Origin: Craspedostauros australis
Taxonomy: Eukaryota > Bacillariophyta > Bacillariophyceae > Mastogloiales > Achnanthaceae
Assembly: GCA_026770025.1 (NCBI GenBank)
Contig: JAMXDE010000008.1
Coordinates: 1,116,001 to 1,180,000 of the forward strand
Length of the DNA stretch: 64,000 bases
Direction: 5' to 3'
Of this stretch, positions 1-64,000 are shown in pieces. The notes beneath the pieces are model-generated. The model saw only the letters and a list, made by a program, of their open reading frames with translations, was not told where the DNA came from and made no database searches. Each line of letters starts with the position of its first letter. Position 1 is the stretch's first letter. The translations under genes were made by a program, and so were the position numbers.

Positions 1-1238
1 AGCCTGCTACCAAGATCAGCGAAAGGTCGATGGAAGAGTACCGGATGCGCTACCAGTTCATCACCATGGATCCAACACCAAAGTTGAACAAGCAGGAGAG
101 CCTCCTCATGCTCGAGATGGTACACATGGCAGAAGCACGCAAAGAGCAGAATCGTCGCAACGAGAAGAGTGGGGAAGGTGCAGATGCAAACCTCACGTCG
201 GTTCATCCACAATCACAGTCGCGAGTAGACAAAGAACGACGGAATGTGAATGCCAGCCAACGACACTGCGTGCTGGATTGGGAGCAAGTCGCTGAGTCCA
301 TCAATCGCTTGCGAGCCTCATCGCCGCCAACAGCAGGAACGCAAGCAGAACCAGAAATACATGAAGAATCGAAGAGCAAGCTGACTGCGTGGGATTGCCT
401 CCACGCCTACGAAACGCAGCTCAAGCCCATCCACGCAGACTGGACCATCGAGGAAGACCGCGTCATGCTCGCAACCATGGCCGCGCTCGGTCCTCAGCAT
501 GTGCTGGATTTTCATGGAGTCATGACGGTGTCTGCGATGCTCGGTCACACCAAGAACATCAAGCAGATTCTGGCCCGGATCAACCAATCGCTCTTGAACC
601 CATCCCTCGATCACAGCCAGTGGAACAAGGATGATCAGCGCAGACTGGCGCTGTGCATGAAGGCATACAAGAACGATCCATCGCCGACATTGAAGGCCAA
701 TCTCTACCACTTCCCCAACAGGAATCCCACCATGGTGTCGGCCAAGTGGAATCGCTCTCTCAATCCTGATATCAACTCATGCGCAGGGTTTACGGAGGTC
801 GAGGATGAGCTCGTGAGGAGGACGATACTTGAACGGAGAGAGAAGAAGAAGACGCAAGCCATCGAGCCCATTCGTTGGACGCAGTACGCACGTGAGCACT
901 TTCCCAATCGGAGTGTCTATCAGGTCAAAACGCGGTGGTTGGACATGGCGGAGCCTGAGGATTTGATGGAGACGTACGAGAAGGCCGCGCTGTCTACCCG
1001 GCTGAAGAAGGATCAAGATATTCTGTCAGCTGAGGACTTCGTCGTCCAGACAGTGCCCATGAACATAGACATGAACATGGACGTGGACGTGCACATGGGC
1101 GGAACCCATGGCGGCGGCGGCGGCAGTGGTGGCAAAAAGAATAACAGCAGCAACCACCATGGTGACAACAGCGACAGCACCTCTGACGTGGATGGAGATA
1201 CTCGCACGAAGAAGAAACAGAAGAAGCAGATGCCGTAG
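1..1238 (+). CDS. SNAPC4-like Myb/SANT protein, 3' part (copy 1)
   Basis: This is the C-terminal part of a Myb-repeat protein, open in frame from base 3 and cut by the window start. The complete paralogue lies at 54305-56428. Visible Myb-like units include WTIEEDRVML; a repeat ending in AKWNRSLNPDI; and FTEVEDELV, followed by a third-helix-like NRSVYQVKTRW. The spacing resembles SNAPC4 (SNAP190), the DNA-binding subunit of the snRNA-activating complex, where a repeat likewise ends in RWTKSLDPGL. The C-terminus is an acidic, glycine-rich and lysine-rich tail. It converges on the PPR gene, with 85 bp between stops. SNAPC4 is a family-level inference; another nuclear Myb regulator is possible. 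Confidence 0.75.
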   Translation, partial: PATKISERSMEEYRMRYQFITMDPTPKLNKQESLLMLEMVHMAEARKEQNRRNEKSGEGADANLTSVHPQSQSRVDKERRNVNASQRHCVLDWEQVAESINRLRASSPPTAGTQAEPEIHEESKSKLTAWDCLHAYETQLKPIHADWTIEEDRVMLATMAALGPQHVLDFHGVMTVSAMLGHTKNIKQILARINQSLLNPSLDHSQWNKDDQRRLALCMKAYKNDPSPTLKANLYHFPNRNPTMVSAKWNRSLNPDINSCAGFTEVEDELVRRTILERREKKKTQAIEPIRWTQYAREHFPNRSVYQVKTRWLDMAEPEDLMETYEKAALSTRLKKDQDILSAEDFVVQTVPMNIDMNMDVDVHMGGTHGGGGGSGGKKNNSSNHHGDNSDSTSDVDGDTRTKKKQKKQMP

Positions 1239-1323
1239 TTTGCACTCACCCGTCACTGCGAAAATGTAGATTTCTGTGAAGAGTATTGGCTGTCGTTGCG
1301 AGGTGGCTTGTTTGCAGTTAGAT

Positions 1324-3909
1324 CTATGGACGGTGCTGCCGTGGGACGTTCCGGCTCCATTCTCTCGGCATCGAATGAGTATCAGCCGTTCCAAGGACTC
1401 GTTCCATGGTCGATCGTGATGGTCGAATACTGCCCCTCCTCAGCAGCATCAGCACCTTTCTGGACACGACTCCTCGTCGCTTGCATTCGGCCACAACAGG
1501 TGCCACATGCTGTATCCACTCCTCGTGTCTTCTCTCTTCGTCGGCCATGTCATCGCCATGACGGTTGCTGCTGCCGTCCCTCCCGGCCGATGCGAGTCCG
1601 GCGCTGCACGTCTGGATCATGTTGCAAAAGATGGAATCACGAAGTTTGGGGACCGGCTTCATGTATTGCAGCAATCGGTCCAACATTTGCAGATGCGACC
1701 TTGTGTCAACCGAGTCTCCGTTGTTGATGGCGTTGCTGCATTTCCTCACCATCACATCGAACGTGACATGATCAGGCTGGAGTCGAGGATCGGGGATCAT
1801 GTCATCCTCCAAGTACTCCATGGCCCTGTCCACGTCATCCAGCGCACGAAGGAGAGAGGTGTATGTGATGATGCTGGGTGAGATGTTGTTGGATAGCATC
1901 CGTCGCAGCAGTTCTTCAGGATCACAGGCAGATGCGTCACTTTCACTACTTCTACTGCTGCTGCCACTGTTGCTCCTGCTGTTTGCGATGGCGCTCATGA
2001 CGTTGTTGTAGGACAGTGTGTCTGGCATGATTCGAATGCTGCTTTGGCCATCGCTGTCTTCGCCACCATCGTAGTCGGTACCACCATCAGCTGCTTGTTC
2101 CACTCCCTCCATCCAATCCAACAAGGCCAGCGCGGATGGAACATCGCCTTTCCTGCTGTGCGCGTGCAACAGGCAGTTGTAGCTGAACAGATCAGGCCGT
2201 GCGAATGTCTTCAGCTTGTCGAACGCCCTCAGCACATGATCAATCGATTGGTCGGACCTTGACCATGCCGACAGCACAGCATTCCCAATCGACGTGTCTG
2301 GAGCAAAGTCCGTGTCATCGGGGAATGCCTCGTGCAATGCCAGCAGAGTATCCAGCAGTTGCTCCGCCCTGACGGCTGCATGCGGGACATTCTTTGCGCA
2401 ATGGGACCATGCGCCGATGCATGTGGTGAAGCTCCGGGTGTTGGGCTTCTGGTTCTTGCCCTGCTTGTAGCCTTCCACCATGTGCACCAGGATATCCTGC
2501 GCGCGCTGAGCGGCATCGCCACGGTGTTCCGTGGATTCGCACTGCGCCCATGCATGTAGCACCATGGAGTAGATTTGAGAGTTGGCAGTGACGGATGTTG
2601 CCCTCGTCAGTCCCACAGAATCAGCGTATCCCTCCAGCATGCGCAGGATGCTCTCGGCGGCCGTTGCGCCGCTGCGGGTGCGATGGTTTTGAGAGATGGT
2701 GCGAATGGCGGTGCTGAAGACCACCGAATCCAACGGGAAGGCTTCATGGGAGCCACGTTGGGCCTCGTCGATGGCCGATTTGAGGAGGGAGAGAATCTCG
2801 TCGATGGTGGACAGCGATTCCAGCACGCCCGTCAAGGTCCGTGCGTTGGGCTTGCTGCCAACGTGGGTACCTTCAGCTGTGGCCGTAGCTGTAGTTGTAG
2901 CCGTAGCTGTAGTTGTAGCCGTAGCTGTAGTTGTAGCCGTAGCTGTAGTTGTAGCCGTAGCTGTAGTTGTAGCCGTAGCTGCATCTGTAGTTGTAGGAGT
3001 GAGATTGTCCGTGTTTGTGGTACCATGCGCCACAGTGCTTTCATTCGCTTCTATCGGTGATGATGACAGAGGTGATGGCGACGATGCATCACCCCATTCT
3101 GCCTGATGGTAGCGTTGCATCTGCTGATACAGCCGCTGAACATGCATGGCAGCATCCGGAGACTTGCTCTTCGCCCAGCAGTAAATGACGATGTTGAAGC
3201 TCTTGGTGTTGGGTCGAACTTCCTTCCTCTGCCCAGCATTCGATATCATCTCTCCCAACAAACGCTCGGCCGACTCTGCGACCTCCACGGAGGCAGAACA
3301 GGAGCCGTACGCATTGAGGATGAGATCGTAGTGCAACCGCGATGTTCGCAGAGCATTGGGTTGTTTGGATTGTTTGGATTCCGTCATTTGATTTTGCTCC
3401 AATCCCTCCATGATCTCATCCTCCACAGCCAGCAACAGCGCTTCGCCATCCTTGGCAGCACGATGGCTCTTGTGAGTCCGTGCCACATGCATCCATGCCT
3501 CCAGCAGTCGGTAGCACTCCTCGCTGTACTGCCTGTTGGGATCGCGGTTGGGTTGCTTCAGGCTCTCAAGGAATTCGTTGGTGGATGCGGACAGGCTCTG
3601 GTTGCTGGTGTTGCCGCTATTGCCGCTGCTGGTAGTGGTAGTGTCAGCTGCAGTAGTTGCATCGCTGGGAGGAGTGGCTCCTGGTGCAGACGGTTGCGTG
3701 GATGCAGAGAGCCGTCTGTACGTATTCCACGTAGATGGAGCGGTCGTGATGTCAGATGTGCCCGCGAGCGTTGTATTCCTCGTGCACGAGGAAAACGGCA
3801 GGCTGGACCTCGCCTGCACTGCGTCTCCCGAGCAGATGGCGGTCCTCGAAAGGCTGCGAAGGCTGCGAAGGTGGGAGGCAACCAACCGTCTGCCAATTGA
3901 CCTCCTCAT
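1324..3909 (-). CDS. Pentatricopeptide repeat (PPR) protein, copy 1
   Basis: This is an 861-residue intronless protein. The N-terminus (MRRSIGRRLVASHLRSLRS) is basic, Ser/Arg-rich and lacks acids, as in a mitochondrial presequence. Several 35-residue PPR-like units follow, for example NTKSFNIVIYCWAKS, NTRSFTTCIGAWSHC, RPDLFSYNCLLHAHSRKGD, MPDTLSYNNVM, ISPSIITYTSLLRAL and QPDHVTFDVMV. PPR proteins bind organelle RNA in a sequence-specific way for processing, stability or translation; the target is not predictable here. A Thr/Ala linker near residues 310-350 is expanded by an 18-bp minisatellite that the second copy lacks. The paralogue at 51706-54219 is also intact, which points to a recent duplication or to selection on both. 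Confidence 0.88.
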   Translation of the reverse strand: MRRSIGRRLVASHLRSLRSLSRTAICSGDAVQARSSLPFSSCTRNTTLAGTSDITTAPSTWNTYRRLSASTQPSAPGATPPSDATTAADTTTTSSGNSGNTSNQSLSASTNEFLESLKQPNRDPNRQYSEECYRLLEAWMHVARTHKSHRAAKDGEALLLAVEDEIMEGLEQNQMTESKQSKQPNALRTSRLHYDLILNAYGSCSASVEVAESAERLLGEMISNAGQRKEVRPNTKSFNIVIYCWAKSKSPDAAMHVQRLYQQMQRYHQAEWGDASSPSPLSSSPIEANESTVAHGTTNTDNLTPTTTDAATATTTATATTTATATTTATATTTATATTTATATAEGTHVGSKPNARTLTGVLESLSTIDEILSLLKSAIDEAQRGSHEAFPLDSVVFSTAIRTISQNHRTRSGATAAESILRMLEGYADSVGLTRATSVTANSQIYSMVLHAWAQCESTEHRGDAAQRAQDILVHMVEGYKQGKNQKPNTRSFTTCIGAWSHCAKNVPHAAVRAEQLLDTLLALHEAFPDDTDFAPDTSIGNAVLSAWSRSDQSIDHVLRAFDKLKTFARPDLFSYNCLLHAHSRKGDVPSALALLDWMEGVEQAADGGTDYDGGEDSDGQSSIRIMPDTLSYNNVMSAIANSRSNSGSSSRSSESDASACDPEELLRRMLSNNISPSIITYTSLLRALDDVDRAMEYLEDDMIPDPRLQPDHVTFDVMVRKCSNAINNGDSVDTRSHLQMLDRLLQYMKPVPKLRDSIFCNMIQTCSAGLASAGRDGSSNRHGDDMADEERRHEEWIQHVAPVVAECKRRGVVSRKVLMLLRRGSIRPSRSTMERVLGTADTHSMPREWSRNVPRQHRP
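2882..2987. repeat. 18-bp minisatellite in PPR copy 1
   Basis: The unit GCCGTAGCTGTAGTTGTA occurs five times in a row (2882-2971), followed by a degenerate part-copy. It is in frame and encodes a Thr-Thr-Ala-Thr-Ala-Thr repeat in the PPR protein. The second PPR copy has only a residual unit, so the array expanded (or contracted) after the duplication; the net difference is 28 residues. Confidence 0.95.
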
Positions 3910-4668
3910 GCTGCACTGGAGACCTGTGGTGTCGTTGTTCGATTGGATTACAATGGATTGTAATGGATTGGATTGGATTGGATTGGATTAGGCAGTGTGA
4001 AAGAGAGAGGTGATGGTATGGTGGTGATCTCCACGTTGATACTGATGTTGACGGCGATGTTGATGTTGATGTTGATGTTGATGTTAGTGGTGGTCATGCA
4101 CCTGTCGTGTTGCAAGCCAAGAGACATGGAGATTTGGGTGGTGTTGGTGTGTTGGTGTGTTTGCGTGTTTGCGATGGGTGGTTCTCATTTTGTGACAGAA
4201 TGCTAAGAAGTTTGTCGAAGTAGTCGATGATCGCTGATGGAGCTGCGGTAATAATGAAATAGCCGTATTCACCCGACATTGGTTTGGAACAAACGATCGT
4301 TTTCTCAGACTGACAAGCAAGTCATCGAACAGATAACATTGCAAACTGACAATTGAAGAATGTCGAACTGACATCATCTATATTTGTATTTTCTGTCTAT
4401 GAAAGACTAAAGCGATTACTTTCACCAGGAACAACGTAGCCAAGTGGTTGGCGCCATTTCGCGTTGTTGGGAATTAGCCGCACCTGCGTCGCAGTTCGAC
4501 AAATCGTCTCACACGTCTGTTCACACACCTGTCATGCCAGCACCAACACCAAACCATACCATACCAAGCCACAGTTCCGCTGATTCCATTCGACCACACG
4601 CCCTCCGTCACGAACAACTGCAGAAGGTCCCGTTGTTGATATAATACACAGCAGACGAACAATCCACC
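3910..4668. other. Intergenic: arm boundary and microsatellites
   Basis: This is the divergent spacer between the PPR gene (minus strand) and the SCP2 gene (plus strand). It holds a GGATT-rich tandem repeat (3941-3990), a GATGTT repeat (about 4055-4086) and, near 4250, the inner end of the left duplication arm. DNA from 4250 on is unique to this side. I see no gene; small open frames here show no recognisable domain. Confidence 0.7.
3941..4086. repeat. GGATT and GATGTT short tandem repeats
   Basis: A GGATT-based array (3941-3990) and a GATGTT array (about 4055-4086) lie in the 5' flank of PPR copy 1. The matching flank of copy 2 (about 51540-51680) has related but shorter and more irregular versions. 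Confidence 0.85.
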
Positions 4669-5016
4669 ATGTCAGCCGCGACAGCCCAAGAAATCTTTTC
4701 CGCCATGGACCTTGCTGTGGATGACAAAGTCAAGCGCAAGTTCAATGCCACGGCACTGTTCGTACTGGATGGCGTGGAGCACCACCTTGACGCCACAAAA
4801 GACGGAGCAACAGCGGCGGCAAAGGACAAGCCAGATCTGATCGTCACGTCGAAGTTGTCAGTGTTCCACGATCTTCTCGCCAAGAAGCTGACGCCGCAGC
4901 AGGCATTCATGCAGGGCAAATTAAAGATCAAGGGCAACATGGGTCTTGCCATGAAGCTTACGTTGGTGATGAATGCCACGCGCAAGCAGATGAAGAAACC
5001 AAGGTCCAAGCTTTAG
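4669..5016 (+). CDS. SCP2-domain sterol carrier protein, peroxisomal
   Basis: This 115-residue, single-exon protein consists of one SCP2 (sterol carrier protein 2) domain. Diagnostic features are a hydrophobic core strand (ATALFVLDG), a second strand region (LIVTSKLSVFHDLL), and the conserved end LTPQQAFMQGKLKIKGNMGLAMKL. The protein ends in PRSKL, a canonical type 1 peroxisomal targeting signal (SKL). SCP2 proteins bind and move sterols, fatty acids and acyl-CoAs; a free-standing SCP2 with SKL probably feeds lipid substrates to peroxisomal beta-oxidation. The ATG is preceded by CACC. The gene converges on the EBP1 homologue, with about 245 bp between. Confidence 0.93.
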   Translation: MSAATAQEIFSAMDLAVDDKVKRKFNATALFVLDGVEHHLDATKDGATAAAKDKPDLIVTSKLSVFHDLLAKKLTPQQAFMQGKLKIKGNMGLAMKLTLVMNATRKQMKKPRSKL

Positions 5017-5261
5017 CGAAAGAATTAGTTAGTGTTTTTGTCTATTATTTCAAAGTGCAGTTGTTGCGAAGTTTCCTGGCATATCCGTTTTTCGTCCACA
5101 GCCATGTCCATCCCTCAGCTTACGTTCGCTTTGCTTCTCCTGTTGTCGACGCGCAAGTGCACGAACACTCCAGAGCAGGCAAAAGCATCGCATAACGACG
5201 GTGGTTGGTGATCAGGATTGCGAATAAGCATACTGTCGTGCGGGACGGCAATTTGGTTACT

Positions 5262-8200
5262 CTATTTCTTGTTCTTCTTCTTCCTCTTGGCTTTCTTCGC
5301 GGCCTTCTTTGCTTCCTTCTCGGCGATTTCATCCAGAAACTTCTGGGTGTCCTCGTCTGGCTTCTTCTCGGTCTTAAAGTAGGCTGGGAGGGCGAGTCCG
5401 GTGACTCGGGATGTTCCGGATGGGAGCAGCAGAACAGTGCACTTGAAGTGGGCGACCTTGCCGGAGTATTCGTGAAGGCTTGGGTATGGTGTCAGCAATC
5501 CGTGGGTGATGCATTCGTTGATGCCCAGACGAGCGGTTCGGATGTCGCTTAGGTGGCGGAGCGTGAATGGAAGGGTTGGGTATTTCTTATCCACCTCGGC
5601 AAGGACCTGTCGTGCCGCCTTGGTCTTGAGCAAGTACTGCGCCTCGACGTTGCGCTTGAAGATGGTTGTTCGGAGCTCGCCTGGACGGGCCTTGCCGTCC
5701 CCGGTGGACATGGCGACATCGACTGCGTAGACCTCGAACTGTTCGAAGGTGCATGGCGGGACCTTCTCCTCCTCGACATCGTCTGGGAGCGGCTCCTTGA
5801 GGGCGACCTCCTTGACACCGTCCAGCACATATCTCTTCATTTGGTGCATGCGAACGGATGAAATTGGGGTGACGTCGTAGGTTCCGGCGACGCGCTCGAC
5901 GGCCTTGGTGACGTCATCGTTGTTGGCCCCAGCGGCGATGGAGTTGGCAGCAACCAGCATGGCGTTGTAGGCAGCGACGGCAACATTTCCAAGCTCGTCG
6001 TCTGCCTCTGGTGTGGCATCGGCTGCGGTTGGGACGACGCAGGTGTGGGCAGCCACGGCGATGTATCCATCGATGTGACATCCCAAATCCATCTTCACAA
6101 CATCACCAGCCTTGAGTGGCTCCTGGAAAAGCATTGGGTCGAGTCATAGAGAATAATATGTTTGCACCGAAGGGGTGTTGCAACCGACGTAAGAGAGCCA
6201 AGAAGAAAAACAGATGATAAAGAAGTGAGCTTGGTTGTATATGAATTGAGAGATTGCGCATGAATCGGACTTCAACTCGACAGAGCGAATTTGCACGCAC
6301 AAGCAACAAGCGCGGTGCGATAAAGCATCCATCTGTTTGCTCCAATATGGCAACAATGAGAGCAAAAACCATCCATCCGATCCCAACGTAGTATGTTGCA
6401 TCGCAATTTGGCATGCTGTTGAAGTGCTGTAAATAGACCGTTGATGACGTTCGGACCGCCAAACGCGCCGCGCCCTGCTGCACTCGGCGAGAGAGAGCTC
6501 GAGTGCAAACGAGGAAAGAGCATTGCGCTGGTCGGTGATGTTATCAATGGTCCATCCCGTCACATCAGCTTCATGTGCATTTGCGGATGGTCATCTTTGG
6601 TGTAGAATCGGTTGTTGCATGCTGATGGTGTGACGAAGGCTACCAACACGCGCACCAGGTAACCATGGAAACAGAGGGTCTGAAGCTTGTTCGCTTCGCG
6701 TGCATGCGTACGGGACGATGGCACGGAAACGACGATGAGCGCGCGTGATATCTGGCAGCGACAATCGTCTGGAACAGCCCGATGAAGGATCTACCCCGTG
6801 AAGGGTGATGCGACAACACCGTGTGGGCCATCCCCATTCATCTTCCTGTTGTTCACGAAGGACGGCCTGCGTACCAGTCAATGCGTGCGTTCTTTGCTGC
6901 ACGAAGGCAAAAACAAAGACATTCCCGCGAAGGAACTTGGCATGCTCGTGGTCCACTTGGTTCGGCCAAGACAGGTTGTGTGTTCGGTGCTTCCACTCCA
7001 CTCCACTCTACTTCATTCTGTTGTGGTTGTGGTCCACAATTCTGTCAAAGTCAAAGTCAAGGTCATCAACATCATCGCCACTGAGAGACGCAAGCGCATG
7101 CATGCCTCATGGATTTTCTCGTTCTGGTTGTTGTCATCTTTCTTTGATATCAGTGGTGGTGCGGTGGTGCTGGTGGCGGGTTTGACAGTGCTAGTGCTCG
7201 TGATGTTCCAGTGCGAGCTGTGAAGGCGCATCCGAGTGCGAAGATTCGCCGGCTTCGTGCTGTGCATCGCGATACCTTATCTTTTCCACAGTTCGTAGCG
7301 TTGACAATTGTGCGTTGTCCTCTTCCCTTTCCAAAATGAAGATATCCACGTACGTTCCGAGATGTCATCCAATACCATAGCACCAACCACCACAGCCGAT
7401 ATCAATGGCGAACGAAATCTTGACTTGGGATGAACGTATGCAATCCCACCGATGGCGTCGATTTGGATGACATTGACGATGACAGTGACAACAGCATGGA
7501 CAACTCCACTGCTCCTCCAAATGGAATGCGAAACATTGCGGACGGGGTCGCACAGCAAGCAGCAATCGCGATCGCAGTCCAGCACGACAACATTGCAACG
7601 AAACGACAGCCGCCATCAACTACTCTGGATGCAGCCTTGACGAACTTACTCCTTCGGCCGGAAGGGGCGAATGGTTGCAAACGATGTCGTTGACGGAGAT
7701 GCAGACCGGGAACGAGATTCCTCTGTCGATGAGCTTGCCATCAACTTTCTTGGTGTAGAGCTTGGCAGCCTGGGTCTGCATGATGGTGTGCCCGAACTCG
7801 CAGAGGTCCAAGACCTTGGCTCCTGGCACGCATTGCGTGACGAGTCCCTCCAAGGCGAGGTTGACGATTTTGGAGGCCTCCTGGTACTTGGTGCAGACGT
7901 TGCTGCGCGTCCAAGAATGACGCATATGACAGTAATAAACGCCGATGTATCGTCAGGGAACGGTGTATCGGGATTTGAAAGCAGAGAGTTAGGAGCAAGC
8001 AACAGGTGTGATGTGAGCATTGCGTTGCTTGTAAAAGTGCAATGGTAGAGTTTGGGGTGTGATGCTATTGCTGATGTTGGCGCTGACGTTGATGCAGTTA
8101 CGGGTGGAGTATTGAAGTCCAATGCTCTATCATCTGAAGACTCTCTCCAACTCCTCGAGACAGACACATCCAAACGGAGAGGCATCCCATGCTGACAAAG

Positions 8201-8467
8201 ACCCATGTGCGATGGAGGACATCAAGCAGGAGGATGCGCAACGGGAATTGATGCGAAGTCTTCTAACACAACACAACACAACACAACACAACACAACACA
8301 ACGCAACGCAACACAACACAACACAACGCAACGCAAGGGAGAAGAGAGAATAGCAAAAGATGATGCGGAGAGAAGAAAAGAACCCACCTGTCGGAAAGGT
8401 CGGTGACCTCCTCTTCCTCCTCGTCGTCATCCGCGACATCTTCAACGTGATCTTGGTCGTCCGCCAT
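5262..8467 (-). CDS. PA2G4: EBP1/PA2G4 homologue (inactive methionine aminopeptidase-like)
   Basis: Three exons are inferred: 8467-8388, 7902-7650 and 6122-5262, giving 397 residues (human PA2G4 has 394). Exon 1 encodes an acidic start ending VTDLSD. Exon 2 carries TKYQEASKIVNLAL, FPVCISVNDIVCNHSPLP. Exon 3 begins EPLKAGDVVKMDLGCHIDG, a family hallmark, and ends in a lysine-rich tail. Junctions are GTGGGT...GCAG and GTAAGT...CCAG, and the reading phase is kept across both. EBP1 has the pita-bread fold of methionine aminopeptidases without their activity, binds 60S ribosomes near the exit tunnel, and regulates growth and rRNA processing. It is head-to-head with alanyl-tRNA synthetase, so shared control of two translation genes is plausible. 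Confidence 0.93.
6123..7649 (-). other. Long intron 2 of the EBP1 homologue
   Basis: This 1.5 kb intron is several times longer than the others in the window (mostly 190-660 bp). I found no domain-bearing open frame and no clear transposon ends in it. The donor is GTAAGT and the acceptor TTTTCCAG. The flanking exons join without loss of conserved family residues, so it does not hide a missing exon. Confidence 0.75.
8264..8335. repeat. AACAC pentanucleotide array
   Basis: Tandem ACACA/AACAC units, with a few AACGC variants, run for about 70 bp inside intron 1 (7903-8387) of the EBP1 homologue. It is a simple microsatellite. Confidence 0.95.
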
Positions 8468-9560
8468 GGTGCCTGCTTGCTTGTCTGTTTGCTTCTGTCG
8501 TTCTCTTCGTTCAACCCGTACCGATTCGACTTGTGTTGTGTTGCCAAGGCGATCTTGTCCGTGATGGGATGGTACTCCAGTACGAGCGCGTAATGTGGGG
8601 CAGCTGTGGATGTGGTGTGGTTGACGACGACAGTGCACGACTGCGTTGATGACCACAGAGAGAAAGGGTGCGAGGCAACAAACACAACACGATCTGTCTT
8701 GATCTTGTCCAGTCGCAAGCTGTTTGCAGATTGATTGGACGGTTCTGGTTGTTGCCGCGACAGCAACAGCAACAGCAACAGCAACAACATGCCACGCTCC
8801 ACAGATTGGTTGGCATCACCTTCTCCCGCTTCGCGGTGTCTGTTGTTAGTTGTCTGTTGTGCCTCCTCCCACCACACGTTTTGTGTTCCTCTTTTGATTC
8901 CAGTAGCGTCTGTGCGTGTGTGCGTTGATGCTGGATACAGTGTTCGACTCAATCGACCTTTCCAGGTGGAAGGAATCTGGAATCGTCCAGTCAACCATTC
9001 TCGACGGACAGACGGTCGTGTTGAAACAGAACAAGAACAAGAACAACAACGCAAAACAACACGAAACGACGTGAGACAAGGACGAATGAAGCGAGCAGAA
9101 GAAGTGAAGATGCACGCAAACAGACAGACACGGACGCAGGAAACGCCAAACACACGTGACGCGATCTATCAGTGACAATGTTTGGATTGACAGGTCGCAC
9201 TGTTTGGCAACGCACACAGAAAGCCGCGCAGAGAGATAGATGCGAGCAGAAATGGTGTGACGTTGAACATCAACATTGCCATCCGCACACTCCAACGATC
9301 TCCGCTCCTGCGACCACGCCAATCTATCACACGTCCACTCCACGAGTATACATCACACATCAACGACGAAGAAGCGGAAAGCTGCAGAGGATCGCATCAC
9401 AAATCACCAATACTTCGAAAGCCGCAAGCAACCAAGACGAACTCAAGATCTTGTTCTCGCTCTTGAGATCCATCCACAGTTGAGCACCAGCAGTTCTCCC
9501 ACCAGCAGTTCCCCCACCAACCAAGCAGCACCATCAACAACAACCACACGAGGAAGCAAG
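8468..9560. promoter_or_regulatory. Shared divergent promoter region, EBP1 and AlaRS
   Basis: About 1.1 kb separates the two start codons of genes transcribed in opposite directions, so both promoters and 5' UTRs must lie here. It contains a CAGCAA tandem repeat (about 8759-8788) and A/C-rich stretches near the AlaRS start, as seen before other starts in this window. I cannot assign transcription factor sites. Confidence 0.6.
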
Positions 9561-12500
9561 ATGAGCGAAGCAAAGGATGGAGAGACCCCGCTGGAGTGGC
9601 CCATGGACAAGGTCCGTCAGACCTTCATCGACTTCTTCGCGAAGAAGCACGGGCACACCTTCTGGCCATCATCGCCATGCGTTCCGGTGGACGACCCCAC
9701 CCTGCTATTCACCAACGCGGGAATGAATCAGTACAAGCCTCTGTTCCTGGGCACGTGCGACCCATCCCTCAAGATGGCATCGCTCAAGCGCGCCGTCAAC
9801 ACCCAGAAATGCATCCGCGCCGGCGGCAAGCACAACGATCTCGACGACGTGGGAAAGGACGTCTACCACCACACCTTCTTTGAGATGCTTGGCAACTGGT
9901 CCTTCGGAGATTACTTCAAGAAGGAGGCCATCCACATGGCCTGGACCTGCCTCACGGAGGAGTACGGCCTCGATCAAGAACGTCTCTACGCCACCTACTT
10001 TGGCGGTGACGAGTCCTCCCCGGCAGACGAAGAGGCACGCGAAATGTGGTTGGAGTACCTGCCAGCCAGCCGCGTTCTGCCGTTCGATGCCAAGGACAAC
10101 TTCTGGGAGATGGGTGCCACAGGACCATGTGGTCCCTGCACGGTACGTCTGCGTTACCCTCATTGTGTTGTGCCACGACAGCTGTGCGACGATGTGTCTT
10201 GTCGCTTCCGTCAGCACATTTGAAGAGCACGGATGTCCAACTTCCAAATCGACCTGAGATGATCGCACTCTTGTGATTGGACAATCCTGTCCTTTGGCGC
10301 CTCGCAATTCCCGTCAACAAACGTGCTCACTCTCTCTCTCTCTCCCTTCGGCTATTGTGTGTGTCATTTTGGACCACCCTTTCGATTGATGGAACGCTCC
10401 TGCCATGCGATCATCGCATCTCTTTCCATCCCCACCGGGTTGAACTCGCACTTGAATTGCGCCTGCATTCTATTCGCATTGGAAACCCAACTGGCAACAT
10501 GACATCAACGACAAATAACTTCAACAAAACGAAAATGCTCCATCATGACACGCGATGCCAATTTGCCAAACTTGCGACCCATGTCAATACGGATATTCCC
10601 TGCTCTTGTTCCAAATACAATTGCGATCGTGGTCACCGCATCAACATCGATAATGCTTGTCGCAATGCTTTCGCACAAAACGCGCGGCACGATGTGCAAT
10701 ACACAATCTGTGCACAAATCTGGGTCATCACATTCCACATTCCACAGGAGATCCACTACGATCGTATCGGAGGCAGAGACGCCGCCAAGCTGGTCAACGC
10801 GGACCTCCCGGACGTCATCGAGATCTGGAACAACGTCTTCATTCAGTACAACAGAGAGGCGGATGGATCGCTCCGACCGCTCCCAGCGCAGCACATTGAC
10901 ACCGGCATGGGATTCGAGCGTCTCACCAGCATCTTGCAAGGCGTCGACTCCAACTACGACACCGACATCTTCATGCCGCTCTTCGATGCTATTCAAAAGG
11001 CCACCGGCGCCAGGTCATACACCGGAAAGGTCGGCAAGGACGATTCCGACTTTGTGGACATGGCATACCGTGTTGTCGCCGACCACATCCGAACCCTCTC
11101 CTTCGCCATCGCCGATGGTGCCGTTCCAAGCAATGATGGTCGTGGATACGTGCTGCGACGCGTCCTGCGCCGTGCTGTGCGATACGGACGCCAGAATTTG
11201 AACGCCGAGCTCGGCTTCTTCGCCACCCTCGTGCCGGCCCTCGTCAACCTCATGGGCAACACCTTCCCAGAGCTCATCGAGAAGCAGGCGTACATCACTG
11301 CCATCATCCGCGACGAGGAGGAATCCTTCTCCAGAACCCTGGACAAGGGCATCCAGAAGTTCAACGAGCTCGCTGCCAAGCTCGAAGAGGGCAAGGTCTT
11401 CTCCGGCGAGGACGCTCACTTCCTCTACACATCCATGGGCTTCCCAATCGACCTCACGCAGCTCATGGCCGAGGAGAAGGGACTCACCGTCGACAAGGGT
11501 GGCTTCGAGGCGAAGATGAAGGCAGAGCAGGAATTGAGCGCAGCCGCCCACATAGCCAAAATGGCAGGCGGCTCCGGCAAGGACATGCGCATGGTCGCAG
11601 AGCAAACCGCTACGCTCGTGGGCAAGGGCGTTGGCGCCACCAACGACGACGAGAAGTACGTGTGGGACAAGCCCCTGGAGGCATGCAAGATCGAGGCCCT
11701 CTTCATTGGCAGAAACGAGACGGAGGACAAGATCGGATTCGTTGACTCCGTCTCGCCGGACAGCACCACGGTCGGAGTCATCCTCGACAAGAGCAGCTTC
11801 TACGCCGAGGCCGGAGGTCAGATCTATGACATTGGTACCATCAAGACTGCGTCAGGCACAGTCAAGGTTGAGAACGTTCAGCTGTACGGTCAGTTTGTGC
11901 TCCATGTGGGTGTCGTCACAGACGGTACCCTGGCCGTCGGTGATGCCGCCACCTGCAGCGTCGACTACGCCCGGCGTACCGAAATCGCCTCCAACCACAC
12001 CATGACGCATGTGCTGAACCACGCCCTGCGCGAAGTCCTCATCGCCCGTCCCGCCAAGGAAGGCAAGACCTCCAACGTCAGCGTCGACCAGAAGGGATCG
12101 CTGCAGGACGAGCTCAAGTCGCGATTCGACTTCTCGTGGAATGGTGCCCTCACCGCAGCACAGATGAAGGATGTGGAGGCAGAGTGCGTGAAGAACATCC
12201 AGGAGGGAGTTCCAGTCACCTCGCACGTGACTCCACTCGATGATGCCCAGAAGATCAGCTCGCTGCGTGCTGTGTTCGGTGAGAAGTACCCCGATCCCGT
12301 GCGAGTCGTCTCAATCTCCGCAACCCCAATTCCAGAGATCCTGGCCAACCCAGATGATTCCAAGTGGGGAGATTACAGTCTGGAGTTTTGTGGTGGAACG
12401 CACCTGAGCAACACCAAGGACGCCGAAGCCTTCGCGCTGCTGAGCGAGGAGGGTATCGCCAAGGGTATCCGCCGCATGGTCTTCGTGACCAGAGAGAAGG

Positions 12501-13069
12501 CCAAGGCCGCCATCGCTGCCGCTGAAGCATTCGAGGTCAAACTCACCGCTGCGGAAGCCGTCGAAGGTGCCAACCTCGAAAAGGAGGTCAAGACGCTGAC
12601 CGCCGAGCTCGATGCCCTCGTCATCTCCGCGGTCCGAAAGAACGATTTCCGCGCCACCCTGCAGAAGATGTCGAAGAAGGCAGTCGCATGGAAGAAGGAA
12701 CGGCTTGCCGGCATGACCGGCGAAATCAAGCAAGGTGCCATCGCCGCAGGCGAAGCCTCGGAGGGCAACAAGGTCGTCTACCGCTTCGACTTCGGCATCG
12801 ATGGCAAGCTCGCGAAGAGCGTGACGCAGGCATTCACCAAGAAGATCAAGGACAAGGCTCTCATGCTCGTCTCTGCCGACGAGGCCGCCGACCGTTTCAT
12901 GGTCATGGCCGTCGCAGCGAAGGGACTGGATATTGACTGCAAGCAGTGGGTCACGACATCCTGCGAAGGCACCGGAGGCAAGGGTGGTGGCAAGAAGGAC
13001 AGCTGCCAATTCACAGTTCCAGGCGTCAGCCACGTGGACGCCGTCATGGAGAAGGCCAAGAAATATTAA
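9561..13069 (+). CDS. AARS: Alanyl-tRNA synthetase
   Basis: Two exons are inferred (9561-10142 and 10748-13069), joined at GTACGT...CCACAG so that GPCGPCT continues directly into [13 protein letters not shown]. The protein is 967 residues (human AARS1: 968). It charges tRNA-Ala in the cytosol. Visible parts are the class II catalytic core ([34 protein letters not shown]), the editing-site HxxxH (H611, H615), the later C...H zinc motif CGGTH (C742, H746), and the C-Ala domain to the end. The start is set at 9561 because MSEAKDG leads straight into the conserved region. An in-frame ATG at 9276 would add 95 residues that look like translated 5' UTR, though a targeting extension cannot be excluded. 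Confidence 0.96.
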
Positions 13070-13679
13070 ACGGCAATCATTTTAACGAGACCATACTCGT
13101 AGCATAGCACCATGCTCAACAATTCTCAAACATTATGATGGTAAAGGTGCCATGCAAGTACGCCGCGATGTAGGCCGTCGTCTGCTGTGAGGTTCCATTG
13201 CATTCCCTGGTGTCCTGTTGTCATGTCGTCGCCAGGACTGTTCCGGTTCCTGCGAGAGTGGTGCCAAAAACAGTTGCTTTACCTATGCTTGAATTGGAAG
13301 TCTAAGGCCCAAACCGTGAATAGAAGCTCTATAAGTCCACGCTAGTCAAGCAAGACTGACCAGATTCTCTTCGTCCGAATTGAGTCGTACAAGCGCAAAG
13401 AGGTTCGATGTTCCTTGACACAACCGCAACGACTCCAACGCAACGCTGTTTGGGACTCTTCGCATCACGCGCACACAAACACACACCACAGAGCATAACA
13501 CACAAAACACAACGCAGGAAAGTTGACACAAAACAGACACGGCAAGAGCAACACCATCAAGGAGAGACACGCACACAGGAGCAAAGAGCACACCCATACC
13601 ACAGCTTGTAGAATACATTGCACATCGAACATCAAGGAGAAGAATCAAGCACTTCAAACAAATCAAACAACGAGCATCA
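13070..13679. other. Intergenic: AlaRS 3' flank and A/C-rich leader
   Basis: The 3' flank of AlaRS contains TACTCGTA at 13094-13101, an octamer that recurs in other noncoding DNA here. From about 13440 the plus strand is A/C-rich, like the leaders of other genes in this window, and probably forms the 5' UTR of the small reading frame at 13680. No other gene is seen. Confidence 0.55.
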
Positions 13680-13882
13680 TGAACAAGGATAACAATAAAT
13701 ACGACAACAAGCACGAGGAGGAGATCACGATCACAAATGCTGTCCCAACGAACGATGGCAAGAACGAAACACCAATCCCGTCGAACCACGCGCGATTTTA
13801 CTGTGAGAAGTGTCAGACGGTAAGTGTCGGGACTGGCGTCTTGGGTTCCGTTTGCCCATGGTGTGCGATGGTGCAAGTATGA
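13680..13882 (+). CDS. Small putative zinc-ribbon protein
   Basis: A 67-residue frame starts with a polar, Asn/Lys/Glu-rich segment and ends with CEKC, thirteen residues, then CPWC. This CxxC...CxxC pair could bind one zinc ion. I do not recognise the family. Two readings are possible. As drawn, it is a complete small protein. Alternatively GTAAGT at 13820 is a splice donor directly after YCEKCQT and the true second half lies downstream; I could not find a convincing second exon. The in-frame ATG at 13523 would lengthen it by 52 residues of leader-like sequence. Confidence 0.4.
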
Positions 13883-15171
13883 TCCACCATGACACTCTCA
13901 CATCGTTCGGTTGAGCTCATGCGTTCGCGGGGAAAGGCAATGGCAGTATGGTAATGAACATGTTTTGCTGATCTCTCTGCGGCTTGCCTGAGGGCTCAAC
14001 CTTCTTCCTAATTGTTTCTCATCAAGGAATCCTCTGCGGCCTCTTGTTCCTTTACCTCTCGCACTCGTACTCGTACCGATTGCTACGCTGCACTGGTGCC
14101 GGTCCCTTACTCCATGCCGTCCTGCTGTATGATCTATGCTGCGTCACAACTTGAATCACCTTTGATACCATACCGTATACGACAACATTCCACAGCCATA
14201 CGATCTGCCAAATGGAGCAACTTCATGGAGATGCGCGCGATGCTCAACATTCAATTCCATCACTGCGGGCGAAATGCCATGCTGCGCCATCCTGTAGATG
14301 GAATGTTCGAGTAGCACAGAGTGGAGTAAGGCTCTGCCTCGCAAGCATACCCACGGATACCATGAAACGAATGAGGCTGCCATGTGCGATCGGAGGAAAG
14401 CCTTTGCCAAGATCCTTGTGGAGTATTGATGGACCAAAGCACAGAGGAAGTGTACCATAAGCACCATGAAGGTTTACAATCGCATTCACAGGTGGTGCAG
14501 GAGAGCACACCACATCACAGCGTTAGGGAACAAAACCAAACACAGAGCACGCGTTCATGGAAAGATCGATCACGATGAGTAGATCGTATGGAACACTCTG
14601 GTGCGCTCTCCTGGCACTTGTGCCCTCATGGTATCGCGGACCGTTGGATTGAATGGATGCATGATTGAATGATTCGATGCGACTTTGGAGGAGGAGCGGA
14701 GCAGCTGGCACCTTGCACAGCACACGCACGATCTTCGAAGACAAGAGTCGGAGATGCATGAGTATAATAGATGCATGACACAGTTCATTATTCGAGAAGC
14801 ATTTCATGTGATTACACTCGCAGCCGCAGATTGCTGCAAACAAAACAGCTTGAGTGCTGCTGTACTCGTACTATCTCTCGAGAGGTACAATTTGGCGACA
14901 GCCCCGTCAAGAACAAGGTCGCAGTACACGAGCAATGTCCTCCATCACGACTTCGGAGACAGTTACGACCGTTCATGTTACTCTCTGTGAATGATATAAC
15001 TACGAGTGTGTAGGCATGTAGTGCTCCAAGATGCCACAGGTGACGATTGTGTTGTGGGACGGTTGACATCAGCTGCTCTTGAGTCTGAACTCCTCTGCAA
15101 GGATGGAGTGGGCGAAACGTTTTTTCTGTGGCCGCATCGCTCGATTTCGAATCTCAATTTCAATCTCAACC
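13883..15171. other. Intergenic, 1.3 kb, no gene seen
   Basis: No reading frame here shows a recognisable domain. TACTCGTA occurs at 14068-14075 and 14863-14870. The stretch is the 3' side of both flanking genes, which converge. A missing exon of the zinc-ribbon candidate could lie here. Confidence 0.5.
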
Positions 15172-16368
15172 TCAGGCAGACTCAGCAGCAGCATCATCGG
15201 CTGCTGTTGCTGGTTGTTCGTCGATGAAGTCGGCCTTGACCTTACGACCAAGATGCCACGCGGAGCTGCCGAAGAGGGCGACATTGACGCTCATCAACAC
15301 GTAGTTGACAGGAGTCACCAGCAAGGAATATCGCGAAAAGAAGAACCCGGTCAGCGTCAGGGCGGTGTACTGAGGGAGGCTGATCTGGTCAGTTGGGCGG
15401 TGCAGGTCGAAGAAGCTGGCACCGGAAATACCCCATTTCGACATGGGTGCCTGCCGAATTGCAAACGAGGTTTCCGCCATCCCGTTGTATTCGTAGTGAC
15501 GCCAATGCCATTGTGCAGCAATACGGTGAACAACATGGATGGAGCAACAGCGATGGGTGAGATGACGAACGTGATGATTTGCCATCACGGGTACAAGCAT
15601 GCACATGTACTCATGCAGAGGCAAGCGTGTATAATGTAACACTAAACGCAAGTGCATGGCACATCACATATCATACATCACACATCGCACAGATCGCATC
15701 ACGTGACGTATCGCATCGTATCGTCGTGGAGTGTGGCGACTCACCCAGAAATGAACGGTAAATGGACCAGCGTCGGCAGCTGCGATTGCAGAGATGGCTC
15801 CCAAATTCGCGTTCGTGAGGGCGGATCGAGCTCGTGGACCAGCGGCGACGCATCCGGCGAGCACAGTGCCGCCGACGGCAGCCTGCTTGCCAAGCTCCAT
15901 GACCCTCTCCTTCTCGCCATTCTCCATCTTGTGCTGCAGCGCACGACGCAGCTGGTTGGTTTGGGCAATGACGTTCGCCAGATGGCATGCAGCCAACGGC
16001 ACGTTGCGTGGCTGGACGATCCACGCCCAGCGCATGAAGAGGCCGGAGTAGATCATGAGCACCGGCGTCATCGTCAGGCTGATCACCTCGGGACCGGAAT
16101 TCATGGAATCGTAGATCGCGGAGAGCGACATTCCCCATCCGGCGGCGGCGCCAAGGCCACCCCAGAATCCGGCGGAATGCCACAGGCCGGTGGGCTTCGT
16201 CTCAGCTGCTGCTTCCGCGGTCGTGGCGGAGGCCACCTTCTCCTTCGCCACGGCCTTGGCGGCCTCCTCCTTGCCCACGGATGTCGAGGCCTTTTCTGTC
16301 AACCATCGTCTGGCGGCGCCGCGCGAACGGATCAGCGTGGTTGAGGCGAGTCTCGAGCACGAAAACAT
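15172..16368 (-). CDS. Fused MPC1-MPC2 mitochondrial pyruvate carrier
   Basis: Two exons are inferred (16368-15745 and 15450-15172; intron GTGAGT...GGCAG, 294 bp), giving 300 residues. Residues 1-25 (MFSCSRLASTTLIRSRGAAR) look like a mitochondrial presequence. Residues 61-148 form an MPC1-type domain: FWGGLGAAAGWG, PEVISLTMT, YSGLFMRWAW, VQPRN, ACH. Residues 201-282 form an MPC2-type domain: AGPFTVHFW joined across the intron to APMSKWGISG, then SRYSLLVTPVNY. In known systems these are separate proteins that form an obligate heterodimer importing pyruvate across the inner mitochondrial membrane. Between them, residues 160-200 include a Gly/Ala-rich hydrophobic stretch that could cross the membrane. 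The intron cuts inside the second domain, so one transcript must encode both. The upstream in-frame ATG at 16551 was not chosen because the presequence begins at 16368. Confidence 0.88.
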
Positions 16369-17772
16369 CTTGGCGTTGTCTCTCAGTTGCAATGCAGTAT
16401 GATATAATGCTATCCGAGTTATGGCAAGGGTGATCCACAGAAGTTGTGTGGCACGAGCTGAGGGTATGGGTATGTTGGTGTCTCTCTCTGGTTGTCTCCG
16501 TATCTGCGACGGTGATCGTTGCTCCACCGAACAGCACCAACACGCCTCCACAAAGAAGATTCCATCATCTTCGTTCTTCTGGCAGACAGTTCCAAATTCT
16601 CATTGTTGGCTGTAGTTGCATCAAAGGCGAAACTTGTTCTCCAATTTTGTTGGCCGAGTGGTTCGACAATTTCTGATCATTGAAAAGTAATCATGGTCAG
16701 ATGTCATGAATGCATATCGAACGTATGCGAACCCCATCTGGTACGAAATGCCGAACCTTGGTTGTTTTTGTTCGTCATGAGTTGATGTTTGTCGAACAAC
16801 CTGTTGATTCTACTCTTGGCATTGTAGCCTTCGATATGAGTGAAAATATGTACATTCTTCACAATTGACAATCTATGCGAAACAGCTGTCTTCGGTCTGC
16901 AAGTCTGTCCGATCAAGCCGGACTAATCGACTATGCTCTAATATGTGTCTGTGTTCTCGTGTAGTATTGGTAGACAGTTTGGCGGACCCAAACAGGACGT
17001 AGAACTATGGCGTGCATACGATGACGACACTTCCAAACATAGGTCGTAGATGAGCACGCATTCATATTTAACTTTGGGCACGAGATGTGATCGCACTCAT
17101 GAAGTGTGCGATGGTTACTCATTTGTGGCTGGCTTCGGTGAAGGAACATCACGTCGCCCTCGACGCGTGATGGCGGCAGTGTCAGAAGTCGAACCAACCG
17201 AACTCGTGATCGCGCTTCCTCGCTTTCGCACCGAAGGGGTGCGATGCCGAACGGTTCCTCATCGCACACCATCCCATAAGTACATGTGATGGAGAGTATG
17301 CAGCCTTGATCGCCGTCTTTTGTGTGCGAAACATTTTGGAATGGAATCGCCACGAGTTGGGTGGAGATGGGGCGATGCCAAGGCATCGCTGCCGCCCAGG
17401 AGCGCCCGTTGAATCTCAACTTCGATTAGAGTACACGAACACGTATGGCACTATCTCGTATACAATAGACGAGCGGCAATGTGCGCTCTTAATCGCAGCC
17501 TCGCATGGCCATCCTGCATCAAACAGATGCTCGCAAATACAGAAGGTGTCGCAACGACGTAGGTGCTCTACTCGTACCAATACGCAGTAGGCAAACATGG
17601 CGAAGAAGTAGCATGTGTAGCAACGCGAGAGGAATGCGAATAGAGTGCCCACACACTCCTATGTATAGTCGTAATACCTGGCCCACCAGGACGAAAAAGG
17701 CAGTTGCTTCGTTGGATGGTGTCATAATTTCAACAAGTTGCATCTCAACCTACCCCACTAGAACCAACAGCC
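16369..17772. promoter_or_regulatory. Divergent spacer between pyruvate carrier and P450
   Basis: This 1.4 kb must hold both promoters, as the genes point away from each other. TACTCGTA occurs at 17569-17576. Small open frames are present but none has a recognisable domain. I see no RNA gene. Confidence 0.5.
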
Positions 17773-19551
17773 ATGAGCTCCCAACCAACAATCGCACCTT
17801 CAGTTGCGACAGTAGTGATCGCAGCAGCGACGGCCGCGGCGATGGCAACAACCCAAGTATCTGCGACGACCCTAGGCGTCGGCCAGGCGGAGATGCCGCA
17901 AGTGTGGAAACAAACCTTGAGGTGGGTGATGGACATAGGTGAGCATCACGATATCAATTACATCGCCATGTTGCAGATGAAACCCCTCTTCCCTATCTTC
18001 ATCGCGGCCGTTGTTTTAGTCGCGATCATCTGCAAGATCAAGCCAAAGCCCGTCTCGAAGAGGGTTCCCGGCCCGCCGACCATCTTCGGCATCGGGATGC
18101 TCAATTACGTCTGGGTTCGGTGGGCCACGTGGCCAGCCGAAACCGTTCGACTCTCAAATCTGTACAGAGCGACCTGGGGCGGTCCCATGCCGAACATGGG
18201 TGGCCTGGGCGGGGCGGCATTCTTCGTCGTCACCGCCGAGAATGTGAAGCACGTGCTTCACTCCAACTTCGACAACTACGTCAAGGGCCCTTCGCTCAAG
18301 CTTTGGTACGGCCCACTTCTCCGGAATGGAATCCTCGTCAGTGATGGCGATGAATGGGCCTTCCACCGCAAGTTTGGCGTCAAGTTCTTCTCCACAAACA
18401 TGCTGGGAAGAGGTATCAACCTCTTGGTGGGGAAGCTCGGGGTGCTGGAAAGGGTGATGGATGGCTTGCTCGAGCAGAACCAGACGCTGCATCAGTCGCA
18501 GCATGAGAAGGCTGACGGCTGTGCCGTCGTCAACATCCAAGACATGCTCTTCCGCCTGACGGTCGATGTCATCTCTCAGATGCTGCTGGGCGTGGACCTC
18601 GAGAGCATCCAAAGCGGCGACTTTCAGCACGAATTCGCTCTGGCCTTGGACAGGGCGCAGCAGCTCTGCTTCGATAGCATCATCCAACCATTGTCGCATG
18701 CTGCGTACATGCTCCAGTGCACGAAGGACGCGCGGGATCTGAAGCGATCTGCGGATGTGGTGCACGACTTCACGGACGAAGTCATCGAAGATCTCAAACG
18801 GCAGGTCCGAGAATCACCGGACGAGGTTGGAGACAACCTTGTGAGCAGATTCATCCTGACGAAAGGGAGGAACGGCGAGCTGGACAAGTCGGACGTGGAT
18901 ACACTTCATGATATCGTCGTCCACCTACTGATTGGCGGCCGCGACACCACCGCGTGCGCTCTGGCCTGGACGTTCTACGAGCTCACCAAGAAGCCCGCGG
19001 TCGTCAAAAAGATCATTGACGAAGTTCGCCGCGTCTTCGGTGACGATGTCGAACAAATGGATCTGTCCCCCAAGAACCTGGGGAAACTGAAGTACACCCA
19101 CGCTGTCGCTTGGGAGGCGCTCCGGCTCCACCCAAGCGTCGTGGCCGTGTCTCGATTTGCCGTCAAGGCCGACATCTTGCCCGATGGAACACCCATCCCC
19201 AAGGGTGCCATGGTGAACATCAGCCCCTTCCTGATGGGTCGATACCAACCCAAGTGGGGCGACGACGTGATGGAGTTCAAACCAGAACGTTTCTTCGATA
19301 TGGAGCGTTACCCTACCGAATTTGAGCTCCCAATCTTCCTCGGGGGCAAGAGACGTTGCATCGGACACACGATGGCCCTCACGAGCATGAAAGCTGTGCT
19401 GGCATACCTACTCCCCCGATATGAGTTCCTGGACGTGGAGGGCCATGGTGGCGAGTACAACCAAACCCTCGTCATGCCGATGAAGGGTGGCTTTCCCGTG
19501 CACTTCCGTCGACGTGCTTCTGCATTGTCTCCCACCCAGATCAATGAGTAG
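17773..19551 (+). CDS. Cytochrome P450 (CYP86-clan-like)
   Basis: This single-exon protein has 592 residues. An N-terminal hydrophobic segment near residues 70-90 (FPIFIAAVVLVAIIC) and the proline-rich PGPPT hinge indicate an endomembrane-anchored P450. The oxygen-activation helix is GGRDTT (388-393), the ExxR pair is E448 and R451, and the haem loop is FLGGKRRCIG with the cysteine ligand at 529. The segment DGTPIPKG...MGRYQPKWG...FKPERF resembles CYP86/CYP704-type fatty acid hydroxylases, so a lipid substrate is plausible but unproven. All key residues are present. The N-terminus before the membrane anchor is unusually long (about 70 residues, Ala/Thr-rich). Confidence 0.93.
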   Translation: MSSQPTIAPSVATVVIAAATAAAMATTQVSATTLGVGQAEMPQVWKQTLRWVMDIGEHHDINYIAMLQMKPLFPIFIAAVVLVAIICKIKPKPVSKRVPGPPTIFGIGMLNYVWVRWATWPAETVRLSNLYRATWGGPMPNMGGLGGAAFFVVTAENVKHVLHSNFDNYVKGPSLKLWYGPLLRNGILVSDGDEWAFHRKFGVKFFSTNMLGRGINLLVGKLGVLERVMDGLLEQNQTLHQSQHEKADGCAVVNIQDMLFRLTVDVISQMLLGVDLESIQSGDFQHEFALALDRAQQLCFDSIIQPLSHAAYMLQCTKDARDLKRSADVVHDFTDEVIEDLKRQVRESPDEVGDNLVSRFILTKGRNGELDKSDVDTLHDIVVHLLIGGRDTTACALAWTFYELTKKPAVVKKIIDEVRRVFGDDVEQMDLSPKNLGKLKYTHAVAWEALRLHPSVVAVSRFAVKADILPDGTPIPKGAMVNISPFLMGRYQPKWGDDVMEFKPERFFDMERYPTEFELPIFLGGKRRCIGHTMALTSMKAVLAYLLPRYEFLDVEGHGGEYNQTLVMPMKGGFPVHFRRRASALSPTQINE

Positions 19552-20273
19552 ATGGAGAGGGATTGAAACTTAATAGATGGCATGAATGGCCGTGTCATGA
19601 GGACAAAATAGGTGCAAATCACGCTCCGGGTGACGATGATCCCATTCTGGGAACGGATGATGTAGCCGGAGAGGCAGGATACGTGTCTGCCGTTCATCCA
19701 TACCCAGAGAGAATTAAGCAGTTCATACTACGAGTAGCACGAGTAGATTTCCGTATCACGTCAACGGAGAATAATAGCAGGCATGGTGCACACAAACGAG
19801 AGTAATTGTAGAGTATTGAACATGTTAACTGTTGTTTCCGATTGGAGAGAAAGAGAGACGCTTCCATGAAGCAGAACCACGGCACGTAACCAGTATGTCG
19901 CAGTTCGAGCTTTGCATGGATGAATGACGTCAACTTCACGTAAACAGTACGAAGTCTTACCAAAGTAATCTCTCTCTCTCTCTCCTTCTCCCATGGTCTC
20001 GCTCCATCGGAAGTTAAATACAGCCGCTGTGTTGTTGTTGCTGCTGCTGTTGTTTTAGCCGAGGGTGTGATAAGTCGGTGCAATTTCTTCACCATTGTAT
20101 TCGTAATTGTAATTCGAGTCTCTCCCATCTTGATTGAAGTCGTTTTGCGATGTTGACGAAGGGAAAACCGATTCGCTCGTCCGAAATCCGAGCACCTTTG
20201 AGGGGTACGATTAAAAAAAGAGGAAGGCGGGCGGAGGGCAGCATGGGTACGCGTTGGCAGATGCATCGGGGTG
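19552..20273. other. Convergent 3' spacer, P450 and KH genes
   Basis: Both genes end here. The stretch contains TACGAGTA (19729-19736) followed closely by CACGAGTAG, a TC dinucleotide run (about 19968-19984) and a GTTGTTGTTGCTGCTGCTGTTG run near 20030. No gene is seen. Confidence 0.55.
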
Positions 20274-23200
20274 CTACGAGGAGGCCTCCCAGCCATATCT
20301 GGAACCAGTCGGTTGCTGTATGTTTGGGGAGGATTTCATCAGATCGGAAAGTCCCGGAAGCAGGGCCTGCTCGAGCATGATCTCCGCCCTGCCTTTGGAT
20401 GCGGCCGATGAAGGCCCTGCGTGTGGATTCAAACCTCCGGTCAGACCCAGGCCCATGTCTAATCCCCAAATCCCACTTGCGGCGGGTTGTTCCAGTGATA
20501 GCCCGTTTAGGCCATCGAGCAACGAACTCGACCCTCCTCCGGTTGCGCCATTGTTGCCTCCGCTCTCACCAGCGGCGGGTCCAAACATGCTGTCGACGAT
20601 TTTGGAGTCCTCCGCTGCTGCAGGGCGTGCAACTCCGGACGCGTCACCGGTGAGGTTCGAAAGTCCTGTATGCACATCAAATCCAAGCGGCACTGGCGAA
20701 ATGGTGCTGCGTACTGGATGACCGCCGGTGGATGCGCCGAAGGCATCTCGGGTTCCGTTACTGGGTGCAGCAACACTGTTGTCCCATAGGTTATGATTCA
20801 CGGCAGCGGGCTTTGGCGGCTGCGGTACTTGAAAACCGGTTGGTAAGAGATCATTGCGACCTGGCACAGATTTGGGCAGATTGGCCAGATTATGGATGTT
20901 CAGGGTGTTGTCCACGTGTCCTTGGCTGATCTGATGGGCAGGAGTATGCCTGTGGAACTGATGACTGTTTGGGTGCGGGTTGCTTTGCTCAAGTCCATGC
21001 AGTCCAGGTGCTGCAACGTGACCGTTCTGTGTGGGAAGTCTATGCGCGTTGAGACCGCCGCTATGTATATTGAGGTGCGATGGAGGCGCAACGAACGCAG
21101 GGCCCGGATGACCGTGCATGCCGTATCCGTGTGATGGCTGCGGCGCGTAGGTGTGACCCGTTGGTGGGGGAGGATTGAATCTTGGCAATCCGGTGACATA
21201 TGCGCCGTCGTTGTCAAACTGTGATGGCTGTCCCAACGCGTCGAGCGGGACATTGGCATGTGAGTGCATTTGAGCGCTTGGTACTTGCTGCGGGCCACCT
21301 CTGGATTGGGGGTACCCTGTTACATGAGCCATCACAGCGCCAAGTCGTTGATGGTCAGCAATGTGCGACGGAAGCGGTACCTGCTGCACAGGATTGGGAT
21401 TGCCGGCCGGCGGAGTCGGCAGGGTAATACTGTCCTGCCTCGTTTCATTCGGTGGCAGCGGCAGCGGCAGCGGCAGCGATAATGCCTGTGGCTTTGGCTG
21501 TGGCATCGGTGCAGACGGTAGATCTGATTTATCATCGGCCACCATCGTGTTGATAACATTCGCATCGCTGATGCCGCCTGAACCAGCAAATAGCGCCGCG
21601 TTGGCTGTGATATTACTGCTGCTACTGCTGCTGTTTCTGTTGCTGATAATGGCAGCGGGTTGAGTTTCCGGTGTTTGCGCTTGCGCTGGCGTTGGTGCCG
21701 AAGTTGCCGCTTTGCGCGGTGCTGCGGCCTTGTTCAGGACGTAGTTGTGACTGCTGATATCGACATTGCCATCACTCTTGCCGACAATATTCTTGTCGTC
21801 ATTGTTTTTGCTCGGCGCCACAGTAGCGTTGGCATTAACGCTGCCATTGGCACCGACGCTTGAGCTGGAAGCTGTGTTATGCCCACTGCTGACTTTGCCG
21901 CTGCTGCTGCCGCCGCTGCTCGCTCTGGGATTGTTCTTTGTGCCGTCGACGGTCGGATTGCCGCTGCGCTGTGCTTCAGACAGCAGCTTGCGTTGCGTTG
22001 CGGCGAGTGCATCTGAGATGCTCATTTCTCTGTGTTCCTGGCCTTGTTGCTGCGCTAGCGGATAATTCAACACATCCTGCACGTAACGAGTGGCAACTTC
22101 CACGCTCGAAGCGGAACCAGAGATCTTGATCTTTCGAGGATCCACCGTCTGATCGATATCAATGCGTGCGCCGCTCGAGTCCTGGATCTGCTTGACCGTC
22201 CATCCTCTGCGCCCGATCAGCAGCGGTACGAAACGCTGTTCGCATGTCAAAATGGCCTCCACGTGATCGTACCGCCTGTTCACAAACTTGCGCGGTCTGT
22301 TCTCGTATTCGCTTCTGTTCTTGGATTCATGTGCCGTTCCGTCCGCGTTGGACTGTGACGGATATGACTTGCCTGCATTCTTGCCTTCATGCTGATAATA
22401 CTGTTGTTGCTGTTGCTGTTGCTGCTGCTGATGCTCTTGTGCCAAGATCTCATCCCTGGCTTGGCGCAGTCGTCTGAGTGCCTTCTTGCCATTCTTTCGC
22501 AATGCAGCCTTCCCGGGGACTCCTCGGATGGAATCCATGACAGCTTCCAGACCCGCGATATCTTCGCTTTCGATGCATTCGCGTAGTTTCTCCTCCATTG
22601 GATCAACGACATCCGATTTGAAGGAATCATCATCGTCGGTACGGGAGAGGTCAGCGACCGATGCCGCTGTTGAGCTGTTATCAGACTTCTCGTTCTGGAT
22701 GGAGTTGTCATGCCAGTCTGCGCCGTCTGCTGTTGCTGATGCCTTCATCGCCTTTGGGACATCGACCTGCGATTGGACATCATACCCGTCTATTTTGCCA
22801 TCGCCGGCACCCGCTGTTGCATTTACCCCCATTGATTTGTTCACTCCATTCTTGGCTCTGGATTTGTGTTTCTTCTTTTTTGACTTCTTGGATGATCCCT
22901 TCGGTTGCTGTTGTTGGTCCGCATGGTCTGAGTGATTCGCATTCGACGTCTTCGCCGCGGCCTTTGCAGCAGCCGCTGCTGCGGCAGCCTGTTCCACTGC
23001 CCTTTGCTCCGCCTGTTGCTCTTCTCTCTTCTTGCGTTCCTCCTCATCTTTGCGCGCTTGCTGCCGTTCTTTCTTTTTCTTCTTTTTTGACTTTTTCGAT
23101 TTGATAGCCTCTTCCTCTTCGTCGAGTTCTGCCAGCAGAGCCTCAGCAGCTGCGTCCGCCCTCCGTTTCTCCTGCATATACCTGTCGATCATTTGCTTGG

Positions 23201-24858
23201 CGGCAATGTCGTGCTGATGCTGGCTATGCTGCTGATGTTGCTGGTGGTGATGGCGATGGTGTTGCTGGTGGTGATACTGATTGTGGTACGTGTTGGCTTG
23301 ATGGTGATACTGATTGTGGTACGTGTTGGCTTGATGATGATATTGATTAGCGTGCTGATTGTGATGATGTTGATGCTGATGCTGGTTGTGCGCTGGATGC
23401 GAATTGGCATTCTGTCGCATAATGGCGTTGGATGCTGCGGATGCGAGCGGTACATTGGGCAATTGTTTGGATCCTGACGACGCTGCTGCCGTCGCGGCTT
23501 TGAGGAGCATCTTTGGATCATCTTCATCGTCTGAATTGTGTGGCGAACCCATGGCGAAGGACTTGGGTGGTATGTTGGGTACGTTGGCTTGGCCGTTGGA
23601 TGTCTGCGTGAAGGCCTTGTATATGCTCTTCAAGCGCAAATGCACCAGCTGTTCCATCCTCTTCGACGGGCGGTGACCGCATCGCACGCAGGGATCTTTG
23701 CTGCCGGACGCCAAGCACACCAAACAGTAGGAAAGTCGGCAGGTATCGCAGTCGACCGCAAACTTCGCGTCGCGGCTGCAGAGCACGATGCCACATCTGT
23801 TCGAGTTGTCGTATTTGGTTTGGTTTGATTCCGCGTTCGATAGTTGTCCAGACATGAGTTGTCGGCCGTCCCGTGCAATGCAATGCAATGGAATCCAATG
23901 CAGCGCAATACAATGAAACCCGATGATCCAATTCAGTGCATTTCATCGTGGAATGGAGTCCGATGCGTATTGCCGTCCCCATTTTGAATACAACATTTTC
24001 CCCAGATCAAGGCGCAGGCACCAGCGGTGGCATATTTCCCAATTGCGAATTGGTTTCGTTTGAGACGCCACATCAAGTTGAGTTGAGTTGAATTGAGTTG
24101 ATACGATTTCATTCGAAGGGTAGACCATACCGCCGACGCCGTTGAAAGGTGAAAATGAGGGGTCGAGTAAGGCGGACAAGCACCATCGCAGTGTAATACA
24201 TGATCCCCAATCCGTCAATCCGCAAAGTGGAGAAGTTGATCCATGCATATCGAAAGAAGAAGACGAAGAATGGTTGATGATGGAATGAGATGATGTTGAA
24301 ACTGACGTTTGATGTTGATATCGATGTTCATCACAACATGAAGCGACGCAACGTGAAGAGACGCAACGCAAAGTATAACATAGCATTCTGCAAGACATAG
24401 AGAGTATAGTCGCAGTGACGGAAAGGCTTGACACAAGATGCAAAGTTGTTGACGTACCGACCGCAGGCTGTTGCGCACTCTTCACAGAGACCGCATCCGC
24501 AGAACTTGCAGCTGAGGAGGGTGGAGCAGGAGGCGCAGACGACCTCCCCGCAATCCTCGCACTGATCCATCTCGTCGCACGATCGGCAGTAGAAGGCATC
24601 GCATCGGTCGCAGACCCTGATCTCGTGGTTGGCCTGAAATTCATGACACCAGTGACATGACTGACAGATGAAGGATTGGCATTCGTCGCATCGAACCTGA
24701 ATGGCCGCGCAGTCGACGTGGCAGTGCAGACATCCGGAGACGTCCATCATTCCCGGCGTGAGGACCTCCATGATCTCCTCCTGCTCCTCCAGCAGCGGCG
24801 GCGGCTCGTCGTCGCTGTCCATTGTGGTGTGGTTGCTGCAGGACGCCCCTTTGTCCAT
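20274..24858 (-). CDS. Cys-rich zinc-binding and KH-domain RNA-binding protein
   Basis: Two exons are inferred: 24858-24458 and 23796-20274 (donor GTACGT, acceptor AACAG, 661 bp), about 1307 residues. The junction joins two halves of a Cys-rich array (ATACGR then CGIVLC). Residues about 40-190 hold many CxxC pairs (CDECQSFICQSC, CDRCDAFYCRSC, CEDCGEVVCASC, CVRCG), likely several zinc-binding modules. Next come a His/Gln-rich tract (about 265-335), a Lys/Glu/Ala-rich coiled coil, a KH domain (about 645-712) with the RNA-binding loop IGRRGW, and a long Pro/Asn/Ser-rich tail. Known KH domains bind single-stranded RNA, so an mRNA-regulating role is likely. A start at 24822 (MDSDDEPP) is also possible. 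I do not recognise a named orthologue. Confidence 0.82.
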
Positions 24859-26365
24859 TCCGATCGTCCGAGTGCACGCGCTGAGGCCCTCGGCGATCAC
24901 CAAGGTCTGAACCTCTCTGGGTGATCTCGTTGGCGCCGCTCTCGCAGTTAGCCAGGTGGTCAATTCGAATGGGGTCTCTGTTTCTCTGATGATAGAATGG
25001 TTGCAGAGGCAGCCGCATACACAGACGCATACACAGACGCAGACGCAGACGCGGAGCACCCTTGATGTCAGCTTCGTCTTCCTCGTTGCTGGTGTTGCCG
25101 TTGCTGGTGTTGCCCTTTCTCTCTGCTCTTGGCCTGCTCTTGGTCTCTCTGTCGATACCCAGGGAGCTGAATACGAGCGAGTGTTGGAGCTCCCAGATGT
25201 TGGTTGATGAAATTCAGCCTGTCCAAGTCACACCGCAACTCTTTCACTGCGGCGTGATCGTGATGCCACCGCAGCTGACGCTCAAAAGGCCTGCGTGTCG
25301 GTGATACACCGCTGTTTCTCTCCGTGTTGGAGAAGACTGAAAATCCCATGGAACTATGAAAGTACCCCAGTCCTGAAACAATGAATCTTGTTTGAGCGTG
25401 TTTCGCCAGAAACTGTCCAATCAGACTGTGCGAAACCTGTGTTGTTTGAACGTGCATATCCGTGTCACATATGTATCTGTCTCATGTCTTGTACGACACA
25501 AGTTAGTCCCTTTCAAGTCCACATCAACTTTTCGCCAGATCAACAAACCCACATGGTGCAACGGATTCACGGACGTCGCGACATGCGCGAACAGTCGCCA
25601 AGATTGCGGCGTGACAGCTGCGAGCGTGACATTCACAAATAGGGATGATTTTTTTGTAAATAATAATCAAGCATGAATGATGCCCAAGCGACTTATTTTT
25701 TCACTATTGTTCTACGACAGTGGTGTGACAAGTCCTCGCCGTTGATAAGACTGAGTGCAGCCAAGCATCGCATCTTTTGGAGGGAGGTTGGATTCTGGAG
25801 TCGGCGAATTGCGCGAGAACGCAACACCACACATGAACAACCACGAAGTGTCGTGTTGCTCTCCGCGAAGTGCATCTTGCGAACGAAGCCAATGCGATGC
25901 GAGACAACACAACACAATTCGATGCAACGCAACGCAATTGGAGGTGAGGACGAAAAAAGGGAAGCAAAGAAGCGAGACATGAAACAGGAACTCTCTTGGG
26001 TTTGAATCTTTCGTGGGAAGCATTCGCAGAGCACTCGTATAGTAGTATAGTATACTGCCAGTGCAGCATTAATGGGACGACACATTGCAATTCACCACAA
26101 CATCAGCACATCACCAACAAAGAGAACAGTTCGTGCGTGTTCACGGCCATCACATTGATCGTTGCATTGATCGTTGCATTGATCGTTGCATTGATCATTG
26201 CTCTGCATCATTTCTGTCATCGCATTGATTGCTGAGGTCATTCATCTCATTCATCGATCCATCGATCCACGACATTGTACGTCACCTCCATCATACAGAA
26301 GTACAGAAGGACAATAGCACAATAGCACAATAGCACAATACAGAGACAGTGAAGAGAAGAGAAGG
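24859..26365. promoter_or_regulatory. Divergent spacer, KH and PrsW-like genes
   Basis: The 1.5 kb between two divergent genes contains an ACAGACGC-type tandem repeat (about 25020-25054), a 12-bp tandem repeat (26153-26200) and an ACAATAGC repeat (about 26310-26340) just before the PrsW-like start. An open frame continues upstream of the KH start to 25059 but reads through the ACAGACGC repeat as poly Val/Cys, so I treat it as noncoding. Confidence 0.5.
26153..26200. repeat. 12-bp tandem repeat
   Basis: The unit CATTGATCGTTG occurs about four times, the last copy altered to CATTGATCATTG. It lies in the promoter side of the PrsW-like gene. Confidence 0.93.
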
Positions 26366-29300
26366 ATGTCTTCGTCTGGAGGTGGAAAGAACAAACGCCG
26401 GGGAAAGAAGGGCAAGAGAGATTCGTCTTCGGACTTGCCATCCACTGACAGTCCCTACATCCCTCCATCGCTCGATTCTGTCGATGCTAGTGCCAATGCC
26501 AGCGCCAACACCAGCGTCAATGCCAGCGCAAACACAAGTTCCAGCACAACAAGCCCAACAAGCCCAACAGCGGACGAGTTCGTGACATCGCCTCCAAAGC
26601 ACAAGAGCCTGACAGGCAATATCACATCCCTCTTCCGCCGTCCCAGCTCCAAGGAACCAGGCAAGCGCGACAGCTCGCAAGGTGGCGGCAAGAGCCCCAG
26701 GAAGACTTCGTCTGCCTCCAAGCAGCGCAGGAGGAGAGCGGCAGGCCGTGGAAGCCCCGCCGCAGATTCCCCAGCTGAACGCCACGGCAGCGATGTGCTC
26801 GATGGTCTCCTCCAGCAGGCCGTTGCGTCACCCAGGAGGACCACGGCGCAGCAGCAGTCTCAGAAGGCGGGGAGATCAGGAAAGACGGACAAAAGAAAGA
26901 CGACGTCCAAGAAGACCTCTGCCGGGGCTGCCACAGCAACTGCCGGTGCTGCGGAATCGACCGGCAAGAATCCGCCGCAGCCCGGCAAGCGCCTCGATCG
27001 CAAAGCCAGACAGCTCTCCGTGGACAGCAAGAGCAGCCACGCCAGCAGAATCAGCGGCAGGCTCTTCTTCTCCTCGCATGCTATGGACGACGATGAAGAT
27101 TCGGAGGATTCCTACGATGACACCACTGAATCCGGCTTCCCCAGCCGGAGGGTGCGATCGCACGATTCCGAATCGGGTTTCACAAGCAGCCTCAGTCTGG
27201 CCGATCGCACCATTCTGCGCTACAGGGGCTTCTCCACCTCCGTCCAATCTCTCTTCCTAGACGAATCACTCGTCTGCGCCAGCATCGGATGCTTCGGTCT
27301 CGTGCTGTCCAACCGCACGGAATACCTCCTGCAAATCCGCAATGACCGTCGCGGAGTCAGATGGGGCAAAGCGCATGCTCGTCGCACGCTGCCCAGTCGG
27401 ATCGTGGCCTACGCCCTCCTCCTCACTGTGGTCCTCATCTTCCTCACCTTCATCATCTTTGGCTTTGGCAACAATTCGGAATCCACGTCGCTCGCGGGGA
27501 ACTTTGTCGAAGGATACGACTACGGCGATGATTGGAAGCAGCAGGATTCTGTGGACGGTGATGATGGTTACGACAACAATGGTTACGACGACGCGCAAGA
27601 TCAAGACGCCAACGATGATGCCATCGCGAACGACGATGCCAACCAGAATCAGGATGATGCATACTACAACAACAATGATGATGCAAACTACAACAACAAT
27701 GATGATCAAAATGATGACTACTTTGACAACAACGATGATGCCAACAACAACGACGACGCCGCAGCCAATGATGACTACGCGGCATATTACGGCGCAGACG
27801 ATGATGCTGCTGCCAATCAAAACAATGATGATGGTGCTAACAATGACGACGCCAACAATGATGACGCCAACAACAACAATGACGACGCCAATAACAATGA
27901 CGATGCTGCCAACAACAATGACGATGCTGCCAATAACAATGACGATGCTGCCAATAACAATGATGATGCTGCCAATAACAATGACGACGCTGCCAATAAC
28001 AATGACGATGCTGCCAACAACAATGACGACGGCGCAGTCAATGACGATTACGCGGCATATTACGGCGCAGACGATGACAACAGACTCCTTCGAGAATATG
28101 CGGCGGAAACTCAGCTAGAGGCCTACCCTCCAAGTTCATGGCATCCCAAGGTTGGCATCTTCAAAGTCAGAGATATGAATGATGCGCTGTGGGCACCGGC
28201 ATCTGATTATCTTTCCTCCGAATGGAACCGTCAAGAGTCCACGGAATGGAATCCCAATCGTCATCTTGAACAGGGCAATAACAAAAACAAAAACAACAGA
28301 AAACTGCAGCAACAGGCTGATTTTGACCAGGACGATGCAGACTACACGCTCGATCTGGGCAGCACATTGCGACTCTCCCTCTTCATCGCGTTCCTCATCG
28401 TCTTGGGCATTCTTGGACGCAGACGTCGAATGAGGACGAGGTATTACATTGTCAGAGCGCGTGCCCAAGAGGATCATCTCTTCTACGCATCGGCAGGGCT
28501 GGAGACGAAGCGCGTTGCGTTTCATGACACCAGGGAAGACCAATTCGACGGTGCCTGCAGCCACACATTATGCGGATGCTACCCCATCGATCCACCTGCG
28601 GAAGAGTACGAAGTCGATGACGATGTGGAAGTCACGGATGTGGGGGTGGTGCACAAGAAGAAGAGGCAGCGTCATGATGACTTCGTCGCACGATTTTTCA
28701 GTGGCCTCCTGGCATGCTGCTGCGGGCTCCTCTGCAAGTGCTGGTGCCAGTGTCTGTCGATATGCGCTTTGGCCCAAGAAGCGCGCGAGATCCGACTGCT
28801 GGTGCCCACCAGGTACCAGCGCATCGATTTCATCACGCACCAACCCTTCCAGGAGTACCAAAAGGTCGTCAACGATCTGCGGTTGGGATGGCTCGGCAAG
28901 TCGCGAAAGAAGTCGGGCATCATGCCCCACTTCCATGCTCTGAGCCGCCTGAGCAGATACATTCTTGCCACTTTCTTCGTGTGCTGCTCGGCCATCATCA
29001 TCAGCCTCGTCTTCAACCCCAACTCTGCCTTCGATTGGCCCGATGCCGTGGTGCTGATAGCCACATTTTTCCAAAGCTTCACAGTCATCTTCGTCGCCTA
29101 CTGGATATTCCACAAGAGCGATCTGAGTTTAGATGCGGTCATCAAATTCTTCGCGGCTGGGTTCGTGATCGCAATGCCCTCCGCATTCCTCTTCGAAGGC
29201 ATCACGGTCAACTTCATCGGCGCCATCATCTGGATGGGTTTCAACCTGGGCAGCGCCATCTTTCCGGATGATTTCGAGGCCCTCATTTCCAGAAACTACT

Positions 29301-30241
29301 ACTTGCTGTGGGTTGTGGGCGAGCTGCTCAATGCCTTCATCGTCGCCGCCATGACAGAAGAGCTCTGCAAGTACTACACCTTCCGATGCGTCGAGCATCC
29401 CGACCTGCTCTTCCTCACAGGCCTGGACGCCGATGACAACGACGACCGAGCTGTGGAAGGCGGTCTCGTCAAGTACCCATTCAGCTCCCACCAGGTGCAA
29501 AAGACCAACATGATGAACGACGACGTGTCCGTCAGTGGCAGCTCCCGAGCATCGCATCGCAGCAGACAAGGCCCCGATGACGATGAAGCCTTGGAAGAGG
29601 AGGAGATTGACGTACGCACGCACCGCCAACGTGCCGCTGCCGTCACTACCGGAATGATCTGCGTGGCAGTTGGACTGGCGTGCGCCGAAAATTTCCTGTA
29701 CGTCTTCCTTCTCGGCGGCGCAAGCAGCACCGACGCATCGATAGATGATCGCAACAGCGCGGTCCTGGATGAGTGGGCCATCCTCCTCTTCCGTTCCCTC
29801 TTTCCCGTGCACGCCCTCGCGGCCGCCATGCAAAGCGTCAACATGAACCGCAAGTTCGTCGAGCTGTCCACTGTCAACAAACATCGCATCGGTGTCGGCC
29901 GCATCATCCTCCCGGCCGTGCTCCTGCACGGGACGTTCGATGCCGTGCTCCTCATGATCAACGTATACGTCGAAAAGTCGTGGGGCAAGTACCTTGAGGA
30001 ACACCAAGGCAACGTCGAGGAAGGCGTCATGCCGTACAACAGCCTCCTGCTCAACACCATCGCCTGGCTTTTGGTGACGACCATTATGCTGGCTGGGGTG
30101 GCATGGTACTTCCGCGAAAACAGAGCCCAACGCCTGCGTCTCATCTTGCTGGAAGAGGAGGAGAAGGCCAAGAACGGCGACAACGTCTACACGAATGCAT
30201 CGAACATCATGTCCCACGATACTGAGGCAGAGATTGTATAG
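26366..30241 (+). CDS. PrsW-like intramembrane protease with disordered luminal repeats
   Basis: This single-exon protein has 1291 residues. Residues 1-290 are polar and Ser/Thr/Lys-rich. A hydrophobic helix (LLLTVVLIFLTFIIFGFG) follows near 355-370, then about 200 residues dominated by Asn and Asp, including ANNNDDA heptads. A second helix (LSLFIAFLIVLGILG), a Cys-rich cluster and a block of hydrophobic helices follow. Three motifs of the PrsW family (putative glutamic intramembrane proteases) are seen: EELCK (E998, E999), AENFLY (E1108) and HGTFD (H1188, D1192). In bacteria PrsW cleaves anti-sigma factors; the substrate here is unknown. The acidic loop would face a lumen or the cell exterior. 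A Ser/Arg/acidic insertion sits between the first and second motifs. Confidence 0.85.
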   Translation: MSSSGGGKNKRRGKKGKRDSSSDLPSTDSPYIPPSLDSVDASANASANTSVNASANTSSSTTSPTSPTADEFVTSPPKHKSLTGNITSLFRRPSSKEPGKRDSSQGGGKSPRKTSSASKQRRRRAAGRGSPAADSPAERHGSDVLDGLLQQAVASPRRTTAQQQSQKAGRSGKTDKRKTTSKKTSAGAATATAGAAESTGKNPPQPGKRLDRKARQLSVDSKSSHASRISGRLFFSSHAMDDDEDSEDSYDDTTESGFPSRRVRSHDSESGFTSSLSLADRTILRYRGFSTSVQSLFLDESLVCASIGCFGLVLSNRTEYLLQIRNDRRGVRWGKAHARRTLPSRIVAYALLLTVVLIFLTFIIFGFGNNSESTSLAGNFVEGYDYGDDWKQQDSVDGDDGYDNNGYDDAQDQDANDDAIANDDANQNQDDAYYNNNDDANYNNNDDQNDDYFDNNDDANNNDDAAANDDYAAYYGADDDAAANQNNDDGANNDDANNDDANNNNDDANNNDDAANNNDDAANNNDDAANNNDDAANNNDDAANNNDDAANNNDDGAVNDDYAAYYGADDDNRLLREYAAETQLEAYPPSSWHPKVGIFKVRDMNDALWAPASDYLSSEWNRQESTEWNPNRHLEQGNNKNKNNRKLQQQADFDQDDADYTLDLGSTLRLSLFIAFLIVLGILGRRRRMRTRYYIVRARAQEDHLFYASAGLETKRVAFHDTREDQFDGACSHTLCGCYPIDPPAEEYEVDDDVEVTDVGVVHKKKRQRHDDFVARFFSGLLACCCGLLCKCWCQCLSICALAQEAREIRLLVPTRYQRIDFITHQPFQEYQKVVNDLRLGWLGKSRKKSGIMPHFHALSRLSRYILATFFVCCSAIIISLVFNPNSAFDWPDAVVLIATFFQSFTVIFVAYWIFHKSDLSLDAVIKFFAAGFVIAMPSAFLFEGITVNFIGAIIWMGFNLGSAIFPDDFEALISRNYYLLWVVGELLNAFIVAAMTEELCKYYTFRCVEHPDLLFLTGLDADDNDDRAVEGGLVKYPFSSHQVQKTNMMNDDVSVSGSSRASHRSRQGPDDDEALEEEEIDVRTHRQRAAAVTTGMICVAVGLACAENFLYVFLLGGASSTDASIDDRNSAVLDEWAILLFRSLFPVHALAAAMQSVNMNRKFVELSTVNKHRIGVGRIILPAVLLHGTFDAVLLMINVYVEKSWGKYLEEHQGNVEEGVMPYNSLLLNTIAWLLVTTIMLAGVAWYFRENRAQRLRLILLEEEEKAKNGDNVYTNASNIMSHDTEAEIV
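27870..28030. repeat. In-frame 21-bp tandem repeat in PrsW-like gene
   Basis: Seven or so copies of a 21-bp unit like GCCAATAACAATGACGATGC plus one base encode ANNNDDA heptads. Copies differ by silent changes such as AAC/AAT and GAC/GAT, so the array is kept at the protein level or is still being homogenised. Confidence 0.9.
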
Positions 30242-30499
30242 AGTCAGAACGGGATCAGAGCGGAGCAAAGCGCACTACTCGTACTTGAACAGAGCACTAC
30301 CCACGTTACCCAGAGAGAGTGCGGAGACGTATAATATAATGGCTCACATAGTACTATTTGTAATCATTGTGACCCAATCATTGCACTCGTAAGGGCCATG
30401 ATCTGCGATACCGCTTGTTGAAGCCATTCAACTATTCTGCTCTACGATTACTCTCATGGTACTGGAATGACAGAGTGCTTCCTCTCATTTGGTTTGAGG

Positions 30500-32468
30500 C
30501 TACGCTGCACGTTTCTTTGTCAACTTCTTGAGCTTTCCGGCACCAGCACGTCCCTGTCGACAAAGTAGAATAGAGTGAGTAGAGTGGAGTCGAGCAGTGG
30601 AATGTATTTCATGATCACGAAGTACGGTGGAAGGTTGCGCAAAGAGTGAGAATGATGCTAAAAATGCAGTGAACAATGGGTGCAGCAACTCAATCGAAAT
30701 CACAGCGGCAACAGCAATACTCGTAGAACAGTGTCGACTTGCCTTCTTCTTTCGGAATGATGATGCGCCCAATCCGTCGCTGTATTCGTAATCGTAAGCT
30801 GTCTCTCCTGTGGCCAATGCACCCTTCTTGCGTGCCCGTTCCTTGGCTGCGCCACCACCATTCATGACCGAATTCAGAATCTTCAAACCGCGTTCGCCCT
30901 CCGTCGTGACGACCTTGCGGTCTGTGGATTGCTGCAGCTTTCTCTTCTTGAGCTTGGACAGTGCCTTCTTGCGTTCTGGTTCGCCTTCCCGCATCTTGTC
31001 GAATTTGCCCAGCGACGCCGTGGATCGCTGCGTCGCCATCAGCGCCTTGATGGTGGAGTCCTTGCCGCGCAGTTTAATGCCCTGGTTGGATTGCTTGAGA
31101 TCCACCGGCACGCCGGTTGGCAAGGGCGCATCCCGGTCTGCATTGCCTCCTTCCTTGCCCGCCTTCCGTTTGCGATCTATACTCTTCATGGTACGGTTCG
31201 TCGTGCCTCTGTTCAATTCGCCAACACGCTCTGCGTTGCGCATGCGGCTCTCCATGTTCTTGTTCTTGCGTGCGTTCTTCTCATCCCGAATCTTCTCCCA
31301 TGGATCGGCGAAGGGGTCATCGTTGGGACCAACCTCCATGATGGGCCATGAGCGAGAATCATCATTTGCCTTTTGGTATCCTGTGCGGTACATCCATTCG
31401 CCGGTTGTCTCGTCGAATACCTTACGCGATCGCTTCTCCTTGTTGAGCGGAATTCCTTTGGCCTTTGCGAATTGCTCCCATTTCGTTTCTTGTTTGGGTG
31501 CTGGTGGTGGCTATTGATGTAGGGTCAAGTGAGATTACATTCAATGTACGAGGATAGAGAGTAGAGCAGAGTATGTCGGTGTTGTGATTTGTCACGTGGC
31601 GTGAGTGAGTGATTTTAGAGGCACAGATTGCAGAAGGAGAGATGCCATGACATGTTGGTGTGCCATGTGATGAAAAGCTCATTCGCCACGCCGAATGCAT
31701 CCAACAAGAATTTCTGGATGCAGTAGAAGATGATTGAGTGAAAGGCCTTATTATGCCCAACGCTCTCATCATTCAAGAAGACATGCAGCACAAGTCGAGA
31801 CCTGACCACATGAAAGTTAATAGTGCAGAAGATCCCGAGAGCCACAACACAGATATGCATGGCATGGCAAGGTCGTTGGTAGTACGCACCAGTGATCTTG
31901 GCAAGCGCACTTCATCGTATGTCGGCAAGGTGACCATTGGGCCGGCATCGCTCTGTTCCATCGGCAGCTTCCACAATGCTTCGATCAATTTGGCGCAACC
32001 CTCCGATGCTTTCTCCAGAAGGAATTCATCATTGATTGTCAACTCCGCATTCTTCAATGGAATTTCGATGCTGCCATCATCTTTCCTGGCCTTGCTGGTG
32101 TATAGCGATGCATTGGCGATCTGATGCGTATTCAAAGCCAGCAGGTTTCGCAGATCAAACGTCAATGCTTCGGAACGATTCGTGTTGGCGAGTGATGGAA
32201 CGTCATCATTGTCATTATCATCGTTGCTGTCGTCATCGCTGTCGTCGCCATCATCGCCATCATCAGCATGGTCATCATCCATATCGATGCCCTTGAAAAC
32301 AGCAGTCACATCGCCCTGTGGCTCATCGTCGTCGCTGTCATCCTCACTATCATCCTCACTCTCGTCCTCGCTGTCTTCTTCCTCTTCCTGATTGTCGACT
32401 TCTTCGCTCATTTCATCTTCTTCCACCTCTTCCGGCTCCTTGTGCTGTCGCTTCTTTCTGGCTCCCAT
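30500..32468 (-). CDS. RRS1: Ribosome biogenesis regulatory protein RRS1
   Basis: Three exons are inferred: 32468-31890, 31510-30743 and 30553-30500, giving 466 residues. The N-terminus is strongly acidic. RRS1 hallmarks follow: TFDLRNLLALN, LIEALWKLP, EVRLPRSL joined to PPPAPKQETKWEQFAKAKGI, FDETTGEWMYRTGYQKANDD and DDPFADPWEKIRDEK. A Lys/Arg-rich C-terminus completes it. RRS1 works in the nucleolus with RPF2 to recruit 5S RNP during 60S assembly. Intron 1 is GTGCGT...AATAG (379 bp). Intron 2 (30554-30742) begins GCAAGT, a GC-AG intron; it is 189 bp, a multiple of three, with no stop, so the unspliced form would add 63 mostly hydrophobic residues. The protein is longer than the human one, mainly because of the acidic start. 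Confidence 0.92.
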
Positions 32469-33180
32469 CGTAGCGTGTAGAGTACGTGCAATCCTAGCGG
32501 GTGTATGTGTATGTGTATGTGTGTGTGTTCTTCTACGTGCACGTATGTATTTGGTTGTCTGTGTTCCTGATCACTGCCGACGTATGGCGCTACTCGGACA
32601 GGTAAGCAAGGTGTGGCTGCTTGGTCTGTTGTGGACCTGTGCCGCGAACGAGGATAGAAAGCGGCAACCAAAAGCAACCAACATCGTTGCGTCATGGTGG
32701 GCCTCGTTTTCCTCTTTTCTTCGTGTTTTGTGTTTTGGTTGGTGCGTAGTCGATCACACGAGTCCAATCATGGATACTTTGTGTACATGACTGACTACAA
32801 GGCAAAGCACTCTAGAGAGCATCCCAATGCGGATCTTCATGGGGCCTCCATCTTTCATACCGACCGCTCCTACTCACCCAGCACCTCAGGCGGCTCCATC
32901 GTTCAGAAAAGTAGAGAAGGGCGTTGCACCTACTCTACTATCAGCACAGGCGGCGGCTTGGTTTCAGCAATTCATCAATTCGTTCATTCATTCAGCGCAG
33001 GGTAGCACAGTGGGTGACATTTCAATTCGCCGATCTGATTTGCCTCGAATCCATCTGAGTTCTTCAGTTGAATATAAAATTAGAGTAAGATATTGTATTT
33101 CCAGTCTATCGTCGATTGAATTAAGAATGCAACACGTTGCAATTCGTTGTAATAGGTTGCCTGTTTGCCCATGTTTTTGC
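32469..33180. other. Intergenic between RRS1 and the plastid-signal gene
   Basis: This is the upstream region of RRS1 and the 3' flank of the next minus-strand gene. It contains a GTATGT repeat near 32504-32527. No gene is recognised. Confidence 0.5.
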
Positions 33181-33894
33181 TTATTGAAAGACATCCTCCT
33201 GTTGCTCGTCATCCTTCGTCTTCTGCTGTTCCTGTTCCTCGTCGTGCTGGTGTTGTTGCTCGCTATCCTTGCGTGTCTGCATCAGCGCATCACTTCGCTG
33301 GTGCTTCTTGAATATGGTCTTGGACTGCACCATCATGTCGACGAAGGCCCAGAGCTGTGACTCCTGGTACTCGCCGCTGCTGGTGTTGCTGGCGGAGGCC
33401 GAGGCAGCGAGGCTGGATTGCACCTTCTGACCAATCTGAATCAAGGTGGAATCGAACAATTTGGCAAAGTCGGACGACATCGTCAGCTGCTGCTGCAGGA
33501 AGTTGGAGACTTGCTGACGGCGCTCCTCGTCGTCCTTGATGGTGGACAGGTCCATGATGATCTGCTCCATCTCCTGTTGGGAGAACGTTTGGAGGCTGTC
33601 ATCGATGTCGCTGCTGCCGTCTGCGTTTTCCTCATTGATGGCAGACAGACATACCGATGTTGCAGTTGTTGCTGACACGAGTGGCCGTGTTCTTGCCAAC
33701 CTTTGCTGCGCATGAATGAGGAAGGCGGACCGCTGCGACGAACTGCTCGCGCATTGGACCGAGTGCTGTGGGTGGTGTGAACTTCTGCCTTGGTATCGCG
33801 ATCCGAAATGTGGCTGAAATGACAGAACAGGCGTCAGCACCAACACGGACAAAGCAATGGAGGCCCACATCGATTTGGAGCGTTGCATCCTCAT
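33181..33894 (-). CDS. Unknown protein with bipartite plastid-type signal
   Basis: This is a 237-residue protein. Residues 1-25 (basic start, then WASIALSVLVLTPVLS) form a clear signal peptide, and the residue after the likely cleavage site is Phe (VLS then FQPHF). A Ser/Arg/His-rich stretch with few acids follows to about residue 75. This matches the signal-plus-transit presequence of secondary red plastids, where an aromatic at +1 is required. The mature part has a helical stretch (MEQIIMDLSTIKDDEERRQ, then FLQQQL) and a Gln/Glu/Asp-rich tail. I recognise no family. The in-frame ATG at 34038 would place 48 polar residues before the signal peptide, so 33894 was chosen. Confidence 0.72.
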   Translation of the reverse strand: MRMQRSKSMWASIALSVLVLTPVLSFQPHFGSRYQGRSSHHPQHSVQCASSSSQRSAFLIHAQQRLARTRPLVSATTATSVCLSAINEENADGSSDIDDSLQTFSQQEMEQIIMDLSTIKDDEERRQQVSNFLQQQLTMSSDFAKLFDSTLIQIGQKVQSSLAASASASNTSSGEYQESQLWAFVDMMVQSKTIFKKHQRSDALMQTRKDSEQQHQHDEEQEQQKTKDDEQQEDVFQ

Positions 33895-35126
33895 GCTCGC
33901 GTGGGGATTCGGAAGTGCGGTTGGTGTCGTCGTTGTTGATGCTTGTTGCTGGCGCTGGTCCTTGCCGATGCCGATGCTCCTCTTGGATAGCGAAGTGCTC
34001 GTATCCTGCAAAAGAGTTCCGAGTGTACACATGCGCAATGCGTGGAGAGACGAATGTTGGCATTGATGTGCGTGTCCATGGTGAAATGATGCCGTCGCTG
34101 TTGTTGTGTCTGGTTTTCAAGATTTTGAAGTCCGAGTTTTTGGGGACTATCTTCTGTTCTTGTGCATTCGTTTTAACCATACTCTTATACCAATTAAAGC
34201 AAATTGGTCATCGTGACAGGCACGAATTTCGTCAATCAATAATTTGTCACATCTTCGATTCCCTTCTCTTGGTGGGCAATCCGCACACGACAAAGACAGA
34301 TTCGGAAGAACGGGGAAACGCGCCGAAAACACAAAGAGAGCGAGATTCCAAAGCGGCGAAGCCTGCGTAGAACAGCGACAAAGGACTCCACAACAGCAAC
34401 CAGCGAGGTGTTCCCTGGAACCTTCAGGTTCTTGCCCTGTTCCCATCCGAGAGGAGGCAACTCTTCCGTGCACCCTTGATTGACCGAGACATCACCGAAA
34501 GCACCAACAAACGCGCCACAGTGCGCCCACAGCTCGTATCCGTAGCCAAGAGATCAACAAATCGTCCCAACAACGACGCCTCCAACCAGGACCTGTATCC
34601 ATCAGCATCATCTGACCAGCCAACGACCAACAACCAGCAACCAGCAACCAACAACCAACCATCGTCACGTTGCCTCTTGTGCTTGGCTTCGTCCCGTTTC
34701 GTCCGCCTCAATCCACACCACGAGAACTCGAAGATCCGAGACTGTCGCAAAAGCCAACACGACATCAGCAAGAAGCAGACGGGTGAATAGAGCATAGAGC
34801 GCACGTAGAGCAGAGTACCTGAACGACTGGTGCTGCTTGCTTTGCTCCGACCAAGCCACGCACAGCACAGAGTGAGAAGCCTCCAACACCTCCTCTGCCA
34901 AGCCCGCGATCATTGCACCCTCTTACCCTGCAAACACCACGAGTTGTCTGCACAACACATACCACAACACGTACCACACATACCACACATACACACGTAC
35001 ACACATACACATACACATACACGTACACGTACGCATCGATCCAAGGACAGCACATCCTCTTTCGAGCATTCATTGCTGGCAGTGTAGTAGTGAAGTAGTG
35101 CAGTAGTGAAGCAGCGTAGCAACAGT
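33895..35126. promoter_or_regulatory. Divergent spacer before the kinase gene
   Basis: This 1.2 kb lies between two divergent genes. It has a CAACCAACAAC-type repeat (about 34618-34662) and an ACACATACAC/ACGTAC repeat (about 34965-35032), the latter just before the kinase start. No gene is recognised. Confidence 0.5.
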
Positions 35127-36722
35127 ATGGCCGACCCAGCCATGTTTCACGAAGAAGACTGGCCCCACGAGGCCGAGGAGATGTACGAACGCATCGAGGT
35201 GCTCGGACGCGGCTCGTTCGGCCTGGTCTGGATGGGAAAGCGCATGACGCAGCCCATGGACGAGCTCGATGACGAGTACGTCGCCCTCAAGAACATCGAG
35301 ATCAAGGAGGAGAAGGGGAAGGTCTACGCGGAACGCGAGATCTCCATCCTCAGCGAGCTGCGCCATCCCTACGTCATCCGGTTAATCCGCGCCTTCCCCG
35401 TCTACAAGGACACGTCGCGGTTGGTGGCATTGCAGCTGGCTCGCGGTCCCAACCTGCAGCGCGTCGTCAGCAAGCGAGGTGCTCTGGGTCTGCCGTTGGC
35501 AAGGCTGGTGTCGAGGCAGCTCATATCGGCCGTCAGCTACCTGCACGGACGCGCAGTGCTGCACAGAGACATCAAGCCGACCAACTGCATATTGGAGAAC
35601 ACGGAGCTGCCGCCGACGGATTACTACGACTACTCCATGGACTACTCGATATGGAGCGACGACGACGATGCGCAGAAGCAGTGTGACAGGAACAAATGGC
35701 GCGTCATGGTGGTCGACTTTGGATTCGCGCGCGCGCTGGAGGAGAAGGAGTACAAGCAGCAGAAGGCCCCCATGAGAGGCTCCGTCCTGCTCGAGAAGAA
35801 GAACATCGCCAAGATGCTCGCGGGCATGGATTCCGGACATGGCAACAACAACATCAACACCAACAGCAACAGCAACGGTGCTGCCCCCGATGGCGACAAC
35901 GATTCCGATCATGATGGATCGGATGACATGGCGCTGGTGGAGCAGGCCGCTGCCGCCATGAGAAGGGTCTCCATCCAGGAGGAGACGACCAAGCGACGCA
36001 CGTCGCACGTCTCGGCGTTGGAGGGCGTCGACGAGAACAGACCCATCAAGGAGGGCAGCCCGACGGGCCGTTCCCATCCACCTCCCACCACGCGTGGCAA
36101 GCGCGGCGCCGCGTCCAGACAATCCACGACGCGCACCAAGATGAGGTCCATGAGCGCGCTCGGAACCAAGGCGTACGCTGCGCCAGAAATTAAGCACAAG
36201 CTGCGCAACAAGACCACCGAAGATTTTGAAAAGCGCAACGCCGCGCTCACCGAGTGCGTCGCGGATTACGGAATGATCGTCGACGCCTACTCCGTTGGCT
36301 GGACCTTGCGCGTGGTCCTCACCGGCGTCCCACCCAACTCCACGATATCCCAGTACATGAAGAAGCACACCACGAAGGAAGTCGAGGACGAGATTGTGGA
36401 GGTCGGCTGCTGCTGCTTCGGCGGCGGCAACGTCGACTCGTCGTCGTCATCCAAGAGCAACCCCAAGCCGCCGTTCCGCGTGCGTGACACGGCCGACCTC
36501 CCCAAATCGGCCACGCTCTTCATCTCCTCCCTCACCAAGCCCAACCCGGAGGAGCGCATGACGGTGCGCGAGGCGCAGAACCACCCGTGGATCCGCGGCA
36601 ACGAAGACGAGACGATGTACGAGATCAAGCAGGGCGATTACGACAGCACCCATGGCGCGCCGGTCGTGCCGTTGCAGTGCGCACCAGCTCTATCCAAGAT
36701 CGTGGAAGACCATCATCATTAA
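35127..36722 (+). CDS. Serine/threonine protein kinase with a large activation-segment insert
   Basis: This is a 531-residue, single-exon protein kinase. Visible motifs are the glycine loop GRGSFG (27-32), the ATP-binding lysine in YVALKN (K55), the catalytic loop HRDIKPTN (H146-N153), the metal-binding DFG (197-199) and APE (352-354). The distal arginine region is RMTVREAQNHPWI. All catalytic residues are present, so it should be active. DFG to APE spans about 157 residues, against some 20-35 in most kinases. The extra segment is Asn/Ser/Asp-rich and basic, and probably a disordered, phosphorylatable loop. The lobe resembles AGC/CAMK-type kinases, but I cannot place it in a named family. The in-frame ATG at 35127 directly precedes the folded region. 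Confidence 0.92.
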   Translation: MADPAMFHEEDWPHEAEEMYERIEVLGRGSFGLVWMGKRMTQPMDELDDEYVALKNIEIKEEKGKVYAEREISILSELRHPYVIRLIRAFPVYKDTSRLVALQLARGPNLQRVVSKRGALGLPLARLVSRQLISAVSYLHGRAVLHRDIKPTNCILENTELPPTDYYDYSMDYSIWSDDDDAQKQCDRNKWRVMVVDFGFARALEEKEYKQQKAPMRGSVLLEKKNIAKMLAGMDSGHGNNNINTNSNSNGAAPDGDNDSDHDGSDDMALVEQAAAAMRRVSIQEETTKRRTSHVSALEGVDENRPIKEGSPTGRSHPPPTTRGKRGAASRQSTTRTKMRSMSALGTKAYAAPEIKHKLRNKTTEDFEKRNAALTECVADYGMIVDAYSVGWTLRVVLTGVPPNSTISQYMKKHTTKEVEDEIVEVGCCCFGGGNVDSSSSSKSNPKPPFRVRDTADLPKSATLFISSLTKPNPEERMTVREAQNHPWIRGNEDETMYEIKQGDYDSTHGAPVVPLQCAPALSKIVEDHHH

Positions 36723-37790
36723 ACGTCAATATACGAGTATAGTGGTGCATCGAAGGGGATGGATGAAGAGAATCGGGAAGAAGTGGAGATGGAGGTGGAA
36801 GAAGAGAGCTCGCGTGCTTGACACCGACGAAGTAAATCGGGGAGGAACGCAGGGAGAGCGGCAGGGAGAACGAAGCAGCGCAGCGTGGGCTGCTTCATGC
36901 TTGTGCGAATATCGTGATATTTTGAAGTCGATTGCATCCAGGCAATTGAACTTGTGGACAAACAAACCAAGAGAAGTGAACGCAGATACTCTAATACAAT
37001 TCAAGTGTACGCGTGCCCAGGAGAGATGGGAGATCAAAGCAATGCAAAGCATAGCCAGCATTGTATCTGATGGCATGCCATCTCTTCGCAGCTGTGAATA
37101 CGCTTGGGACTGCGCTCTTGCGCCTGCCTGCCTATGGTATTGGAAGATCTTGTAGTCGCACGAACTGGAGGCGGGGTGGAGCTGGAACTTGGATCGGAAA
37201 CGACCATGTCCATCTCACAGGCTGCGGATGCGGATCCAGTTCTCTCAGGAGACTCCATCGGAGCATCTTCTTGGTTCGGAAGAGATACTTCCGGTCATCG
37301 AATCGTGCAAAAAGAATCTTGATCACGAATGAAAGTTAACCGCCAAATAACTACCGCATTAAGGATTCCGTACAAAATGCCGCGACCCAACGGCTTGTTT
37401 CGCGCACTCAGCCCGCGAATCCACCACAACAGCGCAAAAGCAACCACAACACATCACCGCAATTCGGAAAACCGCGCAATGCCGCGAAGCGCACAACCAA
37501 CATCGCGCCATCCAACACAACAACACCAAAAACGAAAGACCAAGAATCAAGAACCAAAGCCGAAAGGATTCCACACAGACATCTGAGGAGAGCCGCGAAG
37601 AGCAGTCATACATACCCTTGCTCCGCCGCAGCCGTCCTGAAGCATCGGAAGCAAAGTCAACCAACCGCGGCTAGTCACTCAACTACAAAACGATCGATTC
37701 AACCAACCAATCAATCAATCAATCAAGCAACAGCGCACAATCCGAAGCCAAGCAAACAAGGAAGAAAGAGAAACAGAGAGAACTCGCAGG
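36723..37790. other. Intergenic between kinase and NPF/DPF gene
   Basis: TACGAGTA occurs at 36732-36739, ten bases after the kinase stop. From about 37420 the sequence is A/C-rich and probably forms the leader of the next gene, ending in an AATCAATCAATCAATCAA run near 37705. No gene is recognised. Confidence 0.5.
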
Positions 37791-40242
37791 ATGTCTGGGA
37801 ACCCATTCGATCCATTCGCCGGTCAGGCAGCAGGCGCTCCGCCTGTGCCAGCCACGCCCCCACCGCAGCAGCAGCCGCAACAGCAGAGCCCGTTCGGTGC
37901 GGCTCCTCCGCAACAGCAGCAACCCGGCATGGGCATGGGCATGCCTCCTGGTCAGTATCCACCACCAGCGCCCCAGCAAAATGGGATGCCCTTCGGACAG
38001 CCGCAGATGGCTGCTGCGGCACCAAGCCCACATTCCCAACCAGCTCAACCCGCGCCATCCACGCCAGGGACCATGATGCAGCAGCCGATGCCCATGCAGG
38101 CACAGGCCAATCCGTTCGGTCAAATGCCCATGCCGACGCAGTCCCCAGCGGCCTACGGAACTCCAGTCAAGTCTCCCGCCGCGGCCTTTGGAGGCGCCAT
38201 GATGCCAGGCCAACCGCAGCCACCTGCCGCCAGCTCCATGGCGAGTCCGCAGCAGTCCGTCGCAAGCTTCGATCCCATGATGTCCTCCCCATCCGTGCAG
38301 CAGCCTGCCGCAGCACCGGCGGATCCATTCGGAGCGCCGTCTCCGCAATACCACCACCACCAGCAGCAGCACCAGCAACCCGCTGCAGCACCCGCCGACC
38401 CATTTGGAGGTGGTGCGCTCGTGGTCTCGCAGCAGCAGACCAACCCCTACGCCAATGCCGTGCCGCAGCAACCCGCAGGCGGTGCTCTGGTGCCGGCCGT
38501 CAACCCCAACGCCAACCAATGGACGGCAGCGCCAGCACCACCGCAGGTCCAACCACCAGCGCCCGTCGCGAACCCCATGACGGATCCTTGGGGCAGCGCC
38601 CAAATCCCAGTCGGCTCCCCTCCACCGGCGCCACCAGCTCCTGCACCGATGCCACCGGTCCCAGCACCTGCTGCTGATTCCATGCGCAGCGCCTCGTATT
38701 CGCAGAACGGTGGGGATGCCATGGACCGCCCACGCTACCAGCCAAACACACCGGATGGACCGTCCGCACAGCAGCAGCAGCAGCAAAGTTCATTGAGCAG
38801 CCCGTACTCGGAGCGCAACCCGGGTGCTGACTCCACCGCGATGGTGTCGGCGAACGAGAATAAGCTCAGTGTGGGGGAACAGGCTCGCAACAAGTACAGT
38901 TTGGAGCTGGCCCGAACCGCCCAAGGAACATCGTCATTGCCAAAGGCAGAACTGGTCAAGAGATCCGGCTACATCCTCTCCCGCATCTCCTTCCGCACCA
39001 TCGTCATGAAGAAGTGGAAGCAGGCCTTCTGGATCCAATACGGCTCGCACACCATGCTGTGGTTCCGTACCGAAACCGACTTCAAGGACTGGCTCAACAA
39101 CCCGTACCTCAGCCAATCCCAGCGCAACTTCCTCATCAAGCTCGCCGTCAACTTCGTGCATGACCTCTACAAACCCAACGTTCGCGGATACCAGGTCACG
39201 CAATGCCGTTCCAAACCCTACGGCAACAAGATGGTCCGCCAGTTCAAGCTCGAGCGCTGGATGGATTACGGACCCACCATCGCGGCCGCCTTTGGTTCCT
39301 ACGATCCCAAGGAGGTGGATGCCATGCGCGCCACCATCGTCCAGTGCATGCGCAACACGCCACTGGAGGGTGGCGTGCGTGCCACAGGAGCCGTGCGCCA
39401 GAACAACCCCAACCTCCAAGGCGGCTACGGCGCCGATGGAGACAACCGTGGTGTCGAGGCTGGAGGTCAGCCATACTCCAACTACAGCCTCCCACAAGGC
39501 TTCTGTAAGTTGTGTTGTGCTGTTTTGCGTCATGCCGTGTCATCGTCGTTGTTATTGCTGTTGATATTGCTGTTATTGCCATTGTCTTTTTTTCGTACGA
39601 CGATTTGTGAAGCGGATACATGAATGGAGGCTCTTTCCATCACTCACATTTCTCATCTATTTTCCCAATTGAACACTCTTGTTTCTATTTCTGTTGCTGC
39701 CAACCACGATTGCATCGATCGCGACAATGACAGCCCCGCAAGGCGGAGAGAGCAGCGAGAGGCGAGCGATGCCAGCGACGAATGGGGCCCCACCGGCCCA
39801 GCATCCCAATCAAGGCGGCGCCCCAGATGACAGGAGCTACCAGGGCGGCAATCGCGAGGCCGCCCAGTCCGTGGTGTCTGCGACGGACCTTCTCGACTTT
39901 GGCAACGCAGCAGGGGCTGGTGGATTCGACGAAACAGCGTCGTACCCAGGACAGGGAGGCGGCGCGGCAGTTAATCAGTTCAGCGATACCATGTCCCTCC
40001 CAGGCGGCGCAATGGTGCCATCTTACGGACCAACGACCACCGCCTACCCCGGCGCACCGCAGCCAGGTCAGCTATACGGAGCCCCACCTCCGCAGCAGCA
40101 GCAACAACAGCCGCCACCGCAGGCGCAAGGATACGGGCAGGCAAATCCATACGGAGCATCGTTCCAGGCACAACCGCCACAGGCCCAAGCACCAGTTGCC
40201 AACCCGTATCAGCAAGGATATGGAGCGCAGCAGACGTTCTAA
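37791..40242 (+). CDS. Pro/Gln-rich protein with PH-like core and NPF/DPF motifs
   Basis: Two exons are inferred (37791-39504 and 39734-40242; GTAAGT...TGACAG), about 740 residues. Residues 1-380 are Pro/Gln/Ala-rich and carry short endocytic motifs: NPFDPF at the start, a second NPF and two further DPF. A folded block (about 385-520) begins ELVKRSGYILSRISFRT, with KKWKQAFWIQYG and a closing helix, resembling a pleckstrin-homology-like domain. The C-terminal part is again Gly/Pro/Gln-rich. NPF is known to bind EH domains and DPF the AP-2 alpha ear, so a clathrin-mediated trafficking adaptor is a reasonable inference. Phase is preserved across the intron (T plus CC gives Ser). Confidence 0.75.
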
Positions 40243-40491
40243 GCCGTGTAACCCCCAACTGATCCTACATAGTACAGTTGTGCTTCCACTAGCAGTGCTA
40301 CATTATGCAGAGAGGCAACATCTTATTCTGCTCTTGCTGATTTAGAAAGAGGCGAACTCTCGTTATTCTCCCATACGAGAATAGTAGAGTAGGTCGTAGG
40401 TCGTAGGGAAGCAGCTGGGTAGTCCTACTTTCGCTGACTCGCAATTCTCGTACAGATGATCTGACAGCCACGCAGCAGCAAACCATCGTCG

Positions 40492-41778
40492 TTATAATCG
40501 TCCACGCAATCGCTTCTGAACATCTTTATTGAGCTCGCGGTTGTGCCTTGATCTCTTTCGCCGTTTGGATCCTGCTCGTCCCTGCTTCAGTTGCATGGGA
40601 CGTTGCGCCTGCAACTTGGTGCGTATCCGCTGTATCAATTCGCGTGTCACAGGAATGACGTCGTATCCTGCCAAGGCCGTGGCATCACCCTTGTTGATGG
40701 CTCCATTGCTCGTTTCTTCGAACACGTACACGCATGCATCGTGGCATGGGAAGCTCTTCTTGTCCAGCGCCTTACGTGGTGTGTAGGGTGCCACCAAATA
40801 CCGATCCAACACGATCCTGCCGACGTACTGCAACGCACCGGGCGGGGCCGTGACATGATCCTGCAGCTTCCACTGATTGTAAGGCGGTTTGGTTTTGTGA
40901 TTCATGTGAATTTGCGTCGTCTCGTTCATGTAGGGTTGCACGTTGGCACCGAACTGTCGCAGCAGCTCCTTATTGTGCTCCATTTGCTGGTTCTGTCCGT
41001 CTTGACCATTGCCAATGGCCGTGCAGGGGAAGTTCCACACGATGCGATCGAACTTGGTGGGGAACGTGGTTTGCTCCTGTGCCTTCTGTTTACTTTGTGA
41101 GTTTAGCGTCGTGGCCAGATCGGTGGCGTCCACAGTGTATCGGATGATGACACCCAATTGTTCCAACTCCGTTTGGATTGCTCGAAAGTTGGGATACACA
41201 CGACGCAACGTCTCCTCGTCTTCAAAACTGGTGGCAACGATCGTCGTGCCATCCTCCGTCTCCTTCTTGTTCTTGTGCGATGAGGATCCGGAATCATCAC
41301 CGTTCGATAGCAGCATGCGGGCGATCGCCAACGAGAATGTGAGATCGCCATCACCAAGCGTCAGAATGCTCATCCCTTGTCTGTATCCGTAGGGCAACGC
41401 AGCATCCGTCTCTCTCCTGCGTTTCGATAACGACAACGGCGATGACGCTTCGCCATCATAGCTTCTGGGGCACATCTCCGGACGCTGGTTGGGTATGGGT
41501 TTGCCGAATTCGGTATCCCTTGCAACGTCGAAGCACGCGATCTTGTATGCGCATGGCACGCAGCATCGGTCCAAGGCACAGCTGACCGTGGTGCGTTCCG
41601 CGAAGAGTTGCTCGCAATCTCGGATTGGGAATGCTTGACGATCGGTCTGATCTTGGGCGTCGGAATCGTCGCCACCATCGTTGGGTGGAGAGCCCGACGC
41701 ATTGTCAACCGTGCTGCCCCGTTTGCTCGATCTACCAGCCTTTCCTGCTGAAGCCAGTTCCTCGAGAACCTTCGTCAT
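40492..41778 (-). CDS. BMT5-like (DUF2431) rRNA methyltransferase
   Basis: This is a 428-residue, single-exon protein. After about 130 residues that include a Cys-bearing segment (CALDRCCVPCAYKIAC), a Rossmann-type methyltransferase core begins: LTLGDGDLTFSLAIA (SAM-binding loop), ATSFEDEETLRRVYPN and FDRIVWNFPC with a following N..LL..F helix. This set is diagnostic of the DUF2431 family, whose yeast member Bmt5 makes N3-methyluridine in 25S rRNA. A C-terminal basic stretch (GRAGSKRRKRSRH) suits nucleolar localisation. Compared with typical family members the N-terminal part is extended. It is head-to-head with the 2OG oxygenase, 475 bp apart. Confidence 0.83.
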   Translation of the reverse strand: MTKVLEELASAGKAGRSSKRGSTVDNASGSPPNDGGDDSDAQDQTDRQAFPIRDCEQLFAERTTVSCALDRCCVPCAYKIACFDVARDTEFGKPIPNQRPEMCPRSYDGEASSPLSLSKRRRETDAALPYGYRQGMSILTLGDGDLTFSLAIARMLLSNGDDSGSSSHKNKKETEDGTTIVATSFEDEETLRRVYPNFRAIQTELEQLGVIIRYTVDATDLATTLNSQSKQKAQEQTTFPTKFDRIVWNFPCTAIGNGQDGQNQQMEHNKELLRQFGANVQPYMNETTQIHMNHKTKPPYNQWKLQDHVTAPPGALQYVGRIVLDRYLVAPYTPRKALDKKSFPCHDACVYVFEETSNGAINKGDATALAGYDVIPVTRELIQRIRTKLQAQRPMQLKQGRAGSKRRKRSRHNRELNKDVQKRLRGRL

Positions 41779-42253
41779 GTTTGCAGCGTGGCAGGGTGGT
41801 CGGAGTCTGTGTGTTGTGCAAGTGCCAGCTGAGTTGGGCAGAATTAAGAAAGCAATCGCAAATCACAAGCCTACGTTTCTGCCTCCACCTCTCGCGTTGA
41901 GCCGGAGGCAGAGGAATTGATTGGTTGTGAAAAGAAGGATCGAACGAGTCAAAGCTCGTACCATCAACGCGGAAATAGGTTCGACCATGATCAAACCCAG
42001 ACGTCGCCAGATCCAACTGGCCGACACCGTGAAGAACGACTGTCTTCTTGGGCATTCGTACCAATACGATACCATACCATACGTATTATAGTCCATGTGT
42101 GTAGCTCGCACTTGCACTCTATGTACGCTGCGGTGGACAGTTATACCACGCGACATACGACGACGAATAGAACCTATCAAAATAGGAGAATAGCAGCAAA
42201 GCAAAAGCCGAAGCACAACTGTTGTCAGAGAGAGAGAGAGAGAGAGAGAAGTC
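41779..42253. promoter_or_regulatory. Divergent promoter with GA repeat
   Basis: This short region must drive both the methyltransferase (minus) and the 2OG oxygenase (plus). An uninterrupted GA dinucleotide run (42227-42249) ends four bases before the plus-strand start codon, so it lies in that leader. Confidence 0.6.
42227..42249. repeat. GA dinucleotide run
   Basis: About eleven AG units sit in the leader of the 2OG oxygenase gene, four bases before its ATG. Confidence 0.95.
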
Positions 42254-43183
42254 ATGGGTGGGAAGAAGCGCAGAAACAACAATGGAGGGAGCAATGGCAG
42301 CAACACCAACAATGGAAATGGCAACAAGAGCAAAAGCAAAAGCAAGAACAGTGGCAAAGGCAAAGGAAGTGATCGTTCCAGCGGGTCATCGCCTCCTGAC
42401 AAAGTGTCGTTCCCGCTCTCGTTGCTAGCTGAGGCGCCAAAGCCGCTGCCGAGCTCTGCGGATGGCAACTTCGACTACGACTACGCCAGCTACAACAAGA
42501 TGACGCGGAAGCCGCTGTCCATGTCGGAATACCATCATCCGAATGTCTGGATCATCCCCAACTTCATGACGCTGCATGAATGCCAGAACTGGATTGCGTA
42601 CTGCGAGGACTCCAGCTGGTTCGAATACACGCAACACAACGCGACGCGATACATTGCCCAACGCGAATGTTATCGCATTCAGCAGCCGGATGCGCACTGC
42701 ATTGCGCAACGTCTCTTTGAGCGTTTGCAGCACAGCAACGATGGCATCGTGTCGACCTTGCAGAGACGCATCCAAACGTTGCACCGCAATCGTGAAGCTA
42801 CCGTGATGGGATTGAATCCCAACATCCGGGTGTACAAGTACACGAAGGGGCATAGCTTTGGTCGGCACGTGGATGGATCGCATGCAGCGACAATGGTGTC
42901 ATCGTCGTCGTCTCCAGATGGCGTAAACACAACACAACCACAAAGATCACGGAGTGGCACGACGGCAATCACGGTGCTGGTGTATCTGTCGGAATGTCGA
43001 GGCGGTGCGACACGATTCTATGATCACGAATCATCCTCGTCGTTTGCGTATGAACCGAAGATCGGATCTATGCTGCTACATGTGCATGGTGACGACTACT
43101 GCATGGAGCATGAAGCCGAGAAGGTGATGGACGGTATCAAGTACGTGTTGCGAACGGACGTGGTGTTTGGTCATGTTGGATGA
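42254..43183 (+). CDS. 2-oxoglutarate Fe(II) oxygenase (prolyl hydroxylase-like)
   Basis: This is a 309-residue, single-exon protein. The first 70 residues are an Asn/Lys/Ser-rich low-complexity leader. A double-stranded beta-helix oxygenase domain follows from about residue 95 (VWIIPNFMTLHECQNWI). The iron-binding HxD is at H205/D207 (GRHVDGS) and the distal histidine is probably H286 (MEHEAEKV), followed by the basic residue expected to hold 2-oxoglutarate (GIKYVLRTDVVF). LSECRGGATRFYDH is the typical strand region of prolyl 4-hydroxylase-like enzymes. The substrate is unknown; no signal peptide is visible, so the enzyme is probably cytosolic or nuclear. Confidence 0.86.
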   Translation: MGGKKRRNNNGGSNGSNTNNGNGNKSKSKSKNSGKGKGSDRSSGSSPPDKVSFPLSLLAEAPKPLPSSADGNFDYDYASYNKMTRKPLSMSEYHHPNVWIIPNFMTLHECQNWIAYCEDSSWFEYTQHNATRYIAQRECYRIQQPDAHCIAQRLFERLQHSNDGIVSTLQRRIQTLHRNREATVMGLNPNIRVYKYTKGHSFGRHVDGSHAATMVSSSSSPDGVNTTQPQRSRSGTTAITVLVYLSECRGGATRFYDHESSSSFAYEPKIGSMLLHVHGDDYCMEHEAEKVMDGIKYVLRTDVVFGHVG

Positions 43184-44064
43184 AGAATGATGATGCTGCG
43201 AGGGTAGAGCACCTTGTGTGCGCATCCCAATACTGTGATAAAATAGAAGAAGAAGAAGAGAGAGAGAGAGACAGGTGATCAATTTGAGTTCTGCCCGCGC
43301 GTCGCTCGTACTTCAACGAGAGAGGCGGGCTGTTGTGGATGGTGATTGTTTGGAGGAACACCGCCACAGACCATGCGTCAACACAGACACCCAAAGCTCG
43401 GTCTACTACCGATGATAATGGCTGCTGCTGGTTGTTGCGAAGAGGATCTGTACGGGCATGCTTTCTTCTTTCGGCTACGAGTAAAGTGCGAACTGTAATA
43501 TTATACGAACGAATGCTCGTAGGTCGGAAGGCGTCTGTAGGAGCGTTATCGGTTCCAGAGTGTTGGTTGGTAATATGCAGATTTTTCTAGTTTGTGCTTT
43601 TTATGTTGTGGTTGATGGTGATGATCATGGTGGTGATCATCGTTGATGTGATGGGTCACACCTTGTGCTTCACGTTTTAGAGTTGACGCCTGTCATCTTG
43701 CGATCGGAAAGGAGAAAAGGTCATTCTGGTCGTTGAACCAGAAAAGATCCCTGTCCCACCAACCAAGAAACCCACAATGGAGGTGTCAAGAAAGATGATG
43801 GCTCTCTGTGCCTGTTCCGGTGCCAATGCTTCAGCTCGGGCCGGCTCGGCCTAGACCGGCCATGCCTTCATCCACCTCAACTCGAGCGTGTCTCTTGTTG
43901 CTGCGTTGAAGGCTTCCCCCGTGACTATCGTTGCTGAGGTTGCGCGATGGCGGATGATGGTCGTCGGAAAGATCCGAGGACGTTCGCTGGTGGTGGAGTG
44001 AGTGTAGCACGGCAATGGTGCGTGCTCCGTACTCTGTACTCTGTCGCATGAGCTCTCTGTCTCT
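43184..44064. other. Convergent 3' spacer with AAG/GA repeat
   Basis: An AGA/GA-rich tract (about 43245-43272) lies soon after the oxygenase stop, and TACGAGTA occurs at 43476-43483. No gene is recognised. Confidence 0.5.
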
Positions 44065-44496
44065 CTAGTACTCCTCCTCCTCGTCACCCTCCTCGATGTT
44101 CATGCCTGGCATCTGCTGGGCCAGCTCATCGATGGAGGAGACGCGGGCGGAAGGCGAGGTGAGATCGAAGCAATCAGAGAGGATGTTGTCGGCTGTGTCG
44201 CGCGGGAGGTAGGCCTGCACGATCTCGCGAAGGCGGTCATTCTCGTCACGCAGCGAGTAGTAGTCCTGACGCAGGGATTCGATCAAGAACTTGGTGCGGA
44301 CTCCGCTCTTTTTCTTCTTCTTCTTTCCATCGCGGTGGCGGCGGCTGCGGCGGGGTTCCTCCATCTTGCTTGTGTTTGTTTGTTTGCGGTTCTTTGACGT
44401 TTGTTCTGCTTCCGCTGAGGATGCTGGTGATGATGATGAGTTTTGTGTGAAGATGGTTGGAGAGGCATCCGCGGACAGAGGATGCCTTTTTGCCAT
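44065..44496 (-). CDS. Small basic leucine-zipper-like protein
   Basis: Taking the ATG at 44496, this is a 143-residue protein. A Ser-rich start is followed by a highly basic patch (RRSRRHRDGKKKKKK) and then an amphipathic heptad stretch (FLIESLRQDYYSLRDENDRLREIV) like the zipper of bZIP proteins. The C-terminus is acidic (EEGDEEEEY). A full bZIP basic region with the N..A...R signature is not evident, so DNA binding is uncertain. The frame stays open upstream to 44865, so the start could be earlier. I do not recognise a named family. Confidence 0.6.
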   Translation of the reverse strand: MAKRHPLSADASPTIFTQNSSSSPASSAEAEQTSKNRKQTNTSKMEEPRRSRRHRDGKKKKKKSGVRTKFLIESLRQDYYSLRDENDRLREIVQAYLPRDTADNILSDCFDLTSPSARVSSIDELAQQMPGMNIEEGDEEEEY

Positions 44497-45939
44497 CGTG
44501 GCACCTCTCTCGTGATCTTTCTCCTTCGTGACACCTTGCGTGGTGCTAATACGAGAGCAAGAAGAAGAGGAGACGCCGCCTTCGTTCTCGTTGTCATGGG
44601 CGCTTTGTTCTGTTGCGTGGATTCCGCCCAACGGAGCAAAAGGCTGTGGGGCTGACGCCAACAAGGTGTTTGGCTTCGCGCCGCCCACGATGACTATTCC
44701 ATGTTCTTCGCCCCGCCAACGATGACTGCATTTGCGAGATTTCATTTTACGACCGCTGAGTCCAACCCCATCTGGCGTTTGTTCTTCGATGAGAACACCA
44801 AGACGCAGCATCTGCGTTGATCCAACCGGCAATTGGCGAAGAACGCGAGACCGAGAGTCCAACACACGTCACGCAATGTTCGACGAAAAAAGTGAATTTG
44901 ACCCGAACGAACACAACGAACGCGGTTGCGGATTTCCGTTGTGGTCGCCGGACAAGGGAAGGCGGGATGGCGGTTTTTGTTGGTGGACGCCAAACGGAAA
45001 CAGTTAGCTGGTGGCAGGAGGAGTGCTAAAAAACGAAACGTGTGCCCCACACGACCCGTGGAAAGCGCGGTGATGAAAAGTGATAACGTACGATAACGTA
45101 CGTCCATGCGTACATAGGACGAAGCCACGTGCGCGCTGCCACACCAGCTATCAACCCACTCCGAGAAAAAGTTTGGCATGCACATCACATGGTGGATTTG
45201 CTGTTGAGTCGACCCCGCCAGTTACAGTAGTGCTGAACCAGAAGCACGCAAACACACGCAAAAAAGTCAAACCTGGGACGTTTCATACAGTGGCCGGCCA
45301 GCTTGTGTGCGGTGCAACAACGTGAGGCGAAGAAGTGGGCGCCTCGGTGCTACTTACGAGCTTCACAGATGGACGCCTTGCTCCTCTTCTCCCACTCACT
45401 GGTTCCCAATCCTCACGATACACCCAGCAAAACTTATTGCCGCACCACAACTCGCGCGAGAGTGATCCAGTACACCACGCTGGAACACACAAGTGCTGAT
45501 ACTTGCGCGCCCAATGCGTGGACTTGGCGCGGATCACAAAAGCCTCGGCCTCACATCATCACAAAACGACCCGCGGGAGACATCATCTCACACGCACATC
45601 GCACACATTATTCCATAGCATCGCCAACACACCCAGAGCACCGCCTCAACGCATCACCAAAGCAGCACAAAAGGGAACGCAAAGACAACGCAAAAGCCGA
45701 CAAGGACGAGAACGCACGCCGAAGTGCATGAGGAAGTGGGGAACGGACCACCAACCAAGAGAGTATTGGCACGGGAACGGAGGAAAGAAGTGAGCCTCTG
45801 AGTATCATCGGAGCGTTCGGGTGTTTGAGGAGAAGACGCCGCTGGCAATCGCAGACGCACACGCAAGTAGACACGGGCACAGACACAGGCACAGACACAG
45901 GCACAAACGCATTGCGTCAGTGACAACAACAACAGCAGA
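44497..45939. promoter_or_regulatory. Divergent spacer before poly(A) polymerase
   Basis: This 1.4 kb lies between divergent genes. It contains a near-palindromic GATAACGTACGATAACGTACG (around 45079) and an A/C-rich leader with ACAGGC repeats (about 45880-45906) before the poly(A) polymerase start. No further gene is supported. Confidence 0.5.
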
Positions 45940-48621
45940 ATGGGAGAGGAAAGGAACCAGCAACGCATGACCATGGAACATCCCGTGGATCTGCGGTACA
46001 GGAGCAAGCAAGACGACGAGAGATCGGTGCACTCCTCAAGCGCGTCCTCGTTCGTCGTCTCCAACATGCAAAGCAGCGGCGCTGCCTGCGACGTGCCCTC
46101 CGGAGGAGCTCTGCAAGTGATCGGTGGACGATGGGACAGCGCGCAAATGCAAACACAAGCGCATCCACACCCACTTCCGCAGCCACACCGCATCGGAGGG
46201 TCGCAGCACAGCACCTCCAGCCACAGCAGATCGTCCAGGCCGCATCAGTACTCGAGACGGAGTTCGTCTGCATCCGATGATCGCTCGTACACCAGCAGAA
46301 GCAGCATGACCATCACCACGAACGGCAGCAAGGGGAGCAGAGGCAGTAAGGGAAGCCGGGGGAGCAAGAGCAGCTGTGGCAGCAACCGATCGCGCCGATC
46401 CAGCAGCTGGAAGGGCGCACATCAGCAGCAGGGCCATCAGCAGCAGCAGGGCCATCAGCAGCAGCAGCAGTATTCTCATCACAGGCAATCTCATCACCAG
46501 CACTCGCAACACCACTCGCAACATCAACAGCAGCAACAGCAGCAGCAACGCTTTCACAGCCTGGCACGCAGCTTCTCCGATCCACACATCAACAACAGTG
46601 CGATCAACGGGATGGGCGCGGGAATGGGAATGGTATATGTTCCCAAGCGTCCCACAGTCCACGAATCAACTGTTATCAAGAGGCACATGGATCGGCTGCG
46701 CCAGGCGTTGGAGGATCAAGGATGCTGCGCCAGCGAGCAGAACGAGATGAAGCGCCGCAATGTCTTGATCATTCTTGAATCCATAGTAGCCGATTGGGTG
46801 GCTCGACTCCGCTCCAAATCACACCAAGACCGACTGAACCGAACGACACAGCACGTGGACAACGAAGCAACGGATTCGCGTTGTGATGCGTGCGCCCAAC
46901 CAGCACTCGTCACCTTCGGCAGCTACAGATTAGGTGTCCACCGTCACGACTCAGACATGGACATTTTATTGGTTTGCCCCGCCGATCTCTGCACGCGAAC
47001 GGAATTCTTTGGCTCGTTCGTGGATCTTTTGGAGGAACTCGTGGAATGCACTGACATCCACGCCATCGCCACGGCGTTCACCCCGGTCATCAAATTCAAG
47101 ATCCAGGGGTTGTCCATCGATCTGCTCTTCGGTAACGTCCAAGATGATACCAAGCTGCGGCGATTCCACGAACAACGCAAGGCCCAGCGGGCATCACCAC
47201 CACAAACCTCGGTTCCAGCAGAATCAGCATCCGATGGGAACTTGCATAACGCAGATGATGCCAGTGCACCGCTCGCAACCAAGATTCCAGACACAAACCC
47301 GAGTGACGATGAGGGCAGCGCAACTGTTCCTGCATCACCAGTGACATTGCCCACGCCCATCACCTCCACGGTGGAGAGCAAGGATGCGGATGCCTCGGGT
47401 TCTGCTGGGCAGAACAAACAGCAAGATCCCGAGACCGATTTGCACTACTGTATCGATGACACCGATTTGCAAGGCATCGACGAACCTGGCGTGCGCTCCC
47501 TCAACGGCGCGCGCGTCACCCAGATGCTACTCGAGATGGTGCCCCATCCACAAACCTTCCGTCTGGTGTTGCGCACCGTCAAGGAATGGGCCAACGTCCG
47601 CGGCATCTACTCGAACGTCCTCGGATTCCTCGGCGGCATCAACCTCGCCATCATGACTGCATGGATCTGCATGAGCTACCCCGAGCAGGAGTCGCCAGAT
47701 GAGCTCCTCATCGTCTTCTTCCGCACCTTCGCTGCATGGAAGTGGCCCCAGGCGCTCACCCTCACCCCCATCCAGACCCACGCCGCACCAGGAGTCCCAT
47801 CCATGCCCGTTTGGAACCCGGACGCCAACCCGCGCGACCGCCATCACCTCATGCCCATCATCACACCGGCCTACCCGGCCATGAACTCCAGCTACAACGT
47901 CGGTGGCTCACAGCTCCGCAGAATTAAAGACGAATTCGCGCGCACAGCCATCGCTCTGGATGAGTACGACCAGCTGCGACAGCTCCATCCGGAGCAGTAC
48001 GACGATGACTACGAGGTTTGCATCGATGGCGTCAGCGAGACCAGGCGTGCCAACCACAAGATCGCCTCCATCCTCTTCGCCAAGTCCAGCTTCCTGCGCC
48101 AGCACATGCACTTCCTCCATGTCACCATCCGTGCCACCAAGCTCGAAAGCTTCCAAAAGTGGTTCCAGTTCTGCGAATCCAGACTGCGTGTCCTCGTCTC
48201 GACGCTCGAGACGCCGCAGATGAACGCATGGCCCCATGCCAAGTTCTTCTCCAGGAAACGCAAGCATGCCAACAGCCCACACGAGACACACTGTCTCATC
48301 GCGTTGCGATTTGCACCCATGGCGGAGAACGTTAATCTCCGTCCCATCATCATGGACTTCCTCCAGAAGATGAACTCCTGTCCGGAGCGCGACGAGCACA
48401 TGGACCTCCTCGTCGCTCACGTCCTTCAGAAGGACATCCCGGGCTGGATCTACCGCCGAGTGGAAGGCAAGCCCACGAAGCTCAAGTGCTCCACGCCGCC
48501 ACCCACCGTGCCAGCGGCCACCACCGGCCTCACACCCAACATGGCCAAGATGAAAACAGCGCAGAAGGACCAAGATGATGACTTCACCTCACCTGAGAAA
48601 CGCCCGCGCACTGCCACATAA
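45940..48621 (+). CDS. Nuclear poly(A) polymerase
   Basis: This is an 893-residue, single-exon protein that adds poly(A) tails to pre-mRNA in the nucleus. The first 210 residues are Ser/His/Gln-rich low complexity. The nucleotidyltransferase core has FGSYRLG (G327, S328) and catalytic aspartates D339 and D341 (DSDMD), with the third at about D394 (LSIDLLFG). Family hallmarks follow: VKEWANVRGIYSNVLGFLGG and PVWNPDANPRDRHHLMPIIT, TPAYPAMNSSYNV, then the C-terminal RNA-binding domain. A disordered insert of about 80 residues (about 417-500), rich in Ser, Pro and Asp, sits between the third aspartate and the helix DLQGIDEPGVRSLNG. Catalytic residues are complete. Confidence 0.95.
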   Translation: MGEERNQQRMTMEHPVDLRYRSKQDDERSVHSSSASSFVVSNMQSSGAACDVPSGGALQVIGGRWDSAQMQTQAHPHPLPQPHRIGGSQHSTSSHSRSSRPHQYSRRSSSASDDRSYTSRSSMTITTNGSKGSRGSKGSRGSKSSCGSNRSRRSSSWKGAHQQQGHQQQQGHQQQQQYSHHRQSHHQHSQHHSQHQQQQQQQQRFHSLARSFSDPHINNSAINGMGAGMGMVYVPKRPTVHESTVIKRHMDRLRQALEDQGCCASEQNEMKRRNVLIILESIVADWVARLRSKSHQDRLNRTTQHVDNEATDSRCDACAQPALVTFGSYRLGVHRHDSDMDILLVCPADLCTRTEFFGSFVDLLEELVECTDIHAIATAFTPVIKFKIQGLSIDLLFGNVQDDTKLRRFHEQRKAQRASPPQTSVPAESASDGNLHNADDASAPLATKIPDTNPSDDEGSATVPASPVTLPTPITSTVESKDADASGSAGQNKQQDPETDLHYCIDDTDLQGIDEPGVRSLNGARVTQMLLEMVPHPQTFRLVLRTVKEWANVRGIYSNVLGFLGGINLAIMTAWICMSYPEQESPDELLIVFFRTFAAWKWPQALTLTPIQTHAAPGVPSMPVWNPDANPRDRHHLMPIITPAYPAMNSSYNVGGSQLRRIKDEFARTAIALDEYDQLRQLHPEQYDDDYEVCIDGVSETRRANHKIASILFAKSSFLRQHMHFLHVTIRATKLESFQKWFQFCESRLRVLVSTLETPQMNAWPHAKFFSRKRKHANSPHETHCLIALRFAPMAENVNLRPIIMDFLQKMNSCPERDEHMDLLVAHVLQKDIPGWIYRRVEGKPTKLKCSTPPPTVPAATTGLTPNMAKMKTAQKDQDDDFTSPEKRPRTAT

Positions 48622-49155
48622 AAAACAAACCACATGAACAAAACAAAGCAAAAACAATGAAATAATAACACCACTCATAACAAATATTATACCACAAGCA
48701 AATGGTATTTCAATAGAACCTGTGACCACAGCAGCAACAAGATTAGACTCTGGGGTGGAGCAGAGTAGTTCCTCGTTGAGCCATGTCAGCGTTTGGATAT
48801 GTCTGCACGAACTGCGAGTGCTGTGCTGCCTGTCTTCCTTGAGCCGAGTGCGATGATGCCATTGTGATGTATTCCTGGTGTGCAACTGTCGGTCTATTTC
48901 AGCGTACCACGCGCAGGTGAATCGTATGGTGCCCTCCTCTTGCTTGTCCTCTGGAGAGTACTGTGTTGATGTTGCACAAGTCACAACCTTGACTGCTCCT
49001 ACGAGAGTACACTTTATGACAACTACATACACTCAGTTTGTGCGGCAAGCTCTTACACTCGTACATCGTGGCATACTCGTATGGGCGCATGGCATCATCG
49101 AATCACATGGCGCAGAGCAAAGTATTGCAGATTACTGAAGCTTTCCACTCAATAA
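48622..49155. other. Convergent 3' spacer, poly(A) polymerase and ClpP
   Basis: Both genes end here. TACTCGTA occurs at 49074-49081, shortly after a related ACTCGTAC. The poly(A) polymerase stop is followed by an A-rich stretch. No gene is seen. Confidence 0.55.
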
Positions 49156-50531
49156 TTACAATTGGGTGTCAGTCTCCTTGCTGTACTCCAGGACACGGTC
49201 GATGAGACCGTAGTCCATGGCCTCGTAGGCGCTCAGGAAGTTGTCGCGATCCAAATCCTTGACGATCTGCTCCGTGGTCTGTCCGGTCATCATGGAGTAC
49301 ATCTTGACCAAGTTGTCGCGGATCTTCATGATCTGGCCGGCCTCGACCTTGATATCCTCGGCCTGTCCCTGGGCACCACCCATCGGCTGATGGATCATGG
49401 TGCGCGAGGATGGCAACGCCAGTCGCTTGCCCTTGCTTCCGGCCGCCAAGATGAAGGAAGCCATGCTGGCAGCCAACCCCAGGTTGATGGTGATGACCTC
49501 GGACTGGATGTGCTGCATGCAATCGTAGATGGCCAATCCCGAGATGACGGAACCTCCAGGGCAGTTGATGTAGAGGTAGATTGGCTTCGAGGAGTCCTCG
49601 GAGTCCAGGTACAGCATGACGCCGATGATCTGATTGGCAAGCTCGTCGTCGATTTCGCTACCCAAGAAGATGATGCGTTCTCTGTAAAGGCGGTTGTAAA
49701 TATCAACCCTGCGTGTATCGGTAACAGTCGTCGTCGATATCGTCGTTGCGGTTATCGTGATGGCCGTCGTTTCGAGATGTGTGATGGTGGATGCATTTGG
49801 CGGCAGGAGGGGAGGGCAATGAATTCAATAATCACCGGGTGTTTGAGCAAGGAAGCATACAAGGTGGTGCAACCACTGCAGATGCCTGGGACAACGAAAG
49901 TTCAGGACGGCAAGCGCAGCATCACAAAAACAATGGCACAATGCAGTACACGATTTGGTTGCCTGCGAGTGAATTGCATAATGTGAACGCACCAGTCAGC
50001 CTGCTGCGATCCTGGAACGCGGTAGGCAACCTTGGGGACACCGATTGGCATCATCTTGATGTCGTTGCGTGTGGATGAACGGCCAGTGGATGCGCTAACT
50101 CTCGACATGATCTGCGACTTGGACATTGGCGAAACGACGCCATGGCTGCGTGGCACGAAAGATGGAGCTGTGATGGCATGGCGATCGAAGTATGGCCGTT
50201 GCGTGATGAGCCGGCGTGGTGTGGAAGGAGACAGACATGTGGTTAGATCGGCAAGTAGATATGGCGCAGGATGCGGATGATGGCAAGATGGCAACGGCGA
50301 TCACCAAGTCGATGCGAGGATGAGGATGAAAAGGTGCCGAGGTGTGGGAGATGGTCGGTGCAGACAAGACGGGAGCACCGAAGCATCCGCACTGCCGGTG
50401 CTCCGTGGAGCAGTATCGTGCTTGGATCCAACCACGTGCAAAAACGATCCAAATCCACAACACCACTCACCGTATCCATGCACCGCGCACATGAGCGCTG
50501 AGAGTGCGAGGAAGGTAATGGAAGAGCGCAT
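49156..50531 (-). CDS. clpP: Plastid ClpP protease subunit
   Basis: Three exons are inferred: 50531-50471, 50167-49993 and 49708-49156, giving 262 residues. Introns are GTGAGT...CACAG (303 bp) and GTGCGT...CGCAG (284 bp). Exon 1 is a signal peptide ending AVHG; across the junction comes YAPSFVP, placing an aromatic residue right after the likely cleavage site, then a Ser/Arg-rich transit stretch. The mature part starts near [15 protein letters not shown] and joins ADW to [16 protein letters not shown]. The catalytic Ser (GLAASMAS, about 160), His (MIHQP, about 185) and Asp (KDLDRDNF) are all present, so the serine protease ring subunit should be active. It would degrade plastid stromal proteins together with a ClpC-type ATPase. 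Confidence 0.94.
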
Positions 50532-51705
50532 GACGGATCTGTCGGTTGTGTGCGTTCGGTATAGATATCCGAGAAGGTGCAATGTGATGTGATGCGATGT
50601 GGGCAGGGCCGGTCTTGTTTGGCTGTGTGGCAGGACAATCAGGATGGCAATGGCGATGATGCCAACAACAACCGAGGTGAGAGGAAGTGCATCTTCTTCG
50701 TGTCAGTCCACATGAAAACTCCCTGCATTCACGTTGGGCAGAACTTCCACGAAGACGATCGCCGCGTTTTTGCTTGTTGGTGTTGTTGGTACAGAGAGAG
50801 GACTGAAGTAGGCGTTATCTGTGCAACAACGCAGTTCTTCCTTCCAAATGGCGAAAAAGACAAGACACGTCACCATTGTATCGTTGCGGTTGGTGGTCAG
50901 ACGAACGACATTCGACCATGAGATTCTACACACAAACTCAAACTACCAGCACTGTCTCTTTAGAGTACGGCATTCGGCAGCGGGAGTGTGTGATGCTTTC
51001 CTCCTCCTCTCTTCTTCCCATGCGCCCCCTCAACCTGCTCAACCATCCAATAATTCATGTGGTGTTGTACAACAAATTCAGTCCCGATGCTGGCGTTGAC
51101 CAGGTCAATCGTTTCTGTCAAGAGATGGACATCGCTTCGAGAAATGGTCTCAGCGGATACAACTGCAGAGCAGCAGAGTTTCACATGAAACAAAATATAA
51201 TAGTACACATGCTTGGTGAGGCATGCTCCAGGTTCCATTCATCCACAACAATGCACATGCATGGAGATCTCCATCTGTCTGCACATGTTCGTCAGAATCC
51301 AACGATCCTGATAGAGTCTGAACGAACCTTCTCACCGTTTCTCCGCTCTTCTTTTCAGGAACCACTGTAAAAGCTATATTCCCGCAACTCCATTTGGGAT
51401 CATCGACTACTTCGACAAACTTCTTGGCATTCTGTCACAAAATGAGAACCACCCATCGCAAACACGCAAACACACCAACACCACCCAAATCTCCACGTCT
51501 CTTGGCTTGCAGTAGTCATACAATACATGACCATCCACTAACATCGACATCAACATCACCGTCAACATCAGTACCAACGTGGAGATCACCACCATACCAT
51601 CACCTCTCTGTCTTTCACACTGCCCAATCCAATCCAATCCAAACCATTACAATCCAATCCATTATAATCCAATCGAACAACGACACCACAGGTCTCCAGT
51701 GCAGC
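50532..51705. promoter_or_regulatory. Divergent spacer, ClpP and PPR copy 2, with arm boundary
   Basis: The inner end of the right duplication arm lies here, near 51378-51420. Upstream of it the sequence is unrelated to the flank of the left arm. From 51400 to 51705 the DNA matches the region 5' of PPR copy 1, but with shorter simple repeats. No further gene is recognised. Confidence 0.6.
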
Positions 51706-54700
51706 ATGAGGAGGTCAATCTGCAGACGGTTGGTTGCCTCCCACCTTCGCGACCTCCGCAGCCTTTCGAGGACCGCCATCTGCTCGGGAGACGCAGTGCA
51801 GGCGAGGTCCAGCCTGCCGTTTTCCTCGTTCACGAGGAATGCAACGCTCGCGGGCACACCTGACATCACGACCGCTCCATCTACGTGGAATACGTACAGA
51901 CGGCTCTCTGCATCCACGCAACCGTCTGCACCAGGAGCCACTCCTCCCAGCGATGCAACTACTGCAGCTGACACTACCACCACCAGCAGTGGCAATAGCG
52001 GCAACACCAGCAACCAGAGCCTGTCCGCATCCACCAACGAATTCCTTGAGAGCCTGAAGCAACCCAACCGCGATCCCAACAGGCAGTACAGCGAGGAGTG
52101 CTACCGACTGCTGGAGGCATGGATGCATGTGGCACGGACTCACAAGAGCCACCGTGCTGCCAAGGATGGCGAAGCGCTGTTGCTGGCTGTGGAGGATGAG
52201 ATCATGGAGGGATTGGAGCAAAATCAAATGCCGGAATCCAAACAATCCAAACAACCCAATGCTCTGCGAACATCGCGGTTGCACTACGATCTCATCCTCA
52301 ATGCGTACAGCTCCTGTTCTGCCTCCGTGGAGGTCGCAGAGTCGGCCGAGCGTTTGTTGGGAGAGATGATGTCGAATGCTGGGCAGAGGAAGGAAGTACG
52401 CCCCAACACCAAGAGCTTCAACATCGTCATTTACTGCTGGGCGAAGAGCAAGTCTCCGGATGCTGCCATGCATGTTCAGCGGCTGTATCAGCAGATGCAA
52501 CGCTACCATCAGACAGAATGGGGTGATGCATCATCGCCACCACCTCTGTCATCATCACCGATGGAAGCGAATGAAAGCACTGTGGCGCATGGTACCACAA
52601 GCACGGACAATCTCACTCCTACAACTACAGATGCAGCTACAGCTACGGCCACAGCTGAAGGCACCCACGTTGGCAGCAAGCCCAACGCACGGACCTTGAC
52701 GGGCGTGCTGGAATCGCTGTCCACCATCGACGAGATTCTCTCCCTCCTCAAGTCGGCCATCGACGAGGCCCAACGTGGCTCCCATGAAGCCTTCCCGTTG
52801 GATTCGGTGGTCTTCAGCACCGCCATTCGCACCATCTCTCAAAACCATCGCACCCGCAGCGGCGCAACGGCCGCCGAGAGCATCCTGCGCATGCTGGAGG
52901 GATACGCTGATTCTGTGGGACTGACGAGGGCAACATCCGTCATTGCCAACTCTCAAATCTACTCCATGGTGCTACATGCATGGGCGCAGTGCGAATCCAC
53001 GGAACACCGTGGCGATGCCACTCAGCGTGCGCAGGATATCCTGGTGCACATGGTGGAAGGTTACAAGCAGGGCAAGAACCAGAAGCCCAACACCCGGAGC
53101 TTCACCACATGCATCGGCGCATGGTCCCATTGCGCAAAGAATGTCCCGCATGCAGCCGTCAGGGCGGAGCAACTGCTGGATACTCTGCTGGCATTGCATG
53201 AGGCATTCCCCGATGACACAGACTTTGCTCCAGACACGTCGATTGGGAATGCTGTGCTGTCGGCATGGTCAAGGTCCGACCAATCGATTGATCATGTGCT
53301 GAGGGCGTTCGACAAGCTGAAGACATTCGCACGGCCTGATCTGTTCAGCTACAACTGTCTGTTGCACGCGCACAGCAGGAAAGGCGATGTTCCATCCGCG
53401 CTGGCCTTGTTGGATTGGATGGAGGGAGTGGAACAAGCAACTGATGGTGGTACCGACCACGATGGTGGCGAAGACAGCGATGACCCAAGCAGCATTCGAA
53501 TCATGCCAGACACACTGTCCTACAACAACGTCATGAGCGCCATCGCAAACAGCAGGAGCAACAGTGGCAGCAGTAGCAGAAGTAGTGAAAGTGACGCATC
53601 TGCCTGTGACCCTGAAGAACTGCTGCGACGGATGCTATCCAACAACATCTCACCCAGCATCATCACGTACACCTCTCTCCTTCGCGCGCTGGATGACGTG
53701 GACAGGGCCATGGAGTACTTGGAGGATGACATGATCCCCGATCCTCGACTCCAGCCTGATCATGTCACGTTCGATGTGATGGTGAGGAAATGCAGCAGCG
53801 CCATCAACAGCGCCATCAACAACGGAGACTCGGTTGACACAAGGTCGCATCTGCAAATGTTGGACCGATTGCTGCAACACATGAAGCCCGTTCCCAAACT
53901 TCGTGATTCCATCTTTTGCAACATCATCCAGACTTGCAGCGCCAGACTCGCATCGGCCGGGAGGGACGGCAGCAGCAACCGTCATGGCGATGACATGGCC
54001 GACGAAGAGAGAAGACACGAGGAGTGGATACAGCATGTGGCACCTGTCGTGGCCGAATGCAAGCGACGAGGAGTCGTGTCCAGAAAGGTGCTGATGCTGC
54101 TGAGGAGGGGCAGTATTCGACCATCACGATCGACCATGGAACGAGTCCTTGGAACGGCTGATACTCATTCGATGCCGAGAGAATGGAGCCGGAACGTCCC
54201 ACGGCAGCACCGTCCATAGATCTAACTGCAAACAAGCCACCTCGCAACGACAGCCAATACTCTTCACAGAAATCTACATTTTCGCAGTGATGGGTGAGTG
54301 CAAACTACAGCTTCTGCTTCTTCTGTTTCTTCTTCGTGCGAGTATCTCCATTCACGTCAGAGGTGCTGTCGCTGTTGTCACCATGGTGATTGCTGCTGCC
54401 ATTCTTTTTGCCACCACTGCCACCACCGCCATGGGTTCCGCCCACGTGCACGTCCACGTCCATGTTCATGTTCGTGTCTATGTTCATGGGCACTGTCTGG
54501 ACGACGAAGTCCTCAGCTGACAGAATGTCTTGATCCTTCTTCAGCCGGGTAGACAGCGCGGCCTTCTCGTACGTCTCCATCAAATCCCCAGGCTCCGCCA
54601 TGTCCAACCACCGCGTTTTGACCTGATAGACACTCCGATTGGGAAAGTACTCACGTGCGTACTGCGTCCAACGAATGGGCTCGATGGCTTGCGTCTTCTT

Positions 54701-55545
54701 CTTCTCTCTCCGTTCAAGTATCGTCCTCCTCACGAGCTCATCCTCGGCCTCCGTAAACCCTGCGCATGAGTTGATATCAGGATTGAGAGAGCGATTCCAC
54801 TTGGCCGACACCATGGTGGGATTCCTGTTGGGGAAGTGGTAGAGATTGGCCTTCAATGTTGGCGATGGATCGTTCTTGTATGCCTTCATGCACAGCGTCA
54901 GTCTGCGCTGATCATCCTTGTTCCACTGGCTGTGATCGAGGGATGGGTTCAAGAGCGATTGGTTGATCCGGGCCAGAATCTGCTTGATGTTCTTGGTGTG
55001 ACCGAGCATCGCAGACACCGTCATGACTCCATGAAAATCCAGCACATGCTGAGGACCGAGCGCGGCCATGGTTGCGAGCATGACGCGGTCTTCTTCGATG
55101 GTCCAGTCTGCGTGGATGGGCTTGAGCTGCGTTTCGTAGGCGTGGAGGCAATCCCATGCAGTCAGCTTGCCCTTCGATTCTTCATGTATTTCTGGTTCTG
55201 CTTGCGTTCCTGCTGTTGGCGGCGATGAGGCTCGCAAGCGATTGATGGACTCAGCGACTTGCTCCCAATCCAGCACGCAGTGTCGTTGGCTGTCATTCAC
55301 ATTCCGTCGTTCTTTGTCTACTCGCGACTGTGATTGTGGATAAACCAACGTGAGGTTTGCATCTGCACCTTCCCCACTCTTCTCGTTGCGACGATTCTGC
55401 TCTTTGCGTGCTTCTGCCATGTGTACCATCTCGAGCATGAGGAGGCTCTCCTGCTTGTTCAACTTTGGTGTTGGATCCATGGTGATGAACTGGTAGCGCA
55501 TCCGGTACTCTTCCATCGACCTTTCGCTGATCTTGGTGGCAGGCT
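51378..55545 (-). repeat. Right arm of inverted segmental duplication
   Basis: This stretch is the inverted partner of 1-4250. Position 55545 pairs with base 1, so homology may continue beyond 55545 against DNA left of the window. Gene order, the 85-bp space between the two converging genes and the 5' flank of the PPR gene are all shared. The arm is slightly shorter because it lacks the 18-bp array. Confidence 0.93.
51706..54219 (+). CDS. Pentatricopeptide repeat (PPR) protein, copy 2
   Basis: This 837-residue paralogue of the gene at 1324-3909 has the same presequence-like start (MRRSICRRLVASHLRDLRS) and the same PPR units. Differences by eye: the Thr/Ala minisatellite block is nearly absent (28 residues shorter), a four-residue duplication reads SAINSAINNGD where copy 1 has NAINNGD, and there are scattered single changes such as SGP-type swaps between Ser, Gly and Asp. 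The frame is open throughout. The frame also stays open upstream to 51394, but the stretch is 5' UTR by comparison with copy 1, where only the inner ATG is kept. Confidence 0.88.
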   Translation: MRRSICRRLVASHLRDLRSLSRTAICSGDAVQARSSLPFSSFTRNATLAGTPDITTAPSTWNTYRRLSASTQPSAPGATPPSDATTAADTTTTSSGNSGNTSNQSLSASTNEFLESLKQPNRDPNRQYSEECYRLLEAWMHVARTHKSHRAAKDGEALLLAVEDEIMEGLEQNQMPESKQSKQPNALRTSRLHYDLILNAYSSCSASVEVAESAERLLGEMMSNAGQRKEVRPNTKSFNIVIYCWAKSKSPDAAMHVQRLYQQMQRYHQTEWGDASSPPPLSSSPMEANESTVAHGTTSTDNLTPTTTDAATATATAEGTHVGSKPNARTLTGVLESLSTIDEILSLLKSAIDEAQRGSHEAFPLDSVVFSTAIRTISQNHRTRSGATAAESILRMLEGYADSVGLTRATSVIANSQIYSMVLHAWAQCESTEHRGDATQRAQDILVHMVEGYKQGKNQKPNTRSFTTCIGAWSHCAKNVPHAAVRAEQLLDTLLALHEAFPDDTDFAPDTSIGNAVLSAWSRSDQSIDHVLRAFDKLKTFARPDLFSYNCLLHAHSRKGDVPSALALLDWMEGVEQATDGGTDHDGGEDSDDPSSIRIMPDTLSYNNVMSAIANSRSNSGSSSRSSESDASACDPEELLRRMLSNNISPSIITYTSLLRALDDVDRAMEYLEDDMIPDPRLQPDHVTFDVMVRKCSSAINSAINNGDSVDTRSHLQMLDRLLQHMKPVPKLRDSIFCNIIQTCSARLASAGRDGSSNRHGDDMADEERRHEEWIQHVAPVVAECKRRGVVSRKVLMLLRRGSIRPSRSTMERVLGTADTHSMPREWSRNVPRQHRP

Positions 55546-56428
55546 TCTTGCCCCGGTTGAACTGGGCGACTGATTCGATCATCCTGGCATGGAACCGATT
55601 CCATACGTCGTCAACACCATCCTGAAGGCTTCCACTGTTATCGTCGTCAGCGATGTCATCTGTATTGCTTGCAAATACATCGCGCACCACTGCCCGAATC
55701 AGATCATCCTCCTTGGGCATGAAGGGCGGCGATAGATGATGGAAGAAGGACTCGCGGATCAGTTGCTGTCGCCGGATGAAATCCTTGTTGGGAGCAGGCA
55801 TAGAACCGGCGGGATCCACAAAGAAGGTCCGGGTCCACTTGCGATCAGGGTCGTACCGGAACAGATGACGCCTGATGTAGGAGACGCGCGTTACGGCACC
55901 CGGAACTTCTTCTTGTTGTTGTTCCTGCCGTTGGGGTGGCGGTTGCTGCCAGCCATTCTTGTTGCTGCTTCTATGGATGTTGCTGTGGCTGTCACTGTCG
56001 TTGTTATCGTCACCCTCCTTCGAAGTGCGGCTGGTTACTGCCAACGACGCAGCGTTCCCAGTGGGTGGCGTCTTGCTGTAGCGTTTGCCACTTTGGGGGA
56101 ACATGTACTTCCATTGGACGAGACTGATGTTCTGCTGCTGCTCCATGTCTATCCCTTCTTCGTTCTCTTCATCATCAATGGCATCCCAATGCAGCCGAAT
56201 CTGTTGGATGCATTGCGCTGCCTTGCGTCTGTTCTCCATTTTCTGCTTTGCAACGAGCTGCAGCGCTTCCAGGATCTTGGCCTGTGCCTTGCGGTTGGCA
56301 GTCAGCGACTCTTGGATGGAGCTCTTGACCTTGTCTGGGATGCCATTCTGCTTCCGTTGCAGCTGGGCTTGTGATCGTGGGAGACGACTGCCACTTTTGA
56401 GTGCGATGCGTCTGGAACGGCTCGCCAT
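54305..56428 (-). CDS. SNAPC4-like Myb/SANT protein, complete (copy 2)
   Basis: This 707-residue, single-exon protein is the full-length version of the gene cut at the window start. The N-terminus is basic (MASRSRRIALKSGSRLPRS) and continues into a helical region (LTANRKAQAKILEALQLVAKQKMENRRKA) like the oligomerising N-terminus of SNAPC4. A degenerate Myb half-repeat (SERSMEEYRMRYQF), further Myb-like repeats (WTIEEDRVML, AKWNRSLNPDI, FTEAEDELV) and NRSVYQVKTRWLDM follow. The tail is Asp/Asn/Gly/Lys-rich. If it is the SNAPC4 homologue, it would recognise snRNA promoters for Pol II and Pol III in the nucleus. Assignment rests on repeat order, not on an alignment. Confidence 0.78.
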   Translation of the reverse strand: MASRSRRIALKSGSRLPRSQAQLQRKQNGIPDKVKSSIQESLTANRKAQAKILEALQLVAKQKMENRRKAAQCIQQIRLHWDAIDDEENEEGIDMEQQQNISLVQWKYMFPQSGKRYSKTPPTGNAASLAVTSRTSKEGDDNNDSDSHSNIHRSSNKNGWQQPPPQRQEQQQEEVPGAVTRVSYIRRHLFRYDPDRKWTRTFFVDPAGSMPAPNKDFIRRQQLIRESFFHHLSPPFMPKEDDLIRAVVRDVFASNTDDIADDDNSGSLQDGVDDVWNRFHARMIESVAQFNRGKKPATKISERSMEEYRMRYQFITMDPTPKLNKQESLLMLEMVHMAEARKEQNRRNEKSGEGADANLTLVYPQSQSRVDKERRNVNDSQRHCVLDWEQVAESINRLRASSPPTAGTQAEPEIHEESKGKLTAWDCLHAYETQLKPIHADWTIEEDRVMLATMAALGPQHVLDFHGVMTVSAMLGHTKNIKQILARINQSLLNPSLDHSQWNKDDQRRLTLCMKAYKNDPSPTLKANLYHFPNRNPTMVSAKWNRSLNPDINSCAGFTEAEDELVRRTILERREKKKTQAIEPIRWTQYAREYFPNRSVYQVKTRWLDMAEPGDLMETYEKAALSTRLKKDQDILSAEDFVVQTVPMNIDTNMNMDVDVHVGGTHGGGGSGGKKNGSSNHHGDNSDSTSDVNGDTRTKKKQKKQKL

Positions 56429-56731
56429 TGTTGACAGCTATCTGTCCGTATGGAGATGGATGGTTGATTGGATGGTTATGTGAAGAATTGATGATGGATG
56501 ATGATGGATGAAGATGGGCGATGACGATGGGAGGTGTTGCCCAGAACGCAAGGTGTTGAGGTGTTGAGGTGTTGATGTGTTGGTGTGTTGGTGTGTTGAT
56601 GTGGCTGTGTTGTTTGTCTGTTGTGATCTCACAGTCCCGTGACCCTTCCACCGTTGAAGACGTACGTAGGACCAGTACAAAATTTCTCACGTAGAACCTG
56701 TAGAAACAGTACTAGAACAAAATCCTGAACA
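56429..56731. other. Spacer between Myb copy 2 and the LINE
   Basis: It contains a GTGTTGAGGT/GTGTTGGT tandem repeat (about 56551-56602), which is the Myb leader read backwards. The 5' end of the retrotransposon must lie near here, but I cannot fix it. Confidence 0.55.
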
Positions 56732-59140
56732 ATGGTGCGCACCGACGCACAAAACCGTTCTGGCACAAGCAACCAGACCACTCATTCGACATTGACAATG
56801 GCACGAGGACGATCAGGAAGAGGAGGGCGTCAGGCCCGTGGCACTAGCTCCAGAGGAGGAGGCCGCGGCGGTAAGCGACAGTCCAGAGACTCTCCGGGCA
56901 AAAAGACGGCGAAAACGTGCCCCTCTGAAAACGAGAACCGTTGGATTTGGAGCCACCAGCACGAGCGAAGCTGGGGAGACGTTCTTCGCGAGCGCAACCT
57001 GATGACACGAGGCTACGAGCCTTTCCTGGCAGCGACCGGGGAAGAAGGAGCATTGGACGAGACGATCGCCTTTGTCAAGGAGATGAGGGACGACCTGGCG
57101 AATGGAGCATCCTTCCCACAGTGGAAAGAGCTTTTCAGTGATGCCTACGATAACAAGCTCCCCGCGGAGTCCAACCTGGTGATGATCCAAATCATGGTGA
57201 GACTGTTGGCGACTTCGAACATCTTCTCGTCAGCGCTGTGGAAACTGGGGCAGATCCGATCCACCCATGAGACTGCGGCATGGATCGCCGCCAGAACCGT
57301 CTTCATGGAAGTCAAGGGCATCCATCTGGACAACGACGACGAAGAAGTACCACAAGCCAGCTCCCCGAATCCAACGTCCAAGAAGAAATCGCGTACGCCA
57401 AGACACAAAGTGAAGGCTTACCCGCGAAAAAACCCACAAGCGCGGGAACTGGTCAGCGTCAACGACGTGCTCAGCGAATACCATAAGACGTTCTTCGACG
57501 TGCGACTGCCAATGTCAAGGGAAGGCAGCGACACCCCTCTCACACAGGTCATTGCAGGACTCAACACCCTGCGAGCGTTCATCTTCCGCGCAGACTCCAA
57601 GTCTCAGATACTGGCATGGCGGAAAAGCAGGGAGCTACGCCCATGGACTGCAGCGGACGTCGCATGGACCAATCGGGAGACCCTGAAGCAATTCGTGGAT
57701 AGCCTCTACGCGCGTACGGGCTTCATGACCTACACCCAAATCTGGGTTGCTCACAAAAGGGACCTCGAGGTCTTTGACGACGACGGTACACTCGCAGCGG
57801 CCGCGATCTCCTTCAGGAAGTCAGATATCCAGGAGCATAACATCATGGCGGCGGGCTGGCTCTTCGGGAGCCACAGCACCATGAACACGGATGATCTGGC
57901 TGAGGTGATCAACGATCACGAACTCGTGAAGAACCACTGTGTGGTCCAGCTCCGCATCCGCGAGATCCAGCTGGTGAAGAGACGAGGACGGCGCTCTGAG
58001 TTGGATGACTTCCGCAGCAGGCCAAGGGCAACCCACATCATGTGCGGTGAATCGAAGTCCACGGTATGCCGAATCGCGATGAAAGACATGTTCAACAATC
58101 GAGCGGACACGGTGAGACTTCTTGGGAAGCAAATGCGGTTCATGCCGGATGCCCTCGACCAGCGATTCCACCATCCCCCCTCCGAGTTGGCAAATCTCAG
58201 CTCCATGGTAGCACACCAGACCGCGTTCGAAAAGAAAATGGTCACCCAAGGGGTCTACTCTATCATGCAGCTGGACGTGGAAGTCCCAATTTGGAGATTG
58301 ACACTGCGGGAAGTCATCATGAACCTTCGGTCGTTCGACAATCCGGACTATACATTGTTCGTGTCCGTTGATACGGACAAGTTTGATCGCAATCGCACTT
58401 TCTTCGTCTTTCACCCCAAACGACAAGTCGAAGCAAGGGAACTAATCTCCAAGTTGCCCTTCTTCTGCAGCAAGAAGCTTGATCACAAGTGTCAAGGCTG
58501 GTTTACCCCAGAGGCCTGGGCCCAAAACGAATTCTACGAGGTAGACTGGGAGACTGGTCTGGTTCGGAGCAAAGAAGAGCTTGAAATGGGGCAGCTCGCG
58601 CAAGCAGGCGCTCACTTTCTGGACCTTGACGAAGATGAGATGGTCGGGCTGTCAGCCGAGGACGTGGGATGGGAAGGCTATGTGGACGAACACGGGAACA
58701 TGAAGCCGGTTCCTCTTCTGAAGTTCGAAGTAGAAATGACGGCCAATCCCAGCACCCAGAACGGCGACAACGGAACAGTCGCGACGTTCGCCACAGCCAC
58801 GGTAACACAGCAAGCCGCCCACATCAGCGCTGCTATTGGTAACACGGCAAAGCAAAAATTGGCAAGACCCCAACAGTTTGCAACGGACCCAACTGCCAAG
58901 ACCGACTTCGATCCCGACGACCCTGGCACCAGCATCCCCGAAGAGGACGAACAAGAAACCGACGAGAGCGACCAAATGAAGGGCCAACGATCGGGTGAAG
59001 GAGAAGCAGATGGAAACAGTTCCAGCGACACCGTCGAGGACGAGAGCAAGGAGGACAGCTCGGGAGACGCCGCAATGGCGGACCCAATGGACACCGATCC
59101 AATTGCAACCATGGGCCAAGGAGCCAACAACCAGGAGTAA
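56732..59140 (+). CDS. LINE ORF1 protein
   Basis: This is an 802-residue open frame. The N-terminus is Arg/Gly-rich (GRSGRGGRQARG), a typical RNA-binding RGG region. The central part is a long folded segment with no motif I recognise (no clear CCHC knuckle and no RRM signature). The C-terminus is acidic and Ser/Asp/Glu-rich. Position just before the endonuclease frame suggests the RNA-chaperone-like ORF1 of the retrotransposon, but the family is unknown to me. Thirteen A residues run on from the stop codon (59139-59151). An ATG at 56798 (MARGRSG) is an alternative start. Confidence 0.7.
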   Translation: MVRTDAQNRSGTSNQTTHSTLTMARGRSGRGGRQARGTSSRGGGRGGKRQSRDSPGKKTAKTCPSENENRWIWSHQHERSWGDVLRERNLMTRGYEPFLAATGEEGALDETIAFVKEMRDDLANGASFPQWKELFSDAYDNKLPAESNLVMIQIMVRLLATSNIFSSALWKLGQIRSTHETAAWIAARTVFMEVKGIHLDNDDEEVPQASSPNPTSKKKSRTPRHKVKAYPRKNPQARELVSVNDVLSEYHKTFFDVRLPMSREGSDTPLTQVIAGLNTLRAFIFRADSKSQILAWRKSRELRPWTAADVAWTNRETLKQFVDSLYARTGFMTYTQIWVAHKRDLEVFDDDGTLAAAAISFRKSDIQEHNIMAAGWLFGSHSTMNTDDLAEVINDHELVKNHCVVQLRIREIQLVKRRGRRSELDDFRSRPRATHIMCGESKSTVCRIAMKDMFNNRADTVRLLGKQMRFMPDALDQRFHHPPSELANLSSMVAHQTAFEKKMVTQGVYSIMQLDVEVPIWRLTLREVIMNLRSFDNPDYTLFVSVDTDKFDRNRTFFVFHPKRQVEARELISKLPFFCSKKLDHKCQGWFTPEAWAQNEFYEVDWETGLVRSKEELEMGQLAQAGAHFLDLDEDEMVGLSAEDVGWEGYVDEHGNMKPVPLLKFEVEMTANPSTQNGDNGTVATFATATVTQQAAHISAAIGNTAKQKLARPQQFATDPTAKTDFDPDDPGTSIPEEDEQETDESDQMKGQRSGEGEADGNSSSDTVEDESKEDSSGDAAMADPMDTDPIATMGQGANNQE

Positions 59141-59151
59141 AAAAAAAAAAA
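59139..59151 (+). repeat. A13 run directly after LINE ORF1
   Basis: Thirteen consecutive adenines begin with the last bases of the ORF1 stop codon. The following 276 bases to the endonuclease frame are A/C-rich and without a gene. Confidence 0.95.
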
Positions 59152-59427
59152 CATACATCTATACATTAAAGAGACAGGAGGAGACAGAAGCGAAAACGCG
59201 AAACAACAACGACTCACAGAACAGCAACAAACACGACAAGCATCAGCGCACGATTATACCAACAACAGGGGCGGACTGACAAGCTGCATACACATCCTCA
59301 TCAGAAGCAACGCACAGACGAACGAATCAGAGGACAACACCACTAAAATAGTGGACCAACAACAACCACGAATTCTGGCAAGGACCAGAGCCGCCGATCT
59401 GTACCACAGTGTACTAGAAACGGCAAG

Positions 59428-60153
59428 ATGACAGACAACACTGTCGACACACAAGCGAGTAGGCTAAACGATGCTTGCGGGGATGCGATGACCACGAAGT
59501 CAGGAGATACGATACGAATTGTATTTCAGAACGCATCTCAGATCCCCATCCATTCATACCAACAGAAGAACGAAGAGATCTTTGACTTCATCAGGGCGAG
59601 CGGACTGGACATGCTATGCATGGCAGAGACCAACGTGAGATGGGACTACGTTCAACCGGCAGACCAGTGGGCCGAACGAGGGCGACGGATAGTACCCAGG
59701 TCAAAGCACGTATTCTCATACAACACCCACGAAACGAAACGCGATCCCAGAATCTACGGTGGAGCAGGGGTAGTGATGACTGCCCAACTGGCGGCTCGCA
59801 CCTTTCAACACGGGGTCGACGAGAGCGGTATGGGCCGATGGTGCTGGACACTGTCGGAAGGCAAAGGAGGCAAATCCCTCAGAGTCATCGCAGCCTACAG
59901 GCCGTGTCGATCCACCGACGGATGCAACACAGTATGGGCGCAACAAGTGAGGGCGCTGGCCGCGGAAGGCCGAAACGAAGATCCTCACGAAGCTTGGGCC
60001 AAGGACTTGCAGAAAGAACTGCGACGATGGAAGGCACAAGGAGAGGCCATTGCCCTGGGAGTAGACCTGAACAACGACTCCCTGGACAGTGTCATATCCA
60101 GGCAGTACAAGTTGGCCGGTTACGAGCAGCGTTTGGGCGCGGCAAGTCCATGA
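59428..60153 (+). CDS. LINE APE-like endonuclease frame
   Basis: This is a 241-residue frame with hallmarks of the apurinic endonuclease-like domain: IRIVFQNASQIP, DMLCMAETNVRW (metal-binding Glu), YGGAGVVM, LRVIAAYRPC and GVDLNND. It nicks target DNA for target-primed reverse transcription. The frame ends before the usual C-terminal SDH motif. Its stop overlaps the ATG of the next frame as ATGA (60150-60153). Homology seems to carry on in the other frame just upstream (AFGRGKSMTTKV reads more naturally), so this may be a single frame shift in a once continuous ORF2 rather than a true gene boundary. Confidence 0.75.
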   Translation: MTDNTVDTQASRLNDACGDAMTTKSGDTIRIVFQNASQIPIHSYQQKNEEIFDFIRASGLDMLCMAETNVRWDYVQPADQWAERGRRIVPRSKHVFSYNTHETKRDPRIYGGAGVVMTAQLAARTFQHGVDESGMGRWCWTLSEGKGGKSLRVIAAYRPCRSTDGCNTVWAQQVRALAAEGRNEDPHEAWAKDLQKELRRWKAQGEAIALGVDLNNDSLDSVISRQYKLAGYEQRLGAASP

Positions 60154-63100
60154 CCACGAAAGTACTGTTCACTGACGACGCCGGACAGGTACACGAGTGC
60201 GATGAACAACACGAGATTGTCTCCGCCTGCATCCGAGAGAACAAGAAGCGATTCTCACAGGCCAACCGCACCCAATGTATGGTTGGGCCAGGCAAAGCCC
60301 TGATGGACCGTATCTGGGTCCCGGAACTAGCGAAACAGCTGATTGCAGCAGAAGGACCGTGGCCGCCTTCGATCGATCCGATGGTCCGAACTCTTCTGGA
60401 GTGCCTCGAGCCTGTCGTTCCAGACGACACTCAGCTAGAGGTGAAAGACCATGCGAAGGCCTGGCGCAAGCAGACAGAACTCACGAATTCCGAACCGAGC
60501 TGCCCACACTTTGGGCATTACAAGGCGGCCGCAAAGGAGCCCGCACTTGCCCGAGTGGATACCATTCTACGAGAGATCCCGTATCAAACCAGTCACTCTC
60601 TGAAGCCTTGGCAATGTATTACCGACGTTGAGATACTCAAGAAAGCGCAAGTGTTCAATATTGAGAAGATGCGCACGATCCAGCTGATGGACGCGCAATT
60701 CAATATGAATAACAAACGACTCGGTCGGCAAATGATGCGTACGGCGGAAGCGGCAGGATGGCTGTCAGGATTCCAATTTGGAAGCAGGAAGCGCAGGTCG
60801 GCGATGAGTGCAGCGCTGAACAAACGGCTCACCATCGATTTGGGTTATCAGCGGAAAGTCGCGCTGTCCTTTTGCTCCAACGATGCGAAATCGTGTTACG
60901 ACAGAATCGTTCCAAACTTCGCCGCGGCAGCAATGATGGCCGCAGGGGCCAATGCCTCTGCTACGAGGTGCATGTTCAAGACCCTGCGAGACTCACGACA
61001 CTTCATTAGCACAGCCTACGGCGTTTCCAGCCGATACTACGAGAAAGACGCGGAGTGCGATATGCACGGAATCGGCCAGGGCAACGGCGCAGGCCCAGCG
61101 ATCTGGGCCGTCATAAGCTCGGTGATGTTCAAGGCCATGACCCGACTGGGGCACACGTCGTCGCTGGTCACTCCGACAGGAGCGTACATACCCATCCTGG
61201 GTTCGGCCTTTGTCGACGACACGGACTTAATCAGAATCGAACGACCGCAGCGAAATGACGCAGATGTCTCCAGCTTCCGAAGGACGGTCCAAGACTGGAG
61301 CCGACTCCTTCAAGTCACAGGAGGAGCTCTGGTGCCGGAAAAATCAGCCTGGTGGGCCACGCAGCCAGAGTTTGTCAAGGACAAATGGGTGTGGAGCGAT
61401 AGCGAGACTTCGGTAACCATCAGCATTGACGATGGCCGAGGAGGAAGCGCCGTGATCCCGAGCAGGACGATGTCACAACCAGTGTTCACACTGGGGGTGT
61501 TTATCTCGTTCGATGGGAACAACGAGGAGCAAATCCAGATCTTGCGGAAGAAAGCAGAAGACTTCGGTGGAAGGATGCGTATGGCGCAGATCTCCACGGA
61601 CGACGCAAGGTCGGCTCTCACGCTGCGGTTCATGAAATCCATCGAGTACGTCATGCCGGTTGTCCAGCTAACTCCACTTCAGTGGCGATACATCATGGCC
61701 CCAGCCTTACTGGCAGCCCTGCCCAAAATGGGATGCTCGCGGACTCTACCCCGGGACTTAGTGTACGGCACGAAATCGCTCGGTGGCTTGGGCATCGTCA
61801 ACCCGGCGAATTCTCAGTTGATGGCACAGATCCAGCTGGCATTCGACGAGGTGCACCGGGAAACTCAGACGGGCAAAATGATTGTCTGCTCTATACAAGC
61901 GCTCAAAGAAGAGCTGGGTGTGGGAGGATCTCTATTCCAACACTCGTTCTCCAGAATGGGGCACTGCGCAACCAGATGCTGGGTATCCGGCCTGTGGAAA
62001 CAGGTGCAGGGAACAGGCATCGAAGTGTGCGAGTTCACTTCGTCTTGGAAACCCCAACGGCGAGGCGATGCTTTCTTCATGGATTTATGGGTCCAACAGC
62101 AAGTGAAGGGAGCACAGCTCTATCACCTGAACATGGTCCGCCATAAGATGGGGGTGATGCGGTTGTCGGATATCGTTTCCGCGGATGGCACCAGAATCAT
62201 GCCTGAAGCGCACGATGGCACTCTGACTTCTGGAATGCCGCAGCAATGGGCACGACAACCCGAACGGCTCCCCAGTGGCTGGTGGAAGGAATGGCAACAA
62301 TGGTGCAAGTCGATGTGCTTTCGAGGTCTGCTTTTGAACAAGCCCCTCGGTAGGTGGCAGCGAGAGGACGGGACATGGCGTTGGTGGAAGGCACCATACC
62401 AGGATGATATTTTTGATCTGGACGCTGATCCAGTCCTTCGTTACCGACCCCTTCCACGACGGCGCACCCGCTGCCAGCAGTACTCTCTGGCCGCGCCTGC
62501 TACTGAAGTCCCAGCCGGCCTCAAACGAGTCTCTGTTGTTTACACTACACAGGGCATCGAATGGGACGGCCATATCGGACTGACATGCCCTCTTGAGGAG
62601 CCAGCTCCTGCATACGAGCCCATCGAAAACATGCGAGGGACCATCCCCTTTCAGGAAGTGGCACGGTCCGCGAACAGGGGTAATTTGGTTCTCGTGAGCA
62701 ACGGTTCGTTCAAGGATCAGCGGGGCACGTCGACATCGATCGCATACGATGTCCAGACCAGGGAGTACGTCTACTGCCATACGTTCGTCCCAGGACCGCC
62801 AGAGGTCCAGAGCGCCTACAGAAGCGAGCTCGCCGGAATTTGGGCGTCCCTTGCAATGGTGGCTGAGCTCCCTGGACTACAGGACGACTGTACCATCACC
62901 ATAGCTCTTGACGGTAAGCAAGCGCTCCTGCAAGCTCAAGAGGACTACCTACGACCACACCAACGGCACTGGGATATCCTCACCGAGATCCGACGGCTCC
63001 GACGTGGCATCAAAGCCACCCTGAAGTGGGAGTGGGTGAAAAGCCATCAGGACGACACAGGCAAGAAACTAACGCTGTTGGAACGGCTCAACGTGGAGGC

Positions 63101-64000
63101 GGACGCAAAAGCAAAACAGTTCTGGGCCGACACGGGCTCCAGACCACACGTGAAAACCTGGGTGACCGCCACAGGTCGATGGAGGCTCCGCCTACGTGAC
63201 GCCGACCATTCTCACGTGGATCCCGAGGCCATGAACGAGCTCCTTCAGACGGCATCAGCAATGAAGTACTGGTCCACCAAATTTCAGTGGAATCGGAATC
63301 AGGTTCACCAGATCGATTGGCGAGTGTACAAGACGGCACGGCAGTCCAAATTGAACCGGGGGACTGTTCGTTTCATCTCCAAGTGGGCTTCCGGCTTTGT
63401 GGGGGTCAACCACAAACTCCATCAGACCGGTCAACTACAGACGCCGAAGTGCAAGTTCTGCAACAGCGACGAGACCACTCAGCATGTTCTACGGTGCCCG
63501 GAGCATCACGAAGCTTGGACCGAGGCTACTTCCGGCCTCATTGATCGCATGGTGACGATTGGGACAGCTCCAAGGCTGGTCCAACGCATGCGGGTCGGCC
63601 TCGTGAAATGGAGACGGAACACTCGGTCCACCGATGCGCAAGGCGACATTGGGTGGTACCCTCTCATGTTGGGGTTCATCCATGAGGACTGGGCTCTTCA
63701 CCAGGCCCGCTGGATGACGACGCATGAGTGCCGGTACCCAGATGCCAATGCTTGGGCCCGAGAAATGGTACGATGGATCTGGAAAATCCCCTGGGAAATA
63801 TGGTTGGCACGGAATGCGAAAGTGCACGATGAAGAACAGCATCCTACGGTACAGGACCTGCGGCGCAAGGTCCGCCGAATGATGCAGAGTGCAAGCCAGG
63901 ACATGAACGAAGCGGAGATGCGGCTGTTCCGGGAAGGACGCCATGTCGAACATGGCACCGAGGTTCAAATGCAGCAGTGGGTGCACGCTATGATAGCCGT
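60150..64000 (+). CDS. LINE reverse transcriptase and RNase H, partial
   Basis: This frame is open for about 1283 codons to the window end. Reverse transcriptase motifs are SNDAKSCYDRI (domain A), GIGQGNGAGP (domain B) and FVDDTDL (domain C with the catalytic aspartates). An RNase H follows from about 62690: SNGSFKD, SAYRSELAGIWASLA, IALDGKQAL and LNVEADAKAK. The first of its four acidic residues is Asn instead of Asp (SNGS for DGS), so its nuclease may be weakened. After it comes a zinc motif, CKFCNSDETTQHVLRC. The start is the ATG of the ATGA overlap; the real translation route is uncertain. Confidence 0.85.
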   Translation, partial: MTTKVLFTDDAGQVHECDEQHEIVSACIRENKKRFSQANRTQCMVGPGKALMDRIWVPELAKQLIAAEGPWPPSIDPMVRTLLECLEPVVPDDTQLEVKDHAKAWRKQTELTNSEPSCPHFGHYKAAAKEPALARVDTILREIPYQTSHSLKPWQCITDVEILKKAQVFNIEKMRTIQLMDAQFNMNNKRLGRQMMRTAEAAGWLSGFQFGSRKRRSAMSAALNKRLTIDLGYQRKVALSFCSNDAKSCYDRIVPNFAAAAMMAAGANASATRCMFKTLRDSRHFISTAYGVSSRYYEKDAECDMHGIGQGNGAGPAIWAVISSVMFKAMTRLGHTSSLVTPTGAYIPILGSAFVDDTDLIRIERPQRNDADVSSFRRTVQDWSRLLQVTGGALVPEKSAWWATQPEFVKDKWVWSDSETSVTISIDDGRGGSAVIPSRTMSQPVFTLGVFISFDGNNEEQIQILRKKAEDFGGRMRMAQISTDDARSALTLRFMKSIEYVMPVVQLTPLQWRYIMAPALLAALPKMGCSRTLPRDLVYGTKSLGGLGIVNPANSQLMAQIQLAFDEVHRETQTGKMIVCSIQALKEELGVGGSLFQHSFSRMGHCATRCWVSGLWKQVQGTGIEVCEFTSSWKPQRRGDAFFMDLWVQQQVKGAQLYHLNMVRHKMGVMRLSDIVSADGTRIMPEAHDGTLTSGMPQQWARQPERLPSGWWKEWQQWCKSMCFRGLLLNKPLGRWQREDGTWRWWKAPYQDDIFDLDADPVLRYRPLPRRRTRCQQYSLAAPATEVPAGLKRVSVVYTTQGIEWDGHIGLTCPLEEPAPAYEPIENMRGTIPFQEVARSANRGNLVLVSNGSFKDQRGTSTSIAYDVQTREYVYCHTFVPGPPEVQSAYRSELAGIWASLAMVAELPGLQDDCTITIALDGKQALLQAQEDYLRPHQRHWDILTEIRRLRRGIKATLKWEWVKSHQDDTGKKLTLLERLNVEADAKAKQFWADTGSRPHVKTWVTATGRWRLRLRDADHSHVDPEAMNELLQTASAMKYWSTKFQWNRNQVHQIDWRVYKTARQSKLNRGTVRFISKWASGFVGVNHKLHQTGQLQTPKCKFCNSDETTQHVLRCPEHHEAWTEATSGLIDRMVTIGTAPRLVQRMRVGLVKWRRNTRSTDAQGDIGWYPLMLGFIHEDWALHQARWMTTHECRYPDANAWAREMVRWIWKIPWEIWLARNAKVHDEEQHPTVQDLRRKVRRMMQSASQDMNEAEMRLFREGRHVEHGTEVQMQQWVHAMIA

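Follow-up and report, generated by a model that had tools for sequence, protein, structure and literature searches.

The 64-kb window, by which we mean the whole stretch of DNA that was analysed, carries on its minus strand a predicted fusion gene for the mitochondrial pyruvate carrier (MPC). The gene consists of two exons, and its spliced product is 300 residues long. Its parts are as follows.

15745..16368, minus strand: exon 1, codons 1-208, a single frame running from the ATG to the donor GTGAGT; it matches PF03650 at E 2e-21 and encodes, after a presequence-like start, the MPC1-type domain, the linker and the beginning of the MPC2-type domain.
16285..16368, minus strand: residues 1-28, presequence-like N terminus with 6 K/R and 1 D/E.
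15922..16176, minus strand: residues 65-149, MPC1-type domain, where the best PDB matches are those of MPC1/MPC1L; it includes E94, Y107, P120 and H129.
15775..15921, minus strand: residues 150-198, linker, drawn from hydropathy.
15835-15885, minus strand: charge-free residues 162-178, candidate linking helix.
15745..15774, minus strand: residues 199-208 (DAGPFTVHFW), start of the MPC2-type domain, inside exon 1.
15451..15744, minus strand: GT-AG intron, 294 nt, phase 0.
15172..15450, minus strand: exon 2, codons 209-300 and the stop; it matches PF03650 by itself at E 2.7e-21 and holds the remainder of the MPC2-type domain and an acidic Ala-rich tail.
15250..15450, minus strand: residues 209-275, the rest of the MPC2-type domain, where the PDB matches are those of MPC2; it includes K213, T242, Y249, P255 and N264.

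The coding sequence begins with an ATG at 16368 and ends with a TGA stop at 15174-15172. The intron opens with the donor GTGAGT from 15744 and closes with the acceptor ...CGGCAG, the last base of which is 15451, and on these sequence signals splicing is predicted to join 15745 to 15450. Exon 1 ends with the MPC2-like residues AGPFTVHFW and exon 2 opens with APMSKWG, such that removal of the intron rebuilds the conserved FWAP motif exactly. The original prediction had described one two-exon gene in which the 5' part of the second domain is encoded in exon 1 and FWAP is restored at the exon junction; each of these points was borne out, now with exact coordinates and with exon 1 as an uninterrupted frame. 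Within the intron there is one in-frame TGA (15666-15664). The intron length is a multiple of three, and an unspliced message would stop at this TGA, 26 residues into the intron, giving a product of 234 residues made up of the MPC1-type domain, the linker and a 26-residue tail. This MPC1-type product of intron retention is what speaks for a reading of the locus as two adjacent genes or a mis-read splice, with exon 1 yielding an MPC1-only protein that stops at 15666-15664 and the MPC2 part being separate. We regard that reading as extremely improbable, as exon 1 itself encodes, in the same frame, the MPC2-like AGPFTVHFW, exon 2 resumes exactly at AP, and exon 2 by itself is without the start of its own domain. 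A scan of 15400-15800 for bacterial promoters and terminators returned none, a type of scan that is uninformative for a eukaryotic gene.

The spliced product was searched against Pfam, where it matched PF03650 (MPC) in two stretches with an E-value of 1.3e-49 and a score of 167.4 bits, against a gathering cut-off of 27; no other family was found in the 300-residue product at E up to 1. A phmmer search against the PDB at E up to 10 gave 11 distinct sequences, 10 of which are MPC proteins, while the eleventh is a designed protein with an E-value of 1.1 that was taken as chance. All four MPC1/MPC1L sequences matched best on residues 65-149 or 65-153, and all six MPC2 sequences on residues 199-274 or 199-275. 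In pairwise BLAST comparisons domain 1 shared 47.6% identity with human MPC1 (84 residues aligned) versus 26.3% with human MPC2 (76 residues), and domain 2 shared 42.7% identity with human MPC2 (89 residues) versus 25.9% with human MPC1 (81 residues). The bit scores followed the same pattern: 75.1 for the MPC1L stretch, 69.7 for human MPC1 and 26.9 for human MPC2 with domain 1, and 71.6 for human MPC2, 42.7 for the MPC1L stretch and 40.8 for human MPC1 with domain 2. Yeast Mpc1 and Mpc2 were also compared, using sequences entered by hand. Against these, Mpc1 gave domain 1 a score of 64.3 bits and Mpc2 one of 29.3, whereas for domain 2 the scores were 72.8 bits with Mpc2 and 50.1 with Mpc1. The identities of domain 2 to the two yeast proteins are nearly equal (41.3% over 80 residues for Mpc2, 39.7% over 63 for Mpc1), so the margin is smaller there, though the bits favour Mpc2. 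Judged by sequence comparison, the match to two MPC domains is far beyond chance. An MPC1-type domain followed by an MPC2-type domain had been proposed by the original prediction, together with an alignment of each half; Pfam, phmmer and BLAST agree with that order, and the aligned halves fall in different MPC subfamilies, MPC1-type and MPC2-type respectively.

The pyruvate pocket was compared with that of the human MPC1L/MPC2 pair, for which PMC12007569 names 12 residues. Counted from the residue map, 8 of the 12 are identical when the domains are assigned as they stand, versus 3 of 12 when the domains are swapped. The identical residues comprise 4 of the 7 on the MPC1 side (Y107, F111, L125, H129) and 4 of the 5 on the MPC2 side (K213, T242, L260, N264). 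Replacement of H86 in MPC1L or of K49 in MPC2 fully abolished the pyruvate-dependent stability shift (PMC12007569), and both of these residues critical for pyruvate binding have equivalents in the fusion, H129 and K213. The four pocket residues that are changed are S35 to G77, L38 to M80, F71 to W114 and W82 to F246. Outside the pocket set, the helix 1 proline P32 is replaced by A74 in domain 1, helix 1 of this domain carries a three-residue insertion, and the loop between helices 1 and 2 is one residue longer. The inter-domain salt bridge E51-K66 of the outward-open state is not conserved as a pair, E51 being kept as E94 and K66 being replaced by Q230; this bridge was seen in the human structure and was not counted as defining the MPC family. 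Among the human variants described in PMC12007569, S35A still transported, whereas the others that were made showed severe defects, and no folded protein was obtained for N100A. The substitutions in the fusion pocket are mostly to similar residues, and none is of the alanine-replacement type tested in human MPC.

These substitutions may also bear on the function of the carrier. It might mainly export pyruvate, such algae being able to make pyruvate inside their mitochondria, or it might carry another small acid. Export from diatom mitochondria is proposed in PMC5124317 itself, and the four altered pocket residues together with the altered salt-bridge partner K66 would fit a change of direction or substrate. 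Against this, H129 and K213 are kept, and the sequence does not settle in which direction transport would run; we consider either variant unlikely. A carrier that transports pyruvate is the reading we prefer.

Residues 1-28 would be suited to mitochondrial targeting, to judge by their charge and amphipathic character. The peak hydrophobic moment of the whole protein, 0.441, falls in the 18-residue window from residue 6, with a close second value of 0.423 in the window at residue 137. With the charge count, this upholds the earlier claim of a presequence in the form of a presequence-like start. Yeast MPCs are imported by the carrier pathway with TIM22 (PMC12007569), and the putative presequence of the fusion protein would differ from that.

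The linker between the domains has a best 19-residue hydropathy of 1.14, compared with 0.43-1.45 for the best windows of the six MPC helix regions, the borders of which were set by hand. When residues 150-199 were shuffled 5000 times, the observed maximum was reached by 659, 2079, 1866 and 1207 shuffles for windows of 15, 17, 19 and 21 residues, respectively. With 1866 of 5000 shuffles reaching the 19-residue value, linker hydropathy was rejected as strong evidence for a 3+1+3 plan. Each exon product was also folded alone with AF2, without relatives. The exon 1 model had a mean pLDDT of 46.7 and drew a helix at residues 153-175 with low confidence. The exon 2 model had a mean pLDDT of 72.8 and a pTM of 0.38, and it drew a single helix over residues 25-91 where three were expected. 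Given the low confidence and the one long helix, the models of the separate exons were judged unusable.

The argument for a linking helix comes from topology. In human MPC a pseudo-twofold axis normal to the membrane relates the helices of the two protomers, three in each (PMC12007569), and the N and C termini of a protomer therefore lie on opposite sides of the membrane; which terminus faces which side is debated (PMC12007569). In a single chain with a heterodimer-like arrangement and parallel domains, the linker would thus have to cross the membrane. A seventh helix within residues 150-198 is accordingly expected from topology, as a candidate linking helix. The halves of SWEET and cystinosin are joined by such an extra helix (PMC12007569), and the architecture of SWEET, two triple-helix bundles and one joining helix, is the one proposed here for the fusion. 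The kinship with SWEET that the original prediction had pointed to holds at the level of the Pfam clan, as MPC and SWEET both belong to CL0141 (PMC7176098); the SWEET domain PF03083 itself was not matched by the fusion, which gave only PF03650 at E up to 1.

The same linker could be the place where one precursor is cut after import, in which case the working carrier would be the usual two-protein heterodimer. A basic PRARS at residues 178-182 directly follows the charge-free stretch, and the linker segment PRARSAL resembles what we take to be a matrix-peptidase site, with an Arg near the cut. This loose Arg pattern also occurs three times within residues 1-21, in the presequence-like part. However, 3 of the 7 pattern matches in the protein fall inside the MPC domains, so that with a pattern this loose a match carries little weight. 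In addition, the excerpts of PMC5124317 and PMC7176098 that concern fused MPCs mention no cut. Cleavage in the linker is hence held to be quite unlikely, and an uncut chain is preferred.

Natural fusions of this kind are already on record, and the statement in the original prediction that none had been described was wrong. Cyclotella cryptica and other diatoms carry one fused MPC1/MPC2 gene, as published in 2016 (PMC5124317), and Medrano-Soto et al. 2020 (PMC7176098) described a number of MPC proteins predicted to have seven helices on a 3+1+3 plan, the plan that the original prediction had put forward; the remark on this plan in MPC is repeated in PMC7699257. The C. cryptica gene g13004.t1 likewise combines both MPC1 and MPC2 in one gene, the likeness being drawn by its published description alone (PMC5124317). 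With respect to the origin of such chains, PMC7176098 favours duplication of a 4-TMS precursor and keeps fusion possible. Seven-helix chains can also be compared with the present gene in the order of their domains. One of them, C5K6B0, presumably comes from Perkinsus. Helices 1-3 of this protein (TC 2.A.105.1.8) are MPC1-like and helices 5-7 MPC2-like, which is the same order and the same 3+1+3 plan as proposed for the fusion, again likened by published description alone (PMC7176098). The fused MPC of the present gene adds one more case to a published kind and is not a discovery, and since such fusions have been reported (PMC5124317, PMC7176098) its value is that of an additional case whose gene structure is clear.

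Compared with human MPC1/MPC2 and MPC1L/MPC2 (PDB 9mnw, 8yw6, 9giv), the fusion has both domain types in common, and H86, K49, E51 and the cis prolines P77 and P91 all have equivalents in it. It differs in being one chain instead of two, at S35, L38, F71, W82, P32 and K66, and in the helix 1 insertion. Among the literature matches listed, most subscription papers being outside their scope, no natural MPC fusion was found to have been assayed for function. The excerpts of PMC6993867 (ciliate subunits) and PMC5823908 (human MPC2 alone) held nothing bearing on MPC fusion, and in PMC5715807, PMC6198282 and PMC7350735 the matches were confined to the reference lists, with no bearing on it. Searches for close relatives with the 300-residue product as the single query matched 6 stretches by pattern in viral_contigs and 76 in genome_contigs, with 0 confirmed in either; as these sets consist of viral and prokaryote sequence, the result says nothing about algae.

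Taken together, we consider it highly probable that this is the gene of a naturally occurring single-chain mitochondrial pyruvate carrier, one that has an MPC1-type and an MPC2-type domain and transports pyruvate. The gene would be nuclear and probably belongs to a diatom or a related alga with a secondary plastid, a guess based on the overall appearance of the genes, on the plastid-presequence-like start of the ORF at 33184-34116 and on features typical of diatom retroelements. In the mechanism we propose, the presequence-like N terminus would direct the chain to mitochondria, and the domains at residues 65-149 and 199-275, with three helices each, would by homology fold in the inner membrane as a pseudo-twofold pair. 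The linker at residues 150-198 may cross the membrane once, on weak sequence support, to give the 3+1+3 plan as in SWEET. H129 of domain 1 and K213 of domain 2 would then meet on the pyruvate carboxylate in a shared cavity, and pyruvate would be moved by pH-driven alternating access of the type proposed for human MPC in PMC12007569. With both halves in one gene, a single chain would lock MPC1 and MPC2 into a 1:1 ratio, making it useful for work on structure, topology and import, and it fits a functional unit that is heterodimeric. A more far-reaching version, in which a single-chain MPC with a presequence has a true SWEET-like 3+1+3 topology, is imported by a route other than the carrier pathway, has its direction or affinity tuned by G77, W114, F246 and Q230, and occurs in a species without separate MPC genes, is conceivable and rather doubtful as a whole.

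Elsewhere in the 64-kb window, a gene pair consisting of a Myb-like and a PPR gene is present twice in inverted orientation, at 1-4253 and 51377-55545, about 47 kb apart; the copies share 97.5% identity across 2930 aligned positions and 94.6% across another 1299, and the first begins at the window edge. Rfam at gathering scores gave no match in the window, and ARAGORN found no tRNA. Two long ORFs on the plus strand, 59586-63998 and the preceding 56729-59137, had no Pfam match at E up to 0.01. By eye the former resembles a reverse transcriptase (FVDD; GQGNGAGPAIW), the latter motif being one that we believe to be common in diatom retroelements. The ORF at 33184-34116 on the minus strand, also without a Pfam match, contains an internal Met, after which come a signal-peptide-like stretch and LSFQP; in our view this resembles the bipartite presequences used for secondary red plastids. 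A PrsW-protease-like protein with a long Asn/Asp/Ala-rich stretch is encoded at 26318-30238 on the plus strand, where the DNA contains repeats, including one at 27726-28077. An alanyl-tRNA synthetase lies at 9267-13066 on the plus strand; its ORF 10277-13066 was matched by Pfam, the ORF 9267-10220 (plus strand) looks by eye like the N-terminal part of the same enzyme, and the two are probably separated by an intron.
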